NCBI RefSeq assembly: GCF_003013815.1
Contig: NZ_PRLH01000137.1
Location: 62,001-126,000 of the forward strand
Reading direction: 5' to 3'
Length of the DNA stretch: 64,000 nt
Source of the DNA: Cyanothece sp. BG0011
GTDB lineage: Bacteria > Cyanobacteriota > Cyanobacteriia > Cyanobacteriales > Microcystaceae
The notes under the pieces were generated by a model that worked only from the letters and a program-made list of their open reading frames with translations, was not told the DNA's origin and did not search any database. The position numbers and the translations under genes are program-made. Within the stretch, counting starts at the first letter, position 1; every line of letters starts with the position of its first letter. Of this stretch, positions 1-64,000 are shown piece after piece.

Positions 1-679
1 TTAGTTTATTGTAGTTGGAATTTATATAAAAAGAATCAGATTGAATTATTAACCATTGGATTATTATTAGGTATCTTTCCTTTATTATTAATGTTAATGA
101 TAGATATTATTACAGGAAAGTTTACCTTAGCTTTTGGGTTTGGTCGTTCTGTAATCTTTGTTTTACCAGGTTGTTTATTATTATTAGTTATTTGGATAGA
201 AAAAGCAGGGATAAAGTTTAAAAATATTGCTATTCTAAGCATTTTATTATTATATTTAGGAATTAATCTCGCTGATTTTAGTCTACGTTCCCGTCAAATG
301 TTTCATCGGGTAGCAGATATTATCAATGAACAACCTGATACCCCTACTTTAATTATTATGAACTCTCAAGCGTGGGGTCATGTATTAAGATTAGCTTATT
401 ATCTTCCTACCACTTCGCCTATTAGTTTATTAGCGCAGAAACCTGATAATTTATCTCCTATTTTAGCTAAAAATTTAAGTAAAAATTCTGAACAATATCA
501 GCGCATTTTATGGCTAGATAGTCAACGTCCGGTTTGGGGAAAACCTAGTACAGAAGAAGAAAAAAAAAGCAGTTACAACGATTTTAGATAATGATTATAA
601 TTTACAAAGTTCTCAAAAATTAATCGGAACTTGGGCGTTAGATAATTTTGATTTGAATGTGTATGAAAAAAATATATAA
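1..679 (+). pseudogene. C-terminal part of a membrane protein, frameshifted near its end
   Basis: The reading frame is already open at base 1, so the gene begins upstream of the window. The visible part has hydrophobic helices (roughly bases 46-130 and 145-270) followed by a soluble tail, a layout seen in polytopic glycosyltransferase-like (GT39/ArnT-like) proteins; that family name is a guess. The first frame stops at 591. The next frame continues sensibly from about 572 to a stop at 677-679 (residues such as LIGTWALDNFDLNVYEKN). The two frames meet at a run of nine A (560-568); eight A would restore one frame. It may be a real mutation, transcriptional slippage or a sequencing error. Confidence 0.6.
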
Positions 680-737
680 TATAATAAGTTATTGAATTAT
701 TATCGTTTATTATCTGATTCACTCATAATAATGAGTA

Positions 738-1190
738 TCATTGATTTTTCCTACCGACTCCATATCCTAACCCAAACCCACCTAATGCAGATATTCCTGC
801 TGTAATTATTTTTTCAGAAAGTTGAACATCTTTTGTTAAACCTGTATAAATAAGAATCATCAAAACTAAAAGAAGAATTGATAGAATACTATATCTTTTT
901 GTCGATTCACTAATTTGGAACTTTTGATATTCTCTCTCATTTTCTTTATCACTACTATCAATGATTTGACTAATTTGTTCAGAAGTTATGCGTTTAGTAA
1001 TTTCTGAACCAGGAGAAAAGCTACCTGATATTGGCAACATCATAGCTCTTTTAACTTCTGGAGGTAACTCATTAATTTCTTCTGCCACCTCTTCTGGCAA
1101 AATATTTTCTATTTTATTAGAAGTATCATCGAGTTTTTCATCTTCTTGAGAACTTTCTTCGCTCTTTTTCTTACTTTTATCGGTTGCCAT
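738..1190 (-). CDS. Small membrane protein, DUF2335-like
   Basis: A 150-residue protein with a charged, Ser/Glu/Lys-rich N-terminal half and two hydrophobic segments near the C terminus (about residues 100-117 and 126-146), the last ending GFGLGYGVGRKNQ. The central stretch with a Ser-Gly-Ser, Pro-Gly-Ser-Glu pattern followed by a charged amphipathic helix and paired membrane helices resembles DUF2335 predicted membrane proteins. That match is from memory and weak. It lies 7 bases after the next gene upstream on the same strand and is probably co-transcribed with it. No function can be stated. Confidence 0.6.
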   Translation of the reverse strand: MATDKSKKKSEESSQEDEKLDDTSNKIENILPEEVAEEINELPPEVKRAMMLPISGSFSPGSEITKRITSEQISQIIDSSDKENEREYQKFQISESTKRYSILSILLLVLMILIYTGLTKDVQLSEKIITAGISALGGFGLGYGVGRKNQ

Positions 1191-1200
1191 ATTCTAAAGA

Positions 1201-1494
1201 TTACTTTCCTTCCAATAGTTCTATAATAGCCCATGACAAAGCTTTTTGATTAAGCTTTAAAGTAATTTTTTCAAGTTTTTGTTGAACTTTTTTTTCAATC
1301 ATTTGCTCTATTTTTTGGGAATAAAGCTGACGAATTAGATAATTACAAGTGGTATCACTAATATTTCCAGACTCGTAAAGAGATTTAACATACTCCACCA
1401 TAGTAGTGATATAGTTATCCTCTAAAACATCAGAAATTTTCTCACTACTTGGGTTAATTGTATTTAACTTTTTGCCGAGAGTAGATATCGACAT
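1201..1494 (-). CDS. Hypothetical protein, 97 aa
   Basis: A small, Lys/Glu/Gln-rich, mostly helical protein without membrane segments or a signal peptide. I place the start at the ATG at 1494 (MSISTLGKKL), one codon inside the longest frame, which begins with TTG. It sits immediately upstream of the DUF2335-like gene at 738-1190, so the two probably form an operon. I do not recognise the family. Confidence 0.5.
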   Translation of the reverse strand: MSISTLGKKLNTINPSSEKISDVLEDNYITTMVEYVKSLYESGNISDTTCNYLIRQLYSQKIEQMIEKKVQQKLEKITLKLNQKALSWAIIELLEGK

Positions 1495-1603
1495 CAATTT
1501 TAATCGCTCTTTATTCCTATTTTTATCCTTAACTATATTATACCATCCTTATCTTTATCTTTATCGTTATTTTTATCTTATCATCTTTATTGTTTCGGTT
1601 TGA

Positions 1604-1625
1604 TAGGTGGGCATTGCCCACCCTA
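1604..1625. repeat. GGTGGGC-type palindrome, copy 1
   Basis: GGTGGGCATTGCCCACC forms an 8-bp perfect stem around a single central base. It begins 5 bases beyond the chlN stop codon. The same palindrome occurs at 25237-25265 and 29120-29144, each time just downstream of a gene. It could act as a terminator-like hairpin, but no U-tract is seen. Confidence 0.7.
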
Positions 1626-1629
1626 CTGT

Positions 1630-3233
<1,604 letters not shown>

Positions 3234-3301
3234 TTTAAAAATTTAATATTTCGATAGGTTTATTGATTAGCAGAAAGTAAGATAATCTTCATTTGTCCTA
3301 A

Positions 3302-3338
3302 TTAACAAGGGTCACTATATTTAGTATTCCCTTGTTAA
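3302..3338 (-). terminator. Hairpin downstream of the DUF5331-like gene
   Basis: TTAACAAGGG (3302-3311) and CCCTTGTTAA (3329-3338) form a perfect 10-bp stem around a 17-base loop, 27 bases beyond the stop of the gene at 3365. The loop holds one copy of a 19-base direct repeat (3314-3332) that recurs at 3774-3792. It could be an attenuator between chlL and chlN; no clear U-tract follows. Confidence 0.45.
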
Positions 3339-3364
3339 CTAAATTTTATGTCATTAATTTACCT

Positions 3365-3745
3365 TTAAACTTCTCCTTTTTGTAATTGTTGTCTAATTCG
3401 TTCAATTTCGTCTGTATCTGATGAGTTTAATTGTGGATTTTTGGCTCTTTCTTCTGCCCGTTTTTTGAGTTCAATTTCTGGATCAAAATCTAATCCCAAT
3501 GCTTTAATAATAGCCTCAAAATTACTATTAAGTTTCATCAAAAGAGGTACTATATTAGTGATTCCTGGTTCAATTCCACTAATAACACCCAAAATTAATA
3601 ATCCACTAGGTCTTTTTCCCTCATCAGGAGTTTTAACTATAACATGGTTAGTTTGCTTGATTTCTTCTACCCAGTAAGAGTTAGTTTCACAAAAATCTAA
3701 CCACTTATCTTTGAGACTAGCCATTACATCCTGAGATAAATTCAT
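3365..3745 (-). CDS. DUF5331-like protein between chlL and chlN
   Basis: A 126-residue soluble protein. The N-terminal half has a conserved-looking WLDFCETNSYWVEEI segment. The centre holds a Gly/Pro-rich ISGIEPGITNIVPLLMKLN stretch, and the end is charged (EIERIRQQLQKGEV). I recall this family lying between chlL and chlN in many cyanobacteria, so a link to DPOR expression or assembly is plausible but unproven. The intact copy begins at an ATG 351 bases downstream of the chlL stop. A diverged 3' fragment of a second copy lies at 3033-3233. Confidence 0.75.
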   Translation of the reverse strand: MNLSQDVMASLKDKWLDFCETNSYWVEEIKQTNHVIVKTPDEGKRPSGLLILGVISGIEPGITNIVPLLMKLNSNFEAIIKALGLDFDPEIELKKRAEERAKNPQLNSSDTDEIERIRQQLQKGEV

Positions 3746-3773
3746 TACTTACTCCATTCCATTAGTAAAATCA

Positions 3774-3792
3774 ACTATATTTAGTATTCCCT
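3774..3792. repeat. 19-base direct repeat (partner at 3314-3332)
   Basis: ACTATATTTAGTATTCCCT occurs exactly at 3774-3792, just upstream of the DUF5331-like gene, and again at 3314-3332, upstream of its decayed copy. The spacing fits duplication of a unit made of leader plus gene. Confidence 0.75.
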
Positions 3793-4096
3793 CACTAATT
3801 AGAATGTGTATCATCTCAGAACAAAATTAAACTGCCTTAAACAAAACTCTGTCTTTTTGAGTCATGAAAGTAACCTGTAGGTTGGGTTGAGGAACGAAAC
3901 CCAACACCAACGAACAAAATTGACTTTATACCAGTTCTTAGAAATAGCTAGAGAGTCCGCCACGTCGCTATTGCTCCTCGCGGCTTCGGCTTCGGGATAT
4001 TTTAAATAAAACTCAAAGCTTACTATTTATACTATCCCTCGCAATGACTAAACCCTCCTAAAAAACTTTGCGTCTTTGCGCCTTTGCGCGACACAA
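3793..4096. other. chlL 3' intergenic region with a small hairpin
   Basis: No gene is seen. GTTGGGTT (3881-3888) and AACCCAAC (3898-3905) form an 8-bp stem of a kind common between cyanobacterial genes. Further on are a GC-rich patch (about 3955-4000) and short TTTGCG tandem units (about 4063-4090). Confidence 0.6.
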
Positions 4097-4966
4097 TTAA
4101 ACCATCATCATGTCTAACTCTTCCTCTTCCGACTTAACAGGAGCTTGAGGATTAAGATAGAAATCAGATAATAAAGTGAATAATTCTCTATCTTGAGCAT
4201 CATTAGGAACTACCCCTTCCGGCATGGCTAATAATTGGTCAGCAATGTTTAAATAGTAATCACAAACATAGTCAAGAGAAGGGTCACTTTCTGTCATTTC
4301 AAACAAGGTTTTACCCTTAACCCGTGATACCCGAATATCCTCAATTAACGGTAGAATTTCTAACACCGGCATGGGAACCGCTTCTACATATTTATCAATT
4401 AAATCACGCTTAGAAGTCCGATTACCAATTAACCCCGCTAACCGTAAGGGATGGGTTCTTGCTTTCTCTCTCACCGATGCAGCGATACGGTTGGCAGCAA
4501 ACAACGCATCAAACCCGTTATCCGTGACAATTAAACAGTAGTCAGCATAGTTTAGGGGTGCAGCAAACCCACCACAAACAACGTCCCCTAATACGTCAAA
4601 TAGGATGACATCGTACTCATCAAACGCATTGAGTTCTTTGAGAAGTTTAACGGTTTCTCCGACGACATAACCACCACAACCGGCACCGGCAGGAGGTCCC
4701 CCTGCTTCTACACAGTCAACCCCTGCATATCCTTTGTAGATAACGTCTTCGGGCCAAATATCTTCATAATGAAAGTCTTTTTCTTGTAGGGTGTCGATGA
4801 TGGTAGGAATGAGAAACCCAGTTAGAGTAAATGTACTATCATGTTTAGGATCACAACCAATTTGTAGTACCTTTTTACCCCGTTTAGCCAATGCGGTGGA
4901 AATATTGCAACTGGTGGTTGATTTTCCGATACCACCTTTTCCGTAAACTGCGAGTGTTAAAGTCAA
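4097..4966 (-). CDS. chlL: Light-independent protochlorophyllide reductase iron-sulfur ATP-binding protein
   Basis: ChlL is the NifH-like homodimeric reductase of DPOR: it binds ATP and passes electrons from its bridging [4Fe-4S] cluster to ChlN/ChlB. I choose the TTG at 4966 ([12 protein letters not shown]), because AAGGAG sits 9 bases upstream and this N terminus matches the family; the longer frame from 4990 adds eight odd residues. In this numbering the P-loop GKGGIGKST is at 9-17, and the cluster cysteines are Cys97 (GAGCGG) and Cys131 (VVCGG). The length of 289 is typical. The acidic tail with DMMMV is lineage-specific. Confidence 0.97.
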
Positions 4967-5269
4967 GGGTTTAGTCTCCTTTGTGATCAAATATAAAGCT
5001 TGTTATGACTGCGTTGTAACGACAGTCCCTTTCTCAATCTCATTACTCGCATTATGAAACAAGTAGCCAAGAATTCCAAGGGGTGTTAAAGATAAACTAG
5101 CTAGTAATTTGAAGTAAAATTTTGAATATAAAAGAAAAATGCTTTAAAACTGATCAGAAAAATTTTGAAGCTCTAAAAAGCAACTTTTTAATTTTTTGTG
5201 TTCCGCATTTATATAAATAGGAACAATATAAAAATTTTGCTGTGTAAGCGATCGCTCATTTTAAACTAA
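4967..5269. other. chlL leader region
   Basis: About 300 AT-rich bases between the chlL start and the terminator at 5270. It should hold the chlL promoter, but I could not pick a convincing -35/-10 pair. A HIP1 site (GCGATCGC) lies at 5248-5255. No ORF of note. Confidence 0.5.
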
Positions 5270-5310
5270 AAATCCCTGAAACTTTTATCAGATAAAGGTT
5301 ACAGGGATTT
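5270..5310 (-). terminator. Rho-independent terminator of the lipoprotein gene at 5454
   Basis: Two 20-base arms (5270-5289 and 5291-5310) are complementary apart from one mismatch and one wobble, giving a long hairpin with AAATCCCTG/CAGGGATTT at its base. Read on the minus strand it is followed by a T-rich tract (ATTTTTAGTTT). It lies 144 bases beyond the stop at 5454. Confidence 0.7.
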
Positions 5311-5453
5311 ACTATTGCGATAGTGTTCTAGTACAAAAGGGTCAAAAATTAACTAATGTAACAAAAAAGAGGCATTTTGACCTTACTTAAGGGACTAAAA
5401 AAGGTATCAGAAAGAATTTTATAAAGAATAGTTACAATTGATGAGGACAAGAT

Positions 5454-5756
5454 TCAGTCATACTTGATTACACAGTCTCCAGATACTTCTTTTAGTTTTT
5501 TATCCTCTGCTGAAATGAAAGTATAACCATCAGAATTAGATTCAGAGAATACTTTTCCATCGGTTTTACCGGAATAGATGAGTTTGCCTCCAGAATAACA
5601 GGAAATTTCAGCAGTGCGATTTCGCCAATCAGAAGCCGTTCGTGATAATCTTGTTCGTAAGGAACTACAACCAGTTGTTAACAAAAATAAACTAAAAGTA
5701 ACACCCCAACTAAGACAATAAGACATCCTAACCCGATTGATATTTAGTAAAAACAT
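5454..5756 (-). CDS. Small lipoprotein of unknown function
   Basis: The 100-residue reading starts at the ATG at 5756, preceded by GGAG at good spacing. The longer frame to 5846 adds 30 Lys-rich residues with no ribosome site. An N-terminal hydrophobic segment ends in a lipobox (LLTTGC), so the mature protein is probably lipid-anchored. The C-terminal half has a repeated-looking CYSGGKLIYSGKTDGKV pattern and two further Cys that could pair. I do not know a function. Confidence 0.7.
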   Translation of the reverse strand: MFLLNINRVRMSYCLSWGVTFSLFLLTTGCSSLRTRLSRTASDWRNRTAEISCYSGGKLIYSGKTDGKVFSESNSDGYTFISAEDKKLKEVSGDCVIKYD

Positions 5757-6010
5757 TGAAACAAATCTCCTTAGCTTCAATTTGATTAAACCTATTTTGT
5801 AAATTAGTGAAAACTTATAACTATTTTTAGTATATTTTAATCTCAATTAATGTTAAAATAATAAAAATATAAATATTATAAAAACAAAAGGTTTCCTTTG
5901 TTAAAATTAGCTGATCTTTTTTTTACCTTTTATCCAAAAAAGTTTAAAAGTAAGGAGAAACAGCAACCTTTTAAAAAAATTGTCAGTGGATTCAACCACA
6001 AATTAACTAA

Positions 6011-6526
6011 TTAATCCCAAACAGTATTTTTATCGGTTTGAATCCCTTTTAAGTGAGTTTCTTCTAGATTTACACCGATTAGAATAGCCCCTCTCAGGTT
6101 AGCATTTTCTAAGTTTGCCCCTTTAAGATTAGCATTTTCTAAATTCGCTCCTTGTAAGTTTGCACCGATTAAAATGGCGTTTTCTAAATCCGTTTCACTA
6201 AGATTTGTCTCCACTAAAGTAGCATTTTCTAAAATAATACTTGATAAATCAGATTGGAATAAATTAGCCTTAGATAAATTAGCCCTAGTGAGATCAACGG
6301 GTTCTGCTTCATCCATACCAAAAGGCGCAACGGATAACGGGGAACTACTGCGAGGAATACGATATTTAAGACCGAAATTTTCTCTCGGTAAATTAACCCC
6401 TTCTAAGTTGCAACCGACACATTCTCTATCTAATTCTAGGCGATATAAATTATTAGTGGTTTCCGTGCAACCCATTAACATCAAAGGGGTGGATAATAAA
6501 CAAATAACAAAAGAAATATATTTCAT
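6011..6526 (-). CDS. Pentapeptide-repeat lipoprotein
   Basis: Starts at the ATG at 6526 (MKYISFVICLL), three codons inside a TTG-initiated frame. A signal segment ends in lipobox LMLMGC. After a spacer of about 60 residues, a run of A(N/D)LxxA pentapeptides occupies most of the rest (ANLSKANLFQSDL, then GANLQGANLENANLKGANL). This should fold as a right-handed quadrilateral beta-helix. Such proteins are abundant in cyanobacteria, mostly with unknown roles. Stand-alone gene. Confidence 0.85.
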   Translation of the reverse strand: MKYISFVICLLSTPLMLMGCTETTNNLYRLELDRECVGCNLEGVNLPRENFGLKYRIPRSSSPLSVAPFGMDEAEPVDLTRANLSKANLFQSDLSSIILENATLVETNLSETDLENAILIGANLQGANLENANLKGANLENANLRGAILIGVNLEETHLKGIQTDKNTVWD

Positions 6527-6662
6527 AACTGTCAAAAATCAGGCATACATTAACAAATCTCTAAGAAAAAGTCATCAAACACTAAAATGATCGGTTTTAT
6601 TTTCTCTTCGGGTTCATCACTAAATTTAATTATATCGAACCAAACATTAAGTCAAAACAGAC

Positions 6663-6691
6663 TTGCAATAATTTGTAGTACATGATATGAT
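6663..6691 (+). promoter_or_regulatory. Sigma-70-type promoter for infC
   Basis: TTGCAA (6663-6668) and TATGAT (6686-6691) are separated by exactly 17 bases, about 50 bases before the infC start. The expected transcript would have a short leader carrying AGGAGG at 6728-6733. Confidence 0.55.
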
Positions 6692-6743
6692 ACAGTTAAT
6701 CAAACCTAAAAATTGTTGTTAAATTTAGGAGGAATCAAGTAGT

Positions 6744-7295
6744 TTGGGACGACCCAGAAGAAGAAATAAACCCTTTAAACCTTTCAATCAATCTAATAAA
6801 CATCGAGTTAATAATCGAATTCGAGCAGAAGAAGTTAGAGTTGTTGCCGAAAATGGGGACCAAGTTGGTATCAAACCCGTAGCAGAAGCCATAGACATAG
6901 CCCAAGAAGCCGGCTTAGACTTAGTAGAAGTTGCCCCCAACGCCTCACCCCCAGTATGCAAAATCATTGATTACGGTAAGTTTAAGTACGAACTACAGAA
7001 AAAAGAATCCTTAGCTAAGAAAAACCGTACCGAAAACACCCTCAAAGAAGTTAAGCTAAGATACTGCACCGATACAGGTGATTTGAATACCAAACTGAGA
7101 CAAGCAAGAAAATTTCTTGAGAATGGCTCAAAAGTTAAGTTCTCTATGAGATTTAGAGGTCGAGAACGAGCATTTATGAAGCTTGGCCGCGAAAAATTAG
7201 ACCACATCGTAGATAGACTATCTGATGTTGCTAATCAAGACGGAAATAGCAACTATAACGGTCATCAACTTTCTATTATACTCGAACCAAGTTAA
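6744..7295 (+). CDS. infC: Translation initiation factor IF-3
   Basis: IF-3 binds the 30S subunit, keeps 50S away and checks the start codon and initiator tRNA. The sequence shows the full protein: a basic N-terminal extension, the N domain with VNNRIRAEEVRVV, the linker, and the C domain with KEVKLR and the SKVKFSMRFRGRE segment. The start is a TTG at 6744 after AGGAGG (6728-6733). A non-ATG start is typical of infC, because IF-3 rejects weak starts and so limits its own synthesis. In E. coli the start is AUU; TTG here could serve the same feedback. The C-terminal tail after SDVANQDG is short. Confidence 0.96.
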   Translation: MGRPRRRNKPFKPFNQSNKHRVNNRIRAEEVRVVAENGDQVGIKPVAEAIDIAQEAGLDLVEVAPNASPPVCKIIDYGKFKYELQKKESLAKKNRTENTLKEVKLRYCTDTGDLNTKLRQARKFLENGSKVKFSMRFRGRERAFMKLGREKLDHIVDRLSDVANQDGNSNYNGHQLSIILEPS

Positions 7296-7316
7296 TGAAA
7301 AAATAGCATAATTTTC

Positions 7317-7344
7317 GTAGGGGTTAACGGCCGTTAACCCCTAC
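7317..7344. repeat. GGTCAA/TTGACC-family palindrome, copy 1 (GGTTAAC variant)
   Basis: A perfect 28-bp palindrome with core GGGTTAACGGCCGTTAACCC between the convergent infC and 7350 genes. It is placed to act as a bidirectional 3'-end hairpin. Compared with the other copies, both arms carry matching TTAAC/GTTAA changes, which keep the stem. Confidence 0.85.
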
Positions 7345-7349
7345 AATTG

Positions 7350-7733
7350 TTAATGGAGTTTATAGAATAGCCAAGGGAAAACAGCAATACAAAGAGGGAC
7401 AAAAATCCACACTCGTCCTGCTAATAAATTATAATCTTGTAAAAGTTTGGTCCAAGATTGTTGCGCGACATAATGACCAAAAGAAAACTCAAACATCACC
7501 GTTAACACTAACCATAAACATCCTATCACAATGGCTTGAGAAGAGGATTTTAACGGAAATAAAGCAGTTAATCCCCAAATATAAGCAGCAAATAAAATGA
7601 CGGCGGTTAATGTAGAAATTTGATGGGCCTGTAATTCTGTGACAAACTTACCATAGACTGTTTCCCTTAAAGTAGCGTTAAGAATAGCAATGATGATCAT
7701 GGGAAACCACGCGATTAGGTAAAATTTAATCAT
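7350..7733 (-). CDS. Small integral membrane protein
   Basis: 127 residues with four predicted membrane helices (about residues 3-18, 40-58, 67-85 and 105-124), conserved-looking aromatic residues and FEFSFGHYVAQQSW in a loop. I recognise it only as a hypothetical membrane protein of a kind found in bacteria. It converges with infC over a shared palindrome. No function can be inferred. Confidence 0.65.
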   Translation of the reverse strand: MIKFYLIAWFPMIIIAILNATLRETVYGKFVTELQAHQISTLTAVILFAAYIWGLTALFPLKSSSQAIVIGCLWLVLTVMFEFSFGHYVAQQSWTKLLQDYNLLAGRVWIFVPLCIAVFPWLFYKLH

Positions 7734-7832
7734 AGTAAATGTCTCCGATGCTCTACTTTTATTTTATCGTTTTTTTCATAAAACTTTTAAAATAGATAAT
7801 GTTTATGATTACAAAATATAAGGATTCTCAAA

Positions 7833-8810
7833 ATGACAGATTTAAAAGGAAAAGTTGCCTTAGTGACAGGCGCAACCAGAGGTATTGGTAAAGGCATCGC
7901 CATCGGTTTAGGAGAAGCCGGTGCGACAGTTTATATCACCGGACGAACCCTAAGCCGCGATGAGAATGATGACGTTTCAGGAACCTTATTAGACACTCAA
8001 AAAGCCGTAAATGAAGCAGGAGGAAACTGTATTCCGGTTCAAGTTGATCATAGTGATGATGAACAGGTTAGGTTATTATTTGAACGCATTAAAACCGAAC
8101 AAAATGGACAATTAGATATTTTAGTTAATAACGTTTTTTCAGGGGTAAAAGCCATTAGTAACGCTTATGGGGAACCCTTCTGGAAACATGACCCTAGTTT
8201 GTGGGATGCTATCAATAATGTTGGGCTTCGTAGTCATTATGTTGCTAGTATTTTCGCCGCCCGTTTGATGAGTCAACGTCAACAAGGATTGATTTGTACC
8301 ATTTCTTCTTGGGGCAGTTTATCTTATATATTTGGGGCAGCTTATGGAGTCGGTAAAGCCGCCTGCGATCGCTTGGCCGCAGACATGGCCGTGGAGTTAA
8401 AACCTGATAATATTACCTCCCTTTCGGTGTGGCCAGGAATTGTGGGAACCGAACTTATGTTTGAGTTTTCTCAACAGATGAATATTGAAGATACCAATAA
8501 ATCACAAAATGCTAGATTTGATGATCATTATAACTGGGAAACTCCCTTATTTACAGGGAGAGTAATTGCTGCATTAGCTGCCCAAGAAAATACTATGAAA
8601 CTAACAGGAAAAGTTCACATTATTGCTGAATTGGCAAAACAGTATAATATCGTTGATGAAAAGGATAACCGTCCCGTTTCTTTACGTTCTCTGCGCTTTA
8701 TTTTACCCTCGGCGGTTCCTGCTTTAAAAGCCTATGCTTCTTTAATTCCAGATATCAAAATTCCTTGGTGGGTTTTACAAACCACTCTGTTGCAATCTCC
8801 TAAAATTTAA
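7833..8810 (+). CDS. Short-chain dehydrogenase/reductase, DHRS1-like
   Basis: Classical SDR fold: the TGATRGIG cofactor motif at residues 12-19, VNN after the fourth strand, and the catalytic YGVGK (Tyr-x-x-x-Lys) with a Ser about 13 residues earlier (TISSWGS). The 325-residue length, with a long C-terminal extension after the catalytic core, and motifs such as GGNCIPVQVDHSDD point to the DHRS1 subgroup. The substrate is unknown. It starts at an ATG with a modest AAGGA site and is followed by a palindromic hairpin. Confidence 0.9.
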   Translation: MTDLKGKVALVTGATRGIGKGIAIGLGEAGATVYITGRTLSRDENDDVSGTLLDTQKAVNEAGGNCIPVQVDHSDDEQVRLLFERIKTEQNGQLDILVNNVFSGVKAISNAYGEPFWKHDPSLWDAINNVGLRSHYVASIFAARLMSQRQQGLICTISSWGSLSYIFGAAYGVGKAACDRLAADMAVELKPDNITSLSVWPGIVGTELMFEFSQQMNIEDTNKSQNARFDDHYNWETPLFTGRVIAALAAQENTMKLTGKVHIIAELAKQYNIVDEKDNRPVSLRSLRFILPSAVPALKAYASLIPDIKIPWWVLQTTLLQSPKI

Positions 8811-8812
8811 AC

Positions 8813-8836
8813 AAGGATCAACAACTGTTGATCCTT
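8813..8836 (+). repeat. GGTCAA/TTGACC-family palindrome, copy 2 (terminator-like)
   Basis: AAGGATCAACA and TGTTGATCCTT form an 11-bp stem around central AC, directly after the SDR stop codon. It is followed by a modest T-rich stretch. Confidence 0.75.
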
Positions 8837-8972
8837 AAAGTTAGTTTTCTTGAAGACAAGCAGAGGATCAGGGAGATAAAAAGAGAACCGAGTTAACTCA
8901 AAATACTCTCCGAAGCTCCCATGCCCCCTGCTCCCCTGCAGCTTAAACAAGTAAGTTTTCGATCTACTGAGG

Positions 8973-10148
8973 CTAGGATACCCCTTGCATTTGTTCGGTT
9001 TTAACGTTCAACTCCAATAAGCGATCGCCTCGATACAACTTAACTTTTAGAGTGGAATTAATGCCTGCTCTTTCGACAATTTTCTGCAAATCGCTTCCAT
9101 CTTTCACCGGTTGACCATTAACACCGATAATCACATCTCCACGGCGTAATCTGGCTTTTTCGGCTGGACTATTGGGGACGACTTGCACCACTAAAATGCC
9201 CTCTACCTCAGCCACCATCATGGGAGAATTGGGATTACGGTTGTTTTCCTTGGCGATTTCGGGGGTAATATTAATCATTTGCACCCCAATATAAGGATGG
9301 GGAACCTTTTGACCGGAGGCCAGGATTTTTTCTAGGGTTTTGGCCTTATTGATAGGAATCGCGAAACCAATCCCCATGGCATCGGCGCGAATGGCGGTAT
9401 TAATACCGATCACCTCTCCTTTACTATTTAATAACGGACCCCCAGAGTTACCAGGGTTAATGGCCGCATCGGTTTGAATAAAGTCCAGACGTTTATCAGG
9501 GATACCGGCTTTCGCGGCGGAACGACCAATGGTGCTAATAATACCCAAGGTTACCGTATTATCTAAGCCCACCGGGTTACCCACTGCGATCGCCCAATCT
9601 CCTACTTTTAGGTTGGTAGAGTCTCCCAAAGGGGCAACGGGTAAGGTTTGTCCTTGAGGACTAATGGCCACCACTGCTAAATCGGTTATTTCGTCCGTTC
9701 CTTTCACTTGTCCGTTAAACGTCCGTCCATCTTTGAGAGTCACCGTCACTTTATCGGCACTATTCACCACATGGGCGTTGGTCAAAATAATACCCGTGCT
9801 ATCAATAATAAACCCCGAACCCTGGCCAGTGATTCGTTGCTCTCGCGGTGGCCGAAACTGTTGGCCAAAGAAGTCGCGGAAAAACGGATCATCGAAAAAG
9901 GGATCAATTTGTCGGGTAACCACCGCTTCTGTGTCAATACGAACCACCGCCGGACCGGTTCGGGCAACGGCCGTGGCCACAAAACTATCAGGGGTTATAT
10001 TAATTGGGGTTTGGGCCACTTCCCCCACGGTGTCAGCTTGGGAGGAGAGAGCGTGAAACCCACCAAAACAAAGAATCACACCGAGAACAAGTGTGATGGT
10101 GTAACGGGCTAAAGAATCTAGGAATTTTGTCAATTTCATCGTTTCCAT
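8973..10148 (-). CDS. HtrA/Deg-family trypsin-like serine protease with PDZ domain
   Basis: An envelope or thylakoid-lumen protease that degrades misfolded proteins, equivalent to cyanobacterial HhoA/HhoB/HtrA. A hydrophobic N-terminal segment (about residues 13-35) acts as signal or anchor. The protease domain carries the triad His126 (TNAHVV), Asp156 (ITDLAVV) and Ser235 (NPGNSGGP). One PDZ domain (about 285-380) includes RRGDVIIGVNG. Which of the cyanobacterial paralogues it is cannot be told safely. The start may be the second Met (10139). Stand-alone gene. Confidence 0.94.
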   Translation of the reverse strand: METMKLTKFLDSLARYTITLVLGVILCFGGFHALSSQADTVGEVAQTPINITPDSFVATAVARTGPAVVRIDTEAVVTRQIDPFFDDPFFRDFFGQQFRPPREQRITGQGSGFIIDSTGIILTNAHVVNSADKVTVTLKDGRTFNGQVKGTDEITDLAVVAISPQGQTLPVAPLGDSTNLKVGDWAIAVGNPVGLDNTVTLGIISTIGRSAAKAGIPDKRLDFIQTDAAINPGNSGGPLLNSKGEVIGINTAIRADAMGIGFAIPINKAKTLEKILASGQKVPHPYIGVQMINITPEIAKENNRNPNSPMMVAEVEGILVVQVVPNSPAEKARLRRGDVIIGVNGQPVKDGSDLQKIVERAGINSTLKVKLYRGDRLLELNVKTEQMQGVS

Positions 10149-10263
10149 TAACGCTTAAAAGACTAGAATTAGGAAGGATTGTTACTGCTAAAAGTTTGAA
10201 AAAAAAGAGGTTACTATAGATTTAATATAGCATTTATCTCTAAATTTCAAGAATAATCATCTT

Positions 10264-10809
10264 TTATTCCTCCAATAGTTTCGTCGGTAAACCATCAATA
10301 CTCTCTTGATTTTTCTGTTCCCAATAATCATAAATTCCTGTTTTTCCTTTTTTGTTTGCCCAATCAATTAAAGTCTCTCTGGTTTCTTGATACTCATAAA
10401 TAGGAACCCCAAAACCACAAGAGGTTTGAGCCGAGGTTAGGGTTAAAATAATTATTTGTCTGGCTCCTTCATAAGTAGGAAACTGAGGATAAAATTGACT
10501 CCATTGCTCATCCCTGGGACGCATAACTTTTCCTTGTCCGTATAACCGTAAAATCAAAGGATTCTCAGAAAAGCTACAAAACATAATTGTCATGCGTCCA
10601 TTTTCTTCTAAATGAGCGGCGGTTTCATTACCACTTCCCGTTAAATCTAAATAGGCTACCCTCTGCTTATCTAAACAGCGAAATGTGTCGATTCCTTTAG
10701 GGGATAAATTAATTCTGCCTTCTGTGGGGGCTGTAGCAGTAAAAAACATTTTTTGTTCTTCAATAAATTCCATCAGTTCAGGGGTTAACCTAGAATAAAA
10801 TTTAGCCAT
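10264..10809 (-). CDS. Pyridoxamine 5'-phosphate oxidase-family protein
   Basis: A 181-residue split-barrel flavin-binding family member. The N terminus, with MFFTATAPTEGRINLSPKG, and the following VAYLDLTGSGNETAAHLEENGRMTIMF segment are typical of the PPOX/FMN-binding group annotated as pyridoxamine 5'-phosphate oxidase-related. It probably binds FMN or heme and is not PdxH itself, whose substrate-binding C-terminal signature is missing. It lies alone, 115 bases upstream on the minus strand of the Deg protease gene. Confidence 0.85.
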   Translation of the reverse strand: MAKFYSRLTPELMEFIEEQKMFFTATAPTEGRINLSPKGIDTFRCLDKQRVAYLDLTGSGNETAAHLEENGRMTIMFCSFSENPLILRLYGQGKVMRPRDEQWSQFYPQFPTYEGARQIIILTLTSAQTSCGFGVPIYEYQETRETLIDWANKKGKTGIYDYWEQKNQESIDGLPTKLLEE

Positions 10810-10904
10810 AGTTCTATTTTATTGAGGTCATGATCATAACTCATTCAATTTTAAAGTCTGATGGAAAATGCTATAATTAAGCAATTAAAAAATTTAGATT
10901 GATT

Positions 10905-11678
10905 ATGACGGCTGAAAGTCTTTCTTTAACAGAACAATCACATAAAGCTAGTCCTTCCCATGACTATCATCCGATTATTATTCGCCTAGAAGAGATTACA
11001 AAAACCTATGGCAGTGGAAATACAAAGGTAAAAGCTTTAGATAACATTAATTTAAGCATCGAAAAAGGAGAATATTGCACCATTATGGGGGCATCTGGGT
11101 CAGGAAAATCCACCCTTATGAATATTTTAGGGTGTCTGGATCGACCCTCTTCGGGACGGTATTATTTAGATAACGTGGATGTGTCGGGATTATCCGATTC
11201 TCAATTAGCCACTGTTCGTAATGGGAAAATTGGTTTTGTTTTTCAACAGTTCCATTTATTACCTCAAATGACAGCCTTAGAAAACGTCATTTTACCGATG
11301 ATCTATGGAGAGGTCTCCCCCACAGAACGACGCGATCGCGCCCTAGAAGCCTTAGAAAAAGTAGGATTAGGCCACAGAGTTAATAATAAGCCTAATCAAC
11401 TCTCAGGGGGGCAACAACAACGGGTGGCCATTGCCCGCGCTATGGTTAACCAACCAGTTTTACTCCTGGCCGATGAACCCACAGGGGCCCTAGACTCCCA
11501 AACCACAGAGGAAGTATTAGACATCTTTGAAAGCCTTCATCAATCAGGGATCACTGTAGTGGTGGTGACTCACGAGGCAGAAGTCGCCCGTCACTCTCAG
11601 CGAGTCATCTGGTTTAGAGATGGTCAAGTGATTCATCCCCAACTAGACCCCCAGGATTTACATTCTGTCGTTGATTGA
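10905..11678 (+). CDS. ABC transporter ATP-binding protein, MacB/DevA/LolD type
   Basis: An ATPase subunit of the lipoprotein/macrolide exporter (MacB-like) class. It has Walker [11 protein letters not shown]-loop [18 protein letters not shown], signature LSGGQQQR and Walker [15 protein letters not shown]. The start is taken at ATG 10905; the longer frame begins TTG ATT. In Nostoc, DevA of this class works with DevB/DevC to export envelope glycolipids. Here no membrane-fusion or permease gene is adjacent, so partners must be encoded elsewhere. Confidence 0.93.
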
Positions 11679-11682
11679 ACAG

Positions 11683-11850
11683 GGTGTAGGGTGTGGGGTG
11701 TAGGGTGTAGGGAGCAGAGGAAGATTAAAACTCTTGCCTCTTGCCACCCCCTCTAACTCCCCCTTTTGTGAGGGGGAGAACCCTTGCCACCCCCTCTAAC
11801 TCCCCCTTTTGTTAGGGGGAGAACCCTTGCCCATTCCCTATTCCCTCTCC
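11683..11850. repeat. Low-complexity tandem repeats
   Basis: Within the 312-base gap 11679-11990, GTGTAGGGTGTGGGGTGTAG units are followed by two near-identical copies of a roughly 45-base unit (about 11737-11780 and 11785-11829) built on CCCCCTCTAACTCCCCCTTT and AGGGGGAGAACCCTTGCC. These are typical non-coding repeats. The rest of the gap is AT-rich leader of the gene at 11991; I see no ORF. Confidence 0.75.
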
Positions 11851-11990
11851 CGAAGGGAGGTTAAGAAATGTTGCGAAAAAAAAGAAAATCAAGGATAATA
11901 GAGAGTTAAGATATTTATACTTTTGTATATCAATTTTTAAAATACTTGATTTTTCAACCCTTTTGAATTCAGAGGCATTAGTAACAAGTT

Positions 11991-13709
11991 GTGACTTGGC
12001 AAACCATAGAATCATATGACCCTAGTTCTAATATCCAACAGCAAAAACGCTATGATGCTGCTGCGATCGCCCGTTTTTACCGCCGACATCCGTGGGAAGT
12101 GATTCAACGGGCTATTACCATTATCTGGTCCTTTGGCTGGTTTTTAATCCATCTTCAATGGGATCACTGGTTTAACCCTGATAAAGACAATAAACAGAAA
12201 TGTGCGACCGAATTAAGGCAAATTCTCACCCGTTTAGGACCAACCTTTATCAAAGTGGGCCAAGCCTTATCCACTCGCCCCGACTTGATCCGTCCCGACT
12301 TCCTTGATGAATTGATCAAGCTACAGGATCAACTCCCCCCCTTCGATAACAAAATCGCTTTTTCGATTATAGAGACATCTCTAGGGACAAGTATCAATCA
12401 AGCCTATCGAGAAATTTCGCCCAACCCCGTCGCAGCAGCCAGTTTAGGGCAGGTTTACCGCGCGGTGTTGCATACCGGCGAAGAAGTGGCCGTTAAAGTC
12501 CAACGGCCCAACCTCAGACCCATTTTAACCCGTGATTTGTTCTTAATGCGGTGGGCAGCCTGTCAGTTTGGTCGCTTTTTACCCCTTAACTTAGGTCATG
12601 ATTTAACCCTGATTATCGATGAATTTGGCGTTAAATTATTTGAAGAAATTGACTATGTGAACGAAGGGAGAAACGCCGAGAAATTTGCAGCCAACTTTAG
12701 AGAAGACGATGACGTGAAAGTTCCCGTCATTTACTGGTCCTATAGTAGCGATCGCGTTTTAACCTTAGAGTGGATACAGGGCTATAAATTAACTGATACC
12801 GACAAAATTAGAGCAGCCGGACTCGATCCTTATGCGATCGTTAAAATTGGGGTCACCTCTGGGTTAAGACAACTCCTAGAACATGGATTTTTCCACGCCG
12901 ATCCCCATCCTGGGAACCTTTTTGCCACCCTTGATGGCCGCATGGCCTTTATTGACTTTGGCATGATGGATCAGTTAGAAGAAGAAACCAAAGAAACCAT
13001 TGCCAGTTCAGTGGTACAGTTAATCAATGAAGATTATGATGCCTTAGCCAGGGATTTTGTGCAGTTAGGCTTTTTGACCCCTGACACCGATATTGAACCC
13101 ATTATTCCCGCCTTAGAACGGGTGTTAGGCAATGCCATCGGGCAGAGTGTGGGGAACTTTAACTTTAAAACCATCACCGATGATTTTTCGGAATTGATGT
13201 ATGAATATCCGTTCCGGGTTCCGGCGAAATTTGCCTTAATTATTCGTTCATTAATTACTCAAGAGGGGTTAGCGTTGAGTCTTGATCCTGACTTCAAAAT
13301 TGTGGAAGTAGGTTATCCTTATGTTGCCCGACGCTTACTAACTGGAGAGTCTCCCCAACTGAGAAGAAGACTGATAGAAGTCTTGTTTAAAGATGGAAAA
13401 TTCCAGTGGCAACGGTTAGAAAATATGATCCGTATTGCCCGATCAGATGAACAATTTGATCTACTACCAACGGCACAATTAGGATTACAATATTTGTTGT
13501 CTGATGAAGGAAGATATTTGCGTCATCAATTATTGTTAGCGTTGACCGAAGATGATCGCTTACACACTGAAGAAGTTCAAAGAATTTGGGCTTTAATTAG
13601 TGACGATCTCCAACCTCAACAATTATTTGGTGTTGCTATCAAGGCATTTCGACAATTTTCTACTGCAGGAGTTGCTGCCATTCTTCCCAACACAGCCGAG
13701 ATCAACTAA
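11991..13709 (+). CDS. ABC1/UbiB-family atypical protein kinase
   Basis: A 572-residue UbiB/ABC1K (AarF) protein, of the group that supports quinone and prenyl-lipid metabolism in membranes and, in plastids, plastoglobules. Visible motifs are the family-specific KVGQALSTRPDLIRPDFLDEL, the Ala-rich AAASLGQVYRAVL loop in place of the kinase Gly-loop, the VAVKVQRP lysine, the catalytic-loop HADPHPGNLF and the metal-binding IDFGMM. A GTG start at 11991 opens the frame. The gene at 13738 follows closely and may be co-transcribed. Confidence 0.93.
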   Translation: MTWQTIESYDPSSNIQQQKRYDAAAIARFYRRHPWEVIQRAITIIWSFGWFLIHLQWDHWFNPDKDNKQKCATELRQILTRLGPTFIKVGQALSTRPDLIRPDFLDELIKLQDQLPPFDNKIAFSIIETSLGTSINQAYREISPNPVAAASLGQVYRAVLHTGEEVAVKVQRPNLRPILTRDLFLMRWAACQFGRFLPLNLGHDLTLIIDEFGVKLFEEIDYVNEGRNAEKFAANFREDDDVKVPVIYWSYSSDRVLTLEWIQGYKLTDTDKIRAAGLDPYAIVKIGVTSGLRQLLEHGFFHADPHPGNLFATLDGRMAFIDFGMMDQLEEETKETIASSVVQLINEDYDALARDFVQLGFLTPDTDIEPIIPALERVLGNAIGQSVGNFNFKTITDDFSELMYEYPFRVPAKFALIIRSLITQEGLALSLDPDFKIVEVGYPYVARRLLTGESPQLRRRLIEVLFKDGKFQWQRLENMIRIARSDEQFDLLPTAQLGLQYLLSDEGRYLRHQLLLALTEDDRLHTEEVQRIWALISDDLQPQQLFGVAIKAFRQFSTAGVAAILPNTAEIN

Positions 13710-13737
13710 TTTATCATTCATTTAATCCCTGCCTTTT

Positions 13738-14100
13738 ATGTACTATTTTCCTCAGCCTCCTTATTTCCTAATTGCTGCTGGCCTATTTATTGGTCTTACC
13801 TGTGGTTTAGCCTTTGAAGCCACCCTAAAATCTCAAGTTAAGGTCATGTTGAAAAAGCCAGCCGATCAGATGCTAAAAGGTTCAGGGTTACAGTTACCCT
13901 TTCTTGGTATTTGTGTTGGTATTTGTGTGTTTTTATCGGCCGGTTTAGAGATTTTTCTCTTTGATCGTTGGCTATGCTATGCCATTTCTTTACCCATGAC
14001 TATCTTTATTGCTGCTTTAGTTTGGATTCAACTCGAAAGCGTATTAAAACAGTTAAAAGAAGGGGGTTCAAAAGCCATTGATTTAGATGCCTTTTATTAA
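13738..14100 (+). CDS. Small cyanobacterial membrane protein
   Basis: 120 residues with three hydrophobic segments (about 8-28, 53-75 and 79-100) and an acidic C-terminal end (AIDLDAFY). It starts 28 bases after the ABC1-like kinase gene, with which it is probably co-transcribed, and ends at a terminator-like palindrome. No known family is recognised. Confidence 0.7.
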   Translation: MYYFPQPPYFLIAAGLFIGLTCGLAFEATLKSQVKVMLKKPADQMLKGSGLQLPFLGICVGICVFLSAGLEIFLFDRWLCYAISLPMTIFIAALVWIQLESVLKQLKEGGSKAIDLDAFY

Positions 14101-14125
14101 TTAATCAGATTCCTAATCTTACTAT

Positions 14126-14145
14126 GGGTCAACAACTGTTGACCC
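14126..14145 (+). terminator. GGTCAA/TTGACC-family palindrome, copy 3, with T-tract
   Basis: GGGTCAACA and TGTTGACCC form a 9-bp stem around AC, followed directly by TTATTTTTTGG. This is a good Rho-independent terminator for the gene ending at 14100 and supports a 3'-end role for the whole palindrome family. Confidence 0.75.
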
Positions 14146-14205
14146 TTATTTTTTGGAATTGCATATTTACAAGATGATTTCGGTTACAGGTAATGTAAAA
14201 ACCCT

Positions 14206-14233
14206 CTCCCTGCTCCGGCGCTCCCTGCTCCCC
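14206..14233. repeat. CTCCCTGCTCCGGCGCTCC repeat, copy 1
   Basis: CTCCCTGCTCCGGCGCTCC followed by CTGCTCCCC. Close copies lie inverted at about 35245-35273 and again near 45486-45512. This is a dispersed non-coding repeat, here between two genes. Confidence 0.65.
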
Positions 14234-14275
14234 TACTATTTTAAATCATCCTATAATTGATCCAAACCCCATTTT

Positions 14276-14629
<354 letters not shown>

Positions 14630-14707
14630 TCACTAACAATTTTATTATTCTAACATCGAGAGACTATAATAGATAATCAGATTGTGTAATCAGAAAATCA
14701 ATTAATT

Positions 14708-14854
14708 ATGAATCAAGGTAAAATTGTCGCGATTATCACTGGTGCTATTTCTATTTTTCTCGCTGTTGCTTATTTAATTGTTGTACAATTATTGGACTTT
14801 CGGGGGGAAATGATACCCGCACCAACCTTTGACATGATTTTCAATCTTTTTTAA
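14708..14854 (+). CDS. 48-aa single-helix membrane protein
   Basis: A short frame starting MNQGKIVAIITGAIS has one membrane helix (residues 6-29) and ends LDFRGEMIPAPTFDMIFNLF. The order of polar start, helix and Pro-rich tail, and the isolated position between two genes, look like a genuine small cyanobacterial protein. I recall similar short hypothetical proteins in related genomes, but cannot name a function. Confidence 0.6.
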   Translation: MNQGKIVAIITGAISIFLAVAYLIVVQLLDFRGEMIPAPTFDMIFNLF

Positions 14855-14967
14855 ATTATCAATAATTGTAACAGTTAACAGGCATTTCCTAGAAGTTATC
14901 AAACCTTTCTCGTTACACTAGATCATTATAGCTTCGCACCTATCGCTTTTTTGGCTAATTTGTTAAT

Positions 14968-17900
14968 ATGATTCCTTTGCAACTTACCCTGAAAAACTTT
15001 TTAAGTTATCGAGAAACTGTCCTTGATTTTCGGGGGTTACATACCGCTTGTATTTGTGGGGCAAACGGTGCCGGAAAATCATCTTTATTAGAAGCAATAA
15101 CCTGGACAATTTGGGGGAAAAGTCGAACCGCTTCCGATGAAGATATTATTCATACGACGGCCGACTATGTTAGGGTTGATTTTGAGTTTATTTCTTATGA
15201 ACAAAGTTATCGAATTATTCGTAGTCGTCAACGAGGGAAAAGTCCAACCTTAGAGTTTCAAGTTAATAGCGGAAATAACTTTATCTCTTTAAGTGGCAAA
15301 AGGATTAAAGATACTCAAGATATTATTATTGCTACATTGAAATTAGATTACGATACCTTTATTAATTCAGCTTATTTACGTCAAGGTAGGGCTGACGAAT
15401 TTATGTTAAGAGGGGCTGCGGATAGAAAAAAAGTCTTAGCTGAATTATTAAAATTAGAGCAATATCAAATATTAGCCGATAAAGCCAAAGATTTATCTAA
15501 ACAGTATAAAATACAATCTGAACAAATAAAAATAAACTTAGATAAAACTAGCCAGCAAATAGAAGAACAAAAAGATATTAAGGTTCAGGAAAAAACCATT
15601 AACCAAGAGATTAATAAATTACAAAAATCACAACAATTAGATAGAGAAAAATTACAAACAATCAAACAAAAAGATAGTCATCGTCAAGCTTGGTTAGAAC
15701 AATTTACATGGCATCAAAATAAACAGCAAAGCTTAAACAAAGAAAGAAAACAATTAGAACAACAACAGTCTCAATTAATTCATAAAATTCAGGAATCAGA
15801 AAAACTAATTAGTCAAGAACAAGAGATTATTGAAAAATACGAAGAGTTACAACTGCTACAAAAACAAGAAGAAACCTTATCTCATCAATTCCAACTTTCT
15901 CAAGACATTCAACAGAAAAAACAAAAAATTGAACAAGAAATATTCAAAAAAAATAATCAATTACAATTACAAATTCGTCAACAACAAACTCGTTTAGAAC
16001 AATTAGCAGAACAAGAAGAAGATTTACAAAAAATTATTAGTCAATCTGAAGACATTAAAGCTGCTGTCCAAAAATTAAACCATCATCGAGAACGGTTACA
16101 AGAATTAGATAACTTACAACATACAGTAACACCTTTATTGAAACAAAAGCAAATCTTAGAAACGGAATTAGAAAAAATAAAAGCTAATTTAGAAGCTAAA
16201 TTAGAACAATTTGAAACCTTAGAAAGTCAGTATCATCAAGAGTTAGAAAAAATACCCGAAAGACGACAACTACTGATAGAATTAGATCATAAAATACAAG
16301 AAATTGATAATCAAAAAGTCTATCAAAAAAGAGTTAAAGAAAAATCACAAGAGAGAAAACTAACACAAGAAAAATTAATTGTTAATCAGCGTAATTATAC
16401 CGAAAAATAGAAGAATTACAACAGAAGATAAACTTATTAAATAATCCAGAATCCACTTGTCCTTTATGTGAGCAAGACTTGGATGAAAACCGCCGTCATC
16501 ATGTCATTGATAAGACCAATAAACAACAAGAAAAACTTCAACAACAGATTTGGTTTTTACAAGAAGAATTATCGGTTATTAAACGGGATATTAAATCATT
16601 AATTAGTGAGGATAAACAATTAGAAAATCAGCTAAAATCTTCAGGAAGTGTACAACAAGAATTTTCTCGGATAGAAGCGCAACTTGATCAAGCAGGGGAA
16701 GTTAAAATTAAGTTTAAAAAATTACTAAAAGAAAAAGAAAATATTAACAATTTAATTAATACAGAAACCTATGGAATGAATATACAAAATGACATTAAAA
16801 TAATCAATAAAAGATTAGAAAAACTGAATTATGATGAACAAACCCACGCCTTAGCAAGGGGAGAAGTTGAACGGTTACGGTGGGCAGAAATAAAACAAGC
16901 AAGAATAGAAGATGCTATTCGTAATCAGAAAAAAATTGAACAACAAAAACCTGAAATAATCGCTAAACTTGAACAACTGGAAACAGAAAAAAATAACTTA
17001 GAAACGAATTCAGAATTAAAACAAGAAATTAATAAAATAGAAGAAGAATTAAACAATTTAAACTATGATCGATCCTATCATCAACGGATTTCTGATTATA
17101 TTCGTAAATCTCAATCCTGTGTGGTTGATTATCAGAAATTACAAGGGGTAAAACAAGACTATCCTCAACTAAAAGAACAGTTAAAAACCATTGAAACTAA
17201 AATTAATAATAATCAAGAAGAACAAACAGATACAGAAAAATTTATACAACAGTTATCCAGTCAATTAGAAACCATTGAAGATCATAGTCAAGAAATTGAA
17301 ACCTTAGAAACCCAACTAAAAACACAAAGAGAAAAATTAGATAATTTACTCGCCCAAAAAGGAAGAATAGAACAATCTTTATCTCAACTGGAAACCCTAA
17401 AACAAGACCAAGAAAACCAAGAAAAAGAATATAATCAAGTTCGTAAACAATATCGGGTTCATACAGAATTGAGCAAAGCTTTTAGTAAAAATGGAATTCA
17501 ATTATTAATGATTGAAAATGTTTTACCGCAGTTAGAAACAGAAACGAATCACATTTTATCAAGATTAACAGGGAATCAATTTCATATTAGATTTGTAACA
17601 CAAAAAGCAGGAAAAAGTGGCAGTTCTCGGAAAAAAAATGTTAAAATGATTGATACTTTAGATATTATTATTTCTGATGCCAAAGGAACCCGTGCTTATG
17701 AAACTTATTCAGGGGGTGAAGCATTTAGGATTAATTTTTCTGTTCGCTTAGCCTTAGCTAAATTATTAGCACAACGGGCAGGAACTACCTTACAAATGTT
17801 AATTATTGACGAAGGGTTTGGGACTCAAGATGCACAAGGATGTGAACGGTTAGTGGCAGCTATTAATGCCATTTCTTCTGAATTTTCTTGTATTTTAGCG

Positions 17901-17993
17901 GTTACCCATATGCCCCAATTTAAAGAAGCCTTTCAAAATCGGATTGAAGTCTATAAAACTAATCAAGGATCACAAATAAATTTAGTGAATTAG
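14968..17993 (+). pseudogene. sbcC: SbcC-like nuclease ATPase, frameshifted
   Basis: SbcC (Rad50-like) partners SbcD in a DNA end- and hairpin-processing nuclease. The first frame (14968-16410) has the N-terminal ATPase lobe with Walker A GANGAGKSS (residues 31-39), then a long Gln/Lys/Glu-rich coiled coil. The second frame holds the zinc-hook CPLC (Cys codons at 16458 and 16467), the return coiled coil, the signature ETYSGGEAFR and Walker B MLIIDEGFG. The frames meet at GAAAAATAG (about 16402-16410): one more A would read TEKIEELQQK and join them. So the gene is complete apart from one base. No sbcD lies next to it. Confidence 0.88.
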
Positions 17994-18150
17994 TGATAGT
18001 AATATATTAAAAAACTTATTGTGTTTTTGAGTTTGCCATAAATAAATTTACGAATTCCACCCTACACCCTATCTTTACCTTATTATAGCAGAGGGTTATG
18101 ATTATCATACACAGTAAAAAATAATCAAAAATAAAATTAGTGAGTTAATT

Positions 18151-18522
18151 ATGTTAAAATTTTTCAAAATCCTACTTTTAGGCATTACAATCATTTCATT
18201 TTCAACCCAGATGGCTTATGCTGATCAATGTTCCTATATAGACCAAGAACAAGGGTTAAAAGCAGCAAGTTTTCTGAAATTAAATCAATTAATTTATCTT
18301 TTTTGTGAACCCTGTGGCGAAACCACGCCCCAACCTGTTACAATTCAATCTATTTCTGTCGGAACTGTTGGTTATCAAGATTACTGGCAAGTGTCCATTA
18401 ATAACCAAGGGGTTGATTTAGCCTATACTTATGTACCGTCTAGTGTCGGAGAAAAACCGATTAATTTAGCAGCTTTAGCAGGATGTCCGGCAGAGGATGT
18501 GAGTCCTTTTATTAATCCTTAA
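18151..18522 (+). CDS. Secreted hypothetical protein, Cys-rich
   Basis: 123 residues with a clear signal peptide (hydrophobic to about residue 20, cleavage likely after AYA). The mature part has four Cys (CSY, CEPC, GCP), which could form two disulfides, and a small beta-rich look. It is followed 29 bases later by the solute-binding protein gene on the same strand, so the two may be co-expressed. I do not recognise the family. Confidence 0.65.
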   Translation: MLKFFKILLLGITIISFSTQMAYADQCSYIDQEQGLKAASFLKLNQLIYLFCEPCGETTPQPVTIQSISVGTVGYQDYWQVSINNQGVDLAYTYVPSSVGEKPINLAALAGCPAEDVSPFINP

Positions 18523-18551
18523 AAATACAAAATTATTAACTAATATTATTT

Positions 18552-19895
18552 ATGAAACGTCGCAATTTTATTAAATACAGTGGGTTAGGGTTAGCCAGCT
18601 TAGGGGTGGCAGCTTGTAGTCAAGTTGATATCTTCAATCAACAAAAAACCGACGTGGACTTTGGCACCTTAGAAAAGCCTAACCTAATTCTCGGATACGT
18701 GGCGAATGGGGATGCAGCCCCCTTAATTATTGCTCAGGAAAAGGGTTTTTTTGAGCGTTATGGCTTGTCTGTCACCCTAAAACGTCTCGGAACCCCAGAA
18801 GAGGTCAAAACAGAGTTATTAGGGTGGACAATGGATGCAGGACAGCTTCCCTATGCTTTCCCCATGTTGGCACAATTAGGGGAAGAAGAAGCCCCATTAA
18901 TCTCCTTAATGACATTAAATCTGAATGGTAGTGCGATTACTATCACCCAAAAAGCTTGGGACGCAGGAATACGGCCGTCGGTGGATTATTTCAATTTTAC
19001 TGACTTTGAAGAGAATATGAGACGCTACTGGCGAAACCGTGAAACCCCTGTGAATTTGGCGGTAGATTCTCCCTTTTCTACCGATGCTTATTTAACTCGT
19101 TATTGGTTATCTGCTATCGGTTTAATGCCGACAACAGAAGTCGAATTAGTGGAGTTTCCGGCTTCTCAAATGATCTATAAATTACAAGCCGGGATGATAG
19201 ATGGTTATAGCGCGTCTTCCCCTTGGAATCAACAAACAGTATTAGAAAAAGCGGGTTTTATTAGTTATATTAGTCGAGATATTTGGCAGGGCCATCCTAA
19301 TAAAATTCTGGCAACAATGGACGGCTGGGCCAGAAAACATCCGAAGACAACCAGGGCCTTAATGGCAGCTTTAATTGAAGCTTGTCAATATTGCGATCGC
19401 TTGGATAATCAGACAGAAGTGGCTGCTATTTTAGGACAACCTAATTATTTAAATCTCGATACCAGTTTGATTGAATCGACCTTAATGGGTAACTATTCTT
19501 ATAGTAGTGAAGGGTCTAAAAACTATCAGCGATTTACACCAGATTATACGGTGTTTCATCATCGAGATGTAGATTATTTAGGAGAAAATGATCACGCTAA
19601 TTATCCTTGGCGTTCCCATGCCGTATGGATGTTAACCCAGATGATTCGTTGGCATGATTTAGAGATTTATGACTATCCGAAAGAAGCAGATGAATTATTA
19701 GATAAAATTTATCCCATTACTATTTATGAAGAAGTGGCCGAGGCGTTAAATATTCCCCTACCCAGTGATAGCATGAAAAAAGAAAGTAGTACCGCCTTTA
19801 TTGACGGGCGATCGTTCGATCCTAGTAACCCGGTGGCTTATCTGAATCAATTTCCCATTCGCGCTAAAAGTCCTCAGATTTTTGGGTTTGTTTAG
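18552..19895 (+). CDS. NrtA/CmpA-type ABC transporter solute-binding lipoprotein
   Basis: 447 residues. It begins with a twin-arginine-like MKRRNFIKYSG, a hydrophobic stretch and the lipobox VAAC. The mature part follows the nitrate/bicarbonate-binding pattern: LILGYVANGDAAPLIIAQEKGFFERYGL, LGWTMDAGQLPYAFP, and a long ordered C-terminal half with DRLDNQTEVAAILG. Nitrate, nitrite and bicarbonate are the known ligands of the family; which one applies cannot be read from sequence. No permease or ATPase gene is adjacent, so this is an orphan binding protein or works with components elsewhere. Confidence 0.88.
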   Translation: MKRRNFIKYSGLGLASLGVAACSQVDIFNQQKTDVDFGTLEKPNLILGYVANGDAAPLIIAQEKGFFERYGLSVTLKRLGTPEEVKTELLGWTMDAGQLPYAFPMLAQLGEEEAPLISLMTLNLNGSAITITQKAWDAGIRPSVDYFNFTDFEENMRRYWRNRETPVNLAVDSPFSTDAYLTRYWLSAIGLMPTTEVELVEFPASQMIYKLQAGMIDGYSASSPWNQQTVLEKAGFISYISRDIWQGHPNKILATMDGWARKHPKTTRALMAALIEACQYCDRLDNQTEVAAILGQPNYLNLDTSLIESTLMGNYSYSSEGSKNYQRFTPDYTVFHHRDVDYLGENDHANYPWRSHAVWMLTQMIRWHDLEIYDYPKEADELLDKIYPITIYEEVAEALNIPLPSDSMKKESSTAFIDGRSFDPSNPVAYLNQFPIRAKSPQIFGFV

Positions 19896-19929
19896 AGGTT
19901 AAACCCACTTCTCCCAGTTAGCTGAGTGT

Positions 19930-20105
19930 CAATCAGAATGTAGAATTTAGAATGTAGAATTTAGAATTACCTCCACCTCAAGTTGGAGGCTTGAAACAAG
20001 GAAAACTCTTCTTCTCTTGGTCGATTGGATATGGCGAGGAAACCTCGCCATCCCTCGACCGCTTTCATCCCCTTGAAATACGAGGCTTGGAACCCTTTTT
20101 TTCGG
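19930..20105. repeat. Tandem repeat plus structured segment, possible IS-end remnant
   Basis: GTAGAATTTAGAAT units repeat at about 19938-19968. Beyond them ATGGCGAGG (20031-20039) and CCTCGCCAT (20043-20051) form a tight 9-bp hairpin nested inside GGTCGA (20019-20024)/TCGACC (20055-20060). A CTTTCATCCCC..ACGAGGCTT block follows. Such nested hairpins resemble the right ends of TnpB-type elements, but no transposase is present. Confidence 0.4.
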
Positions 20106-20184
20106 TTACCCCAAAATTTCATTAACAATTTTGATCAATTACTATAAAGAGAGAAGGTCATATACAACGATAAAAATCTGTGTA

Positions 20185-21571
20185 ATGAAAACAATCCCCG
20201 CTTCTAAAACTCCTAAATTGATACAACAATTACAATGGATTTTTAACCCAACCCGGTATCTAAAAACGAATCATCGTCGCTATCGAGATATATTTAAAGT
20301 CAAAATGGTCGGTTTTGGGAATGATATTATTCTCACCAGTCATCCTGAGATCATGCAATATGTGTTGACTCATGATCGCAAGCAATTTATCTCTCCGAGT
20401 AAGTTAAATGGCATATTGCGGCCATTGATTGGTGATTCTTCGGTGTTGATGCTTGACGGCGATCGCCATCGTCAACGTCGTCAGTTAGTGATGCCATCGT
20501 TTCACGGGGAACGTCTCAAAGTTTATGGTGACTTGACGATTCGTATTACTGAAGAAGTGATGGAAAAAGTCCCCCACAATCAACCCTTTTTAGCTAGGGA
20601 GATCATGCAGGATATCTCCTTAAAAGTGATCACAGAAGCGGTATTTGGGGTCACGGAAGGGCAACGTTATGAAGAATTACAAGATCGATTAAAAAAAAAT
20701 GCTTGATCTATTTAATTCTCCTGTCACCTCTGCCTTTTTATTCTTTCCCTTTTTGCAAAAAGATTGGGGTCGTTGGAGTCCTTGGGGCCATTTTCTTAGT
20801 CAACGTCAAGCGATCGATGAGTTGATCTATGCAGAAATTAGCGATCGCCGGGCTAACCCTGATCCGAACCGTACCGATATTTTATCCCTTCTTATGTCTG
20901 CAACGGATGAACAAGGGGAGGGAATGAGGGATCAAGAATTAAGAGATGAATTAATGACTCTCTTAACGGCCGGTCACGAAACCACGGCCTCAGCCATGGC
21001 CTGGGCTTTATACTGGATTCATCATACCCCTGAAGTCAAAGATAAGCTAATCGAGGAGTTAAACACCCTTTCCCCCCATGCAGGAGGGATGGATATTTTC
21101 CGTCTGCCCTACTTAACCGCCGTTTGTAACGAAACCCTGAGACTATCTCCTTCTGCCATGTTAACCTTTACGAGAGTGGCTCAAGAAAAGGTTGAGGTAG
21201 CCGGTTACACCTTTGAACCTGAGGATATGATTATGGGATGTATGTATTTAACCCATCTACGGGAAGATTTATATAGCAACCCTGAACAATTTAATCCTCA
21301 AAGATTTATTGATCGTCAATATACCCCTTACGAGTTTATACCCTTTGGTGGGGGGTCCCGGCGTTGCGTTGGGGAAGCTTTGGCACAATTTGAGATGAAA
21401 TTAGTTATCGCCACAATTGTGTCACAGTATCACTTAAAATTAGCCGATACTCAACCCGAAACACAACAAAGACGGGGTGTAACCTTATCACCGGCTAGAG
21501 GGGTGAAAATGATGTTAGAAGGAAAACGCCAACCTCAACCCGTTCGAGAATTGCAATTATCAAAACAATAA
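20185..21571 (+). pseudogene. Cytochrome P450, CYP110-like, frameshifted at a poly-A run
   Basis: Two overlapping frames make one P450. The first, from ATG 20185 to 20706, covers the N-terminal third including DRHRQRRQLVMPSFHGERL. The second, to 21571, has a standard I-helix AGHETT, the K-helix ETLR, and the heme loop FGGGSRRCVG. They join at a run of nine A (20691-20699): with eight A the reading LKKMLDLFN is continuous. Sequence style fits the cyanobacterial CYP110 family, which acts on fatty acids and alkanes; that is family knowledge, not proof. Unlike the P450s at 40-44 kb it keeps the oxygen-activating residues. Confidence 0.85.
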
Positions 21572-21595
21572 AAATCTACTCCCATAATCCCTATC

Positions 21596-24586
21596 ATGCC
21601 TAAGTTATTAAACCATTCCCTAACCAAATTGTTTATCTGTTTAGTAAGCCTTGGTTTAGTGTTTGAATTAGTTTCTCATGTTGTTGTTGAGGGACTTTGG
21701 TTTCAAGAAGTAGGTTATTTAGAGATTTTTCTCAAACAATTATTATGGCAGTTGGGGTTATGGGGGACAATTAGCGGCTTTTCCTTATGGTTTTTATGGG
21801 GGAATTTACGCCGCGCTCAACGTCATCAATGGCATTTTATTCCTCAAGTTCCTACCCAGGATAAAACAAGACGGAGACAAGGAAAAAAAAGAAATCCTCA
21901 ATTAACACCGGAGTCTCGTTCGTTTGGCCTGTTATGGTTACTTTTTATCGTTATTAGTTTAGGAGGATTAATGGGCTTAATGCTCCTTTATTACATTGAC
22001 GTAGGTTATAATGTTTGGACCCCAGACTTTACCTTACCTAATATTACCCCTAATCTCCCCAATCCTTTCTTTTTTACATCCGTTCCTCAACTCTTATCTC
22101 AACTCAGAGATCAGTTATGGAAAGGGGCAATTGTAGTCACGATTGTTACCCTTATTTTTCTTCAAGGTCAGTTTTTCTTAAGAATAACCTCCTTAGTCTT
22201 TAGTTTGATCTTTGGTCTGGTTTTGTCAGGAAACTGGACAAGAATTTTAGAATATTTGAATCCCACAACCTTTGGAGAAGTCGACCCTCAATTTGGGCGA
22301 GATATTAGTTTTTATATTTTCAGTTTTTCGTTTTGGAAATTAGTCAATTTTTGGTTAGGGGGATTATTTTTATTAGGATTAATTATTGTCACTTTGACTT
22401 ATGTCTTATCAGCTAATACCTTATCTCAAGGTAAGTTTCCTGGCTTTTCTCGCTATCAACTCCGTCATATCTATATTTTAGGCGGTTTTCTGATGTCCAT
22501 TGTCGGACTCTATCATTTGTTAGCCAGATATCAGTTATTATACTCCACTGAGGGGGTTGTCTTTGGAGCCAGTTATACAGATATCCATTTTTTGCTGCCT
22601 ATCTACACCCTTGCAGCTATTATATCCATGATCATTGCATTATGGTTATTAATTAAGGGAATGACAGGATGGGGACGCTATGCACAAATGCGCTCATTAA
22701 AACGGTCTATTCTTTATAATCTTCCTTTTTCTCCTATTCCGTTTATCATCTATTTGAGTATTTTATTGATCTCGTTTTTTGGTCAAAAAGCAGTCCAAAG
22801 TTTAATTGTAGAACCCAATGAATTAGACAGAGAAAGACCTTATATTGAACGTAATATTGCCTTAACTCGTCGTGCTTTTGATTTAGACAAAATTGAAGTT
22901 GAAACCCTAAATGCAACGGGAAATTTAACAGCAGAATCCTTAGATGAAAATCGTCTAACTATTAATAATATTCGGCTTTGGGATTCTCGTCCCCTTTTAC
23001 AAACGAATCGTCAATTACAACAATTACGACTCTATTATCAGTTTAATGATGCTGATATGGATCGCTACACAATCCCCCTTGAAGATAAAGAAAATTTACC
23101 AGAAATTGCTAAGCAACAGGTATTAATTGCTGCCAGGGAATTAGACTATAATGAAGTACCTGAACAAGCCAAAACTTGGGTGAATCAACATCTGGTTTAT
23201 ACTCATGGTTATGGCTTTACTTTATCCCCCGTGAATCAGGTTGCTCAAGGGGGTTTACCTTTCTATTTTGTTGAAAATATTGGCACAGCAAATAACACAG
23301 GGGACCTACAAACCTCTAGTCCTTTAATTCGAGATAGTATCCCTATTGATAACCCTAGAATTTACTTCGGAGAGTCAACTAATACTTATATTATGACCAA
23401 TACGGAAGTGAAAGAATTAGACTATCCTAGTGGTCAAGATAATGTTTATAATACTTACGATGGAAGAGGAGGGATTGAAATCAAAAATTGGGGACAACGG
23501 TTATTATTTTCTGCCTATTTAAAAGATTGGCAAATGATATTTACTCGAAATTTTACCCCCAATACTCGATTAATCTTTCGTCGTAATATTAATCGTCGGA
23601 TTAGAATGATTGCGCCTTTTTTAAGGTTTGATCGTGATCCCTATCTCGTAACAGCTAGGGTTAAAAATGATGAAAATAAGCCAGAAGAAACTACCTTATA
23701 TTGGATAATTGATGCTTATACTACCAGCGATCGCTATCCCTATTCAGAACCTGGCGATCGCCCCTTTAATTATATTCGTAATTCGGTCAAAATTGTTATC
23801 GATGCTTACAACGGTGATGTTAATTTCTACGTGATTGATGACAGTGATCCCTTAATTCAAACTTGGGACAAAATCTTTCCCACTCTATTTAAACCTTTCT
23901 CCGAAATGCCTATTTTTCTTAAGGCCCATATTCGTTATCCTAGGGATTTATATAATACTCAATCTGAACGTTTATTGAATTATCATATGACTGATCCTCA
24001 AGTGTTTTATAATCGAGAGGATCAATGGCGTATTCCTCAAGAAATTTATGGGGAAAATCGACAACCTATTGAACCCTATTACTTATTAATGAAGCTAACC
24101 AGTGATGCCCAAGAATTTATGTTATTTAGTGTTTATACACCTACCAGTCGTAATAACTTAATTGCTGGTTTATTTGCCCGTTCTGATGGTGATAATTATG
24201 GTAGGATGCTATTATTTGAATTGCCAAAACAAAGGATTATTTATGGGCCTGAGCAAATTGAAGCATTAATTAATCAAGATCCTGTCATTTCTCAACAAAT
24301 TTCCCTGTGGAATCGTCAAGGATCACGAGTGATTCAAGGTAACTTATTAGTCATTCCCTTTTTCCAAGAACAATCTTTACTTTATGTTGAACCCTTATAT
24401 TTAGAAGCTGAAGAAAATAGCTTACCCACCTTAGCAAGAGTGATTGTAGTGTATGAAAATCAAATTGTTATGTCAGAAACCCTAGATCAAGCTTTAACTT
24501 CTATTTTTGAACCGGAAAATGTTAATCCTTCTACCATTATTCGAGAAGTGGATCAACAAGAAGAAATTATTGTCCCTGAAAATTAG
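21596..24586 (+). CDS. UPF0182-family large membrane protein
   Basis: 996 residues. The first ~390 hold about seven membrane helices, and the rest is a large extracytoplasmic domain beginning FGQKAVQSLIVEPNELDRERPYIERNIALTRRAFDL, a stretch typical of UPF0182 (COG1615). Function unknown. It begins 24 bases after the P450 frame on the same strand, so read-through is likely. The acidic C terminus is short. Confidence 0.93.
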   Translation: MPKLLNHSLTKLFICLVSLGLVFELVSHVVVEGLWFQEVGYLEIFLKQLLWQLGLWGTISGFSLWFLWGNLRRAQRHQWHFIPQVPTQDKTRRRQGKKRNPQLTPESRSFGLLWLLFIVISLGGLMGLMLLYYIDVGYNVWTPDFTLPNITPNLPNPFFFTSVPQLLSQLRDQLWKGAIVVTIVTLIFLQGQFFLRITSLVFSLIFGLVLSGNWTRILEYLNPTTFGEVDPQFGRDISFYIFSFSFWKLVNFWLGGLFLLGLIIVTLTYVLSANTLSQGKFPGFSRYQLRHIYILGGFLMSIVGLYHLLARYQLLYSTEGVVFGASYTDIHFLLPIYTLAAIISMIIALWLLIKGMTGWGRYAQMRSLKRSILYNLPFSPIPFIIYLSILLISFFGQKAVQSLIVEPNELDRERPYIERNIALTRRAFDLDKIEVETLNATGNLTAESLDENRLTINNIRLWDSRPLLQTNRQLQQLRLYYQFNDADMDRYTIPLEDKENLPEIAKQQVLIAARELDYNEVPEQAKTWVNQHLVYTHGYGFTLSPVNQVAQGGLPFYFVENIGTANNTGDLQTSSPLIRDSIPIDNPRIYFGESTNTYIMTNTEVKELDYPSGQDNVYNTYDGRGGIEIKNWGQRLLFSAYLKDWQMIFTRNFTPNTRLIFRRNINRRIRMIAPFLRFDRDPYLVTARVKNDENKPEETTLYWIIDAYTTSDRYPYSEPGDRPFNYIRNSVKIVIDAYNGDVNFYVIDDSDPLIQTWDKIFPTLFKPFSEMPIFLKAHIRYPRDLYNTQSERLLNYHMTDPQVFYNREDQWRIPQEIYGENRQPIEPYYLLMKLTSDAQEFMLFSVYTPTSRNNLIAGLFARSDGDNYGRMLLFELPKQRIIYGPEQIEALINQDPVISQQISLWNRQGSRVIQGNLLVIPFFQEQSLLYVEPLYLEAEENSLPTLARVIVVYENQIVMSETLDQALTSIFEPENVNPSTIIREVDQQEEIIVPEN

Positions 24587-24634
24587 ATTATCTAGAATAA
24601 ATAGTTAATATTAGTGTCATGAAGAGGAAAACCA

Positions 24635-25219
24635 TTGGTTAACAATAATGATGTCAGAAAGATTCTAGCCTTCTGGTTCGGGAAACCGGAAGATAAAGAC
24701 TATGGAAAACCTCGAAAATTTTGGTTTAAGAAAGATGATTTAATTGATCAACAGATACGATCGCAGTTTTTGCCGATTTATGAACAAGCAGTTAGAGGAG
24801 ATTTAGATTACTGGAAAAATACCCCATTGAGTTGTTTAGCCTTAATTCTTGTTTTTGATCAATTTCCTCGGAATATGTTCCGTAACTCTCCCCAATCATT
24901 CGCTACCGATAATAACGCCTTGAAACTTGCTCAATATGCAGTATCTCAGCAATTTGATCGTCAATTATTACTTGTACAACGATGGTTTATTTATTTACCT
25001 TTTGAACATAGTGAAAACTTAACCCATCAACAGCAAGCGATCGCTTTATTTTCAACCCTCAAAGATGATCCTGATAGTCAAAGTGCCATAAACTTTGCGA
25101 CTCGTCATTATCAAGTGATTAAACAATTTGGGCGTTTTCCTCACCGCAATAAAATTTTAGGACGTATTAGTACACCAGAAGAAATTGAATTTTTAAATAA
25201 GCCTGGATCATCTTTTTAG
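24635..25219 (+). CDS. DUF924-family protein
   Basis: 194 residues matching DUF924, a helical TPR-like fold. ILAFWFG near the start, LALILVFDQFPRNMFR in the middle, RWFIYLPFEHSENL, and FPHRNKILGR near the end are its hallmarks. The start is a TTG at 24635 after AGAGGA; no in-frame ATG exists near it. Role unknown. A GGTGGGC palindrome follows 18 bases after the stop. Confidence 0.9.
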   Translation: MVNNNDVRKILAFWFGKPEDKDYGKPRKFWFKKDDLIDQQIRSQFLPIYEQAVRGDLDYWKNTPLSCLALILVFDQFPRNMFRNSPQSFATDNNALKLAQYAVSQQFDRQLLLVQRWFIYLPFEHSENLTHQQQAIALFSTLKDDPDSQSAINFATRHYQVIKQFGRFPHRNKILGRISTPEEIEFLNKPGSSF

Positions 25220-25236
25220 TTTTCACGCGGAAAGTC

Positions 25237-25265
25237 CTGTAGGGTGGGCAATGCCCACCTTACAG
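25237..25265. repeat. GGTGGGC-type palindrome, copy 2, at the broken edge of hsdM
   Basis: CTGTAGGGTGGGCA and TGCCCACCTTACAG flank a central base. It lies between the DUF924 stop and the first surviving codon of hsdM (25269), so it sits at the point where the hsdM 5' end is lost. Confidence 0.75.
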
Positions 25266-25268
25266 TAA

Positions 25269-25864
25269 CGTCTGTTTATCAAATATATTAGCGATAAGTA
25301 CAAAGGACTACCTTTTGCAGAAATTACTGTGCCAGAAGGGGCTTCTTTTCAGGATATGATTGCCTTCAAGGGAAAAGATCATATTGGCGATCTCATTAAC
25401 AAACGGATTCTTGCACCCTTAGCTGAAGCTAACCATTTATCCAATATGCCAGACTTTAACGATGCAACAAAGTTGGGCAGTGGCAAAGAAATGGTCGATC
25501 GTCTAACGGATTTAATCGCTATTTTTGAGAATCCTGCTCTCGATTTCTCGAAAAATCGAGCCGATGGCGATGATATTCTCGGCGATGCTTATGAATACTT
25601 AATGCGAAATTTTTCCACGGAAAGTGGTAAAAGTAAAGGACAATTTTATACCCCCGCAGAAGTCAGTCGGGTTATTGCTCAAATTTTGGGCATTCGTGAA
25701 GCAGAAACGTCTCCCACCACTACCGTATACGATCCTACCTGTGGATCGGGTTCTCTGTTGCTAAAAGTAGCCGATGAGGCCAACACTAAAGTGTCTCTTT
25801 ATGGTCAAGAAAAAGACGGGACAACTTCAGGATTAGCTCGTATGAATATGATTTTACCTAAAAT
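25269..25864 (+). pseudogene. hsdM: Type I restriction-modification methyltransferase HsdM, 5' fragment
   Basis: N6-adenine methyltransferase subunit. The frame reads RLFIKYISDKYKGLPFAEITVPEG from 25269, but an in-frame TAA lies just before it. The roughly 35-40 N-terminal residues and start codon expected of the family are missing. It contains the HsdM N-terminal helical domain, GQFYTPAEVSR and the SAM motif I DPTCGSGSLLLK. It continues to MNMILP and is then broken by the TnpB element. The downstream part resumes at about 27363. With both lesions it is unlikely to be functional. Confidence 0.88.
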
Positions 25865-26019
25865 GTCGCCAGAATGCCCCCGTCATATTTTTCGACAAGA
25901 CACTCATCAAAATTGACGGTGGGATGAATGGCGACCAATAAAATAAACTGCGAAAGCAACGATTTAATTCTAGCATTTCTGGGTAAATTATGTTAAACTA
26001 AGAGGTCGAGGATTGATGA

Positions 26020-27348
26020 ATGTTAGTAGTAGAAGCTAAGTTAAAAAACGGAACGCCTGAACAATATAAGCGTCTTGATGAATCTATTAGGACAGCGCAA
26101 TTTGTTAGAAATTTGTGTGTTCGTTATTGGATGGACAATAAGGGGACGACCCGTAATGATCTCCAAAAGCTTTGTTCTCAACTAGCCAAAAATCAAGAAA
26201 CACCTTGGGTAACAAAATTAAACTCTCAAGCCCGTCAATCTTCTGCTGATAGAGCCTGGCAATCAATTAATAGGTTTTATCAAAATTGTCGTGCTAAGAT
26301 ACCTGGAAAGAAAGGCTTTCCTAAATTTAAAAAGCATAGTCGTTCTGTTGAGTATAAGGTAACAGGCTACAAATTATCTGATGATAGACGTAAAATTAAA
26401 TTCACCGATGGTTTTAAAGCAGGGGAATTTGATTTGTGGTGTAGTCAAAGAACCTTGGTTTATTATTCAGAACAACAGATTAGACGGGTGAGGATTGTTA
26501 GACGTTGTGATGGTTATTATTGCCAGTTTCTCATTGATGTAGAACGCCAAGAACATCATGAACCGACGGGACAAGTAACAGGAATTGACTTGGGGTTAAA
26601 AGAGTTTTACACCGATGCACAAGGCAATACTGTTAATAATCCCCGTTATTTAAGAAAGTCAGAAAAGCGTCTAAAAAAAGCACAACGTCGCTTATCAAAA
26701 CGCTTTCGTAAAGGTAAAAAACAATCTAACAACTATCATAAGCAACGGGTAAAAGTAGCCAAGCTTCACCTTAAAGTATCAAGACAACGTAAAGACAAAG
26801 CAATTAAAGATGCTTTGGCGTTAGTCCAATCTAATGATTTGGTAGTCTATGAGGCTTTAAAAGTAAGAAACTTGGTAAAAAACCGTAAGCTTGCTAAGTC
26901 GATTAGTGACGCTTCTTGGTATCAATTCACGCAATGGTTGAATAAACTAGCCAAGATTTATCGCATTGTTTGTGTTGCTGTTCCTCCCCATTTCACAACT
27001 CAAGACTGTTCAGTTTGTGGTACAAGAGTTCAGAAATCATTAAGTACCAGAACTCATCAATGTCTTAACTGTAAAACAGTCTTAGATAGGGATCACAATG
27101 CAGCAATAAATATTCTTAAAAAAGGGTTGAAATATTTGGGAGAACATCTCAACGGTACGGTAGGGCATACCGAAACCGGAGCCAGTGCGGTCTTGGGGTC
27201 TCCCCAAGTAGAGCAACTGGCGTACCCAAACGCCTTGGGAGAGTCCGGCCGCTGGGTTCTTAATGGCAACATTGAGAATCTAAGCCGTCTCGTTGAGCAA
27301 GGAATTTCTGGTAGTGATACGGAGAGAATCCCCCACTATAATCTGTGA
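26020..27348 (+). CDS. tnpB: TnpB RNA-guided nuclease of an IS605-group element
   Basis: 442 residues, apparently intact. The RuvC-like catalytic residues are all present: Asp190 (TGIDLGLKEF), Glu278 (VVYEALKVRNL) and Asp358 (DRDHNAA). The zinc ribbon has Cys330, Cys333, Cys348 and Cys351. TnpB proteins are guided by an omega RNA made from the right end of the element and cut the empty donor site, favouring retention. The stop codon lies inside the right-end hairpin, the usual position of the omega RNA scaffold, so the guide would be taken from hsdM sequence just downstream. No tnpA partner is nearby. Confidence 0.92.
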   Translation: MLVVEAKLKNGTPEQYKRLDESIRTAQFVRNLCVRYWMDNKGTTRNDLQKLCSQLAKNQETPWVTKLNSQARQSSADRAWQSINRFYQNCRAKIPGKKGFPKFKKHSRSVEYKVTGYKLSDDRRKIKFTDGFKAGEFDLWCSQRTLVYYSEQQIRRVRIVRRCDGYYCQFLIDVERQEHHEPTGQVTGIDLGLKEFYTDAQGNTVNNPRYLRKSEKRLKKAQRRLSKRFRKGKKQSNNYHKQRVKVAKLHLKVSRQRKDKAIKDALALVQSNDLVVYEALKVRNLVKNRKLAKSISDASWYQFTQWLNKLAKIYRIVCVAVPPHFTTQDCSVCGTRVQKSLSTRTHQCLNCKTVLDRDHNAAINILKKGLKYLGEHLNGTVGHTETGASAVLGSPQVEQLAYPNALGESGRWVLNGNIENLSRLVEQGISGSDTERIPHYNL

Positions 27349-27359
27349 TTTAGTGGGGG
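27330..27359 (+). ncRNA. Right-end hairpin, candidate omega RNA scaffold end
   Basis: A perfect 9-bp stem CCCCCACTA/TAGTGGGGG with a 12-base loop overlaps the last codons of tnpB. In IS200/IS605 elements the omega RNA covers the tnpB 3' end and the right end, with the guide in the flanking host DNA. The transcript itself is inferred, not seen. Confidence 0.5.
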
Positions 27360-27362
27360 AGT

Positions 27363-29108
27363 ATGTCAAACCAACATCCTGATGCAGAGATTCAACAAGG
27401 CAATACTTTGACGAATCCTTTGTTTATGATGGGAGATACCCTGAAAATTTTTGATTATGTGGTGGCTAATCCTCCTTTTAGTGATAAGCGTTGGAGTACA
27501 GGGTTAGATCCCACAAAAGACGATTATCAACGGTTTGAGGGGTTTGGTATTCCCCCAGGAAAACAGGGAGATTATGCCTATTTATTGCACATTCTGCGAT
27601 CGCTTAAAAGTACAGGTAAGGGAGCTTGTATTTTGCCTCACGGGGTACTGTTTCGGGGGAATGCAGAGGCGGAAATTCGGCGTAATTTAATCAAGAGGGG
27701 TTATATTAAAGCAATTATTGGCTTACCGCCTAATTTGTTCTATGGAACGGGTATTCCTGCCTGTATTGTGGTGTTAGATAAGGCAGAAGCTGCCAAGCGT
27801 CAAGGGATTTTTATGATTGATGGCAGTGGGGAATTTATCAAAGATGGTAATAAAAACCGTTTACGGGATAGGGATATCCATAAAATTGTTGATGTTTTTA
27901 AGAAACAGTTAGAAGTTCCTAAATATTCCCGTTTTGTTAGTTTAGAAGAGATTGAAAAAAATGATTTTAATCTCAATATTCCTCGTTATATTGATTCTCA
28001 GCCATCGGAGGATAGTCAAGATATCGAAGGACATTTACAGGGGGGAATTCCTGATAAAAATATTGCAGATTTAGCTAAGTATTGGGAAATTTGTCCGAGT
28101 TTAAAGTCTGAACTTTTTGGGCCTTGTCGTCCTAATTATTCTGCTTTGAGGGTTGTTTATTCGGACCTAAAACAAACCATCAATGATCATCCAGAATTTA
28201 AGGCATTTATGACAGAAATGAAAGCTTTATTTATTCAGTGGCAAGAAGAATGGGAAGATAAACTGAAAGGGTTAGAAAAAGAAGGATTTAAACCTAAAAG
28301 TTTAATCTGGCAGTTAGGAGAAAGTTTATTGAGTTTTTATACAGATAAACCTTTGATTGATAAGTATGGAGTTTATCAATATTTACGAGATTATTGGCTA
28401 GATACTATGCAAGATGATTGTTATTGGATTGCGGAACAAGGTTGGCAGGCGCAAACAACTAGAATTATTGAAAAGAATAAGAGGGGTAAAGAAATTGATA
28501 AGGGTTGGACTTGTGATCTTATTCCTAAGTTTTTAATCATGAATCGTTATTTTTTTGATGAACAGGAGAAAGTGACTCAATTGGAGACAGATTTAGAAAC
28601 TTTAACAACACAAAAAACAGAATTAGAAGAAGAAAATGGAGGGGATGAAGGGGCTTTTTCTGAGTTAGAAAAGGTCAATAAAGCCACTGTTTCGGCCAGG
28701 ATAAAGGAGTTGAAACAGTGGACAATTGAGCAGGGTAATTTAACCATTAATGATGATAATAATGAGGAATTATTGATATTAGAACAGTGGTTAAAACTCT
28801 ATAATCAAGAGACACGACTCAAGAAGAAAATTAAAGAAGCAGAGAACAAACTCGATTTATTAGCTTATGAAAAATATCCCCAATTAACAGAAGATGAGAT
28901 TAAAACCTTAGTTGTTAATGATAAATGGATGAATACCCTAGCAGCCGCTATTGAAGGGGAAATGGAACGTATTAGTCAAGGGTTAACTCAACGGGTTAAA
29001 GAGTTAGGAGAAAGATATGAGAAACCATTACCCTTATTAATGAATCGAGTGGATGAGTTAACGGCAAAAGTTGAGGGACATTTGCAAACAATGGGGTTTA
29101 ATTTATGA
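27363..29108 (+). pseudogene. hsdM: HsdM, 3' fragment after the TnpB insertion
   Basis: The HsdM reading resumes with NQHPDAEIQQGNTL and contains the catalytic NPPF motif (VVANPPFSDKRW), FRGNAEAEIR and GLPPNLFYGTGIPACIVV. It ends with a long coiled-coil C-terminal region (about residues 280-560). The ATG at 27363 is probably incidental, since it lies at the element boundary. As translated alone it lacks the SAM-binding motif I, so it should not methylate. Precise excision of the element would rejoin the frames but would not restore the missing start at 25269. Confidence 0.88.
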
Positions 29109-29119
29109 ATTGATAATAA

Positions 29120-29144
29120 GTAGGGTGGGCATTGCCCACCTTAC
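29120..29144. repeat. GGTGGGC-type palindrome, copy 3
   Basis: GTAGGGTGGGCA and TGCCCACCTTAC around a central T, 12 bases beyond the hsdM stop. Same family as the copies at 1604 and 25237. Confidence 0.75.
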
Positions 29145-29204
29145 AATTTAATTATTAGGTATAATCTAACTATCAAGGTCATTTGTTTAAAAGAATTAAG
29201 TCTT

Positions 29205-29456
29205 ATGCGTCAAATTTCGTTGTCAGAAGCACAAGAAAACTTGCCTAGTATCATGAATACAGCACAACAAGAACCCGTTATTGTTAAAAAACAGGATCAA
29301 GATTATGTAGTAATTATCTCAATAAAAGATTATGAAATGTTAGTCAAAATGAAAAATATACGCTTAAAGCAACTTGCACAAGAAATGGGTGCAGAAGCTG
29401 AAAAAAATGGCCTAACTCCAGAGATTTTAGAAGATATTCTTAACAGTGAGTCTTAA
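29205..29456 (+). CDS. Phd/YefM-family antitoxin
   Basis: 83 residues with the Phd pattern: MRQISLSEAQENLPSIMNTA, then VIVKKQDQDYVVIISIKDYEML. The N-terminal domain should bind operator DNA, and the flexible, acidic C terminus should neutralise the toxin. The toxin gene overlaps its 3' end by 11 bases, so the two are translationally coupled. The pair lies inside the restriction locus, between hsdM and hsdS. Confidence 0.9.
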   Translation: MRQISLSEAQENLPSIMNTAQQEPVIVKKQDQDYVVIISIKDYEMLVKMKNIRLKQLAQEMGAEAEKNGLTPEILEDILNSES

Positions 29457-29862
29457 TCGCTATGTTTTGGATACTAATGTTTTAGTTAGCGCGATACTAT
29501 TGCCTAACTCTACCGCTTATCAAGCTTATCAAAAAGCTCTTGATACAGGGATTTTATTAGTTTCATCTCAGACTTTTTCGGAATACGAGAATGTTATTTT
29601 ACGTCCTAAGTTTGAGCGTTATATTTCTTTAGTACGTCGTCAAACTTTTGTAGATGAACTGAGGGAAACAGTACAATATATTGAGATTACTGAGTTTATT
29701 ACAGATTGTCGAGATATGAAAGACAATATCTATCTTGATGTAGCAATAAACGGTATAGCAGATGTCTTAATTACAGGGGATCAAGATTTGTTAATTCTCC
29801 ATCCTTATCGGGGAAAACTTCCTATTCTTAAACCATCTGACTTTATAAAATTTATTGGATAA
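29446..29862 (+). CDS. PIN-domain toxin
   Basis: 138 residues of the putative toxin-antitoxin PIN family (VapC-like RNases). Acidic active-site residues are visible: Asp in YVLDTNVLVSA, Glu in TFSEYENVI, and Asp in DNIYLDVAINGIADVLITGDQDLL. It starts with GTG at 29446 inside the antitoxin gene. It is the only toxin in this locus that appears complete. Target RNA unknown. Confidence 0.9.
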   Translation: MSLNRYVLDTNVLVSAILLPNSTAYQAYQKALDTGILLVSSQTFSEYENVILRPKFERYISLVRRQTFVDELRETVQYIEITEFITDCRDMKDNIYLDVAINGIADVLITGDQDLLILHPYRGKLPILKPSDFIKFIG

Positions 29863-29879
29863 AAATTAAGGACTAACCT

Positions 29880-30077
29880 ATGCAAATTGTTATTAATGTA
29901 CCTGATAATTTACCAACTGAAAGAGTTAACCAAGTTGTTAGGGAATTAGAAGAAAAGTTACAAGCAGAAGCTGATTTAATTCCGACTCAAGCTAAACCAC
30001 ACAGACGAGTTTATGCTCATCTTATTGCTGTCGATAATCTTGATTTACCTTCGAGAGATGAGTTATATAATAGATAA
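29880..30077 (+). CDS. Small protein, possibly antitoxin-like
   Basis: 65 residues: MQIVINVPDNLP, an amphipathic charged helix (ERVNQVVRELEEKLQAEAD), then a Pro/Arg-rich segment and LPSRDELYNR. It lies 17 bases after the PIN toxin and is probably co-transcribed. Small proteins of this style often precede PIN toxins in cyanobacteria, but no toxin gene directly follows. Function not established. Confidence 0.6.
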   Translation: MQIVINVPDNLPTERVNQVVRELEEKLQAEADLIPTQAKPHRRVYAHLIAVDNLDLPSRDELYNR

Positions 30078-30104
30078 TAAGTATAAGTTAGAGGATATTA
30101 AACC

Positions 30105-30305
30105 ATGCGATTAATTATTGAAGTAAATAATGATGAGGAACTAAAAAAAGCACAGTCTTTAATTGCTGCTGTGTCTCTATCTACTGTTGATATTGAAGTG
30201 TCAAAACGAGATAAAATTCAAAAGTTATTAAATTGGTGTGAGCAAAATCAATTTAGTTTAGATGGAAATGTTATTCTTTCTAGAGAAGAAAGAAATACCA
30301 GATAA
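30105..30305 (+). CDS. Small protein preceding a PIN-toxin remnant
   Basis: 66 residues, starting MRLIIEVNNDEELKKAQSLI and ending LDGNVILSREERNTR. The position directly upstream of a decayed PIN C terminus (30314-30400) suggests it is the antitoxin of a broken pair. Sequence alone does not prove this. Confidence 0.55.
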   Translation: MRLIIEVNNDEELKKAQSLIAAVSLSTVDIEVSKRDKIQKLLNWCEQNQFSLDGNVILSREERNTR

Positions 30306-30313
30306 TATTTTAG

Positions 30314-30400
30314 TTAATTACTGAAGATTTACAACATAATCAAATTATTACCTATCAATCTCGTCAACTCAAAATCATTAATCCGTTTACCAATAGTTAA
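30314..30400 (+). pseudogene. C-terminal remnant of a PIN-domain toxin
   Basis: 28 codons reading LITEDLQHNQIITYQSRQLK then IINPFTNS before a stop, preceded by an in-frame stop and no start codon. Glu-Asp-Leu/Met-x-x-x-(Q/G) followed by (I/V)-x-NPF is the usual end of a VapC-type PIN domain. The remaining ~100 residues are absent. Confidence 0.6.
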
Positions 30401-30415
30401 CCCCAAAAACAAATT

Positions 30416-31684
30416 ATGACCCCTCAATCTTTAACGCCTCATTCTCCTATTCCTCCTGGTTTTAAACAGTCTGAAGTGGGGTTAATTCCTGATGATTGGG
30501 AGGTTAAAAGAATTAAAAATATAGCCCCATTACAACGTGGTTTTGACTTACCGACATCTAAATTAAAAAGAGGTGATTACCCTGTTGTATATTCCAATGG
30601 GATAACAAATTATCATAATACTTTTATGGTTTCTGCTCCTGGTGTTGTAACTGGACGTTCTGGTACAATTGGTAATGTTCATTATGTAACCCAAAATTAT
30701 TGGCCTCATAATACTGCTCTATGGGTAACTAATTTTTATAATAATCATCCTAAATATATTTATTATTTATACAAGCACATTAACTTAGAACGTTTTTGTA
30801 GTGGTTCTGGTGTTCCCACATTAAATAGAAATGATGTACATGATTTATTAATTGCTGTACCACCCACCAAAACCGAACAAGAAAAAATTGCCGCCGCATT
30901 ATCTGATATTGACGAACTCATCGAATCTTTAGAGGAATTAATCACTAAGAAACGTCAGATTAAACAGGGTACAATGCAGGAGTTATTAACAGGGAAAAGA
31001 CGACTTAAGGGGTTTGAAATTAAACAAGGTTACAAGCAAACTGAAATCGGTTTGATTCCTGAAGATTGGGAGGTTAAAAGATTGGGGGATATTGCTGACA
31101 AAAATAAAAATTATAGTTTTACAGGTGGTCCCTTTGGTTCTAATTTAAAATCTTCTGATTATACTTCAAATGGGATAAGAATTATTCAGCTTCAAAATAT
31201 AGGAGATGGAGAATTTAAAAATGAGTATGAATTATTTACTTCATATAGTAAAGCTGATGAACTTTTAACTTGTAATATATATCCTGGTGATATCATTCTT
31301 TCAAAAATGGGTGATCCCGTTGCTAGAGCTTGTATTGTTCCTAATTTCAATAAACGATATTTAATGTGTTCTGATGGTATTCGTTTAGCTGTAGATAATA
31401 AATATTTTAATACTTATTTTATTTATACGGTTATCAACTCATCTATTTTTAGAAATAAAGCAGAGAATGCAAGTACAGGTTCAACAAGAAAACGTATTGG
31501 TTTAACAGAATTACGTCATTTAGAATTGCCATGTCCACTCCTAGAAGAACAAAAAGCGATCGCCGAAATATTAACAGATATGGATGAAGAGATTCAAGGG
31601 TTAGAAGAAAGATTAAAGAAGACGAGACAAATAAAACAGGGAATGATGCAGGAATTATTAACGGGGAGGATTCGATTAATTTAA
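30416..31684 (+). CDS. hsdS: Type I restriction-modification specificity subunit HsdS
   Basis: 422 residues arranged as two similar halves. Each starts with a near repeat (GFKQSEVGLIPDDWEVKR at about residue 15, GYKQTEIGLIPEDWEVKR at about 204), then a target-recognition domain, then a conserved helix ending KQGTMQELLTGKRRL or KQGMMQELLTGRIRL. Two TRDs recognise a bipartite DNA site. The repeated blocks could allow TRD exchange by recombination. The gene is intact, but its HsdM partner is not. Confidence 0.93.
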   Translation: MTPQSLTPHSPIPPGFKQSEVGLIPDDWEVKRIKNIAPLQRGFDLPTSKLKRGDYPVVYSNGITNYHNTFMVSAPGVVTGRSGTIGNVHYVTQNYWPHNTALWVTNFYNNHPKYIYYLYKHINLERFCSGSGVPTLNRNDVHDLLIAVPPTKTEQEKIAAALSDIDELIESLEELITKKRQIKQGTMQELLTGKRRLKGFEIKQGYKQTEIGLIPEDWEVKRLGDIADKNKNYSFTGGPFGSNLKSSDYTSNGIRIIQLQNIGDGEFKNEYELFTSYSKADELLTCNIYPGDIILSKMGDPVARACIVPNFNKRYLMCSDGIRLAVDNKYFNTYFIYTVINSSIFRNKAENASTGSTRKRIGLTELRHLELPCPLLEEQKAIAEILTDMDEEIQGLEERLKKTRQIKQGMMQELLTGRIRLI

Positions 31685-31739
31685 ACATTATCAATACGAT
31701 GAAATTATCGACTAAATTAGTTTACTAAGGAACAAAAAA

Positions 31740-32000
31740 ATGAACAACTCATCTAAAACTATATTTAACTTATCATTAAACCCAGAAATCAAACAACAAT
31801 TACAAACAGTCGCTAAACTCACTCATAAAACTGAACAAGAACTAATTTTAGAAGCTTTAGAAAAACATCTTAAAGAACTTAGTAAACCCCAAAATTGTTA
31901 CGATCTTGCTATTCAATTAGGTGTGATTGGAGTCGCCGAAGAATTACCCCCAGATTTAAGCACAAATTCCGATTATTTACAAGGATTTGGTCAATTATGA
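31740..32000 (+). CDS. Ribbon-helix-helix-like antitoxin without its toxin
   Basis: 86 residues with an RHH-type N terminus (IFNLSLNPEIKQQLQTVAKLTHKTEQELILEALEKHL) and a C-terminal tail that would bind a toxin (VAEELPPDLSTNSDYLQGFG). Its TGA overlaps an ATG (ATGA at 31997-32000) that opens a PIN toxin, but that toxin is reduced to fragments. It lies between hsdS and hsdR. Confidence 0.8.
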   Translation: MNNSSKTIFNLSLNPEIKQQLQTVAKLTHKTEQELILEALEKHLKELSKPQNCYDLAIQLGVIGVAEELPPDLSTNSDYLQGFGQL

Positions 32001-32109
32001 GTCAAAATATTCTTGTCGATACAAGTCCACTGGTAGCCATACTATAGATAGAAAAGATTTTACAATTTATAGAATTAAAGGAAATCAAGCATTACAGATT
32101 ATTCCTTAA
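31997..32109 (+). pseudogene. PIN toxin with a large internal deletion
   Basis: The N terminus MSQNILVDTSPLVAIL, which has the first active-site Asp, runs from 31997 to a stop at 32045. The following bases, in another frame from 32041, read DRKDFTIYRIKGNQALQIIP and stop at 32109, a typical PIN C terminus. About 100 residues in between are gone. The antitoxin just upstream is intact. Confidence 0.65.
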
Positions 32110-32154
32110 CTAAAATATAATGAATCTAAATAATGAATAATTACTGAACAAATT

Positions 32155-35100
32155 ATGAAAGTATCCAAACCCGAAAGAGTCAGCCAAAAGCGAATTATTA
32201 AACTGTTCTGCGAAGAACTCAATTATACTTATTTAGGTAACTGGCAAGATCGTCAAAACAATAGCAATATAGAAGAAGAATATCTAACTACTTACCTCAA
32301 AGAAGTGGGTTATACCGACTCTCAAATTACCAAAGCACTTTACACCCTTAGCCGCGAAGCGAATAACCTTAACCGTAGTCTTTATGATAATAATAAAGCA
32401 GTTTATAGTCTTCTCCGTTATGGTATTCAAGTTAAAACTGACCTTAGCAAAAATACAGAAACCATTAAACTAATTAACTGGAAACAATGGGATAAAAATA
32501 ACTTTTATATTGCCGAAGAAGTAACCCTAAAAGGCAACCGTGAACGTCGGCCGGATCTCGTTTTATATATTAATGGTATCGCCATCGGAGTCATTGAACT
32601 TAAAAATAGTCGTGTTTCTTTAGGAAATGGCATACGTCAAAATATTTCTAATCAAAATAAAGAATTTAATCAATGGTTTTTTAGTACAATACAAATTATT
32701 TTTGCAGGAAATGACTCCGAAGGGCTAAAATATGGCACAATAGGCACACCAGAAAAATATTACCTTAATTGGAAAGAAGATATTGAAGATAATAGTCGCC
32801 TCAAAATTGATAAATATTTGCTTAAAATTTGTAACAAAAAACGTTTAATTGAACTGATTTATGATTTTGTTCTCTTTGATGGGGGACAAAAAAAATTACC
32901 CCGTGTTCATCAATATTTTGGCGTTAAATTAGCCCAAGAAAAGATAAAAGAAAAAAAAGGCGGCATTATTTGGCATACTCAAGGAAGTGGGAAAAGTATT
33001 GTTATGGTACTTTTAGCTAAATGGATTCTAGAAAATAATCCTCATGCTAGAGTTGCCGTAATTACCGACAGAGATGAATTAGATAAACAAATAGAAAGGA
33101 TTTTTAAAGATGCAGGAGAAAAGATTCACCGTAGCAGTAGCGGTAGGGATTTAATCGCTCAATTGAGTCAAGCAACCCCTCGCTTACTTTGTTCCCTTGT
33201 GCATAAATTTGGCAAGAAAAATGTTAATAATTTTGAGCAATTTATTAAAGATTTAAAAGCAACCCCTAGCCCTGCTTTTGGGGAAATATTCGTTTTTGTT
33301 GATGAATGTCACCGGACCCAAAGCGGAAAACTTCACCGCACCATGAAAGCTATTTTACCGGATGCTGTCTTTATTGGATTTACTGGCACACCTTTACTGA
33401 AAAAAGATAAACAAACCAGTCAAGAAGTTTTTGGTAACTATATTCACACCTACAAATTTGATGAAGCTGTAAGGGATAAAGTGGTGTTAGATTTAGTATA
33501 TGAAGCCAGAGATGTGGATCAAAATTTAGGTTCTCAAACAAAAATTGATCAATGGTTTGATGTCAAAACTAAAGGACTTAATGACTGGCAAAAAGCCCGA
33601 CTTCGCCAAAAATGGGGAACCCTGCAGCAAGTTCTCAGTTCAAAATCTCGCATGAATCGCATTGTACAAGATATTGTTTTCGACTTTAATGTAAAACCTC
33701 GCCTCAGTGATGAAAAAGGAACCGCTATGTTAGTCGCTTCTAGTATCTACGAAGCTTGTGCATATTATCAACTCTTCCAACAAACTGAATTAAAAAGCAA
33801 ATGTGCCATTATTACCTCTTATAATCCTCAATCTAAAGATATTACTACCGAAGATACAGGGGCAAATACTCAAACCGATAAAGAATTTATTTTTAACACC
33901 TATAGCGAACTGCTGCAAAATATCACCCCACAGTCAAAGATGACAAAAACCGAAACCTACGAAGAAAAAGCTAAAAAACGGTTTATAGAACAACCAGCTA
34001 ATATGAAACTGCTCATCGTAGTTGAGAAATTACTCACCGGATTTGATGCCCCTAGTTGCACCTATCTCTACATCGACAAAAAAATGCAAGATCATGGATT
34101 ATTTCAGGCCATTTGTCGCACCAACCGCCTCGATGGAGAAGATAAAACCTTCGGTTATATTGTCGGTTATAAAGACTTATTTGAAAAAGTCGGAGCAGCC
34201 ATAGGGGTTTATACCTCTGACTTAGATGACAACGATGACGATGATAGTGACCCTCAAATTTTACTGCAAGATCGCCTTACCAGAGGACGAGAACGGTTAG
34301 ATAATGCTCTAGAAGCCATTATATTGCTCTGTGAACCCGTCGAACCCCCAAAAAGTGAACAGGACTATATTCACTATTTTTGTGGCAATACTGAAATTAA
34401 GAGCGACTTAACGGAACGAGAACCCCAACGAACCGCCTTATATCGGACGACTGTCGCTTTAATTCGTGCCTATAGCAATATTGCAGACTCCTTAGAAGAA
34501 GCCGGTTATACCCCTCAAGACATCCAACGAATTAAACGAGAAATCAAAAACTATAGTGACATCCGAGAGATTATTCGCCTCGCCAGTGGTGAAACCTTGG
34601 ATCTCAAAGCCTATGAAGCCGATATGCGCCATCTCATCGACACCTACATCGAAGCCTCCGAACCCCGCAAAATCTCAGAATTTGATCATCTTCCCCTAGT
34701 GGAACTGATCACTAAAATCGGCATTCATCAAGCGATAAATAGCCTTCCGAATGGAATTAAGAAAAATCAAACCACTGTCGCAGAAACCATTGAAAATAAT
34801 GTCCGTCGCCAAATTATTCAAGCCAATCTTTATGATCCTGCTTATTATGGCAAAATGTCCACTCTTTTAGATGAACTTATTGAACAGCGCAAACATCAAG
34901 CGATCGCCTACGAAGAACTCTTAAAACATTATGCACAATTAGCCCAAAAAATTAAACAAGGAAAAGAAGACGACACCCCCGCGGCGTTGGATACCCCTGG
35001 AAAATTAGCGATATATAATAATCTTGAGCAAAATCTCAACCTCGCCCTTAAAATTGATGCAACGGTTAAAACAGTTAGAGCAGACGACTGGCGAGGCAAT

Positions 35101-35208
35101 ACAGCCAAAGAAAACACCATTAAAGGAGCTTTATTTGCCCTTTTAAATCAAGATATTGCTGAGGTTGAGCGTATTTTTCTCATCATTCAAGAGCAGCCCG
35201 AATACTAA
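32155..35208 (+). CDS. hsdR: Type I restriction endonuclease subunit HsdR
   Basis: 1017 residues. The N-terminal nuclease domain has the PD-(D/E)xK-type signature with Asp134, Glu148 and Lys150 (RPDLVLYINGIAIGVIELK). The motor follows with Walker A TQGSGKS (Lys280), DEAD-box VDECHRTQSG, the FTGTPLL motif III, and the C-lobe with LLTGFDAP and QAICRTNRLDG. The C-terminal helical region binds HsdM/HsdS. The gene is intact and in the usual order, but should be silent as a restriction enzyme if no other HsdM supplies the complex. Confidence 0.95.
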   Translation: MKVSKPERVSQKRIIKLFCEELNYTYLGNWQDRQNNSNIEEEYLTTYLKEVGYTDSQITKALYTLSREANNLNRSLYDNNKAVYSLLRYGIQVKTDLSKNTETIKLINWKQWDKNNFYIAEEVTLKGNRERRPDLVLYINGIAIGVIELKNSRVSLGNGIRQNISNQNKEFNQWFFSTIQIIFAGNDSEGLKYGTIGTPEKYYLNWKEDIEDNSRLKIDKYLLKICNKKRLIELIYDFVLFDGGQKKLPRVHQYFGVKLAQEKIKEKKGGIIWHTQGSGKSIVMVLLAKWILENNPHARVAVITDRDELDKQIERIFKDAGEKIHRSSSGRDLIAQLSQATPRLLCSLVHKFGKKNVNNFEQFIKDLKATPSPAFGEIFVFVDECHRTQSGKLHRTMKAILPDAVFIGFTGTPLLKKDKQTSQEVFGNYIHTYKFDEAVRDKVVLDLVYEARDVDQNLGSQTKIDQWFDVKTKGLNDWQKARLRQKWGTLQQVLSSKSRMNRIVQDIVFDFNVKPRLSDEKGTAMLVASSIYEACAYYQLFQQTELKSKCAIITSYNPQSKDITTEDTGANTQTDKEFIFNTYSELLQNITPQSKMTKTETYEEKAKKRFIEQPANMKLLIVVEKLLTGFDAPSCTYLYIDKKMQDHGLFQAICRTNRLDGEDKTFGYIVGYKDLFEKVGAAIGVYTSDLDDNDDDDSDPQILLQDRLTRGRERLDNALEAIILLCEPVEPPKSEQDYIHYFCGNTEIKSDLTEREPQRTALYRTTVALIRAYSNIADSLEEAGYTPQDIQRIKREIKNYSDIREIIRLASGETLDLKAYEADMRHLIDTYIEASEPRKISEFDHLPLVELITKIGIHQAINSLPNGIKKNQTTVAETIENNVRRQIIQANLYDPAYYGKMSTLLDELIEQRKHQAIAYEELLKHYAQLAQKIKQGKEDDTPAALDTPGKLAIYNNLEQNLNLALKIDATVKTVRADDWRGNTAKENTIKGALFALLNQDIAEVERIFLIIQEQPEY

Positions 35209-35244
35209 TACTAGATCCATTTTAGATAGTATAGTATCAAGCTT

Positions 35245-35275
35245 TGGAGCAGGGAGCGCCGGAGCAGGGAGAAAG
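35245..35275. repeat. CTCCCTGCTCCGGCGCTCC repeat, inverted copy
   Basis: GGAGCAGGGAGCGCCGGAGC, the reverse complement of the repeat at 14206, lies between hsdR and the metalloprotease gene. It creates a false upstream extension of that gene's reading frame. Confidence 0.65.
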
Positions 35276-35309
35276 AAAGAAAAAAGGTTACTCTACTAAA
35301 ATAAAACCA

Positions 35310-36017
35310 ATGTACGAAATTATTAGCCTTGGTGACACTAACATCAATGTTGTCAGAAAACCCATCAAAAATATTTACTTAACTGTTCAACCTCCTAACG
35401 GAGAAATTCGTATTTCTGCACCCCCTGAAATAACATCAGAAAAAATCCGACTGTTTGCCCTTTCTAAACTGAGTTGGATCAAAAAACAACAGCAAAAAAT
35501 TCAAACACAAGAAAGAGAGATTACTAAAGAATATATTAACCGTGAAAGTCATTATCTTTGGGGAGAAAGATATCTATTGAAAGTGATTGAAGAAAATCAT
35601 CCCCCTCAAATTTTCCTCGAACATAAAACCCTCTTACTTCAAGTACGACCTGGCACAACCCTAGATAAAAAAGAAGCTATTATTTATCAATGGTATCGAA
35701 AACAAATTAAACAAGCCATACCCCCATTAATTGCCAAATGGGAGACATTAATGAATGTAAAAGTTAATCAATTTTTTGTACAAAGGATGAAAACAAAATG
35801 GGGCAGTTGTAACCCAAAAGCTAGGAATATTCGCCTAAACTCAGAATTAGCTAAAAAACCACGAGAATGTTTAGAGTACGTCGTTGTTCATGAAATGACT
35901 CATTTACTTGAACCGAGTCATAATCAAAGATTTATGTCACTGATGAATTCTTTTATCCCTCAATGGCGACATCATCAGCAACTTCTTAATAGTCTTCCAA
36001 TTAACTATAACAATTAG
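35310..36017 (+). CDS. YgjP-like (DUF45) zinc metalloprotease
   Basis: 235 residues. The ATG at 35310 (MYEIISLGDTNINVVRKPIKN) is the likely start; the longer frame runs into a non-coding repeat. The family motif is clear: KTKWGSCNPKARNIRLNSEL, then VVHEMTHLLEPSHNQRF (HExxH plus a third His), typical of SprT/YgjP-type peptidases. DUF45 genes often accompany type I restriction genes, as here after hsdR; their role there is unknown. Confidence 0.9.
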   Translation: MYEIISLGDTNINVVRKPIKNIYLTVQPPNGEIRISAPPEITSEKIRLFALSKLSWIKKQQQKIQTQEREITKEYINRESHYLWGERYLLKVIEENHPPQIFLEHKTLLLQVRPGTTLDKKEAIIYQWYRKQIKQAIPPLIAKWETLMNVKVNQFFVQRMKTKWGSCNPKARNIRLNSELAKKPRECLEYVVVHEMTHLLEPSHNQRFMSLMNSFIPQWRHHQQLLNSLPINYNN

Positions 36018-36042
36018 ACTTATTTGCATTCATAAACATTTG

Positions 36043-36077
36043 ACTAAAAAAATAGGCGAATCTAATTAACTCGCCTA
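36043..36077 (-). terminator. Terminator of the oxylipin cluster, minus strand
   Basis: TAGGCGA (36053-36059) and TCGCCTA (36071-36077) form a 7-bp stem. Read on the minus strand it is followed by seven T (the A-run at 36046-36052). It lies between the convergent metalloprotease and lipoxygenase genes. Confidence 0.75.
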
Positions 36078-36109
36078 CTTTAAAACTTAATTATTGATGA
36101 CTCAAACAA

Positions 36110-37894
36110 CTAAATAGCGATACTCTGGGGAATATGAGAAGGCTGTAAATAAACGTAAGGCGTTTTACCTTGTTGTTTCAGGTTATTGTTACGTTCTTTC
36201 AACTTAGATTCAATCCCTCTCAACTCTTTTTTAAAGTCCTTAAAAGCCTGTTTATCCCCCTCTTGTTTGAAGGGGTTAGGTAAGGTTAAAAGACTCTTGC
36301 TAGTAATGGGAGGAAGAATGGTTAAGACTTTAACTAAAACAATTTGTTTAATGGTTTGTGTTCGTCCGGGTAACCATTTTAAAAGTATTTTTTCTCGTTC
36401 TTCTTCACTCTCAACAGTATAAAGAGAAGAGAAGGGTTCATACAACGCAAATGGCATATTTGCTACCCATGCACCATAATCATACTGTCCGAAATTAACC
36501 GCAGCGTGTTGCGTGGTTGCTAAGAAAATCATTGTTGTGACAATCTCAATTAAATCGTCAACATTATTGAGTTTTCCAGTGAGTTGAGACGCTTTTTCTG
36601 GGGGAAGTAATCCTTTAATCGTTCCTGCGTCGGGGGAAATTAATTCATTTTTCCAAGCTTGTAATTGGTCGTCATTTTCAACCCCTTGATTATCTTTGTA
36701 GTGATTTTTAATGACATCACTAACATACTTTTTCGTCGCATTCCACATCAACAGCGCATCATCTTTATAGTAGTAGTTAGGTAAGTCTTGAACCTCACGG
36801 GATTCTAAACTATAGGGTAAGGCTTTTTTGTAGAATTCCCAAGGTTTACCTTGATAGTTAGTCACTAACCCTTTACCCCAATAAGCTCGACTTAATAATT
36901 CATTGGAGCTAGTGTAACCTAAAGCCCCCGTAGCATCAAAAAAGCCACCTCTTCCTAAGAAAACAGAACGCGCCATATAATTAATAGCTAAGGTGTCAAA
37001 AAAGTGGGGTTTCAGCAGTTGATAAAGAATGTGATCGGGGGTTAAAGTTCGATAGGTACTAACGGTACAAACTTCAATAACTAAATGAGTATCCAGTAAA
37101 TGAGCAATAATCCCTTGATAGGCAATATCAGTGGCAGAAACAGCTAACTTAGCAGCTTTCCATTCCGCTTTAGAAGATTTAGGAGTGAAAATTTCTGGAA
37201 TTTCAGGGTGAGCATTGGGATCATGTTTCTGCTTAATTTTGATAGCAACGGGTAGTAACTCTTCTTTCTCATTGAGATAAAATAAACACAAAGGAGAGCA
37301 GGTATAACGCCCTAATTGATCTTCTCGCGCAGAATCAATAATGTCGTCAAAAATTTCGTAATCAACTAGATAGAGTTTATCCTGATCGAACGCTGTTTTA
37401 ACAGAAAAATTATCACCTAAATAGGGTTTAAGATGGTCTTCTGTTACAGGAAATTTACTACCAACTCCGATATCTTCTTGTTTACATTTTCTCATCAAAA
37501 CAGGGTTAAGACCTTGTAAAAATTGCCGACCAAATTGTATATCTTCTTCCCACTTATCGGCGATTAAAGGTTTAGGTAAAAGGGTAAAAGGTCTGAAAAA
37601 ACCAGTTAAATCTTTTAACTTTTCCCAGTAATCGGTAGGTGCTAACGATGCAATTAATCCAAAATCAGCAACCCCTTTAAATTCAATTCCATGTTTAGCA
37701 AAATAACCAAAAATATGAGAAATTTGCGCTAATAATAAACTTAAGACAGAAATTAGAGCCGTAAAATCAAAAAAGAAGATTTTAAAAGGACTAAATCCTT
37801 CTCCTTTCGGAAGTCCAATGACGTAAGGTGGTGCGCCAGGATAACGCACTTTTGGATCAACCCATTGAAAGGTATCTTTAGGGTTACTGGTCAT
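36110..37894 (-). CDS. Lipoxygenase (iron-dependent fatty-acid dioxygenase)
   Basis: 594 residues from the ATG at 37894 (MTSNPKDTFQW), preceded by AAGGAG; the frame to 37921 adds nine residues. It shows the lipoxygenase core without a PLAT domain: FLQGLNPVLMR, the first iron histidines in AHLLDTH (His265, His270), LKPHFFDTLAIN, then QHAAVNFGQY (His463, Asn467), and the C-terminal iron-ligand isoleucine (Ile594). It should add O2 to polyunsaturated fatty acids to give hydroperoxides. Regio- and stereospecificity cannot be read here. It is the last gene of the minus-strand cluster, separated from the other lipoxygenase by a 900-base repeat-rich gap. Confidence 0.92.
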   Translation of the reverse strand: MTSNPKDTFQWVDPKVRYPGAPPYVIGLPKGEGFSPFKIFFFDFTALISVLSLLLAQISHIFGYFAKHGIEFKGVADFGLIASLAPTDYWEKLKDLTGFFRPFTLLPKPLIADKWEEDIQFGRQFLQGLNPVLMRKCKQEDIGVGSKFPVTEDHLKPYLGDNFSVKTAFDQDKLYLVDYEIFDDIIDSAREDQLGRYTCSPLCLFYLNEKEELLPVAIKIKQKHDPNAHPEIPEIFTPKSSKAEWKAAKLAVSATDIAYQGIIAHLLDTHLVIEVCTVSTYRTLTPDHILYQLLKPHFFDTLAINYMARSVFLGRGGFFDATGALGYTSSNELLSRAYWGKGLVTNYQGKPWEFYKKALPYSLESREVQDLPNYYYKDDALLMWNATKKYVSDVIKNHYKDNQGVENDDQLQAWKNELISPDAGTIKGLLPPEKASQLTGKLNNVDDLIEIVTTMIFLATTQHAAVNFGQYDYGAWVANMPFALYEPFSSLYTVESEEEREKILLKWLPGRTQTIKQIVLVKVLTILPPITSKSLLTLPNPFKQEGDKQAFKDFKKELRGIESKLKERNNNLKQQGKTPYVYLQPSHIPQSIAI

Positions 37895-38085
37895 AGTTTT
37901 AATTACTCCTTTTAATTGCAATTACAATTCATCTACAGTCTGAATACCTGATTTTCCGTAATGACTCGTTATTAACTGCCCCGACTTTAGAAATTGACTG
38001 AAAATATCTGCCTTAGATTCAATAAATCTCTGCAAAGATAGAAAAGTTTTATAATTATTAATCAAAGGACAAATATTAAGTAAGA

Positions 38086-38200
38086 TTAGGGAACGATAAA
38101 AGATGTCTTCTCCTTATCAGCTTGGACATCATTAACCCAAGAATGCCATAAAGTGATGTGATAACTAGCATAACGACATAACTTTTTAAGATTGTTGCTC
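38086..38200 (-). pseudogene. Fragment of a second copy of the TTR-domain lipoxygenase
   Basis: On the minus strand the frame reads NLKKLCRYASYHITLWHSW then VNDVQAD, closely matching NLKEFCRYVVYHVTLWHSW, VNDSQAD around the iron His574 and Asn578 of the protein at 38827-40845. It is cut at its 5' side where a MITE-like end begins (38204) and soon hits a stop. So a second gene of this type once existed here. Confidence 0.75.
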
Positions 38201-38203
38201 TGA

Positions 38204-38231
38204 TAAGTACCTGGACAAAAATAAACGTTAC
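38204..38231. repeat. Solitary end of the MITE-like element
   Basis: 28 bases beginning TAAGTACCTGGACAAAAATA are identical, inverted, to 45529-45556, the right end of the element at 45426-45556. No opposite end is seen nearby, so this is a truncated copy. It abuts the lipoxygenase fragment. Confidence 0.75.
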
Positions 38232-38524
38232 AAGTTGAGATGAGGGAGAAGACAGGAGGCAGGGCAATACTACGCAGGTTTTGCTCAAAACCCTGGTTGA
38301 AACTGCAAGGGAGACGAGCGACCCCGGTCGGGTTCCCCGACAAGCGTGAACGCGCGAGGAGAAGGGAGCTTTCTTGCGGGGGAGAAAACCGAAAATCCAT
38401 CTCCGAAGCTCCTTACTCCCTGCTCCTCTGCTTACTTTAAAGAAAAGTCAAAATCCAAAACCTAGGCAGTATTGGGAGGCAGGGGGCAGGAGTAGGGTTA
38501 AAGCTTGGTTTACAAATGTTTATA
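38232..38524. other. Non-coding, repeat-like segment
   Basis: Part of the 930-base gap between the lipoxygenases. The stretch 38250-38440 is GC-richer than its surroundings and includes CTCCGAAGCTCC and CTGCTCCTCTGC motifs shared with other intergenic regions (about 8905-8940). I see no real gene. Confidence 0.5.
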
Positions 38525-38635
38525 CTCATATCTTGCACCTTCGATTAAACCCCCCACACCCCCCACACCCCCCTTTATAAGGGGGGCAGGGGGGGTAGGG
38601 GCAGGGGGGTAGGGAATAGGGAATGGGCAATGGTA
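38525..38635. repeat. Left arm of a long inverted repeat (partner 45780-45898)
   Basis: CTCATATCTTGCACCTTCG, then CCCCCCACA units and the palindrome CCCCCCTTTATAAGGGGGG, then G-rich units with GGGGCAGGGGGG. The reverse complement of the same series lies at 45780-45898, exact over 19 bases at one end and over about 33 bases in the C-rich core. Confidence 0.8.
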
Positions 38636-38747
38636 TTTATTTTTGACTGTAACTGATTGAGAATTGATTCTCTCTAGTTTATTATTTGGTTTTTATGTAC
38701 TGGTGCAAGATGTCAGTATACAGTTTACTTTGCATCATATAAATGCT

Positions 38748-38775
38748 CTAGGGGTCAAAAACTTTTGACCCCTAG
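38748..38775. repeat. GGTCAA/TTGACC-family palindrome, copy 4
   Basis: CTAGGGGTCAAAA and TTTTGACCCCTAG form a 13-bp perfect stem around AC, 52 bases beyond the stop of the lipoxygenase gene at 38827. It is placed as a 3'-end hairpin. Confidence 0.8.
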
Positions 38776-38826
38776 GAAAATGTCTTGAAAAACTTTGAAG
38801 TTTTAGATCACAATTCAATGTGGAAG

Positions 38827-40845
38827 TTAAATGTTGATTAGGGCGCGAATATTACCAATATCGTAGTTCAAATCAGCAAACTGATCCTTGTAACCTGATA
38901 ATGTGATTCTGAACTCTTCAGGAATATCGTCATCCTCATTTTTGAGAATATAGCCATATTTAATGGCAGTTAGAACATTAACCATGTAGATCACATTGGT
39001 TGCTTCTAAGATAGGTGGGGCAATGTTAGGATCATCTTCACTACCAAAACTTCCATTGCGTAATGCTAAGGAACTGTAGAAAATATCCCCTCCTTCATCA
39101 GCCTGAGAATCATTAACCCAAGAATGCCATAAGGTGACGTGATAGACGACATAACGACAGAATTCTTTTAAGTTTTGGATATCTGTCTCATTGGGTTTAT
39201 CTGAGGTGGTAATGGGTCGAGTGGCTTTTACTGTACCATTAACTGTCGCTCTAGGAATATCTGCTTTATCAAGCTCATTGTAATCATACCAATCGTAATC
39301 AGGATCGGGAGCAGAGTCACAGGGTTCATGAGGTTCATAAGCAACACTGTGTTCAACAATATCATCAGAAAAGCGACGAATTTCTATCCATTCTTTGAGG
39401 ATTTCTTCTTGATAATCTTCAAAAAATTCATCAATATATTCTGTTAATACCTGCCAATAAAGATTAGCAATTTTGGCAAAAGTATGGGTCGCACAAACAG
39501 GTTGACGAGGTTTCCAACCTTTCCAATCATAGGTAGCCATACTTTCTTTACAAATTTGTACCACTGAAGCTGGTGTTAAGGGTCCATTAGTCGTAACTAA
39601 ACCCACTGTGGGGGATACTAATACTTCATCCGCTCGTTGATTTATATTAACTAAACTTTTGAGGTGAGGAGCTAAGATCAAACGAACGGGATTATTGCGT
39701 AAGTTACGAAAAGCAGCGATGGTGTATTGTTCCATCTGTAAATGAGCTTTAATATAATGCTCAATCATTTCTGCGGCAAAGAAGCTATTAGTCCGATAAA
39801 TGCGTTTCGCTTGGTTCCATTTTTCCCCATCATTGGGCGTATAAGTAACCGCTTCTTTTAAGGGAGAATGGGGGGCAATAGAATCAGGATAACGACTTTG
39901 AACTTTAATGGCTGTCGGAACTAAATTATCTCCTTTTAATTCAAAAAATGCCTCGACATTATTGAGGTCGTGGTCATCATCTTTTTCGTAGTCATTCCAA
40001 TTAAATTCGGTCTTGAAGAGATTAGGATTGGTTTTATTTCGCTTCAATAAACGGGGGTTCATCCCATTCAAAACCCGTGACACAAAATATTCATCGCTAC
40101 GGCTATAACCTGGCTTGTTTTGGTCTAATTTGATGGTTAAATTAGGGGGATAAGCTGCTTGAATTTCTGATAAAGTCAGTTCGTTGGGGTTGAGGGTATG
40201 AGTAATAACGTGCTTAGCTTTAATGGGAACTAAACTACTGGCTGCATCATATCCAGCAAGGGTACGACCCACAGAATAATCATCGGGTGTCCCTTCTAGT
40301 TCACTGAAAAATAAACGAGCAAAATGACTATCGGGTTTGTATAACCAGTAAGGCACTGAACAAGTCCCAAAATCATATTCTTTTTGCTTGACATTATCTG
40401 GCCCTTTGATAATATAGGCAATCCGATAGGTAGGAACAGGCTGATCATCACTATCAAAAGCAATGCGATTATCTAACAATCTTAACTCTAAATCAGGGGT
40501 ATCAAGAAACCCTGCACTTTTGGGATCATAGTAAATGATAAATTTCCCATCATAATCAGTGATTCCTGTCCCTAAATAATCCCCAGGTCTGCCAATATCC
40601 CTGTCCCATAATTCTAACTGAATATTGTGTAAGGGTTTATTAGTATCACTGAAAACTAACTTTCCAGTGACTTTGTTGAGTTGATCTAGGGGTTTATTAA
40701 ACTTCTGTTCTTTAAGTTGAACAATACTTTTTTTAGCGGCTTTTTCGGCTTTCTTTTTCCCTAAAGCACTATCAGCCACTTTAATCCCTAAAACTTGCTT
40801 GAATTCACCGACAATTTTGCCGATTTTGCTTTCATTTTCTGCCAT
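38827..40845 (-). CDS. Divergent lipoxygenase with an N-terminal transthyretin-like domain
   Basis: 672 residues. Residues ~58-125 (VTGKLVFSDTNKPLHNIQLEL, W-DRDIGRPGDYLGTGITDYDG) look like a transthyretin-like beta-sandwich. The rest follows lipoxygenase landmarks: SRVLNGMNPRLLKR, then HYIKAH (His363, His368), HSWVN (His574, Asn578) and a C-terminal isoleucine (Ile672). All five iron-ligand positions are thus conserved although the sequence is far from the 36110 enzyme. It should be a fatty-acid dioxygenase, but isomerase or lyase activity is possible. Start at ATG 40845 after AAGGAG. The P450 gene ends 79 bases upstream. Confidence 0.8.
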   Translation of the reverse strand: MAENESKIGKIVGEFKQVLGIKVADSALGKKKAEKAAKKSIVQLKEQKFNKPLDQLNKVTGKLVFSDTNKPLHNIQLELWDRDIGRPGDYLGTGITDYDGKFIIYYDPKSAGFLDTPDLELRLLDNRIAFDSDDQPVPTYRIAYIIKGPDNVKQKEYDFGTCSVPYWLYKPDSHFARLFFSELEGTPDDYSVGRTLAGYDAASSLVPIKAKHVITHTLNPNELTLSEIQAAYPPNLTIKLDQNKPGYSRSDEYFVSRVLNGMNPRLLKRNKTNPNLFKTEFNWNDYEKDDDHDLNNVEAFFELKGDNLVPTAIKVQSRYPDSIAPHSPLKEAVTYTPNDGEKWNQAKRIYRTNSFFAAEMIEHYIKAHLQMEQYTIAAFRNLRNNPVRLILAPHLKSLVNINQRADEVLVSPTVGLVTTNGPLTPASVVQICKESMATYDWKGWKPRQPVCATHTFAKIANLYWQVLTEYIDEFFEDYQEEILKEWIEIRRFSDDIVEHSVAYEPHEPCDSAPDPDYDWYDYNELDKADIPRATVNGTVKATRPITTSDKPNETDIQNLKEFCRYVVYHVTLWHSWVNDSQADEGGDIFYSSLALRNGSFGSEDDPNIAPPILEATNVIYMVNVLTAIKYGYILKNEDDDIPEEFRITLSGYKDQFADLNYDIGNIRALINI

Positions 40846-40924
40846 GATTGTGACTCCTTGTAAATCGATTTAATGGTTTTAACGTTGACAAAAGCCCTGA
40901 TGGAATTGCTCAAATGCTGCTAAT

Positions 40925-42331
40925 TCACCCCTTAGCTTGAACAGCCAAGGGAAAACAAGCTCCATTCAAGATTTCAGGGGATCTCGTTCCTAATTGGAAA
41001 GAGGCTTTATAGGGGGTGGTTTCATCGAACTTTGTCTGGACTTGAGAGACAAAGGTTGCTAGGGCTAATTTGATGATAAATAATCCAAAATATCTGCCGA
41101 CACAAATTCTTTCACCCCGTCCAAAGGGGAAAAAATAGTCGCTATCGAGTGGGTTGGCAGCACGAGTGGCTTCGTCCCAACGCTCAGGATTATACACCAA
41201 CGGATCGGGCCAATAACTAGCATTTCGTTGCAAACACCAACTACTAATAAATAGGGGTGTATCCGGGGGAATTTGATAACCCGCAAAAGCAATGGTTTTT
41301 TCCTTATGGGTATTGCGGGTAAAAAATGCCACTGGGGGTAAGAGTCTCAAAGATTCTAAAAGACATTGTTCTAAGAGTAAACATTGCTCTAAATCTTCGA
41401 GGGTGAGAGAATCCCCCGGTAGACTCTTAACTACATTTTCCAAACGCGATCGCCATTGAGGATTTTGATCGAGTAAGTAGAGGGTATTGGTTAACCCTCC
41501 TGGGGTTGAAAAATTGGCACTGAAGTAAATTTCAGCAAACACATGAGCGATCGCTTGTTCGGATAATTGGGAGTCCCCTTGGCGAATCATCAAGCGGAGT
41601 AAATCAGGCCCGGTGGGGTCATTTTTCGCTTCTTGAACGATCTGGTTAAACAGGGCAAACCAGCGCTGACTAGCTGCTTGATACTCAGGTTCTGTGGGTT
41701 CTTCGGGATAGGAACCGCGAGACTGAAGACGCTGATCGGCGATTTTCGCCATCATTAAGTAATCTTCAAAAGCTTGATCCCCTAAAACTTGCCCCACCGT
41801 AGCACGGGCAAATCCGTCAAAGATTAGCCTTTTCATGGCAGGGAAAAAGGGAAATGAGCCTTGAGTTGAGCGAGTCACCAGGTTTTGGATGGTTTCGCTA
41901 AACTGATGCTTAAGAATGGGAACTTGCGCCCCTAACCATTCCTGAACATCGCCTCTGCTTAAGGGATGATTTTGGCGAATAAAGCTCCAATCTTTGTCTT
42001 GATGGGGAAAAAGAAAGAGACTATCTTCGGTCATCATCGGGCTTGCAGCCTGTTTGAGTTTATCCTTATAGAATAATTCTTGCCGAGAGATCAGCACTTC
42101 CTCAATCAATTGGGGATCGTTAACCACTAAAGCGGGTTGACTCAATAGCCAAACTTGCGTGACTCCCCCATACGTTTCCCCATACTTGGCACAGACTTCC
42201 CAAGGCAAGGCTTTTTTGAAGTCTAGAGCATTACCAAAGGGAAAACGGGGAGGAGGCCCAGGAATCCCCTCAAAGGGCTTCATTTTCTGCCCATGTATCA
42301 GCTTAAAAAGACTATGCAGTAGATCAACCAT
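40925..42331 (-). CDS. P450-fold heme protein with atypical I-helix (A)
   Basis: 468 residues with the P450 frame: proline-rich FEGIPGPPPRFPFGN, K-helix ESLR (Glu326-Arg329), meander NPERWDEA, and heme loop FGRGERICVG with Cys410. The I-helix reads YFSANFSTPGGLTNT (about 269-283), so the usual acid-threonine pair is replaced by Phe-Ser. The same kind of change marks P450s that rearrange hydroperoxides without O2 or reductase (CYP74 allene oxide synthases, hydroperoxide lyases). With two lipoxygenases alongside, a fatty-acid hydroperoxide substrate is likely but inferred. Confidence 0.87.
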   Translation of the reverse strand: MVDLLHSLFKLIHGQKMKPFEGIPGPPPRFPFGNALDFKKALPWEVCAKYGETYGGVTQVWLLSQPALVVNDPQLIEEVLISRQELFYKDKLKQAASPMMTEDSLFLFPHQDKDWSFIRQNHPLSRGDVQEWLGAQVPILKHQFSETIQNLVTRSTQGSFPFFPAMKRLIFDGFARATVGQVLGDQAFEDYLMMAKIADQRLQSRGSYPEEPTEPEYQAASQRWFALFNQIVQEAKNDPTGPDLLRLMIRQGDSQLSEQAIAHVFAEIYFSANFSTPGGLTNTLYLLDQNPQWRSRLENVVKSLPGDSLTLEDLEQCLLLEQCLLESLRLLPPVAFFTRNTHKEKTIAFAGYQIPPDTPLFISSWCLQRNASYWPDPLVYNPERWDEATRAANPLDSDYFFPFGRGERICVGRYFGLFIIKLALATFVSQVQTKFDETTPYKASFQLGTRSPEILNGACFPLAVQAKG

Positions 42332-42370
42332 CTCTCTTTTTGTTTGATTTTTCGTGATTACAGTTTTCTG

Positions 42371-42396
42371 TAGGGGTCAACGGCCGTCAACCCCTA
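42371..42396. repeat. GGTCAA/TTGACC-family palindrome, copy 5
   Basis: TAGGGGTCAACGG and CCGTCAACCCCTA form a stem with two mismatched pairs, overlapping the stop codon of the P450 gene at 42394. This is the least perfect copy. Confidence 0.7.
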
Positions 42397-43713
42397 GCGA
42401 TCGTACCCAACGACAAAACGGGTGGGGATATAGCCTTGATACTTAACTTTGCCTTCCTCCCCAGGAAGCAATTTTAACCCTGGCCGCAACAGGATTTGTT
42501 TAACCACTTCAGGAACCACAACCCCGGCAATGTGTTCACCGCCACAGGTATGACTACCGTAACCAAAGTGCATATAGTTATACTGAGGACGGTCAATGGA
42601 AAATTCATCAGGATCTTTAACAATAGCCGGATCAAACATGGCTGAACCTACCCCCGCTAAAACAACGCTGCCACGAGAAATGATCGTTTCTCTGGGGGTT
42701 CCGGCCGCTAGGGTATAATCAGCTTCACAAAAACGTACCAGAAAGGGACTAAAAGGATTAAAACGAACGGCTTCCCAAACATACTTATCAAACGTCTCGT
42801 CATCATTAGCTTTCGCTGCTTCTAAGGCTTTTTGAAAGATTTCAGGACGGTTGAGTAATTGGTCTATGGCCTGAGTAATAACTTGTGCAGTTCCTTCAAT
42901 ACTACCTACTAAGAAAATCATCATGTGGGCAATAATTCTCTCTTTCGAGAAGGGAATATCGGGAGGAAATTTAAGATTAGCTAACCGTGTAAAAACATCT
43001 CCAGGTGCAGTGTAATTCTCTTCCGTTGTTTGAGGTTGGAAAAACTGGGATAGATAAGTGAAAAAGTTGGTGGATTTTTCCGTTTCTTTAAATTTCTTTT
43101 CCTCAAATAAATCAGTAAGATAAGCCCGCATCTCGTTACTTGATTGAACCGAAGCCTCATGAATTTTAGGATCGTTTGTTAAGTTTCTAAACATATCGTC
43201 TTGGGTTGTTTTTGCCCAACGATACATCGTATCTAAATCCGGCCCAGGAAAGCCAAAGTAATCACCACAAAGTCTGATGGGAACGAATTTCGCTAGGTCA
43301 TGAACCACCTCAATTTTTTGGTTTGTTGCTGATTTATCTAAGGCAGATTTGGCGATTTCTCCTGCCATTTTCCTAACCCTTGGCAAATCCTCCAGGGGTA
43401 ATACGGATCTCATTATTGACTTTTCACGCCAGTTATGATCTGAATTATCTCTGGCTAACATACAAGGGCCAAAAACGGGGTCCATTTTCGGAGCAAATGC
43501 TCTCACAGAGAAGAATTCTGAGCGAGATAAAACCTCTTGAACATCGGGAAATAAACTAACTAAAACAAATTTAGGTGTAATAAAAATAGGACGGTTTTCT
43601 CTTAATTCTTTAAATAAACCTGACCAATCAGTCCAAACTCCCTGATTAATAACTTTAACTTTATCTTCAAGGTTTTCCGTGGGAATACTATCATACCTTT
43701 CTAGGTAAGACAT
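42394..43713 (-). CDS. P450-fold heme protein with atypical I-helix (B)
   Basis: 439 residues, clearly P450: K-helix EAVR (Glu314-Arg317) and heme loop FGYGSHTCGG with Cys390. The N terminus is short and soluble, with no membrane anchor. The I-helix reads VGSIEGTAQ: the acid (Glu273) is present but the catalytic Thr position is Gly274. The protein differs strongly from its neighbour at 40925. FGxGxHxCGG is also seen in fungal and bacterial fatty-acid peroxygenase or diol-synthase P450 domains, from memory. Peroxide-driven chemistry on lipoxygenase products is a reasonable guess. Confidence 0.85.
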   Translation of the reverse strand: MSYLERYDSIPTENLEDKVKVINQGVWTDWSGLFKELRENRPIFITPKFVLVSLFPDVQEVLSRSEFFSVRAFAPKMDPVFGPCMLARDNSDHNWREKSIMRSVLPLEDLPRVRKMAGEIAKSALDKSATNQKIEVVHDLAKFVPIRLCGDYFGFPGPDLDTMYRWAKTTQDDMFRNLTNDPKIHEASVQSSNEMRAYLTDLFEEKKFKETEKSTNFFTYLSQFFQPQTTEENYTAPGDVFTRLANLKFPPDIPFSKERIIAHMMIFLVGSIEGTAQVITQAIDQLLNRPEIFQKALEAAKANDDETFDKYVWEAVRFNPFSPFLVRFCEADYTLAAGTPRETIISRGSVVLAGVGSAMFDPAIVKDPDEFSIDRPQYNYMHFGYGSHTCGGEHIAGVVVPEVVKQILLRPGLKLLPGEEGKVKYQGYIPTRFVVGYDR

Positions 43714-43781
43714 AATATAGACCTCATTTTTTGGGTTAAATTGCAGAAAGGTTCAAGACAAAATCTATCGTTGATATAGTG

Positions 43782-44177
43782 CTAAGAAACCGCATCTACA
43801 TCATGAATACATAGAACAACAATTCTATAGTCATCCTCTACTTTACGCAGTGTATAACTAGCTCCAAAAGTAGCTAATATCTGTCCATCTTTGCTGTAGC
43901 GAGTAGCTACGGTACTAACAATTCCTACACTGTCACTCAGTAATTTCACGTTTAAAGGACCGGTTTCAGTTCTGTCGTAGTTCTGTTTCTTTAAATCAGC
44001 CATAACCTTCCTAAAAACCAGCCATAACCCTAACCGATTTTTGATGGGGGTAACTCTTTGTGTAATGAGAATTGATGGATAGTGATAAAAAGGAAATAAG
44101 AGTCTTGGTTGAAGTTTGGGAATTATATCTCTATATTGCTCAATTTTGCTTCTTAATTGCTCTGCTTGATCTGTCAT
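43782..44177 (-). CDS. Small NTF2/SnoaL-like protein
   Basis: 131 residues. PFYHYPSILITQRV, a central helix (LWLVFRKVMADLKKQNYD), SVGIVSTVATRYSKDGQIL and GASYTLRKVEDDYRIVV follow the cone-shaped NTF2-like fold. Such proteins may bind or convert small hydrophobic molecules (SnoaL-type cyclases, isomerases) or serve as accessory proteins. Here it lies between the DUF2235 hydrolase and the P450 gene on one strand, 68 bases from the latter, so it may act on or carry an oxylipin intermediate. No catalytic residues are asserted. Confidence 0.7.
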   Translation of the reverse strand: MTDQAEQLRSKIEQYRDIIPKLQPRLLFPFYHYPSILITQRVTPIKNRLGLWLVFRKVMADLKKQNYDRTETGPLNVKLLSDSVGIVSTVATRYSKDGQILATFGASYTLRKVEDDYRIVVLCIHDVDAVS

Positions 44178-44258
44178 CAGAAGATACTCTCCTAAAATGG
44201 TAAAACGGTTAAAATTGGGATGCTTTCTATTAAAGGCTATACAAAACAGCCCTATTGC

Positions 44259-45272
44259 TCAATTTTGGAAAATTTTATTGAGTATTTTTTCCAGATTTTT
44301 CGGTCGATAGTCTGCAAATTGTTTCAGTCTTTCAAGGGTACTATCATGGAGTTCTTCTAGATCATCCCCGACCTCACGGAGCTTAATTCCTGCTAATTTA
44401 TAGAACCCTGGATCATTGTTAAATTGGCATTGGTGATCCGGTTCTACCCCTGTGATAATCGCACTGATGTCAAATTCTAATCCTAATCCTAGTTCTCCAA
44501 TGGAATCAATCATCCATTTTAAAGCCCCGTCGGAAAGCCCTCGATAAGCCTCTGTTCCACCACCAACGCAACCATGATCTCCAGGAAACCATTTTTGCAA
44601 AAGTTGTTGATTTGGGGCGTGGGGATTTTTGCTCATCAGCGTCACATCAAACACTTCGCGAATTTCGTCGATCGCTACGGCGTGTATGGCATTCTGGACT
44701 TCTCGGTTTAATTTTGTGTCATAAAAGGCATAACGCCGATGTAACCAAGGTTGAAAGATTTTGAATAAGGGTAGAATGGGAATTCCTAAAGCGCCTACCG
44801 TATCAAAACAACCGATTAAGGTGATGGGAACGCGATCGCCGTAAGTTCTGCGGTATTCAACGGCCTCATTATCTGTAGGTTTAATATCTCGGTTGCGATA
44901 CAGTTCATAAGCTTCTGCTGCGTTGGTCACATAATGACGTTTTACTAGCCCTGAACAATAAATCATTCCTGCTAGACTTCTCACGGTATATGCACCCCGA
45001 CTAAAGCCAAACAGATAAATTTCATCCCCTGGAACATAGTTCAGACAAAGAAACCGATAACCATCTTGAATATTGCGATCAATGCCAACTCCGGCTGCAC
45101 CTCCTGATAGTTTTTGACTTTCGGTGCCAATTCCGGCATCGTAAAACACAATTTGTTGTGTCCCATCATCGGCGACGGGTTTAATGCCTTCAGTGAGTTT
45201 AACCACATTACTAGGATAAGAACTTTCTAAATCTTGCCAAGTTCCGTCACAACAAACTATCAGTCTTTTCAT
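44259..45272 (-). CDS. DUF2235 alpha/beta-hydrolase, possible lipase
   Basis: 337 residues with the DUF2235 start MKRLIVCCDGTWQD, then VFYDAGIGTE, GGAAGVGIDRNIQDGYRFL and the nucleophile elbow LFGFSRGAYT (Ser91). FDTVGALGIP and WFPGDHGCVGGG are also typical. DUF2235 members include phospholipase effectors (Tle1-like) and uncharacterised hydrolases. As the first gene of the cluster that leads to lipoxygenases, it could release polyunsaturated fatty acids from membrane lipids. That role is inferred from position. Confidence 0.88.
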   Translation of the reverse strand: MKRLIVCCDGTWQDLESSYPSNVVKLTEGIKPVADDGTQQIVFYDAGIGTESQKLSGGAAGVGIDRNIQDGYRFLCLNYVPGDEIYLFGFSRGAYTVRSLAGMIYCSGLVKRHYVTNAAEAYELYRNRDIKPTDNEAVEYRRTYGDRVPITLIGCFDTVGALGIPILPLFKIFQPWLHRRYAFYDTKLNREVQNAIHAVAIDEIREVFDVTLMSKNPHAPNQQLLQKWFPGDHGCVGGGTEAYRGLSDGALKWMIDSIGELGLGLEFDISAIITGVEPDHQCQFNNDPGFYKLAGIKLREVGDDLEELHDSTLERLKQFADYRPKNLEKILNKIFQN

Positions 45273-45425
45273 GATCAGCTTGTCCTAATATTTTTTAAAA
45301 TTTCTAAGTTTGATTTCGTAATTCTATCATTAATCATTCCTGAATCTTAAGTCTTAAAAGTATAGAATTATTTCTTCAATGTTCTCTAAAAGTATAAAAG
45401 GTCTAAAAAGTTTAAAATTTTAATT

Positions 45426-45556
45426 TAAGTAGTCGGACATAAATATAATTAACTGTCTTGAGAAATGTAAACAAGCTGTAACCCCTCTCCCTGCTCCGGC
45501 GCTCCGGCACTCCCCCGCTCACTTGACAGTAACGTTTATTTTTGTCCAGGTACTTA
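45426..45556. mobile_element. MITE-like element, about 131 bp
   Basis: The ends are imperfect inverted repeats: TAAGTAGTCGGACATAAATA at 45426, and TAAGTACCTGGACAAAAATA read from 45556 on the other strand. Both end in TA, which would fit IS630/Tc1-type TA insertion. The interior carries a copy of the CTGCTCCGGCGCTCC repeat and no gene. A solitary end is present at 38204-38231. Confidence 0.6.
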
Positions 45557-45779
45557 GCCCCTTGTTTACCGTGAGTTGGTTTTGCTAGAAAATACCTAAT
45601 CGTCATTGATTCGATTTCCTTACTCACATCTTGCACCAAAACTAATAAACTTAATAATTATGACAAGGTAGTCAATTGTGAATAATTTAGCATCAAAATT
45701 GAACACTTTTGCCTGTCTTGGTGAGCGTTCCCTTGCGCAGATGCGAAGGCGCGGGGTCTCACCGCTCTTGCCTCTTGCC

Positions 45780-45898
45780 TACCCCCCTGCCCCTAACCCC
45801 CCCTGCCCCTAACCCCCCCTGCCCCTAACCCCCCTGCCCCCCTTATAAAGGGGGGTGTGGGGGGTGTGGGGGGTGTTAGCGAAGGTGCAAGATATGAG
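45780..45898. repeat. Right arm of the long inverted repeat (partner 38525-38635)
   Basis: Three tandem CCCCCCTGCCCCTAA-type units precede the palindrome near 45838-45856, then GGGGTGTGG units and CGAAGGTGCAAGATATGAG. Reversed, this is the block at 38525-38635. It lies between psaJ and the DUF2235 gene. Confidence 0.8.
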
Positions 45899-45947
45899 CT
45901 TAAATATTGATGTTTTTTCGTAAAATGATTCAAGAAATGTAAAAAAA

Positions 45948-45980
45948 AGAGGTTGATAAAATTCACTTTTATCAACCTCT
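45948..45980 (-). terminator. Rho-independent terminator of psaFJ
   Basis: AGAGGTTGATAAA and TTTATCAACCTCT form a perfect 13-bp stem with a 7-base loop. On the minus strand it is followed by eight T. It lies 40 bases beyond the psaJ stop. Confidence 0.9.
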
Positions 45981-46020
45981 AATCTTTAAAAATTAATGAC
46001 GTGAGTTATGAATGAATCTT

Positions 46021-46149
46021 TTATCCTAAAGGATGGAAAAGAAGATCAGGATAGAAACGATTGAACTCAATTAAAATCCCTGCAGTAACCGTTAACAAGG
46101 CCATAATTAAAACAGGGGCAGTGGATAAAAACTTTGTCAAACCTTCCAT
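46021..46149 (-). CDS. psaJ: Photosystem I subunit IX (PsaJ)
   Basis: A 42-residue single-helix thylakoid protein next to PsaF in photosystem I. The start [14 protein letters not shown] and the end [16 protein letters not shown] are diagnostic. It follows psaF by 54 bases on the same strand and ends before a strong terminator. Confidence 0.97.
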
Positions 46150-46203
46150 GAATTAGTTCTCCAAACAATTAATGATCAATGAAAAAGTGCAAATCGTGTT
46201 TAA

Positions 46204-46698
46204 TTAACGAGGGGATACGGGGATCTCGTTATCCTTGGCGGTTAATTTGCCAGAGGTTAATTCTCCAAAGGCTGCTAAGGGCCAAGCAAAGCCGGTTAAC
46301 ATCTTACTGATAGCGAGAGGAACATTGATGACAACCTCTTGCATTTCAGCATTTTTATCATCGCGAATGGCGATTAAATAAGCGCGGCCAACCCAACCGA
46401 TCCAACCGGCAATATAAAGAAAGAGGATACCAGGAATAGTAAAGTCTCCCACATGAGCTAAGTTACCATCTGTAATGAGATGGGGATAGCCTTCAGGACC
46501 ACATAACGCTTCTGCGTAACGTTCAGCCCGTTTTTGACCAGACTGAGGATCATTGGTGGTATTGCGGAAATTCTTAGATTTTTGCTGGTAAGCAGGGTTT
46601 TCGCTACAAGGGGTTAAATTAGCGTAGGCTGCCGAGGCAGTAGGGGCAAAGCTAAACCACAGGGTTGCAATGAGAATTAAAGCGAACAATCGTTTCAT
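46204..46698 (-). CDS. psaF: Photosystem I subunit III (PsaF)
   Basis: 164 residues. A signal peptide (residues 1-23, ending ASA) directs it to the lumen. The mature protein has [13 protein letters not shown] and [15 protein letters not shown] with two conserved Cys, then the membrane helix [21 protein letters not shown] and the [18 protein letters not shown] segment. It lies on the luminal side of photosystem I, near the electron-donor docking site. It is in an operon with psaJ. Start ATG with GGAA upstream. Confidence 0.98.
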
Positions 46699-47133
46699 AA
46701 GAGTTGTTTCCTTTTGTTACAAAAGACTAACGTTTGTTGTACACAAGATAGGAAAAATCAATGGTACATCGATGATATCTTACTCTGACGGCAAAGCCTG
46801 AGTAAAGATTGTCTCCCACCCGTCATTTTATCTTGACTTAATGGTTGACTTCATCATAATAAGCCCCGTGACTCCCTAGGCTAAGGGTTATGTTACAAAT
46901 TGTTATCGTCGCTTTGCTCCTGGGTGTGGGGTGTAGGGTGTGGGGTGTGGGGTATTTTCACAAGTCAATGTTATACCTCTTTTGACATCCTTTTGGGTTT
47001 AAAACCCCACCGTCACGGACATATCAAGCTAACGAGGAAACCTAGTCAGTCTTGTCCTCCTGTACGGTGTATTCAATTGACCCCCGACACCCTATCCCCT
47101 AACCCCTACACCCTGTTCAACGGAGTAAGGGGG
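46699..47133. other. psaF upstream region with inverted G/C-rich units
   Basis: 435 bases without a gene. The first ~170 bases should hold the psaF promoter, which I could not pin down. GGGTGTGGGGTGTAGGG units (about 46922-46952) and CACCCTATCCCCTAACCCCT (about 47087-47112) are roughly complementary, enclosing about 135 bases with no coding sign. Confidence 0.55.
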
Positions 47134-47457
47134 TTAGGAGATTTTTTTGTTCAATTGCCTCAAATTTGGCAGTCGATACCATACTCTCCATAACAATTTT
47201 AAGGTTCGTAACACTTTTTGAGCGATCGCTATTTGAATAACAAAGCTTCGATAATATTGTCGTAGTTGGGCGGTTCCTTGTTGTCCCCTGACTATCAAAT
47301 CTCGGTTGAGAGCAAACAATTCACCGAGTTGTTGTTCAATATTGTTTAATTGATAGGTAATCTGTTGTAGGGAACCATATAATTGCCATAGTTTCACCAC
47401 TAAATAACAATTAATACAGGTAATAATTAGGTTAAATATAATAACAAACAATAGCAT
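47134..47457 (-). CDS. Small membrane-anchored protein
   Basis: 107 residues: one N-terminal membrane helix (about 3-22), then an amphipathic helical region (LYGSLQQITYQLNNIEQQLGELF) and a basic C-terminal part. It has the look of a conserved cyanobacterial hypothetical. It lies divergently from the tRNA-Ala gene, 33 bases away. No function known. Confidence 0.65.
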   Translation of the reverse strand: MLLFVIIFNLIITCINCYLVVKLWQLYGSLQQITYQLNNIEQQLGELFALNRDLIVRGQQGTAQLRQYYRSFVIQIAIAQKVLRTLKLLWRVWYRLPNLRQLNKKIS

Positions 47458-47490
47458 TCAATGTTATAATTATGGATTGTAGGAAAACCT

Positions 47491-47563
47491 GGGGAATTAG
47501 CTCAGTTGGTAGAGTGCTGCGATCGCACCGCAGAGGTCAGGGGTTCGAGTCTCCTATTCTCCA
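47491..47563 (+). tRNA. tRNA-Ala (CGC)
   Basis: 73 bases fold as a standard cloverleaf. The acceptor GGGGAAT/ATTCTCC contains G3-U70, the alanine identity pair. The D arm is AGCTCAGTTGGTAGAGT. Anticodon stem CTGCG/CGCAG encloses the loop ATCGCAC, giving anticodon CGC. The T arm carries GGTTCGAGT. CCA is not encoded. The HIP1 octamer GCGATCGC runs across the anticodon stem and loop. Confidence 0.95.
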
Positions 47564-47570
47564 TCATAGG

Positions 47571-48971
47571 TCAATCAGCCAAGCCTTCATCACTGTTATC
47601 TGATGATTGTACTTCTATTTCTTCTTCTAAAGGTTCACTGACTTGAGGCGGTTGTCGTCTGAGGTGAATTTGTCGTAACCTAGGTCCTTCAGAATCAACA
47701 ATCGTAAACGATAAATCCTCATAATTAAGGGTTTCCCCTTCGCTGGGTATTTTTTGCCACTGATACAACAAAAAGCCCCCCAGGGTTTGATATTCATCGG
47801 TTAAGGGTAAATCTAACCCTAAAACATTATTTAACTCTTCAAGATTGAGTTGCGCTTCTATCAAAAAATTATGTTCATCAATCATTTTCAGGGTATCTTC
47901 TTCTTCGATGATCCCTTCAAGATCATTGCCTAAAATCTCTCCAATCACATCTTGTATGGTAATTAAGCCAGACGTTCCCCCAAATTCATCCACCACCATC
48001 ACCATTTTTAGTTGCGATCGCTGCATTAGGGCTAATAATTCATCTAAGGCCATTGATTCTGAGACAAATTTAACCGGTTTGATCCAAGACTGAACCGAAG
48101 AGGTTTCGATCAACTCGCCTTGGGCCAGGGGTTGGGCTAAATCTTTAAAATCAATAATCCCCAAAATATCATCTAAGGAGTCTCCTTTGACGGGGTAACG
48201 GGAATGTCCGGTTTGGGTCACTTCCTGCAAAAATTCTTCAAAGGTGGCGGTTTCAGCGATGGCCACTAACTGGGTACGGGGAACCATCACTTCTACGGCC
48301 GTCACCGCACTAAATTCAAAAACATTTTTTAATAATGCCCGTTCTTGGGCTTCTAACCCAGTGGATTCGCCTTCGGTGGCAATAATCAATTGTAATTCTT
48401 CTGGGGTGACTTGACTATAACCGCCGTTGGTGTTGTATTTGATCCCAACACTCCGTAATAAATAACGGGTAGACTGATTTAAAATCCAGATAAAGGGGTT
48501 AAACACTTGAGCAATAACCCCAATGGAAGGCCCCAAAAAACGGGCTAATTCTTCTGAGTAAATCAAAGCCACTGACTTAGGACATAATTCCCCTAAGACA
48601 ATTTGTAAATAGGCTAAGGCTAAAAAGGCGATAGGAATGGCAATACTGTGAGAGATACTGTTGGCCACCAGAGGAGGTAAGGGTAATTTTGACAATCCCT
48701 CCATCACCAATTTAGCCATGGTACTTTCTCCTATCCAACCCAAGGCTAAACTTGATAAGGTAATGCCTAATTGGGTAGTGGATAAGAGGCGATCAAGACT
48801 CCGTTGTAACGATTGTACGGTTTGGGCTTGAATATCCCCTGCTTTGACCAATTGACTGACCCGCGATCGCCTCACTGAAACCAGAGCAAATTCTGCGGTG
48901 ACAAAAAAGGCGTTAATGGCTATCAATAACAGAATTGATAGGGCCCGTATTAAAATATCTTGGGTGGTCAT
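47571..48971 (-). CDS. CNNM/CorC-family (hemolysin-like) transporter protein
   Basis: 466 residues in the usual order: a DUF21 (CNNM) membrane domain (about 1-190, four helices, with FALVSVRRSRV near the start), a CBS-domain pair (about 205-340; VMVPRTQLVAI, VVDEFGGTSGLITIQDV) and a CorC_HlyC domain (about 360-445; FLIEAQLNLEELNNVLG, TLGGFLLYQWQKIP). Family members handle Mg2+/Co2+ or Na+ coupling; the older name hemolysin is misleading. Convergent with tRNA-Ala, 7 bases apart. Confidence 0.94.
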   Translation of the reverse strand: MTTQDILIRALSILLLIAINAFFVTAEFALVSVRRSRVSQLVKAGDIQAQTVQSLQRSLDRLLSTTQLGITLSSLALGWIGESTMAKLVMEGLSKLPLPPLVANSISHSIAIPIAFLALAYLQIVLGELCPKSVALIYSEELARFLGPSIGVIAQVFNPFIWILNQSTRYLLRSVGIKYNTNGGYSQVTPEELQLIIATEGESTGLEAQERALLKNVFEFSAVTAVEVMVPRTQLVAIAETATFEEFLQEVTQTGHSRYPVKGDSLDDILGIIDFKDLAQPLAQGELIETSSVQSWIKPVKFVSESMALDELLALMQRSQLKMVMVVDEFGGTSGLITIQDVIGEILGNDLEGIIEEEDTLKMIDEHNFLIEAQLNLEELNNVLGLDLPLTDEYQTLGGFLLYQWQKIPSEGETLNYEDLSFTIVDSEGPRLRQIHLRRQPPQVSEPLEEEIEVQSSDNSDEGLAD

Positions 48972-48996
48972 ATTTAGCGTCTGACAATCACAAGGA

Positions 48997-49704
48997 TTAT
49001 CGAATAACAGGAATTTGGGCGATATTAAGTTTCAATTTTTGATCGGGATAATCGGTCAGATTCAAGGATAAACTCTGACTATCATCCACTAAAGCCGTGG
49101 GAATTTTGACCTTACCCACAAAATTCTCACTATTGGCCGGCAATTCTTCGGGAAGTCCTTCTGTAATAGCACTTAAGGAACGACCTTGATTATCCTTTAC
49201 CTCTAAAAAACTATAAAGGAATTTCACTGGGGTGGCACCTTCATTTTGTAAATTTACTTTTAATGATAAAGTCGTCCCCTCGTTGATGGCTTCATCCACT
49301 TCTAACTTTACCCCTTGATCGGTTACTTGTAAGGGCAAATTGGCAACGGTTTGGGAGGGTTCTATATCATTAGGCGTTTCTTCGGTTGATTGACTGGTTT
49401 TGTCTTCAGTTTTGTTATTTTCTTTGTTTTGCTCTTTTCCAGAGGCGGCTGCTTTATTTTTCTGATGGGTATGGTTATAAACTTTAATTAAGATCGTTTT
49501 TTCGTCAATGGGCTTAAATTCGGTGGGTTCGGTGGATTTTTTCTTTCCTTCTGTGAGTTTCTTGGTTGGATTGTTTTCTGGTTGACTGACTCCTTTTAAA
49601 GCCTGACTCCCTGCTTGATACGCTAAAAAAGCACTGGCGGTTCCGGCTCCTGACATGAGTAATAATAGTAGGATGGTTAGTTTCAGGGTTGAATTAATTT
49701 TCAT
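48997..49704 (-). CDS. Membrane-anchored or secreted protein of unknown function
   Basis: 235 residues starting at ATG 49704 (MKINSTLKLTILLLLLMSG), five codons inside a TTG-led frame. After the signal/anchor comes a long disordered Lys/Glu/Asn/Thr-rich linker (about 35-125), then a compact beta-rich domain (VKLEVDEAINEGTTLSLKVNL, FLYSFLEVKDNQGRSLSAI) resembling an Ig-like or DUF4352-type fold. It follows the CNNM-type gene in orientation (25 bases upstream of its start), so they may share a transcript. No function assigned. Confidence 0.65.
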   Translation of the reverse strand: MKINSTLKLTILLLLLMSGAGTASAFLAYQAGSQALKGVSQPENNPTKKLTEGKKKSTEPTEFKPIDEKTILIKVYNHTHQKNKAAASGKEQNKENNKTEDKTSQSTEETPNDIEPSQTVANLPLQVTDQGVKLEVDEAINEGTTLSLKVNLQNEGATPVKFLYSFLEVKDNQGRSLSAITEGLPEELPANSENFVGKVKIPTALVDDSQSLSLNLTDYPDQKLKLNIAQIPVIR

Positions 49705-50365
49705 AATCAATAAGGGCAAACTTAAAAATTCTCTTTAATTATATTTAATTATGATAATTAGTAAACTGTACTTCGTAAGGCTTTTAGATCGGCGAGAGTT
49801 TATCGAAGAGATTGTTGAAAAAGTACATCTTAAGACTATTTTAGCTTGTATTAACCTAGGGTAATACACTGAAAAACCTGATTTTGGTTCATTATGGCAT
49901 GATCAAAGTCGAGTCATTAGCTAAAAAACCCTACTTAATTATTTGGGAACCCTTTCTAAGCTAATTAAGATAACATAGTGAAACTTTTGAGAAAAATTTA
50001 TAAATCCTCGATCCTTTTTCACATAAAAAATAACTATTAAAATGCTTGTTATCGCCCTCTTTGCTTAGATTTGACTAACAATAAACTGACAACTCTTTTT
50101 AATTTTTTTATCTTTATAATTTTTTCTGCTCTCAGTTTTTATTATAGCTGATTTGACGAACTAAAATCCTAGAGCTTAACCCCCTGTAATTTTCAGGGAT
50201 AAAACCATTGAAATAGGGCTTAAATTCTTATCAAAAAACAATCAGCACATAATTGTAATTTAGGTTTTTTAAGCCCATTTATCTTCAATCCATTTAATTT
50301 TTTCCTATTTTCTCTGACTAATGCTCTCTGTTTAGACCGAGAATGATTAGGGTGAAGATAATATT
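49705..50365. other. AT-rich intergenic region, no gene recognised
   Basis: About 660 bases with no convincing ORF on either strand. The only structure I find is CCCTG/CAGGG (50182-50198). It probably includes the promoter of the 48997 gene at its left and the 3' end of the 50366 gene at its right. Confidence 0.5.
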
Positions 50366-50575
50366 TTAGAAGGATATTCCTTGACGGGAAGCTAACTTTT
50401 CAACCGTTGCTTGAGTTTCCTGGAGTAGCTGCTGCCGAGAATCACCATTGTGGGTCAAATTTGGAACTAAATTTCTGGCTTGTAGTGTCATGTGTAATTG
50501 TAACTGGGCAACGTAGTCCCCCATGTTTTCTTGATTAACAGACTGAGCAACATTAGCTGTTTCCATCTTTAACAC
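50366..50575 (-). CDS. Small conserved-looking protein, 66-69 aa
   Basis: Helical, soluble and Gln-rich, with METANVAQSVNQENMGDYVAQLQLHMTLQ and a tail TVEKLASRQGISF. Two starts are possible: a GTG at 50575 only three bases after AGGAGG, or the ATG at 50566 twelve bases after it. The ATG seems more likely. Small proteins of this type occur in cyanobacteria, but I cannot name one. Confidence 0.6.
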   Translation of the reverse strand: MLKMETANVAQSVNQENMGDYVAQLQLHMTLQARNLVPNLTHNGDSRQQLLQETQATVEKLASRQGISF

Positions 50576-50746
50576 AATCCTCCTGACTTGCGAACGGTTT
50601 GTTTAACTTGTCTCCATAGAAGTTATCATGACTTTCTGTCTCTTGTGACCGAAGATGTAGATTTTTATACATTTCTCAACATACTGTAACGTTTAAGGGT
50701 CTTTCGGGGAGACAGGAGACAGAATATTTAAAGATACAGAAATAGT

Positions 50747-50770
50747 AAAAAACCTCAGTCATACTGAGGT
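50747..50770 (-). terminator. Intrinsic terminator on the minus strand without an upstream gene
   Basis: ACCTCAGT (50752-50759) and ACTGAGGT (50763-50770) form an 8-bp stem with loop CAT. On the minus strand six T follow (the A-run at 50747-50752). The only sequence that could be transcribed into it is the roughly 200-base gap 50771-50971, which has no minus-strand gene, so a small RNA is possible. Confidence 0.6.
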
Positions 50771-50971
50771 AGATGAGGAGATTCCATGAGACGCAGGCCG
50801 AACAAAGATCAATTGTCATTATTATCGATATTTTGCAAAGGCAAGTCTTTATCTGGCTGACTTGTTCTTATCTATGCTTAGCTTACCCAAAGTTCACTGA
50901 GTTCCTATCAATCGGAATGACAATTATTGTAAACTTATGTAAAGTAGACAGAATTGAAGTAGAGAAGTGTT

Positions 50972-51508
50972 ATGTTACGCCGTCAACTTTTAGCTATATT
51001 ATTAGCGATCGCTTTGATTGTTTGTGGGACTCAAACCCCTGCATTAGCGTTAGGAGGACCACAACCCCCTTTAAATGTACCGGCCCCTAATTTTACCTTA
51101 CCCACCAATACAGGGGACGGGGACATCTCGTTATCAGATTATCGAGGACAGTGGGTGGTATTATATTTCTATCCTCAAGATTTTACCCCAGGTTGTACCT
51201 TAGAAGCCCGTCGTTTTCAACAAGATTTACCGAAATATAAGGCTAAAAATACTCAAATATTAGGGGTTAGTGTAGATAATGTTGACTCTCATCGAGAGTT
51301 TTGTGACGCAGAAGGTTTGAAGTTTCCATTATTAGCAGATACCACTGGAGAAGTGAGTAAAACTTATGGATCTTTTTTAACAGGAATGTCGTTGCGTCAT
51401 ACCTATTTAATTGATCCTGATGGTATTTTAAAAGAGAGATTTTTAGGGGTTAGACCAGCAATACATAGTCAAGAAATTTTAGCTTATCTTGATGAAGTGA
51501 ACAGTTAA
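50972..51508 (+). CDS. PrxQ/Bcp-type peroxiredoxin, exported
   Basis: 178 residues. A signal peptide (about 1-27, ending LALA) places it in the periplasm or thylakoid lumen. The peroxidatic Cys75 lies in FTPGCTLEA, with SVDNVDSHREFCDAEGLKFPLLAD typical of the AhpC/TSA-like PrxQ group. The usual PrxQ resolving Cys five residues later is Arg here; Cys111 could take part instead. It reduces peroxides with thioredoxin-type donors. Start at ATG 50972 after GTAGAGAAGTG. Confidence 0.92.
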   Translation: MLRRQLLAILLAIALIVCGTQTPALALGGPQPPLNVPAPNFTLPTNTGDGDISLSDYRGQWVVLYFYPQDFTPGCTLEARRFQQDLPKYKAKNTQILGVSVDNVDSHREFCDAEGLKFPLLADTTGEVSKTYGSFLTGMSLRHTYLIDPDGILKERFLGVRPAIHSQEILAYLDEVNS

Positions 51509-51517
51509 CAGTGACCA

Positions 51518-52651
51518 TTAAAAATCTAAATCATCTTCAAATTGTTCTAACTCTTCTAAACTTTGATTTTCATATAAATCTTGTAAGTTTTGATGTTTTT
51601 GTCGTCGAGACGTTCGGCGATATTTTTTACTTTCTAATTTAGGTTCATAATATTCTTGCCCTGATGCTTTCATTTTTACTTTAACAGTTGATTCTTGATC
51701 GGCCATTTGTTGAGTAGCTTCTTTTTGAGCGATCGCTTCTTCTAAAAAGGTTAAATAATGTTCATACCGTTCCCAATTTTCGTCAATAATACAGTTAGGT
51801 TCCCCCCGGTGAAAACAATCACTAAACTGACAATTTCCTTGTGCTAATTGTTGTCTTGCTTCAGGAAAATAGTGAATTAATTGACTAGGTGAACAATCTA
51901 AATGAGGTTGATTAAATCCAGGAGTATCGGCTAATAATCCCCCATCGGGTAACTCAAATAATTCGACATGACGAGTGGTATGACGACCTTTTTGTAACTT
52001 CCCTGAAACTTGATTGACTCGTTGCTTAACGTCAGGAATTAAGGTATTAATTAAACTAGATTTTCCTACCCCAGATGGTCCAGCTAGAATCGTAATTTTT
52101 TCCTTTAAACAGTCTCTTAGCTCGGTTAATCCCTGAGAAGTCATTACACTAATCAATAAAGGGTTATAGCCCCATTTTTCTAGGCGTTCCTGCCATGTTT
52201 TTTGTTGGGTGGAGGTCAGGAGATCCGCTTTATTGAGACACAATAAACAGGGAATATCAGTGGACTCAGCTTTGACCAAAAAACGGCTTAACTGCCAAGG
52301 TTCTAAGGGAGGTTCATCTAAGGCGAAAACCAGAAGCATTTGCTCAGCATTGGCCACAGGAGGACGGGATAACTCGGTTTTGCGCGGTAAAACTTGAGCG
52401 ATCGCCCCTCTTGCATCTTGATAGTCCGGTTCTTCAACGATAACGCGATCGCCTACCATGATCTGTTGTCCAATTTTCTTTAAACGAGTTCGTCGAGTAC
52501 ACAGTAAATGGGAGATGGGACTATCATTTAAGTCCATCAGGGGTTGATCTAAGGAAACTTGATAAAAATTGGCCTGTACTGCGATCACTGTCCCTATAAT
52601 ATCTGAGACGGTGGTAATAGATGAAGGGTTGGGGGAGGTTAGATCATGCAC
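51518..52651 (-). CDS. rsgA: Small ribosomal subunit biogenesis GTPase RsgA
   Basis: 377 residues: an N-terminal OB fold (GTVIAVQANFYQVSL), a circularly permuted GTPase with G4 LNKADLL before G1 GPSGVGKSSLI and G3 DTPGF, and a C-terminal zinc-binding CQFSDCFHRGEPNC. RsgA checks 30S maturation. A Lys/Arg-rich tail extends past the zinc domain. Convergent with the prxQ-like gene, 9 bases apart. Confidence 0.96.
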   Translation of the reverse strand: MHDLTSPNPSSITTVSDIIGTVIAVQANFYQVSLDQPLMDLNDSPISHLLCTRRTRLKKIGQQIMVGDRVIVEEPDYQDARGAIAQVLPRKTELSRPPVANAEQMLLVFALDEPPLEPWQLSRFLVKAESTDIPCLLCLNKADLLTSTQQKTWQERLEKWGYNPLLISVMTSQGLTELRDCLKEKITILAGPSGVGKSSLINTLIPDVKQRVNQVSGKLQKGRHTTRHVELFELPDGGLLADTPGFNQPHLDCSPSQLIHYFPEARQQLAQGNCQFSDCFHRGEPNCIIDENWERYEHYLTFLEEAIAQKEATQQMADQESTVKVKMKASGQEYYEPKLESKKYRRTSRRQKHQNLQDLYENQSLEELEQFEDDLDF

Positions 52652-52756
52652 AGGATAATTAAGATAACATTCTTGAATCTATTGCCCTATTTTAGCCTAA
52701 ACAGTCTTGTCGGGTGGGTAGTGCATGGGCTTATGATACCGCCTAACTGTACATTC

Positions 52757-52788
52757 TTGTAGGGGTCAACGGCCCTTGACCCCTACAA
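52757..52788. repeat. GGTCAA/TTGACC-family palindrome, copy 6
   Basis: TTGTAGGGGTCAACGG and CCCTTGACCCCTACAA form a 16-bp stem with one mismatch. It lies 88 bases beyond the stop of the Uma2-like gene at 52876. Confidence 0.8.
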
Positions 52789-52875
52789 TGTTTATTATTC
52801 AAAATAGGTTTAAAGCCTTTTCATTTATGAAGAAACTTGAGAATGTAACAATCCATAAAAAATTAAATTGTATAC

Positions 52876-53517
52876 TTATTTTTGAAATTCTGTCATTAAC
52901 CATTGTCCTACAGTGGACTGAGCTTCTTGACGACTTTTATGTAAGGCCTCTTCTAAGATAGCTAATTTTAATCCAGAAAATACGTGAGATGATTCTATTT
53001 TGTAAGATCCTTGTGATTCTAAACTATAAGCAATAATCTGACAATTATTAACATCAACTACCCAATATTCTTTAATATCTAATGATTCATAGAGCGATCG
53101 CTTTGTCCCAATATCATCAAGAAAGCTAGTCTTGGCAATTTCTACGACTAAATCAGGGGGTGAATACTGATTCAAATTTACAATATTTGTCCCTGATGGA
53201 ATGATGTTTGCTTTTTCTCCCGTGTAGGCAGCAATATTAGGCTGAAATTCTTTTATATCAGCTTTACGAAAAGAACAATTATCTAATAAATTGATAGGAA
53301 GACTATCAACGATACCCAATAAATTAATGGCAAGACTAATTAATGAATGATCTTTGCTATGATCAAATCCAACTGGTAACATTTCTAACCTCATGTGATG
53401 ATGATAATAATAAGCTTTTCGCTTTTCATTGACGGGATCACCAATAATGTTAAGGAAATCCTCCCATTTAGTAGGAATCCATTGATCTAAGATAATTTTA
53501 GTTTGAGCATTGATCAT
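52876..53517 (-). CDS. Uma2-family (DUF820) protein
   Basis: 213 residues with the PD-(D/E)xK-like core of Uma2: SPPDLVVEIAKTS, KRSLYESLDIKEYWVVDVNNCQI, and a long C-terminal extension. The family is very abundant in cyanobacteria and often annotated as an endonuclease; biological roles are largely unknown. Stand-alone gene between two palindromes. Confidence 0.9.
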   Translation of the reverse strand: MINAQTKIILDQWIPTKWEDFLNIIGDPVNEKRKAYYYHHHMRLEMLPVGFDHSKDHSLISLAINLLGIVDSLPINLLDNCSFRKADIKEFQPNIAAYTGEKANIIPSGTNIVNLNQYSPPDLVVEIAKTSFLDDIGTKRSLYESLDIKEYWVVDVNNCQIIAYSLESQGSYKIESSHVFSGLKLAILEEALHKSRQEAQSTVGQWLMTEFQK

Positions 53518-53657
53518 GGTTTTAGCAGTAGAAATTTATTTTTATTGTAGAAAGAAGGTCTAACTATATCAAAAAGAATCGATCAAAATTTAATTTTTTT
53601 CAACCCCAGTAGGGGCTTATACTATTTTCAATAACTGAGACTATAGATGTCAATTAT

Positions 53658-53685
53658 GTAGGGGTCAACGGCCGTTGACCCCTAC
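53658..53685. repeat. GGTCAA/TTGACC-family palindrome, copy 7 (perfect)
   Basis: A perfect 28-bp palindrome with core GGGTCAACGGCCGTTGACCC, 71 bases beyond the stop of the tusA-like gene and thus at the 3' end of the dnaJ-tusA-like unit. Confidence 0.85.
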
Positions 53686-53755
53686 GAAAATGTGTAGCTT
53701 AAGTTTCGCAAATTGGTATTAATATTATTAAGCCCCTACGGATCACTAATTTTCA

Positions 53756-53995
53756 TTAAGGACGACGCACTTTAAGGGAGAAGAACCCCTGACGTTCATC
53801 AATGGTTTCCACCTGGTATCCTTCCATGGTTAAACTATCGGGGACTTGTTCGATGGGTTCCCCTGGATCTAACCACACTTCCAACAATGAACCAGGGGAC
53901 ATTTGTTCTAATTTGAGTTTAGTGCGAACAAAATTGATGGGGCAAGGGGTTCCCCGCAGATCCAATAAAGCTGTATCAGAGCTTGAAGGCTTCAT
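53756..53995 (-). CDS. TusA/SirA-family sulfur-carrier-like protein
   Basis: 79 residues: [23 protein letters not shown] with the conserved Cys of the TusA CPxP motif (here CPIN), then [21 protein letters not shown]. TusA-type proteins carry persulfide sulfur for tRNA thiolation and cofactor synthesis. It overlaps the end of dnaJ by 4 bases (ATGA), so the two are translationally coupled. The role next to dnaJ is unclear. Confidence 0.92.
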
Positions 53996-55122
53996 TTATG
54001 AAATAAACTCCCTAAAAACCCTTCGAGTCCCCCTTTGCCGTGACTTTGGCCTTTAATGTGAGCTAACTTTTCTAGTAATTCTCGCTCTTCTGAGTTAATG
54101 CGAGTGGGAATGTCCACTTTGACGGTAATCAAATGATCCCCCCGAATCGCATCATTACCTAATTTTGGAACCCCTAAATTTTCTAGGGTGAGGACAGTAT
54201 TGGGTTGAGTTCCTGCAGGAATGGTCAATTCTTGTTCTCCATCCACCGTATCCACTGTTACAGTACATCCTAAAATTGCTTGGAGATAACTGATAGTGAT
54301 CTCCGAAAGGATGTTCATTTTGTCACGGGTAAAGACCCTATCCGGTTCAACATACAAGTAAACGTATAAATCCCCTGCTGGACCGCCCCGTAACCCTGCA
54401 TCCCCTTTTCTAGAGACTCTCAGACGGGTTCCATCATCCACCCCGGCAGGAATGGTTATTTTTACTTTTTCTGTAACTTGTCTACGTCCGGCCCCGTTAC
54501 AGACTTCGCATTTTTCTTCAATCACTTGTCCTTGACCGTTACAAGCAGGACAAGCAGATACTTGAGCAAAACTACCGAAAGGGGTACGAGTCGCGCGACG
54601 AACTTGGCCTTGTCCATTACAAGTTGAACAGGTTTTTGCGCCCGTTCCAGGTTTTGCCCCATCTCCTTTACACACTTGACAGGTTTCTAAATGGGGAATG
54701 CGGATCTCTTTTTCTCCTCCGAAAACGGCTTCTCGGAAGTCTAGTTTCAGATCGAGGCGTAGATCATCTCCTTTTGTCGGTCCCGTACGACGACGGGTTC
54801 CACCGGTTCCCATACCGCCCCCAAAACCACTGAAAATGGTTTCAAAAATATCGGCAAAACCGCCCATGTCACCCATATCGCCATAGTTGAAGCCTCCGGC
54901 ACCACTGACTCCTGCTTCTCCAAACTGATCATAACGATTTCGGGTTTCTGGTTCGGATAATACTTCGTAGGCGCGGTTAATTTCTTTAAACCGTTCTTCT
55001 GCTCCTGGTTCTTTGTTAACATCAGGATGATATTTTCGCGCGAGACGGCGATAAGCTTTTTTTAAATCTTCTTTACTGGCGTTACGGTCAACCCCAAGAA
55101 TATCGTAGTAGTCACCTGGCAT
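53992..55122 (-). CDS. dnaJ: Chaperone protein DnaJ
   Basis: 376 residues of a full class I DnaJ: J domain with HPD at 32-34, Gly-rich linker, zinc-finger domain with four CxxCxGxG-type units ([32 protein letters not shown]) and the C-terminal client-binding domain. It stimulates DnaK. No dnaK or grpE gene is adjacent upstream. First gene of a two-gene unit with the tusA-like gene. Confidence 0.97.
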
Positions 55123-55409
55123 AGATCGTTAGTTTCGCTTGTTTGTGGGTAATGGTTGAGTGATAGGCTTAGTAGTTACTTTAGCAAACTATTGTAAACA
55201 AAACACTATTTTAGATCGTTTTTATGATCTTGTTTGATGCGAGTTCACGGTTTGCAGTGAGCATTTATTCAATTTCAGCGATGCAAGTACAACAATCTAT
55301 CTACAACATTTTAGCCTTTCCTATTGGCATAATGCCACTATTAGCAATCAGTTATCAATTATTCATTGAACAATTAGCTACTATTAGTATAACGCTTCTG
55401 TTCGATAAG

Positions 55410-56042
55410 TTAAAAAGTCAAAGATTTCAACGCTTCTATATTATTGCTGCATAAAATAGAAATATTGTTAGTAATTTTCTCAATCGGCCAATCCCACCAC
55501 TTCATTATTAATAATATTTCAATCACTTCATCATTAAAGCGTTTTCTAATCAGTTTCGCTGGATTTCCGCCGACTATGGTATAAGGTTCAACATCTTTTG
55601 TGACGACGGAATGGGCGGCAATAATTGCTCCATCTCCAATGTTAACACCAGGCATGATTGAAGCCTTATAACCTAACCAAACATCATTACCGATGACGGT
55701 ATCTCCTTTAGATGTTCCTTCGACAGACATGGTATTCTCCCAAGCGTGACCAAAAATTGAAAAGGGATAAGTTGTAAAATAGTTAAGGGGATGGTTTCCC
55801 CCATTCATAATAAATTTTACATCGCTGGCAATGGCGCAAAATTTTCCGATAATTAATCTATCCCCAATAAAATCAAAATGATATAACACATTTTTTTCAA
55901 AGTTCCCAGGGTTATCAAAGTCATCGTAATAGGTAAAGTCTCCGACAATAATATTAGGATTTTTAATAATATTCTTAAGAAAACAAAGACGCTGATAGTT
56001 GTTTAAAGGATAAACTGTATTGGGATTGGGATAAGTGGTCAT
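55410..56042 (-). CDS. Vat/CatB-type acetyltransferase (left-handed beta-helix)
   Basis: 210 residues with hexapeptide-repeat sequence: IGKFCAIASDVKFIMNGGNHPLNYFTTYPFSIFG has the likely catalytic His, then VIGNDVWLGYKASIMPGVNIGDGAIIAAHSVVTKDVEPYTIVGGNPAKLIRKRF. These are typical of xenobiotic acetyltransferases (streptogramin/chloramphenicol group), which use acetyl-CoA. The real substrate is unknown; resistance should not be assumed. Stand-alone gene. Confidence 0.9.
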   Translation of the reverse strand: MTTYPNPNTVYPLNNYQRLCFLKNIIKNPNIIVGDFTYYDDFDNPGNFEKNVLYHFDFIGDRLIIGKFCAIASDVKFIMNGGNHPLNYFTTYPFSIFGHAWENTMSVEGTSKGDTVIGNDVWLGYKASIMPGVNIGDGAIIAAHSVVTKDVEPYTIVGGNPAKLIRKRFNDEVIEILLIMKWWDWPIEKITNNISILCSNNIEALKSLTF

Positions 56043-56141
56043 TCTTGATTATTTCTCTTAGAGTCGTTATTATATTGAGCCAAATATGTTAGTAAAACAG
56101 AGTGTCGGAGATCAACTCAAAATTAGTTAACCAGAAAACTC

Positions 56142-56573
56142 ATGATAAAAACAAAGAAACCATTGCCTATTTTAACCATCAGTCTCAGTTTCAGCTTACT
56201 ATCTCTGGGATGTACTCCTGAAACCATGAATTCAACGGAAGATGCCTATCAACCGATTAATTTAGCAGAAGTTGATGGAGAATTAACAGGAGATGACCCA
56301 GAAGTCATAACATTAAGTTTATTTGGTAATCAAGAACCGGTTGAGGGTAATTTTTCCCAAGAAACCGAAGTGATGGAAAAGGACGGATTTAAGCAAACAG
56401 TTCTTTTAACTCAAATGAATTTACCAGATGACTCGGTTAAGGGGTTACGTTATCGATTAAAGTTTGAATTTGATCAATCTGTTGGTCAATGGCGTTTACA
56501 AGAAGTAGGTCGTCAACAGTCTTGTCGTAGAGGGGATTCTCCTGATAGTTGGACTGTTGAACCTTGTCCTTAG
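56142..56573 (+). CDS. Small lipoprotein of unknown function
   Basis: 143 residues: signal peptide with lipobox LLSLGC (about residue 24), then an acidic N-terminal linker and a compact domain (VKGLRYRLKFEFDQSVGQWRLQEVGRQQSCRRG) with two further Cys near the end (SCRRG, PCP). Convergent with the TPR gene, 8 bases apart. I do not recognise the family. Confidence 0.75.
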   Translation: MIKTKKPLPILTISLSFSLLSLGCTPETMNSTEDAYQPINLAEVDGELTGDDPEVITLSLFGNQEPVEGNFSQETEVMEKDGFKQTVLLTQMNLPDDSVKGLRYRLKFEFDQSVGQWRLQEVGRQQSCRRGDSPDSWTVEPCP

Positions 56574-56581
56574 ATTAATCC

Positions 56582-57097
56582 TTATCTTAGTCGTTCGTTG
56601 ACTTCATCAATATGATTTTGGGTCTTTTCAATTCCCGAAGTATCTCCCATTTCTGTATAAACTTTTAATGCTTGTTGATAATAATTGATCGCATCAGCAG
56701 CTTTTCCCATATTGACATAAACGTTACCCATATTACTGAGAGAGGTGGCTACCCCAGAAAGATTATTGATTTCCTGATAAATGGTTAATGCTTGTTTATA
56801 ACTTTCTAAAGCTTGGGGATATTCTTGAATTTGACTATGATTAAATCCTAATCCTAACCAAGACCAAGCTTCTAATTCTTGGTTATTTTCTTGTTGTACA
56901 AGGGTTAGTAACTGTTGAAGGCTTGCTATGGCTTCTAAGCTTTCTCCTTGTTGGGCCTGTTGTTTGGAGTCTTGGATTAATTGGTCGATTTGTGCGTTGA
57001 CATTCGTTTGTCCCCAAGTTATTTTTTCAGTTAAAGGAATAGTAAAAAAAATTAAACTTAGACTCAGCAATGTTATGGATAAGCGTTTAAGTTTCAT
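56582..57097 (-). CDS. Secreted TPR-repeat protein
   Basis: 171 residues: signal peptide (about 1-27), then an N-terminal helical segment and two or three tetratricopeptide repeats (AWSWLGLGFNHSQIQEYPQALESYKQAL, GVATSLSNMGNVYVNMGKAADAINYYQQALKVY). TPRs mediate protein contacts. A stand-alone gene with no clear partner. Confidence 0.85.
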   Translation of the reverse strand: MKLKRLSITLLSLSLIFFTIPLTEKITWGQTNVNAQIDQLIQDSKQQAQQGESLEAIASLQQLLTLVQQENNQELEAWSWLGLGFNHSQIQEYPQALESYKQALTIYQEINNLSGVATSLSNMGNVYVNMGKAADAINYYQQALKVYTEMGDTSGIEKTQNHIDEVNERLR

Positions 57098-57683
57098 ATT
57101 AATTAGTTACACAGGTTTTTTTTATTAATTATGAATTAATTTATTTAATGATAAGACATCCCCACCGTTAATAACCGATAGGGATGAAATTTAGATGCTA
57201 TCTGGTGGCCGTTGGTCTCACACTATTCAACATGAAACTTTAATTTCACGATCAACACAACGTTAAGTCGGGAAACTACAAAAACCGGCAAACTATGATT
57301 TACCCTATAGGAGAAAGAACCGATAAAACAGCTATTTTGATCGCTTTTAAAAAGTTTTCTTAACTTGACGCAGTTCTCCTTCAGCAAGAAATTAATAGGA
57401 GTTAATAGCGAACCTCCTAACCTCTCAATCATAAGACTGTTTTTAAGTTTTATATCTACATTAATTTTCTTTGATTGGTAAAAAAGAAAACATTTTTATG
57501 AGTATAGGGTTATCTCTGATACTTTTATGTTAGACAAGAAAATTTGATCCAATTCTTAAATTAACCTTAAAAAAGCCAATAAGCTTAAATACTCATGCTA
57601 GATTTTCAGAGGAAATTAAGACTGACGTAAGATATTTTGCTGACGATTAAATTCTCTTTCTTCTGGGGTCAATACTGGAGACT
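57098..57683. other. Intergenic region, no convincing gene
   Basis: 586 bases. A 69-codon minus-strand frame (57223-57432) has no recognisable features or good ribosome site. CATCCCcaccgtt..cgataGGGATG (about 57159-57184) is a short inverted pair. I see no further structure. Confidence 0.5.
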
Positions 57684-58316
57684 CTATGGGGGTCGCATAT
57701 CCCATTGTAATTCTGCTAATAAGAATAAACAACTAGCCATGACGAACCCAGTAAAAAGGAATTGCCATTGAACGAAATAGGTTAACAATTGTATTGCGAA
57801 TAAATGAATCAATCCAGTGATCATAAACGTTTGTGAACTCATTCCGATTCCCATGACAACATAGCCAATGGCCGTTAATCCTAACCAGAGAGGACAGAGA
57901 TTGATTAAAATAATCCCAATTCCCCCAAAAATACCCATATCGGTGAGGACTAACCCCATGATCATTAATCCTATCCAAAAGTAAACTATCCAGCGTAATT
58001 GCTCAACCTTAACCCAGAAATGAGTTAAACCGGCCATGATAACACTGCCGACTAGGGTAAGGATAGACCAGAGGATGGCTTGCAAATGCCAACTAATAGG
58101 AAAAAAATGAGCCGTCGCAAAAATAACCCCTGTGATGATTCCCCAGAGTAGAAACACTTGATCGATTCTTGTATAAAATCTATAAAAGAGTGTTTTTTGA
58201 CCAATTCGCCCGTAAATTTTTAAAAGTCCACACAAGTCTTGAATATCGAGTTCTTTCTGTTTAAAACGAATAATGGGTTGAGATATTTTAAACAAGGGCT
58301 TTTTTATTGAAATCAA
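57684..58316 (-). CDS. Polytopic membrane protein of unknown function
   Basis: About 210 residues with five or six predicted helices (about 53-75, 80-100, 107-125, 128-150, 155-178, 182-203). It lies downstream of psbJ on the same strand, but a terminator separates them. The start is uncertain: the longest frame begins with TTG and no earlier ATG exists. No family is recognised. Confidence 0.65.
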   Translation of the reverse strand: MISIKKPLFKISQPIIRFKQKELDIQDLCGLLKIYGRIGQKTLFYRFYTRIDQVFLLWGIITGVIFATAHFFPISWHLQAILWSILTLVGSVIMAGLTHFWVKVEQLRWIVYFWIGLMIMGLVLTDMGIFGGIGIILINLCPLWLGLTAIGYVVMGIGMSSQTFMITGLIHLFAIQLLTYFVQWQFLFTGFVMASCLFLLAELQWDMRPP

Positions 58317-58377
58317 CTTTAATGATGCTTATAGCATAACATTAATTTATGATTCTTAACAATAGTTCATGAAAAAC

Positions 58378-58403
58378 ACCGCCCATTATCGTTAACAGGC
58401 GGT
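58378..58403 (-). terminator. Terminator after psbJ
   Basis: ACCGCC (58378-58383) and GGCGGT (58398-58403) form a GC-rich stem. On the minus strand GTTTTTC follows. It lies 52 bases beyond the psbJ stop and should end the psbEFLJ transcript. Confidence 0.7.
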
Positions 58404-58454
58404 TATTGAAAAATCATCTTAAAGTTTTCAACTTCAGATAACAACAGTCAGCTT

Positions 58455-58574
58455 CTACATAGAGGAACCGATACCAGCATAAGCACCGTAGAAGAAGAGA
58501 CCAAGAACGGAAATGGCTCCCATCCCAGCAATTAAACCGACTAGCCAAAGGGGAATTCTACCTTCTGCGAACAT
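58455..58574 (-). CDS. psbJ: Photosystem II reaction center protein J
   Basis: 39 residues: [20 protein letters not shown] then [15 protein letters not shown] single thylakoid helix. PsbJ lies close to cytochrome b559 and the QB site and affects electron flow and assembly. Last gene of the psbEFLJ operon; AGGAGG precedes the ATG. Confidence 0.97.
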
Positions 58575-58609
58575 GATTTTACCTCCTAGATAATACCCAA
58601 AAAAATGAA

Positions 58610-58729
58610 TTAGTTAAAGAAATAGCTCGAAAAGAGAATACCAAGAACCGCGATTAAAAGTAATCCTAAATATAAGGATGTACGGTTCAATTCTACAGGT
58701 TGACGGTTGGGGTTTTGATTTCTGTCCAT
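58610..58729 (-). CDS. psbL: Photosystem II reaction center protein L
   Basis: 39 residues: [20 protein letters not shown], one helix, ending SSYFFN. PsbL sits at the photosystem II dimer interface and protects against back electron flow. It lies between psbF (10 bases) and psbJ (35 bases). Confidence 0.97.
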
Positions 58730-58739
58730 GAGTAAACTC

Positions 58740-58874
58740 CTATCTTTGGATGAACTGCATAGCGGCGATCGCACCGACAAAAAAGACAGTAGGAACGGCT
58801 AAGGTATGAACCGCTAACCATCTTACGGTAAAAATGGGGTAAGATGTGGGCTGATTGGGGGCGTTGTTTACCAT
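58740..58874 (-). CDS. psbF: Cytochrome b559 subunit beta
   Basis: 44 residues: polar N terminus, [21 protein letters not shown] with the heme-ligand His23, and the end AAMQFIQR. With PsbE it binds the b559 heme. A HIP1 site lies within the helix codons. Confidence 0.97.
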
Positions 58875-58899
58875 TGTTTTAAACCTCTTCTAAACTAAA

Positions 58900-59145
58900 C
58901 TACTTATTAAATTCTTCGATTTGGTTTTTGGCTTCAAAACGGTCTTGAATAATGGGTAATTCTTGACGTTCTTGAGTGAAATACTGGTCAGGACGGGGAG
59001 TCCCGAACACATCGTAAGCTAAACCGGTGCTAACAAATAGCCAACCGGCGATAAATAACATAGGGATGGTGATGCTATGAATAACCCAGTAACGAATACT
59101 GGTAACAATATCGGTAAATGGACGTTCTCCGGTAACACCTGACAT
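58900..59145 (-). CDS. psbE: Cytochrome b559 subunit alpha
   Basis: 81 residues: [20 protein letters not shown], then heme-ligand His23 ([11 protein letters not shown]), a membrane helix and a luminal tail with [21 protein letters not shown]. It is essential for photosystem II assembly. First of the four psb genes, 84 bases after ycf48. Confidence 0.98.
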
Positions 59146-59229
59146 TTTAAGTTTCTCCTCTGAAAGTTAATTACGAATGGCAAAATCTAGTCTACTACGA
59201 TTTGCGAAACAGTCTTAAATAGAAAAGTA

Positions 59230-60222
59230 TTAAGCTGCTTGTGATGTGGGTTCATATTTGAGCAAGATCCCATCTTGTCCCAAAATAAAACCTTTTTCTG
59301 GGTTAACAAAAACGATTTTATAGAAGTTAGATGGTACGCTTTCAACCTCACGATCTTTCTTCCAAGTTTCCCCCTTATCAGAGCTTACCAATAAGTTGGC
59401 ACTGCCACCGGCCACCCAAACTTCTTCGGGGGTACGATAGGCTAAGTCTAGTAAGCCCCAACTGGTAGACGGTTCAGGATAAACCACGTCTTGCCAGTCT
59501 TCTAAGTCTTCTGGGGAAGTAAATTGAAGTTGTCCGCCTCTGGCCAATAACCAAAGACCTCCTTCTTCACTGTAACCCATTGCTTGTAATCTTCTCGATG
59601 AGTTGCGGTTATGGGGGGTCCATTCGCTTTGTCCGGGTTCCCAGGTGGAATAGAAGTTACCCCGTGCCGAAACAGCGACGTAACGACCATCAGGCGATCG
59701 CGAAATATTGCGAGCCACACCTACGGCTCCTTCAACTAAAGCATTCCAGGTTTTACCCCCGTTATCGGTTTTGTAAATCGCCCCTAAGTTGGTGACCATT
59801 TCGGCCGTTTCAGGGCCGAGGGCGACCACCCCATCCGGCGCACCGGGAAGTTTTTCACTGAGGGGAATGCGGGACCAGTTTTCGCCACCATCTTCGGTAT
59901 GTAATAGGATAGCAGGTTTTCCTGTGATCCAACCTTCCTCTCCGTTGAAACTGACCCCAGTGAAGCTAACTTTTTCGTCGCCGAGGTCGAGTTTCCGCTC
60001 TTCCCAGGTATCTCCGCCGTCGGTGGTTTCAAAGAGGGCGGCTTTTGTCCCCACTAACCAACCGTGATCGGGATCATCGGTAAAGGCAATGTCGGCAAAG
60101 GTGACATCGGTTTGCAACGAAAGGGTTTTCCAGGGGTTATTGAGGGTAGACGGCACTTGACTGCAACTAATGCAAAATAAGGAAACGGCTATTAATATTA
60201 CAAATTGTTTCAGTTTTCTCAT
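59230..60222 (-). CDS. ycf48: Photosystem II assembly factor Ycf48 (HCF136)
   Basis: 330 residues from ATG 60222. The signal peptide ends in a Cys (SLFCISC) that fits a lipobox. The mature part is a seven-bladed propeller with repeated Asp-box-like units (ETTDGGDTWEER, HTEDGGENWSR, KTDNGGKTWNA, SSDKGETWKK). Ycf48 binds the D1 precursor and early reaction-centre complexes in the lumen. It lies between rubA and psbE as in most cyanobacteria. Confidence 0.97.
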   Translation of the reverse strand: MRKLKQFVILIAVSLFCISCSQVPSTLNNPWKTLSLQTDVTFADIAFTDDPDHGWLVGTKAALFETTDGGDTWEERKLDLGDEKVSFTGVSFNGEEGWITGKPAILLHTEDGGENWSRIPLSEKLPGAPDGVVALGPETAEMVTNLGAIYKTDNGGKTWNALVEGAVGVARNISRSPDGRYVAVSARGNFYSTWEPGQSEWTPHNRNSSRRLQAMGYSEEGGLWLLARGGQLQFTSPEDLEDWQDVVYPEPSTSWGLLDLAYRTPEEVWVAGGSANLLVSSDKGETWKKDREVESVPSNFYKIVFVNPEKGFILGQDGILLKYEPTSQAA

Positions 60223-60298
60223 AAACACAAGGTAAATAGACTGATAAAAGTTTGATCGGGTTGGTCAACTCTGTTTAAGACAACATTCAGGTCAAGGG

Positions 60299-60646
60299 TT
60301 AACCTAACCCGTATAAACTGAGGAAAAACAGGAACCCTAAAGCCAGTCCCCCAAAAATTAGGAGATTTTTTTGATTAGGAGTCAGATTATTGACACCAAA
60401 GCCATAATTTAGGTTTTCTTGGAACCCAGAGGGGGCATTGGTTGCGCCAATACTGACGAACTGGTTGGGCTTTGCGCCACAGACGGGGCATTTCCAGCCT
60501 TCAGGGAGTTCGGAAAAGGGAGTTCCAGGGGGAACGTTTCCCTTGCCATCGCCTTTGTCTGGCTCATATACATAGCCACAGAGACGACATTCGTGGTTAG
60601 CTGGTGCGAGTTCAGCTAGGGTTTTTTCTTCGGGTCGTTCAGCCAT
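60299..60646 (-). CDS. rubA: Membrane-anchored rubredoxin (RubA)
   Basis: 115 residues. The rubredoxin domain has Cys20, Cys23, Cys53 and Cys56 (CRLCGY, CPVCGA) for one iron, with YEPDKGD between. A linker leads to one C-terminal helix (about 93-113) that anchors it in the thylakoid. It is required for photosystem I/II biogenesis in phototrophs. First gene of the rubA-ycf48-psbEFLJ run. Confidence 0.96.
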   Translation of the reverse strand: MAERPEEKTLAELAPANHECRLCGYVYEPDKGDGKGNVPPGTPFSELPEGWKCPVCGAKPNQFVSIGATNAPSGFQENLNYGFGVNNLTPNQKNLLIFGGLALGFLFFLSLYGLG

Positions 60647-60877
60647 TGCTGTACTTTAAGCAAATCTTAATATCTATGTTACAAATTATCCCATAAACTT
60701 AACAATCTGAACAAATCTTGCTATGGAAAATGAAGGGTTGGGGGTTGGGGATGGTTCAAAAGAGAAGTTACTGTTAACTGTTTTGTGCAGTTTTGATCAA
60801 ATCACCTCGAAGATAATTCGCCACAATATTGTTGTCAATCCTTCAAGAATTGGTCATCATAAATATAAGGAATACAG
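60647..60877. promoter_or_regulatory. Divergent intergenic region, rubA / vWA-like gene
   Basis: About 230 AT-rich bases that should hold promoters for both directions. A GGGTTGGGGGTTGGGG unit lies near 60733-60749. I could not identify specific -35/-10 boxes with confidence. Confidence 0.4.
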
Positions 60878-62029
60878 TTGCTTATGAACCAATCTTCTTG
60901 TGTCACCATAACGCCAGGAGAGTCATTAAACCCCTGGCAAAAAGTTGGACTAGAGTTAATTACATACTTACATCGAGGACGAGATGTTATTGTCGCCATT
61001 GATTTAACCGGAAGTGTCAACTTTAATGAGGAAGGGAACACTCGTTTACGTCAAATTTTACAAGATAGTTTACGTTCAGGAGATTCGGTTTATATTGTCC
61101 CGTTTGCTGCTGAAGTTAACCCTTTAAATCCTCAAAAAAGTTCTTTAGGTGAGGTTATTAAATTTAAGAACAAAGCAGAAGATATTGAGGCGGTTATTAA
61201 TAAGATTTTTGCCGCTTATCAAGAGGGTTTACGTAACACAGATATTCAAAAAGCTGAGTTATTTGTTTATCGAGAATTAGCTAGATTAAATCAATGTCGC
61301 TTATCAGATAATATTCCGATCAAATCTCAATCGATTGTTTGGATTACTGAAGCTCCTTTATTACAAGCTCCTGGTATTTCTTCTGATATTTGGAAAGAGA
61401 CACCAGCGAGTAGTAAGTTTCGTCAAAAAAATTCTCCAGAAAGCAAAGAAAGACAAGCTTGGATTGATGCTTTACCTTTAGAGAAGCGATCGCAAACGAT
61501 TACTACTAATAATAACAAAAGTTATCAGTTAAGTGTCATTGATATTCCTCCTACTGTGCAAGAATTTTGTACCCCAACTCCTGGAGGAAAACAAACTTGT
61601 TTAGTTAATAGTTATCTCATTAAGCAGCTATGGCTTCCTAGTTTGGTTATGCTAATATTTATTTTAGGGAGTGCAGTAGGACTTAAGTATTTTTTGAGTC
61701 TCCAGAAACCTTGGAATTTAGAAGTTAGATTTCCTGATGATGAAGATAGAGAAAAACAAAAATGTATCCTCAAAAATAAGCAAAAAATAACCATTGGCGA
61801 TCAAGGATTAAAGTCAATTTATTGTCCAGGAGAAGAAATTAGAGGATATTTAGAACGTCAAGGCAATCAATTATATTTGAAGCCAACAAAAGAGGCTCCT
61901 ATTTACTATAGAGGAAAAGAAATTATCAAAAAAACAAAACTCAATAGTCAAACCATTAAGCTTAACTGTCCTAACACATTTAAAAATAATCAAGATTTTG
62001 ATATTGTTATTTCATTAATCAATAAATAA
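60878..62029 (+). CDS. vWA-like membrane protein
   Basis: 381-383 residues. The N-terminal part has VIVAIDLTGSVNFN (Asp42, Thr44, Ser46, a MIDAS-like variant) followed by a von Willebrand A-type pattern (LQDSLRSGDSVYIVPFAAEV). A membrane helix (about 249-270) leads to a C-terminal cytosolic domain that is beta-rich (KITIGDQGLKSIYCPGEEIRGYLERQG), perhaps FHA- or ubiquitin-like. The start is either TTG 60878, with better spacing from AAGGA, or ATG 60884. It is followed after 14 bases by the tubulin-like gene. Confidence 0.8.
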   Translation: MLMNQSSCVTITPGESLNPWQKVGLELITYLHRGRDVIVAIDLTGSVNFNEEGNTRLRQILQDSLRSGDSVYIVPFAAEVNPLNPQKSSLGEVIKFKNKAEDIEAVINKIFAAYQEGLRNTDIQKAELFVYRELARLNQCRLSDNIPIKSQSIVWITEAPLLQAPGISSDIWKETPASSKFRQKNSPESKERQAWIDALPLEKRSQTITTNNNKSYQLSVIDIPPTVQEFCTPTPGGKQTCLVNSYLIKQLWLPSLVMLIFILGSAVGLKYFLSLQKPWNLEVRFPDDEDREKQKCILKNKQKITIGDQGLKSIYCPGEEIRGYLERQGNQLYLKPTKEAPIYYRGKEIIKKTKLNSQTIKLNCPNTFKNNQDFDIVISLINK

Positions 62030-62043
62030 TGAGGAAATGAATT

Positions 62044-64000
62044 ATGATTCAAGAACAACAAACCCGTGCTATTAAACGGACTATTTGTATTGGTTTAGGG
62101 GGAACAGGAAGAGACGTTTTAATGAGAATTCGTCGCTTTATTATTGATAAATATGGAAGATTAGATCAACTTCCCGTTATTAGTTTTGTCCAAATCGATA
62201 CGGATAAAGACTCATTTAATAGTTCTGGCTTATCTACTGGGAATACTTATCATGGAGAAGAAATTCTTTTTCGTGATGCAGAAAAAGTGATTACAACTAT
62301 GACATCTCAAGCAGTAGATAATTTATTACATGAGTTAGAACATCCTCCTTTATTTGAATCAGCTTACTCTCATATTGAAAGTTGGTTTGATCCCCGATTA
62401 AAAAGCCATACAACAGCAATAGAAGATGGTGCGCACGGTATTCGACCGGTGGGAAGATTAGCCTTTTTTCATAACTATATGGCAGTAAAAAATGCCATTA
62501 ATAGTGCTGAAACTAGAACGATGGGACATGAAGCATTTTTACTCAAAAATGGTTTAAATGTTCAGCCAGGTTTAGATATTTTTATTGTCGGATCTCTCTG
62601 TGGAGGGACAGGAAGCGGACTGTTTTTAGATGTTGCTTATACTGTCAGAAATCTTTATCAAAAAAATAGTCAGATTTTTGGTTATTTGGTAATTAGTCCC
62701 TCATTATTTGGAGATACTCCAATTATGAATGCTAATACCTACGCAGCGTTAAAAGAACTCAATTATTACACGAGTCAAAATACAGTTTTTCAAGCTTGTT
62801 ATAGTCAACAATATCAAGTTAATATCCGAGAAAGTCGTCCCCCCTTTGACTATACTTATTTAGTTTCAAATCAGACCTCAGGAGATTATAAAATTAATCA
62901 AAAAGGTAAACTATGTAATGTTATTGCCTATAAGATATTTTTAGAGTTTTCTAGTGAATTATCTTCTAAACTTCAAGGACAAAGAAATAACTTTAAAGAT
63001 CCCATGTTAAGAACTGATGATCATCCTTTTGGGATGTGTCAACAATACCTTACTTTTGGATTATCTGCGATTTATTTTACCCGCGATCGCTTAGTACAAA
63101 TTGCCTTAAACCGTCTCACATTAAAGTTAATTAACTTTTGGTTAGAAGGAATAGGCCAAAGTCCAGATATTACTACTTTAATTGAAACATTTTTATTAAA
63201 ATGGACAGCAGATATTACTCAAGAAGAGTGTATTACCAATAAACTAAAAGAAGTGACGCACAATAATAATAAAAGCTTTGATAAAAGTCTAAAAAGATGG
63301 CAGACATCTTTAGAAGAAATTGAGCTTGAAAAAGCAGAAGAAATTGAGAGTTTAAAACAAGATTTACCTCGATCTTTTCGTTCTGAATTTCGTAAAGTTC
63401 AAGATGGAAATACAGAAAGTAGTCGAGGTATTTGGTTAACCCATTTAAAAAATAATCAATCTAGTGTTACGGATAAACTTAGTAAAGATATTGATGACTT
63501 TATTGGTAGTCTTCTTAACCCAAATAATCATGATTTTTCCATTAATAATAGTTTAGGTTTTCTCGAAGGATTAAAAACCACACTCTCCCAATATCAACGA
63601 ACCCTGGAAATGCAAAAACAGGATAGTAAAGGAATGTCTGGAGAGGAAACGATTGAAAAAATTTGGTCAGAGACAAAACAAGAAATAGAAGATATTCAAC
63701 AAAAATCTAAATTACCTTTCTTTAATAATCGAAAGTTTACACAAATTCAAGAAGTGGTATTAAACAGTATTAGAGAGGTTTCTGGTGTCATTCAACATAA
63801 CTTTGAAGTCGCTGTTAATAATGAATCATTAACCATTATTGAAGCACTACAAAATCATGTTTCAACTCGTTTAAATCAAGTTTATCGGTTTAGTGAATTA
63901 ATACAACAACTAATAAAATATTATGAAAATAAAGAACAAGAATTACGACAATTAAACTTAGATGAGATGAGTGGAGAGGCGATTTTTCCTGAGTCTGATA
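62044..64000 (+). CDS. Tubulin/FtsZ-superfamily protein, 3' end outside the window
   Basis: The frame is open for 652 codons to the last base, so the gene is incomplete here. It begins with a nucleotide-binding GLGGTGRDVLMRIR (residues 17-30) and has the tubulin signature GGTGSG at 187-192 (GSLCGGTGSGLFLDVAY), as in Tubulin_2-type (PF13809-like) proteins. The later part (about 400-650) is long, helical and charged. FtsZ-like families coupled to vWA proteins have been proposed to act in membrane remodelling, from memory. Polymerisation and GTP use are inferred. Confidence 0.85.
   Translation, partial: MIQEQQTRAIKRTICIGLGGTGRDVLMRIRRFIIDKYGRLDQLPVISFVQIDTDKDSFNSSGLSTGNTYHGEEILFRDAEKVITTMTSQAVDNLLHELEHPPLFESAYSHIESWFDPRLKSHTTAIEDGAHGIRPVGRLAFFHNYMAVKNAINSAETRTMGHEAFLLKNGLNVQPGLDIFIVGSLCGGTGSGLFLDVAYTVRNLYQKNSQIFGYLVISPSLFGDTPIMNANTYAALKELNYYTSQNTVFQACYSQQYQVNIRESRPPFDYTYLVSNQTSGDYKINQKGKLCNVIAYKIFLEFSSELSSKLQGQRNNFKDPMLRTDDHPFGMCQQYLTFGLSAIYFTRDRLVQIALNRLTLKLINFWLEGIGQSPDITTLIETFLLKWTADITQEECITNKLKEVTHNNNKSFDKSLKRWQTSLEEIELEKAEEIESLKQDLPRSFRSEFRKVQDGNTESSRGIWLTHLKNNQSSVTDKLSKDIDDFIGSLLNPNNHDFSINNSLGFLEGLKTTLSQYQRTLEMQKQDSKGMSGEETIEKIWSETKQEIEDIQQKSKLPFFNNRKFTQIQEVVLNSIREVSGVIQHNFEVAVNNESLTIIEALQNHVSTRLNQVYRFSELIQQLIKYYENKEQELRQLNLDEMSGEAIFPESD

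Follow-up and report, generated by a model that had tools for sequence, protein, structure and literature searches.

Within a 64,000-nucleotide stretch of DNA from Cyanothece sp. BG0011 (the window), genes for a lipase-type hydrolase, an NTF2-like protein, two cytochrome P450s and two lipoxygenases lie close together, and this raises the question of whether they make up a pathway to oxylipins. An earlier note on this DNA had described them as one consecutive series of six. An ORF check of the window located all six frames on the minus strand (Table 1), but only five form a tight unit, which runs from 45272 down to 38827 with intergenic gaps of 62 to 81 bp in the order hydrolase, NTF2-like protein, P450B, P450A and LOXB. 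The sixth gene, LOXA, lies 0.9 kb past LOXB, behind a MITE-like element and an ORF with a C-terminal relic of LOXB, the relic ORF and LOXB sharing a direct repeat (38116-38187 and 39097-39168, 81% identity). A single unit of all six genes was therefore rejected.

Table 1. Genes and elements at the lipoxygenase-P450 locus (window positions)
Feature	Position	Strand	Length	Remarks
LOXA, lipoxygenase	36110..37894	-	594 aa from probable ATG	PF00305 1.4e-68; full iron ligands
ORF with LOXB C-terminal relic	38086..38400	-		34 residues, 62% to LOXB
MITE-like element	38530..38711	.		termini ATCTTGCACC; about 115 bp beyond LOXB stop
LOXB, lipoxygenase, CspLOX1 type	38827..40845	-	672 aa	5EK8 match E 8.9e-302
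P450A	40925..42331	-	468 aa	PF00067 4.4e-51
P450B	42394..43713	-	439 aa	PF00067 1.1e-15
NTF2-like protein, DUF6841-like	43782..44177	-	131 aa	PF20795 5.8e-5, below cut-off
DUF2235/T6SS Tle1-like alpha/beta hydrolase	44259..45272	-	337 aa	PF09994 T6SS_Tle1-like_cat 7.8e-80
Second MITE-like element, same kind as 38530-38711	45628..45893	.		about 355 bp before hydrolase start

In four congeners (L040 to L043), which have no intact cluster, LOXA lies 0.65 to 1.8 kb from psaF; the gene is therefore probably a longer-standing occupant of the site beside psaF, outside the five-gene unit, and it may feed the same P450s or act alone. Its start is probably ATG 37894, not TTG 37921, and the relatives in L040, L041 and L044 align from the Met at 37894, those in L042 and L043 from 5 residues further up. 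We infer that the other five genes are co-transcribed. Promoter scanning found 30 candidates versus 22.9 ± 4.7 in shuffles, a result of no evidence value, and terminator scanning found 6 versus 9.6 in shuffles. None of the ten proteins searched reached the cut-off of an NCBIfam model.

Both lipoxygenases, the only two in the genome, possess the full iron ligands that the earlier note had read in them (H274, H279, H472, N476 and I603 in LOXA; H363, H368, H574, N578 and I672 in LOXB). LOXB matched Pfam Lipoxygenase (PF00305) at 3.1e-10 and CspLOX1 (5EK8) over residues 8 to 672 with 63% identity, and this whole-length similarity together with the complete ligands places it among lipoxygenases of the CspLOX1 kind. 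CspLOX1 and CspLOX2 (5MED) are Cyanothece sp. PCC 8801 enzymes whose laboratory expression is established, and they are reported to form the 9R- and the 11R-hydroperoxide, respectively, from linoleic acid (PMC5437038). LOXB differs from CspLOX1 in that its Ala405 aligns to Gly401, the residue expected of a 9R-lipoxygenase, and the G401A mutant of CspLOX1 is reported there to yield significant 11-HPODE (PMC5437038). Because of this replacement the LOXB product cannot be predicted, and a 9R assignment was withdrawn. Among the 16 LOXB loci compared (≥60% identity), Gly occupies the position in 4 (L035, L036, L067 and L069) and Ala in 12; the last residue is Val, not Ile, in 7, which counts against the pathway reading favored below.

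The lipase-type gene of the earlier note was also borne out. The hydrolase scored 268.7 bits against a Pfam cut-off of 27 for the Tle1-like catalytic domain (PF09994) and carries a GxSxG-type nucleophile motif, GFSRG, at residues 89 to 93 (S91); it is the predicted lipase step. An intact DUF2235 hydrolase gene lies in the cluster at 8/16 LOXB loci, and a class-3 lipase gene adjoins LOXB in two others that have no DUF2235 (L034 and L071); an intact lipase-type gene is present at 10/16 loci and, likewise, a P450 at 10/16. Three observations count against the pathway reading favored below: no hydrolase was found at 3/16 loci, only a broken copy exists at 2/16, and the class-3 lipase of L034 lies on the opposite strand.

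The NTF2-like protein reached 24 bits against the DUF6841 cut-off of 27, placing it outside that Pfam family, with a similarity that is suggestive only. The claim that it belongs to the set stood in part: at LOXB loci its gene occurs only alongside P450B (5/5: the window, L034, L062, L065 and L066), but its family is present in 21/310 genomes, with a P450 nearby in just 2/20 loci that span about 1.5 kb either side, and a component exclusive to such clusters was therefore rejected. Its role in the pathway is a guess; it might handle the P450B product, for example by cyclization or epoxide opening.

The earlier note had further proposed that the I-helices of both P450s suit hydroperoxide rearrangement or cleavage instead of O2 activation, and the two enzymes differed in this respect. 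P450A is a P450 superfamily member by its heme ligand C410 and ExxR motif (E326-R329), and its heme loop is ordinary (FGxGxRxCxG). Its I-helix reads S271-A-N-F274-S275-T, with Phe at the acid position and Ser at the Thr position, in place of the monooxygenase acid-alcohol pair (A/G)Gx(D/E)T; phmmer against CYP3A7 shifts the helix one residue with a gap, and neither alignment places an acid there. The acid was missing in all nine P450A homologues (E≤1e-50, 388 Cyanobacteriia genomes), whose Thr position is taken by Ser or Asn, Asn occurring among those aligned only in L052 and L101. It was likewise absent from all 27 lipoxygenase-adjacent P450s outside type B, while AGHET occurs in three of this genome's four remaining intact P450s. 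Judged by these residues, P450A fits well with hydroperoxide rearrangement.

P450B is also a superfamily member (heme ligand C390; ExxR, E314-R317) with an ordinary heme loop (FGxGxHxCxG), and its I-helix, G270-S-I-E273-G274-T, keeps the acid and has Gly at the Thr position. As its homologues retain E or D in 14/14 cases and also the Thr in 8/14, P450B could be an ordinary monooxygenase; it fits hydroperoxide rearrangement only partly, and the exclusion of O2 activation was not established for it. AlphaFold models were poor and were not used (mean pLDDT, 33.0 for P450B with 6 sequences and 32.5 for P450A with 2).

These data bear on an alternative in which both P450s act as O2-dependent monooxygenases, draw electrons from ferredoxin and hydroxylate either free fatty acid or what the lipoxygenase produces, giving oxylipins without hydroperoxide rearrangement. 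The acid-Thr-Thr sequence in 8 P450B homologues, the ordinary heme loops and the best solved relatives of P450A, which are ordinary P450s, all agree with it, and the lack of a redox partner gene in the cluster proves nothing, since a general ferredoxin could supply electrons. Nevertheless, we consider it unlikely, given the missing acid throughout the P450A homologues and their invariable neighborhood with lipoxygenases.

All nine P450A homologues adjoin a lipoxygenase, of LOXB type in two and of LOXA type in seven; P450A therefore appears to follow lipoxygenase function, not one partner. In L052 the homologue follows a lipoxygenase identical to CspLOX2 at 569/569 residues, and in L101 the lipoxygenase is split over two overlapping frames. 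P450B has eight homologues (E≤1e-40) in the same 388 genomes, five of which share a gene run with a lipoxygenase (LOXB in four, LOXA-type in one) and two of which adjoin an animal-peroxidase-family (An_peroxidase) gene (L102 and L103), such a gene also sharing the run in L067. Counting against the reading favored below, the homologue G391 (L104) has a RoxA-like cytochrome c as its neighbor, G001 (L108; 30% identity) has no oxygenase neighbor in 19 kb, and in L105 an ORF of uncertain family lies between the P450 and the lipoxygenase. Four relatives (L033 to L036) carry an N-terminal beta-trefoil domain that P450B of the window lacks; in L036, the trefoil-P450B stands in a hydrolase-P450B-LOX row whose lipoxygenase is CspLOX1 itself (668/668 residues identical).

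Conservation in relatives, on which the earlier note had staked its proposal, was thus found: hydrolase-P450-LOX sets recur in other genera, and of the loci compared the window alone has the exact six-gene set. The P450 slot differs in content at one single site across L062, L064 and L065, which is flanked by genes that, from their translations, we take to be ctaB-like and clpC-like. A same-strand P450 lies within 600 bp at 18/80 other lipoxygenase loci. Moreover, chance grouping is unlikely in this genome because its only two lipoxygenase genes and two of its about 7 P450 genes (8 matches) sit at this locus. MITE-like elements on both sides of the cluster, and ORFs at 30416-35208 that we recognize as presumable hsdS and hsdR, would suit a variable accessory region in which the genes are mere neighbors with no common pathway; this is strongly disfavored and scarcely credible, as the same combinations appear at other sites and in other families and the association holds in 9/9 cases for P450A, 5/8 for P450B and 18/80 for the lipoxygenase loci.

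Detoxification or membrane repair, in which oxidized lipids are excised by the hydrolase and hydroperoxides arising from photo-oxidation of lipids are eliminated by the P450s, would fit a Tle1-like hydrolase, hydroperoxide-type P450s and a cluster that adjoins psaF. It is highly improbable, however: lipoxygenases generate hydroperoxides, nearly every cluster was located through its lipoxygenase, and LOXB has a patchy distribution (homologues at E≤1e-50 in 10/388 Cyanobacteriia genomes), unlike housekeeping repair.

The earlier idea of an oxylipin-type cluster thus stood in its core, by recurrence and the P450A residues, and was narrowed by the position of LOXA, the P450B acid and the wider NTF2-like family. 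The reading we favor, and hold to be probable, is that the five genes are an operon that turns polyunsaturated lipids of the cell's own membranes into oxylipins, built of exchangeable modules that spread partly horizontally. The Tle1-like hydrolase would free linoleic or linolenic acid from membrane lipid, and LOXB would oxygenate it with O2 to a fatty-acid hydroperoxide. A reductase-free conversion of this by P450A, and probably also by P450B, would then yield an allene oxide, epoxy alcohol, diol or cleaved aldehyde. If so, the cluster P450s are the missing downstream enzymes for two crystallized cyanobacterial lipoxygenases, CspLOX1 and CspLOX2, and bear on cyanobacterial routes to oxylipins and reactive aldehydes; cyanobacteria would often pair lipoxygenases with P450s through gene adjacency. 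The term P450 does not occur in the main text of the CspLOX1 paper (PMC5437038). No lipoxygenase-P450 cluster of cyanobacteria was described in titles or abstracts among the literature matches listed, a search that covered few subscription papers and is weak evidence of novelty.

A wider proposal, whose truth we judge evenly balanced, is that cyanobacteria hold a large unrecognized set of hydroperoxide-converting P450s of at least four sequence types, exchangeable modules beside lipoxygenases or COX-superfamily dioxygenases. The window operon, its single slot holding two such P450s, would then exemplify a mosaic arrangement, with P450B as a bacterial equivalent of the dioxygenase-P450 pairing of fungi. 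Fungal DOX-CYP fusions (linoleate diol synthase, 8-/9-AOS and EAS) retain an HxC heme loop (PMC13049297), which P450B has in common with them, and P450B homologues likewise lie near An_peroxidase-family genes in L102, L103 and L067. In contrast to those fusions, the genes here are separate, also at these three loci, usually accompany a lipoxygenase and encode no NQxQ I-helix motif.

The plant LOX-CYP74 route (allene oxide synthase, hydroperoxide lyase) follows the same logic of lipase, lipoxygenase and a P450 acting on the hydroperoxide. CYP74 enzymes are described as having a nine-residue heme-loop insertion and an axial I-helix Asn (PMC8124189, PMC13049297), whereas P450A and P450B have ordinary heme loops and S275 and G274, respectively, at the Asn position; membership in the CYP74 clan was rejected. 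In solved-structure searches, none of 17 matches to one type C lipoxygenase-adjacent P450 was a named CYP74 enzyme, and for one type D protein no CYP74-named molecule stood among the best 60 of 102 matches, none of them below E 0.005. If correctly read, these proteins would offer stand-alone bacterial models of hydroperoxide splitting by P450s, both with the axial Asn and lacking it. Catalase-related AOS-lipoxygenase fusions likewise provide a cyanobacterial lipoxygenase with a heme enzyme for its product, and differ in that the heme partner here is a separate P450, joined by a hydrolase and an NTF2-like protein. One protein with both catalase and lipoxygenase domains was seen in L106, and another in L038 has its catalase match just under the cut-off.

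Six ORFs lie on the minus strand of the window where the earlier note had proposed an oxylipin biosynthesis cluster, and family searches matched the names given to them: a DUF2235/Tle1-like hydrolase, an NTF2-like protein, the cytochromes P450B and P450A, the lipoxygenase LOXB and then a second lipoxygenase, LOXA. The gaps through the five genes from hydrolase to LOXB, taken from the coordinates, are 81, 68, 62 and 79 bp, and the LOXB-LOXA gap is 0.9 kb, in which a LOXB remnant lies alongside a MITE-like repeat. Upstream of the cluster is a gene that we take, from its translation, to be psaF; between the two is a small gene, presumably psaJ-like as read by eye, followed by a terminator-like hairpin. 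The genome has two lipoxygenase genes, both within this locus, and eight P450 matches. The oxylipin interpretation was mostly right in outline, and the cluster is better described as one mosaic case of a recurrent cyanobacterial lipoxygenase-P450 partnership, the general logic of which is already known from plant LOX-CYP74 and cyanobacterial catalase-LOX.

The homologues of P450A (E ≤ 1e-50) occurred in 9 of 388 class genomes and were adjacent to a lipoxygenase in all nine, LOXB-type in two and LOXA-type in seven. P450B homologues (E ≤ 1e-40) occurred in 8 of the 388; four stood in a gene run with LOXB, one (L105) in a run with a LOXA-type lipoxygenase with an ORF of uncertain family between, two (L102, L103) adjoined a gene of the animal-peroxidase family (An_peroxidase), and one (L104, 32% identity) adjoined a RoxA-like cytochrome c. 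A related-genome search (E ≤ 1e-20) found P450B in 6 of 59 genomes, with LOXB in the run in five; the sixth (L108 of genome G001, 30% identity) had no LOXB or other such oxygenase neighbour. At L067 the genes for P450B, a DUF1304 protein, LOXB and an An_peroxidase protein follow one another directly, and the P450B and animal-peroxidase pairs of L102, L103 and L067 resemble an unfused version of the fungal dioxygenase-P450 enzymes. The lipoxygenases of L036 and L052 are identical to the crystallised CspLOX1 (over 668 residues) and CspLOX2 (over 569 residues), respectively.

PF00305 was found in 117 of the 388 genomes, and 80 further lipoxygenase loci were surveyed; most were picked by working down the E-value ranking, so the sample is non-random, and some are congeneric. 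Stretches reached at most 6 kb either side of the lipoxygenase, some ending at contig ends, and the P450 profile (E ≤ 1e-6) was seeded from our own P450s and extended once, so that very distant P450s may escape it. A P450 lay within 600 bp of the lipoxygenase in 18 of the 80 loci, on the same strand in all 18 and downstream in 16; L133 has one at 1.9 kb, and L139 a second, ordinary P450 at about 3 kb. Adjacent P450s included two further sequence types, C (L139, L147, L149, L151, L154, L155, L162, L163, with two in succession, L168, L173 and L181) and D (L125, L126, L145, L158, L164 and L180).

P450s over 400 aa were aligned, leaving out copies (L060 = L033, L110 = L062, L111 = L070) and sequences that were too short (L119, in two pieces, and L133). 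The I-helix acid was missing in all 27 lipoxygenase-adjacent P450s outside type B (9 A, 12 C and 6 D), and E or D was kept in all 14 type-B sequences, among them L102, L103, L104 and L108, four that are not lipoxygenase-adjacent. The remaining P450s of the genome served as a control: AGHET is present in three of the four intact ones and in the broken P450 (an ordinary AGHETT-type gene with internal stops), while the fourth intact one, L215, resembles a CYP152-type peroxygenase by its motif. Type C has the I-helix IAGTAGTS or nearly so and a heme loop with HERxCPG; type D has IAxLQGP and RICPGK, and a second alignment placed type D differently, at a stretch likewise lacking the acid. The type-D heme loop spans nine more alignment columns than that of P450A, which matches in number of positions the nine-residue CYP74 insertion described in the excerpted text of PMC8124189, but type D lacks the CYP74 I-helix Asn. 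The distal axial residue is given in the excerpt of PMC13049297 as Asn in plant allene oxide synthase (AOS) and PGIS, Ile in TXS and Thr in fungal 8R/9R-AOS; in an ungapped alignment it is Ser in P450A, Asn in the CspLOX2 partner and Gly in P450B.

From linoleic acid, CspLOX1 forms the 9R- and CspLOX2 the 11R-hydroperoxide (PMC5437038, in excerpt). P450A most likely acts on the hydroperoxide itself, since the proton-delivery acid is missing and a hydroperoxide-forming enzyme is adjacent in 9/9 cases. The case for P450B as a putative hydroperoxide enzyme leans on its gene company above its residues. The DUF2235/Tle1-like gene is a candidate lipase, because of its Tle1-like domain, the presence of a class-3 lipase where two loci lack DUF2235, and the phospholipase activity of Tle1 proteins; CspLOX1 binds membranes. 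For the NTF2-like protein, a step may be guessed by analogy with NTF2-fold cyclases and epoxide hydrolases.

Coordinates of features in the window and in fetched loci
Feature	Locus	Positions
Six ORFs, minus strand	window	36110-45272
Broken ordinary P450 gene	window	20245-21493
Terminator-like hairpin	window	45980-45948
MITE-like repeat copies	window	38530-38711; 45628-45893
28-base inverted repeat	window	38204-38231 / 45529-45556
Trefoil-P450	L033	9304-11034
Trefoil-P450	L034	9140-10864
Trefoil-P450	L035	9651-11378
Trefoil-P450	L036	8031-9767
P450B homologue, animal-peroxidase gene	L102	1170-4182
P450B homologue, animal-peroxidase gene	L103	4731-7626
P450B homologue, animal-peroxidase gene in run	L067	8142-14121
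P450B homologue, RoxA-like cytochrome c	L104	8775-11888
Distant LOXB relative, small genes	L037	5962-11631
Distant LOXB relative, small genes	L073	9419-12960
LOXB, two lipoxygenase-like genes	L061	8720-15332

LOXB relatives were drawn from the 59 related genomes, a named genome collection (15 loci confirmed) and the 388 class genomes; at ≥60% identity, with each locus counted once, they comprise 16 loci (the window, L033 (= L060), L034, L035, L036 and L061-L071). Ten of these loci keep an intact lipase-type gene, as DUF2235 in eight (window, L033, L035, L036, L065, L066, L069, L070) and as a class-3 lipase in L071 (same strand as LOXB) and L034 (opposite strand); DUF2235 is broken in L063 and L064, and no lipase-type gene was found in L061, L062 or L067. 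Ten of the 16 have a P450: trefoil-P450B (L033, L035, L036), the same followed by NTF2 (L034), NTF2 and P450B (L062, L065, L066), P450B without NTF2 (L067), P450A (L070, 80% identical to that of the window), or NTF2, P450B and P450A (window). It is absent from L061, L063, L064, L069 and L071, and at L068 a contig end cuts off the status of both hydrolase and P450. At one Nostocales chromosomal site (L062, L064, L065, and L063 by its same neighbours) the slot is occupied or vacant depending on the strain. Solved structures that match the trefoil, an N-terminal domain of about 158 residues fused to the P450 in L033-L036, the CspLOX1 locus among them, include designed beta-trefoils and FRG1, the best at 1.9e-5. 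In L061, LOXB is followed by two further lipoxygenase-like genes, one with laminin-G-type domains. None of the window-cluster genes was found near distant LOXB relatives of 37-40% identity (L037, L072-L074). Those of L037 and L073 (40%) stand among small genes, one of them tautomerase-like, and have His at the fourth ligand position and Ser as the last residue.

The window hydrolase shares 80-83% identity with its counterparts in the same-family loci L033, L035 and L036 and 67-70% with those in L065, L066, L069 and L070, whereas the window LOXB is only 63% identical to those of same-family L035 and L036, against 79-82% for L062-L065 and L070, 72% for L066 and 65% for L069. From these contrasting patterns, the cluster modules probably moved separately. 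In four congeners (L040-L043) LOXA and psaF are 0.65-1.8 kb apart; between them L040 has a LOXB scrap, L042 a trefoil scrap and L043 the start of a DUF2235 gene, with nothing detected in L041; because of these scraps, the cluster likely once stood at this site and has since decayed. Another congener, G002, has the cluster and LOXA on different contigs, and psaF was not seen in its LOXA stretch (L044). Two copies of the abundant MITE-like repeat, the only exact ones in the 64 kb, bracket the five-gene cluster. The exact repeat terminus, ATCTTGCACC, was not found in L033-L036; it occurs 132 times in the genome versus once for the reversed control. A perfect 28-base inverted repeat also surrounds the cluster, and its 18-base core occurs seven times in the genome.

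Follow-up and report, generated by a model that had tools for sequence, protein, structure and literature searches.

The closest described relative of the protein considered here is CspLOX1, the 668-residue lipoxygenase of PMC5437038 and PMC10177866 whose structure is PDB 5EK8. The entry, released in 2015, is titled as a 9R-lipoxygenase from Cyanothece PCC 8801, and the review PMC10889196 cites Newie et al. (J Lipid Res 2016) for the structure. In summarising that study, the review attributes membrane binding to the helix at the N-terminus of CspLOX1 and support of catalysis to its beta-sandwich; it also reports that the beta domain is irrelevant to membrane binding. The sandwich of 5EK8 has been described as PLAT-type (PMC10177866) and as eukaryote-like (PMC10889196). 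Two other groups are relevant for comparison. The classical PLAT lipoxygenases (soybean LOX-1, 5-LOX and coral 8R-LOX) share with our protein the catalytic fold, the iron ligands and a sandwich before the catalytic domain, but their sandwich belongs to another family, and structural alignments give only about 15–19% identity. Cyanobacterial catalase–lipoxygenase fusions and mini-lipoxygenases (the NspLOX/AnaLOX and NsLOX types), at about 30% identity, have a catalase-like, a LamG or no N-terminal domain.

We analysed a 64,000-nucleotide stretch of the Cyanothece sp. BG0011 genome (hereafter, the window). It encodes a 672-residue orthologue of CspLOX1 at 38827..40845 (−); the coordinates given in a preliminary description of this DNA were correct, and the gene reads from 40845 to 38827 on the minus strand, with no comparable open reading frame on the plus strand, which is not coding there. 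Among all PDB sequences the best match was 5EK8 (E = 8.9e-302, 63% identity over residues 8–672). A genome-derived protein, L019, matched the 5EK8 chain end to end (E = 0), which opened the CspLOX1 locus to comparison. Given the orthology, the enzyme and its architecture of N-terminal helix, beta-sandwich and catalytic domain are already known. Nor is the domain pair unprecedented, as the same pair was crystallised as 5EK8. The preliminary description's characterization of the sequence as very divergent holds when plant and animal enzymes are the reference; CspLOX1 and other cyanobacterial orthologues, the latter up to 88% identical to the window protein, are much closer. No family for the lipoxygenase was found in NCBIfam or PHROGs.

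The catalytic domain spans residues 198–672 (38830..40254, −), as supported by the Pfam Lipoxygenase model (PF00305; E = 3.1e-10, 39.7 bits, above the cut-off), ligand mapping and fold matches. All five iron positions named in the preliminary description are present: H363, H368, H574, N578 and I672 each have a single counterpart in CspLOX1 (H359, H364, H570, N574 and I668, respectively), and the three histidines are invariant across 19 homologues. Superposition of a full-length model (mean pLDDT 71; loops weakly predicted) gave Z = 45.4 over 660 residues against 5EK8 (rmsd 2.7) and Z of about 20–25 against other lipoxygenases, bearing out the lipoxygenase fold expected for the remainder of the protein. 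The window protein combines two hallmarks of the lipoxygenase superfamily, the five ligand positions (His, His, His, Asn/His and the carboxylate of a C-terminal Ile) and the catalytic fold; the third, fatty-acid dioxygenase activity, is predicted. In a tree, lipoxygenases with this N-terminal module, the window protein and CspLOX1 among them, fall together on one side of a branch supported at 100/100; the sister clade of their catalytic domain comprises cyanobacterial catalase-lipoxygenases, mini-lipoxygenases and a LamG-lipoxygenase. We assign the window protein to the iron lipoxygenases of the CspLOX1 subfamily, as regards both architecture and enzyme class, with a probability of roughly 0.85. 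By orthology to CspLOX1, it would insert O2 into polyunsaturated fatty acids, perhaps while these are still esterified in membranes.

The low Pfam score of the catalytic domain might instead reflect a catalytically dead lipoxygenase retained for another role. This is highly improbable: every ligand and pocket residue is intact, close orthologues lack any inactivating change, and CspLOX1 is an active 9R-lipoxygenase (PMC5437038; title of 5EK8). We dropped this reading on the strength of the conserved ligand and pocket positions. Separately, a 40%-identical TTR-lipoxygenase subfamily (L022, L023 and L024) has a C-terminal Ser in place of Ile/Val and a His at the Asn ligand position.

Two pocket residues distinguish the window enzyme from CspLOX1: Ala405, at the Coffa site, replaces Gly401, and Met621 replaces Ile617. 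By the Coffa-site rule, alanine there favours S products. Ala occupies this site in the branch that holds the window protein and in most members elsewhere, Gly in the CspLOX1 branch and the 40% subfamily. The CspLOX1 G401A variant makes some 11-HPODE (PMC5437038). Because of the two substitutions, we predict, at about even odds, a product other than pure 9R, richer in S and/or bis-allylic 11-hydroperoxide.

The main departure from published accounts concerns the domain in front of the catalytic one. The preliminary description had staked its proposal on a beta-sandwich at residues 58–125; one is predicted at 57–164, in the place that PLAT occupies in classical lipoxygenases, between the N-terminus and the catalytic domain. 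The domain (residues 57–165; 40351..40677, −) is supported by profiles, models and fold search, and the model gives it seven strands (57–65, 76–81, 92–95, 101–106, 119–130, 136–147 and 156–164). Folded alone with 19 homologues, it again had seven strands, with a mean pLDDT of 85.7. The Pfam TTR-52 model (PF01060) matched the whole protein with E = 0.0016 and the excised domain with E = 2.3e-4; the score of the window domain (22.2 bits) lies below the curated cut-off of 24.9, which is passed by homologue L010 (25.5 bits) and by CspLOX1 (25.9). Each of the 19 homologous domains matched TTR-52 (best E = 1e-6), and PLAT models gave no match with any of them up to E = 10; nor was Pfam C2 found in any of the 19 members.

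Structure comparison gave a similar picture. In fold searches (Foldseek, VIA-align) the domain model retrieved 5EK8 first, followed mainly by TTR-52, HIUase/TTR-related proteins, transthyretin, the TTR-like domain of carboxypeptidase D, Cna-B pilin and prealbumin-fold domains. It aligned with TTR-52 (3uaf) at Z = 8.9 (rmsd 3.4, 93 residues), with E. coli YedX at 8.1, with the carboxypeptidase D domain at 7.7 and with human TTR at 7.6. These matches are modest (Z of about 7 to 9, Foldseek TM near 0.45), and beta-sandwich folds resemble each other. With TTR-52-like modules (PF01060; 3uaf) the window domain shares the beta-sandwich fold and the signature WDxD...D.LG...TD..G.F; it differs in being bacterial and fused to an enzyme, and in the longer last strands of the model (119–130 and 136–147).

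The alternative is that the sandwich is a strongly diverged PLAT or C2 domain, and that its likeness to TTR reflects convergence among small beta-sandwiches. Its position in the chain is identical to that of PLAT, 5EK8 has been grouped with PLAT-type enzymes (PMC10177866) and its strands are said to resemble the eukaryotic sandwich (PMC10889196). However, profile–profile comparison (hhalign) aligned the domain with TTR modules of non-lipoxygenase proteins at E = 1.4e-13 and 98% probability, and with PLAT at E = 0.16 and 0.4%. Control searches of the PDB gave reciprocal results. A profile built only from TTR modules of non-lipoxygenase proteins matched 5EK8 best (1.2e-8) and then TTR-52 (0.0035). 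In contrast, a PLAT profile built from cyanobacterial proteins recovered the domain in 11R-, 8R- and 5-LOX as well as in alpha-toxin and polycystin, but missed 5EK8. The motif WDxD...D.LG also occurs in C2 domains (rabphilin and Doc2b, E = 0.13–0.19), but C2 matches in the PDB are local, covering about 25–35 residues around it. Neither a PLAT nor a C2 chain appears among the best 50 structural matches, although PLAT may still stand lower in the list. We consider a diverged PLAT or C2 domain very unlikely.

Profiles, fold search and reciprocal controls agree that the sandwich is TTR-like rather than PLAT, as the preliminary description had proposed, with the sequence profiles giving an answer independent of the fold search. 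By profile, the sandwich shares homology with bacterial TTR-52-like modules rather than with PLAT, and the identification applies to the whole CspLOX1 subfamily. Profiles and models together show a predicted architecture of a helical extension, a transthyretin-like (prealbumin-fold) sandwich and a lipoxygenase catalytic domain with its complete set of iron ligands. Since the literature calls the domain PLAT-like or eukaryote-like, the TTR assignment amounts to a reclassification, which we did not find stated in the literature searched; a search mostly outside subscription papers returned nothing relevant that joins lipoxygenases with transthyretin-like domains. A solved lipoxygenase structure thereby receives a corrected domain assignment, with a different module in the usual place of PLAT. 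If confirmed on the crystal coordinates, this would mean that the two-domain lipoxygenase plan arose at least twice, and would separate what a sandwich is needed for (support of catalysis) from the roles that belong to PLAT only (membrane and Ca binding).

The sandwich is preceded by a helical extension (residues 1–47; 40705..40845, −), with helices at 2–24 and 27–38 in the model, at low pLDDT; a membrane-binding role for it derives from CspLOX1 (PMC10889196). The amphipathic character of residues 1–47 was not above that of shuffled sequences (803 of 2,000 scored as high). In the 19 homologues, the helix is less conserved (mean pairwise identity 0.42) than the TTR domain (0.646) or the catalytic domain (0.645). 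The matching conservation of the TTR and catalytic domains is consistent with the role in activity reported in PMC10889196.

The preliminary description had suggested that the TTR module offers a route to lipid. In such a reading the module would stand in for PLAT as a lipid- or ligand-binding domain, directing the enzyme to lipid or to Ca-dependent membrane sites through the conserved acidic residues D81, D83 and D/E89. All 12 module sequences that we compared keep the equivalents of D81, D83 and D89, and, as with PLAT, some fusion partners act on lipophilic substrates (four genomes have the module fused to carotenoid oxygenases, and one to a class 3 lipase). C. elegans TTR-52, a named homologue, reportedly binds phosphatidylserine. 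Against this, many carrier proteins have no evident lipid link, and the review PMC10889196 places membrane binding of CspLOX1 in the N-terminal helix and reports that the beta domain does not matter for it. We consider a lipid-binding role unlikely, and the suggested route to lipid unsupported. The best reading of the module, by orthology to CspLOX1, is as a structural support of catalysis and not a membrane anchor: the N-terminal helix would dock the enzyme to the membrane, and the TTR module would pack on and support the catalytic domain without binding lipid itself.

To survey the module more widely, we ran a profile against 386 genomes of the phylum and searched 196 genomes of the order for TTR-52. 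In four genomes (L063, L093, L095 and L096) the module lies N-terminal to RPE65-type carotenoid oxygenases, in three of them with a TerB-like stretch in between. In one genome it is fused to the class 3 lipase (L067:388-1680, −). It also occurs on its own in short proteins, and within several large ones to which no role is assigned. PLAT was detected in 5 of the 196 genomes of the order, only in other proteins and in no lipoxygenase. The partners with lipophilic substrates echo those of PLAT, but such cases are few, and partners of other kinds are frequent. The TTR-52-like module might be a cyanobacterial equivalent of PLAT, an interchangeable front domain, joined separately to lipoxygenases, carotenoid oxygenases and lipases, that places or activates enzymes on membrane-derived substrates, possibly via the conserved acidic (Ca-binding) loop; we regard this broader proposal as doubtful. 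We rejected a restriction of TTR modules to lipid enzymes, as in most carriers other than lipoxygenases the partner is unrelated or uncharacterised.

Upstream of the lipoxygenase, on the same strand and with gaps of about 60–80 bp, lie four further genes: a DUF2235/Tle1-like alpha-beta hydrolase and candidate lipase (44259..45272, −; PF09994, E = 7.8e-80; nucleophile motif GFSRG), an NTF2-like protein (43782..44177, −; DUF6841-like below the Pfam cut-off, with synteny as further evidence), cytochrome P450 A (42394..43713, −; PF00067, E = 1.1e-15), which is syntenic with TTR-lipoxygenases including CspLOX1, and cytochrome P450 B (40925..42331, −; PF00067, E = 4.4e-51), 79 bp from the lipoxygenase. 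P450 B has intact heme-Cys and I-helix Thr motifs, and its orthologue is adjacent in Anabaena sp. 4-3. The CspLOX1 locus has in common with the window the whole lipoxygenase architecture, the iron ligands, and upstream orthologues of P450 A and of the hydrolase (80% identical); the window differs in the extra P450 (B) and the NTF2-like gene between hydrolase and lipoxygenase. Across 17 genomes whose TTR-lipoxygenase reaches at least 55% identity, the DUF2235 gene was upstream in 11 (two of them broken copies) and a P450 was present in 11, the CspLOX1 locus being included in both counts. No P450 was detected at the other six loci, one of which is cut at a contig end; locus L052, one of the 17, ends right at the lipoxygenase gene. 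Judging by gene adjacency, fatty acids may be freed by the hydrolase, and the P450s may act on the hydroperoxide or product. A lipase–P450–lipoxygenase oxylipin pathway is the simplest reading of the cluster, and we give it an even chance; the conserved genes make a concrete candidate pathway for cyanobacterial oxylipins. The I-helix of P450 A reads EGT in the window and in L006, L009 and L051, and ETT or DTT in other orthologues; EGT suggests a possible alteration in O2 or peroxide chemistry.

A second lipoxygenase is encoded downstream (36110..37921, −; PF00305, E = 1.4e-68), with 603 residues from a TTG start, although the start codon is uncertain. It has no TTR or PLAT match and falls on a long branch in a separate clade, distant from the TTR-type gene; its nearest relatives are cyanobacterial lipoxygenases of 700–750 residues, at about 30% identity. 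Between the two genes lies a 34-codon remnant of a duplicated TTR-type lipoxygenase (38113..38214, −; 62% identity, E = 3.7e-9), matching residues 551–584 around the third Fe histidine. Like this remnant, a decayed C-terminal fragment of the same lipoxygenase at L057:4376-4576 lies downstream of an intact gene; such fragments also occur at places without one (L058:9443-9664 and L059:8683-8949), together pointing to repeated duplication and loss. In L005, a 924-residue LamG-domain lipoxygenase and a mini-lipoxygenase stand in tandem (11074-13848 and 13968-15335, +) and adjoin a TTR-lipoxygenase, so that three lipoxygenase architectures follow one another in succession.
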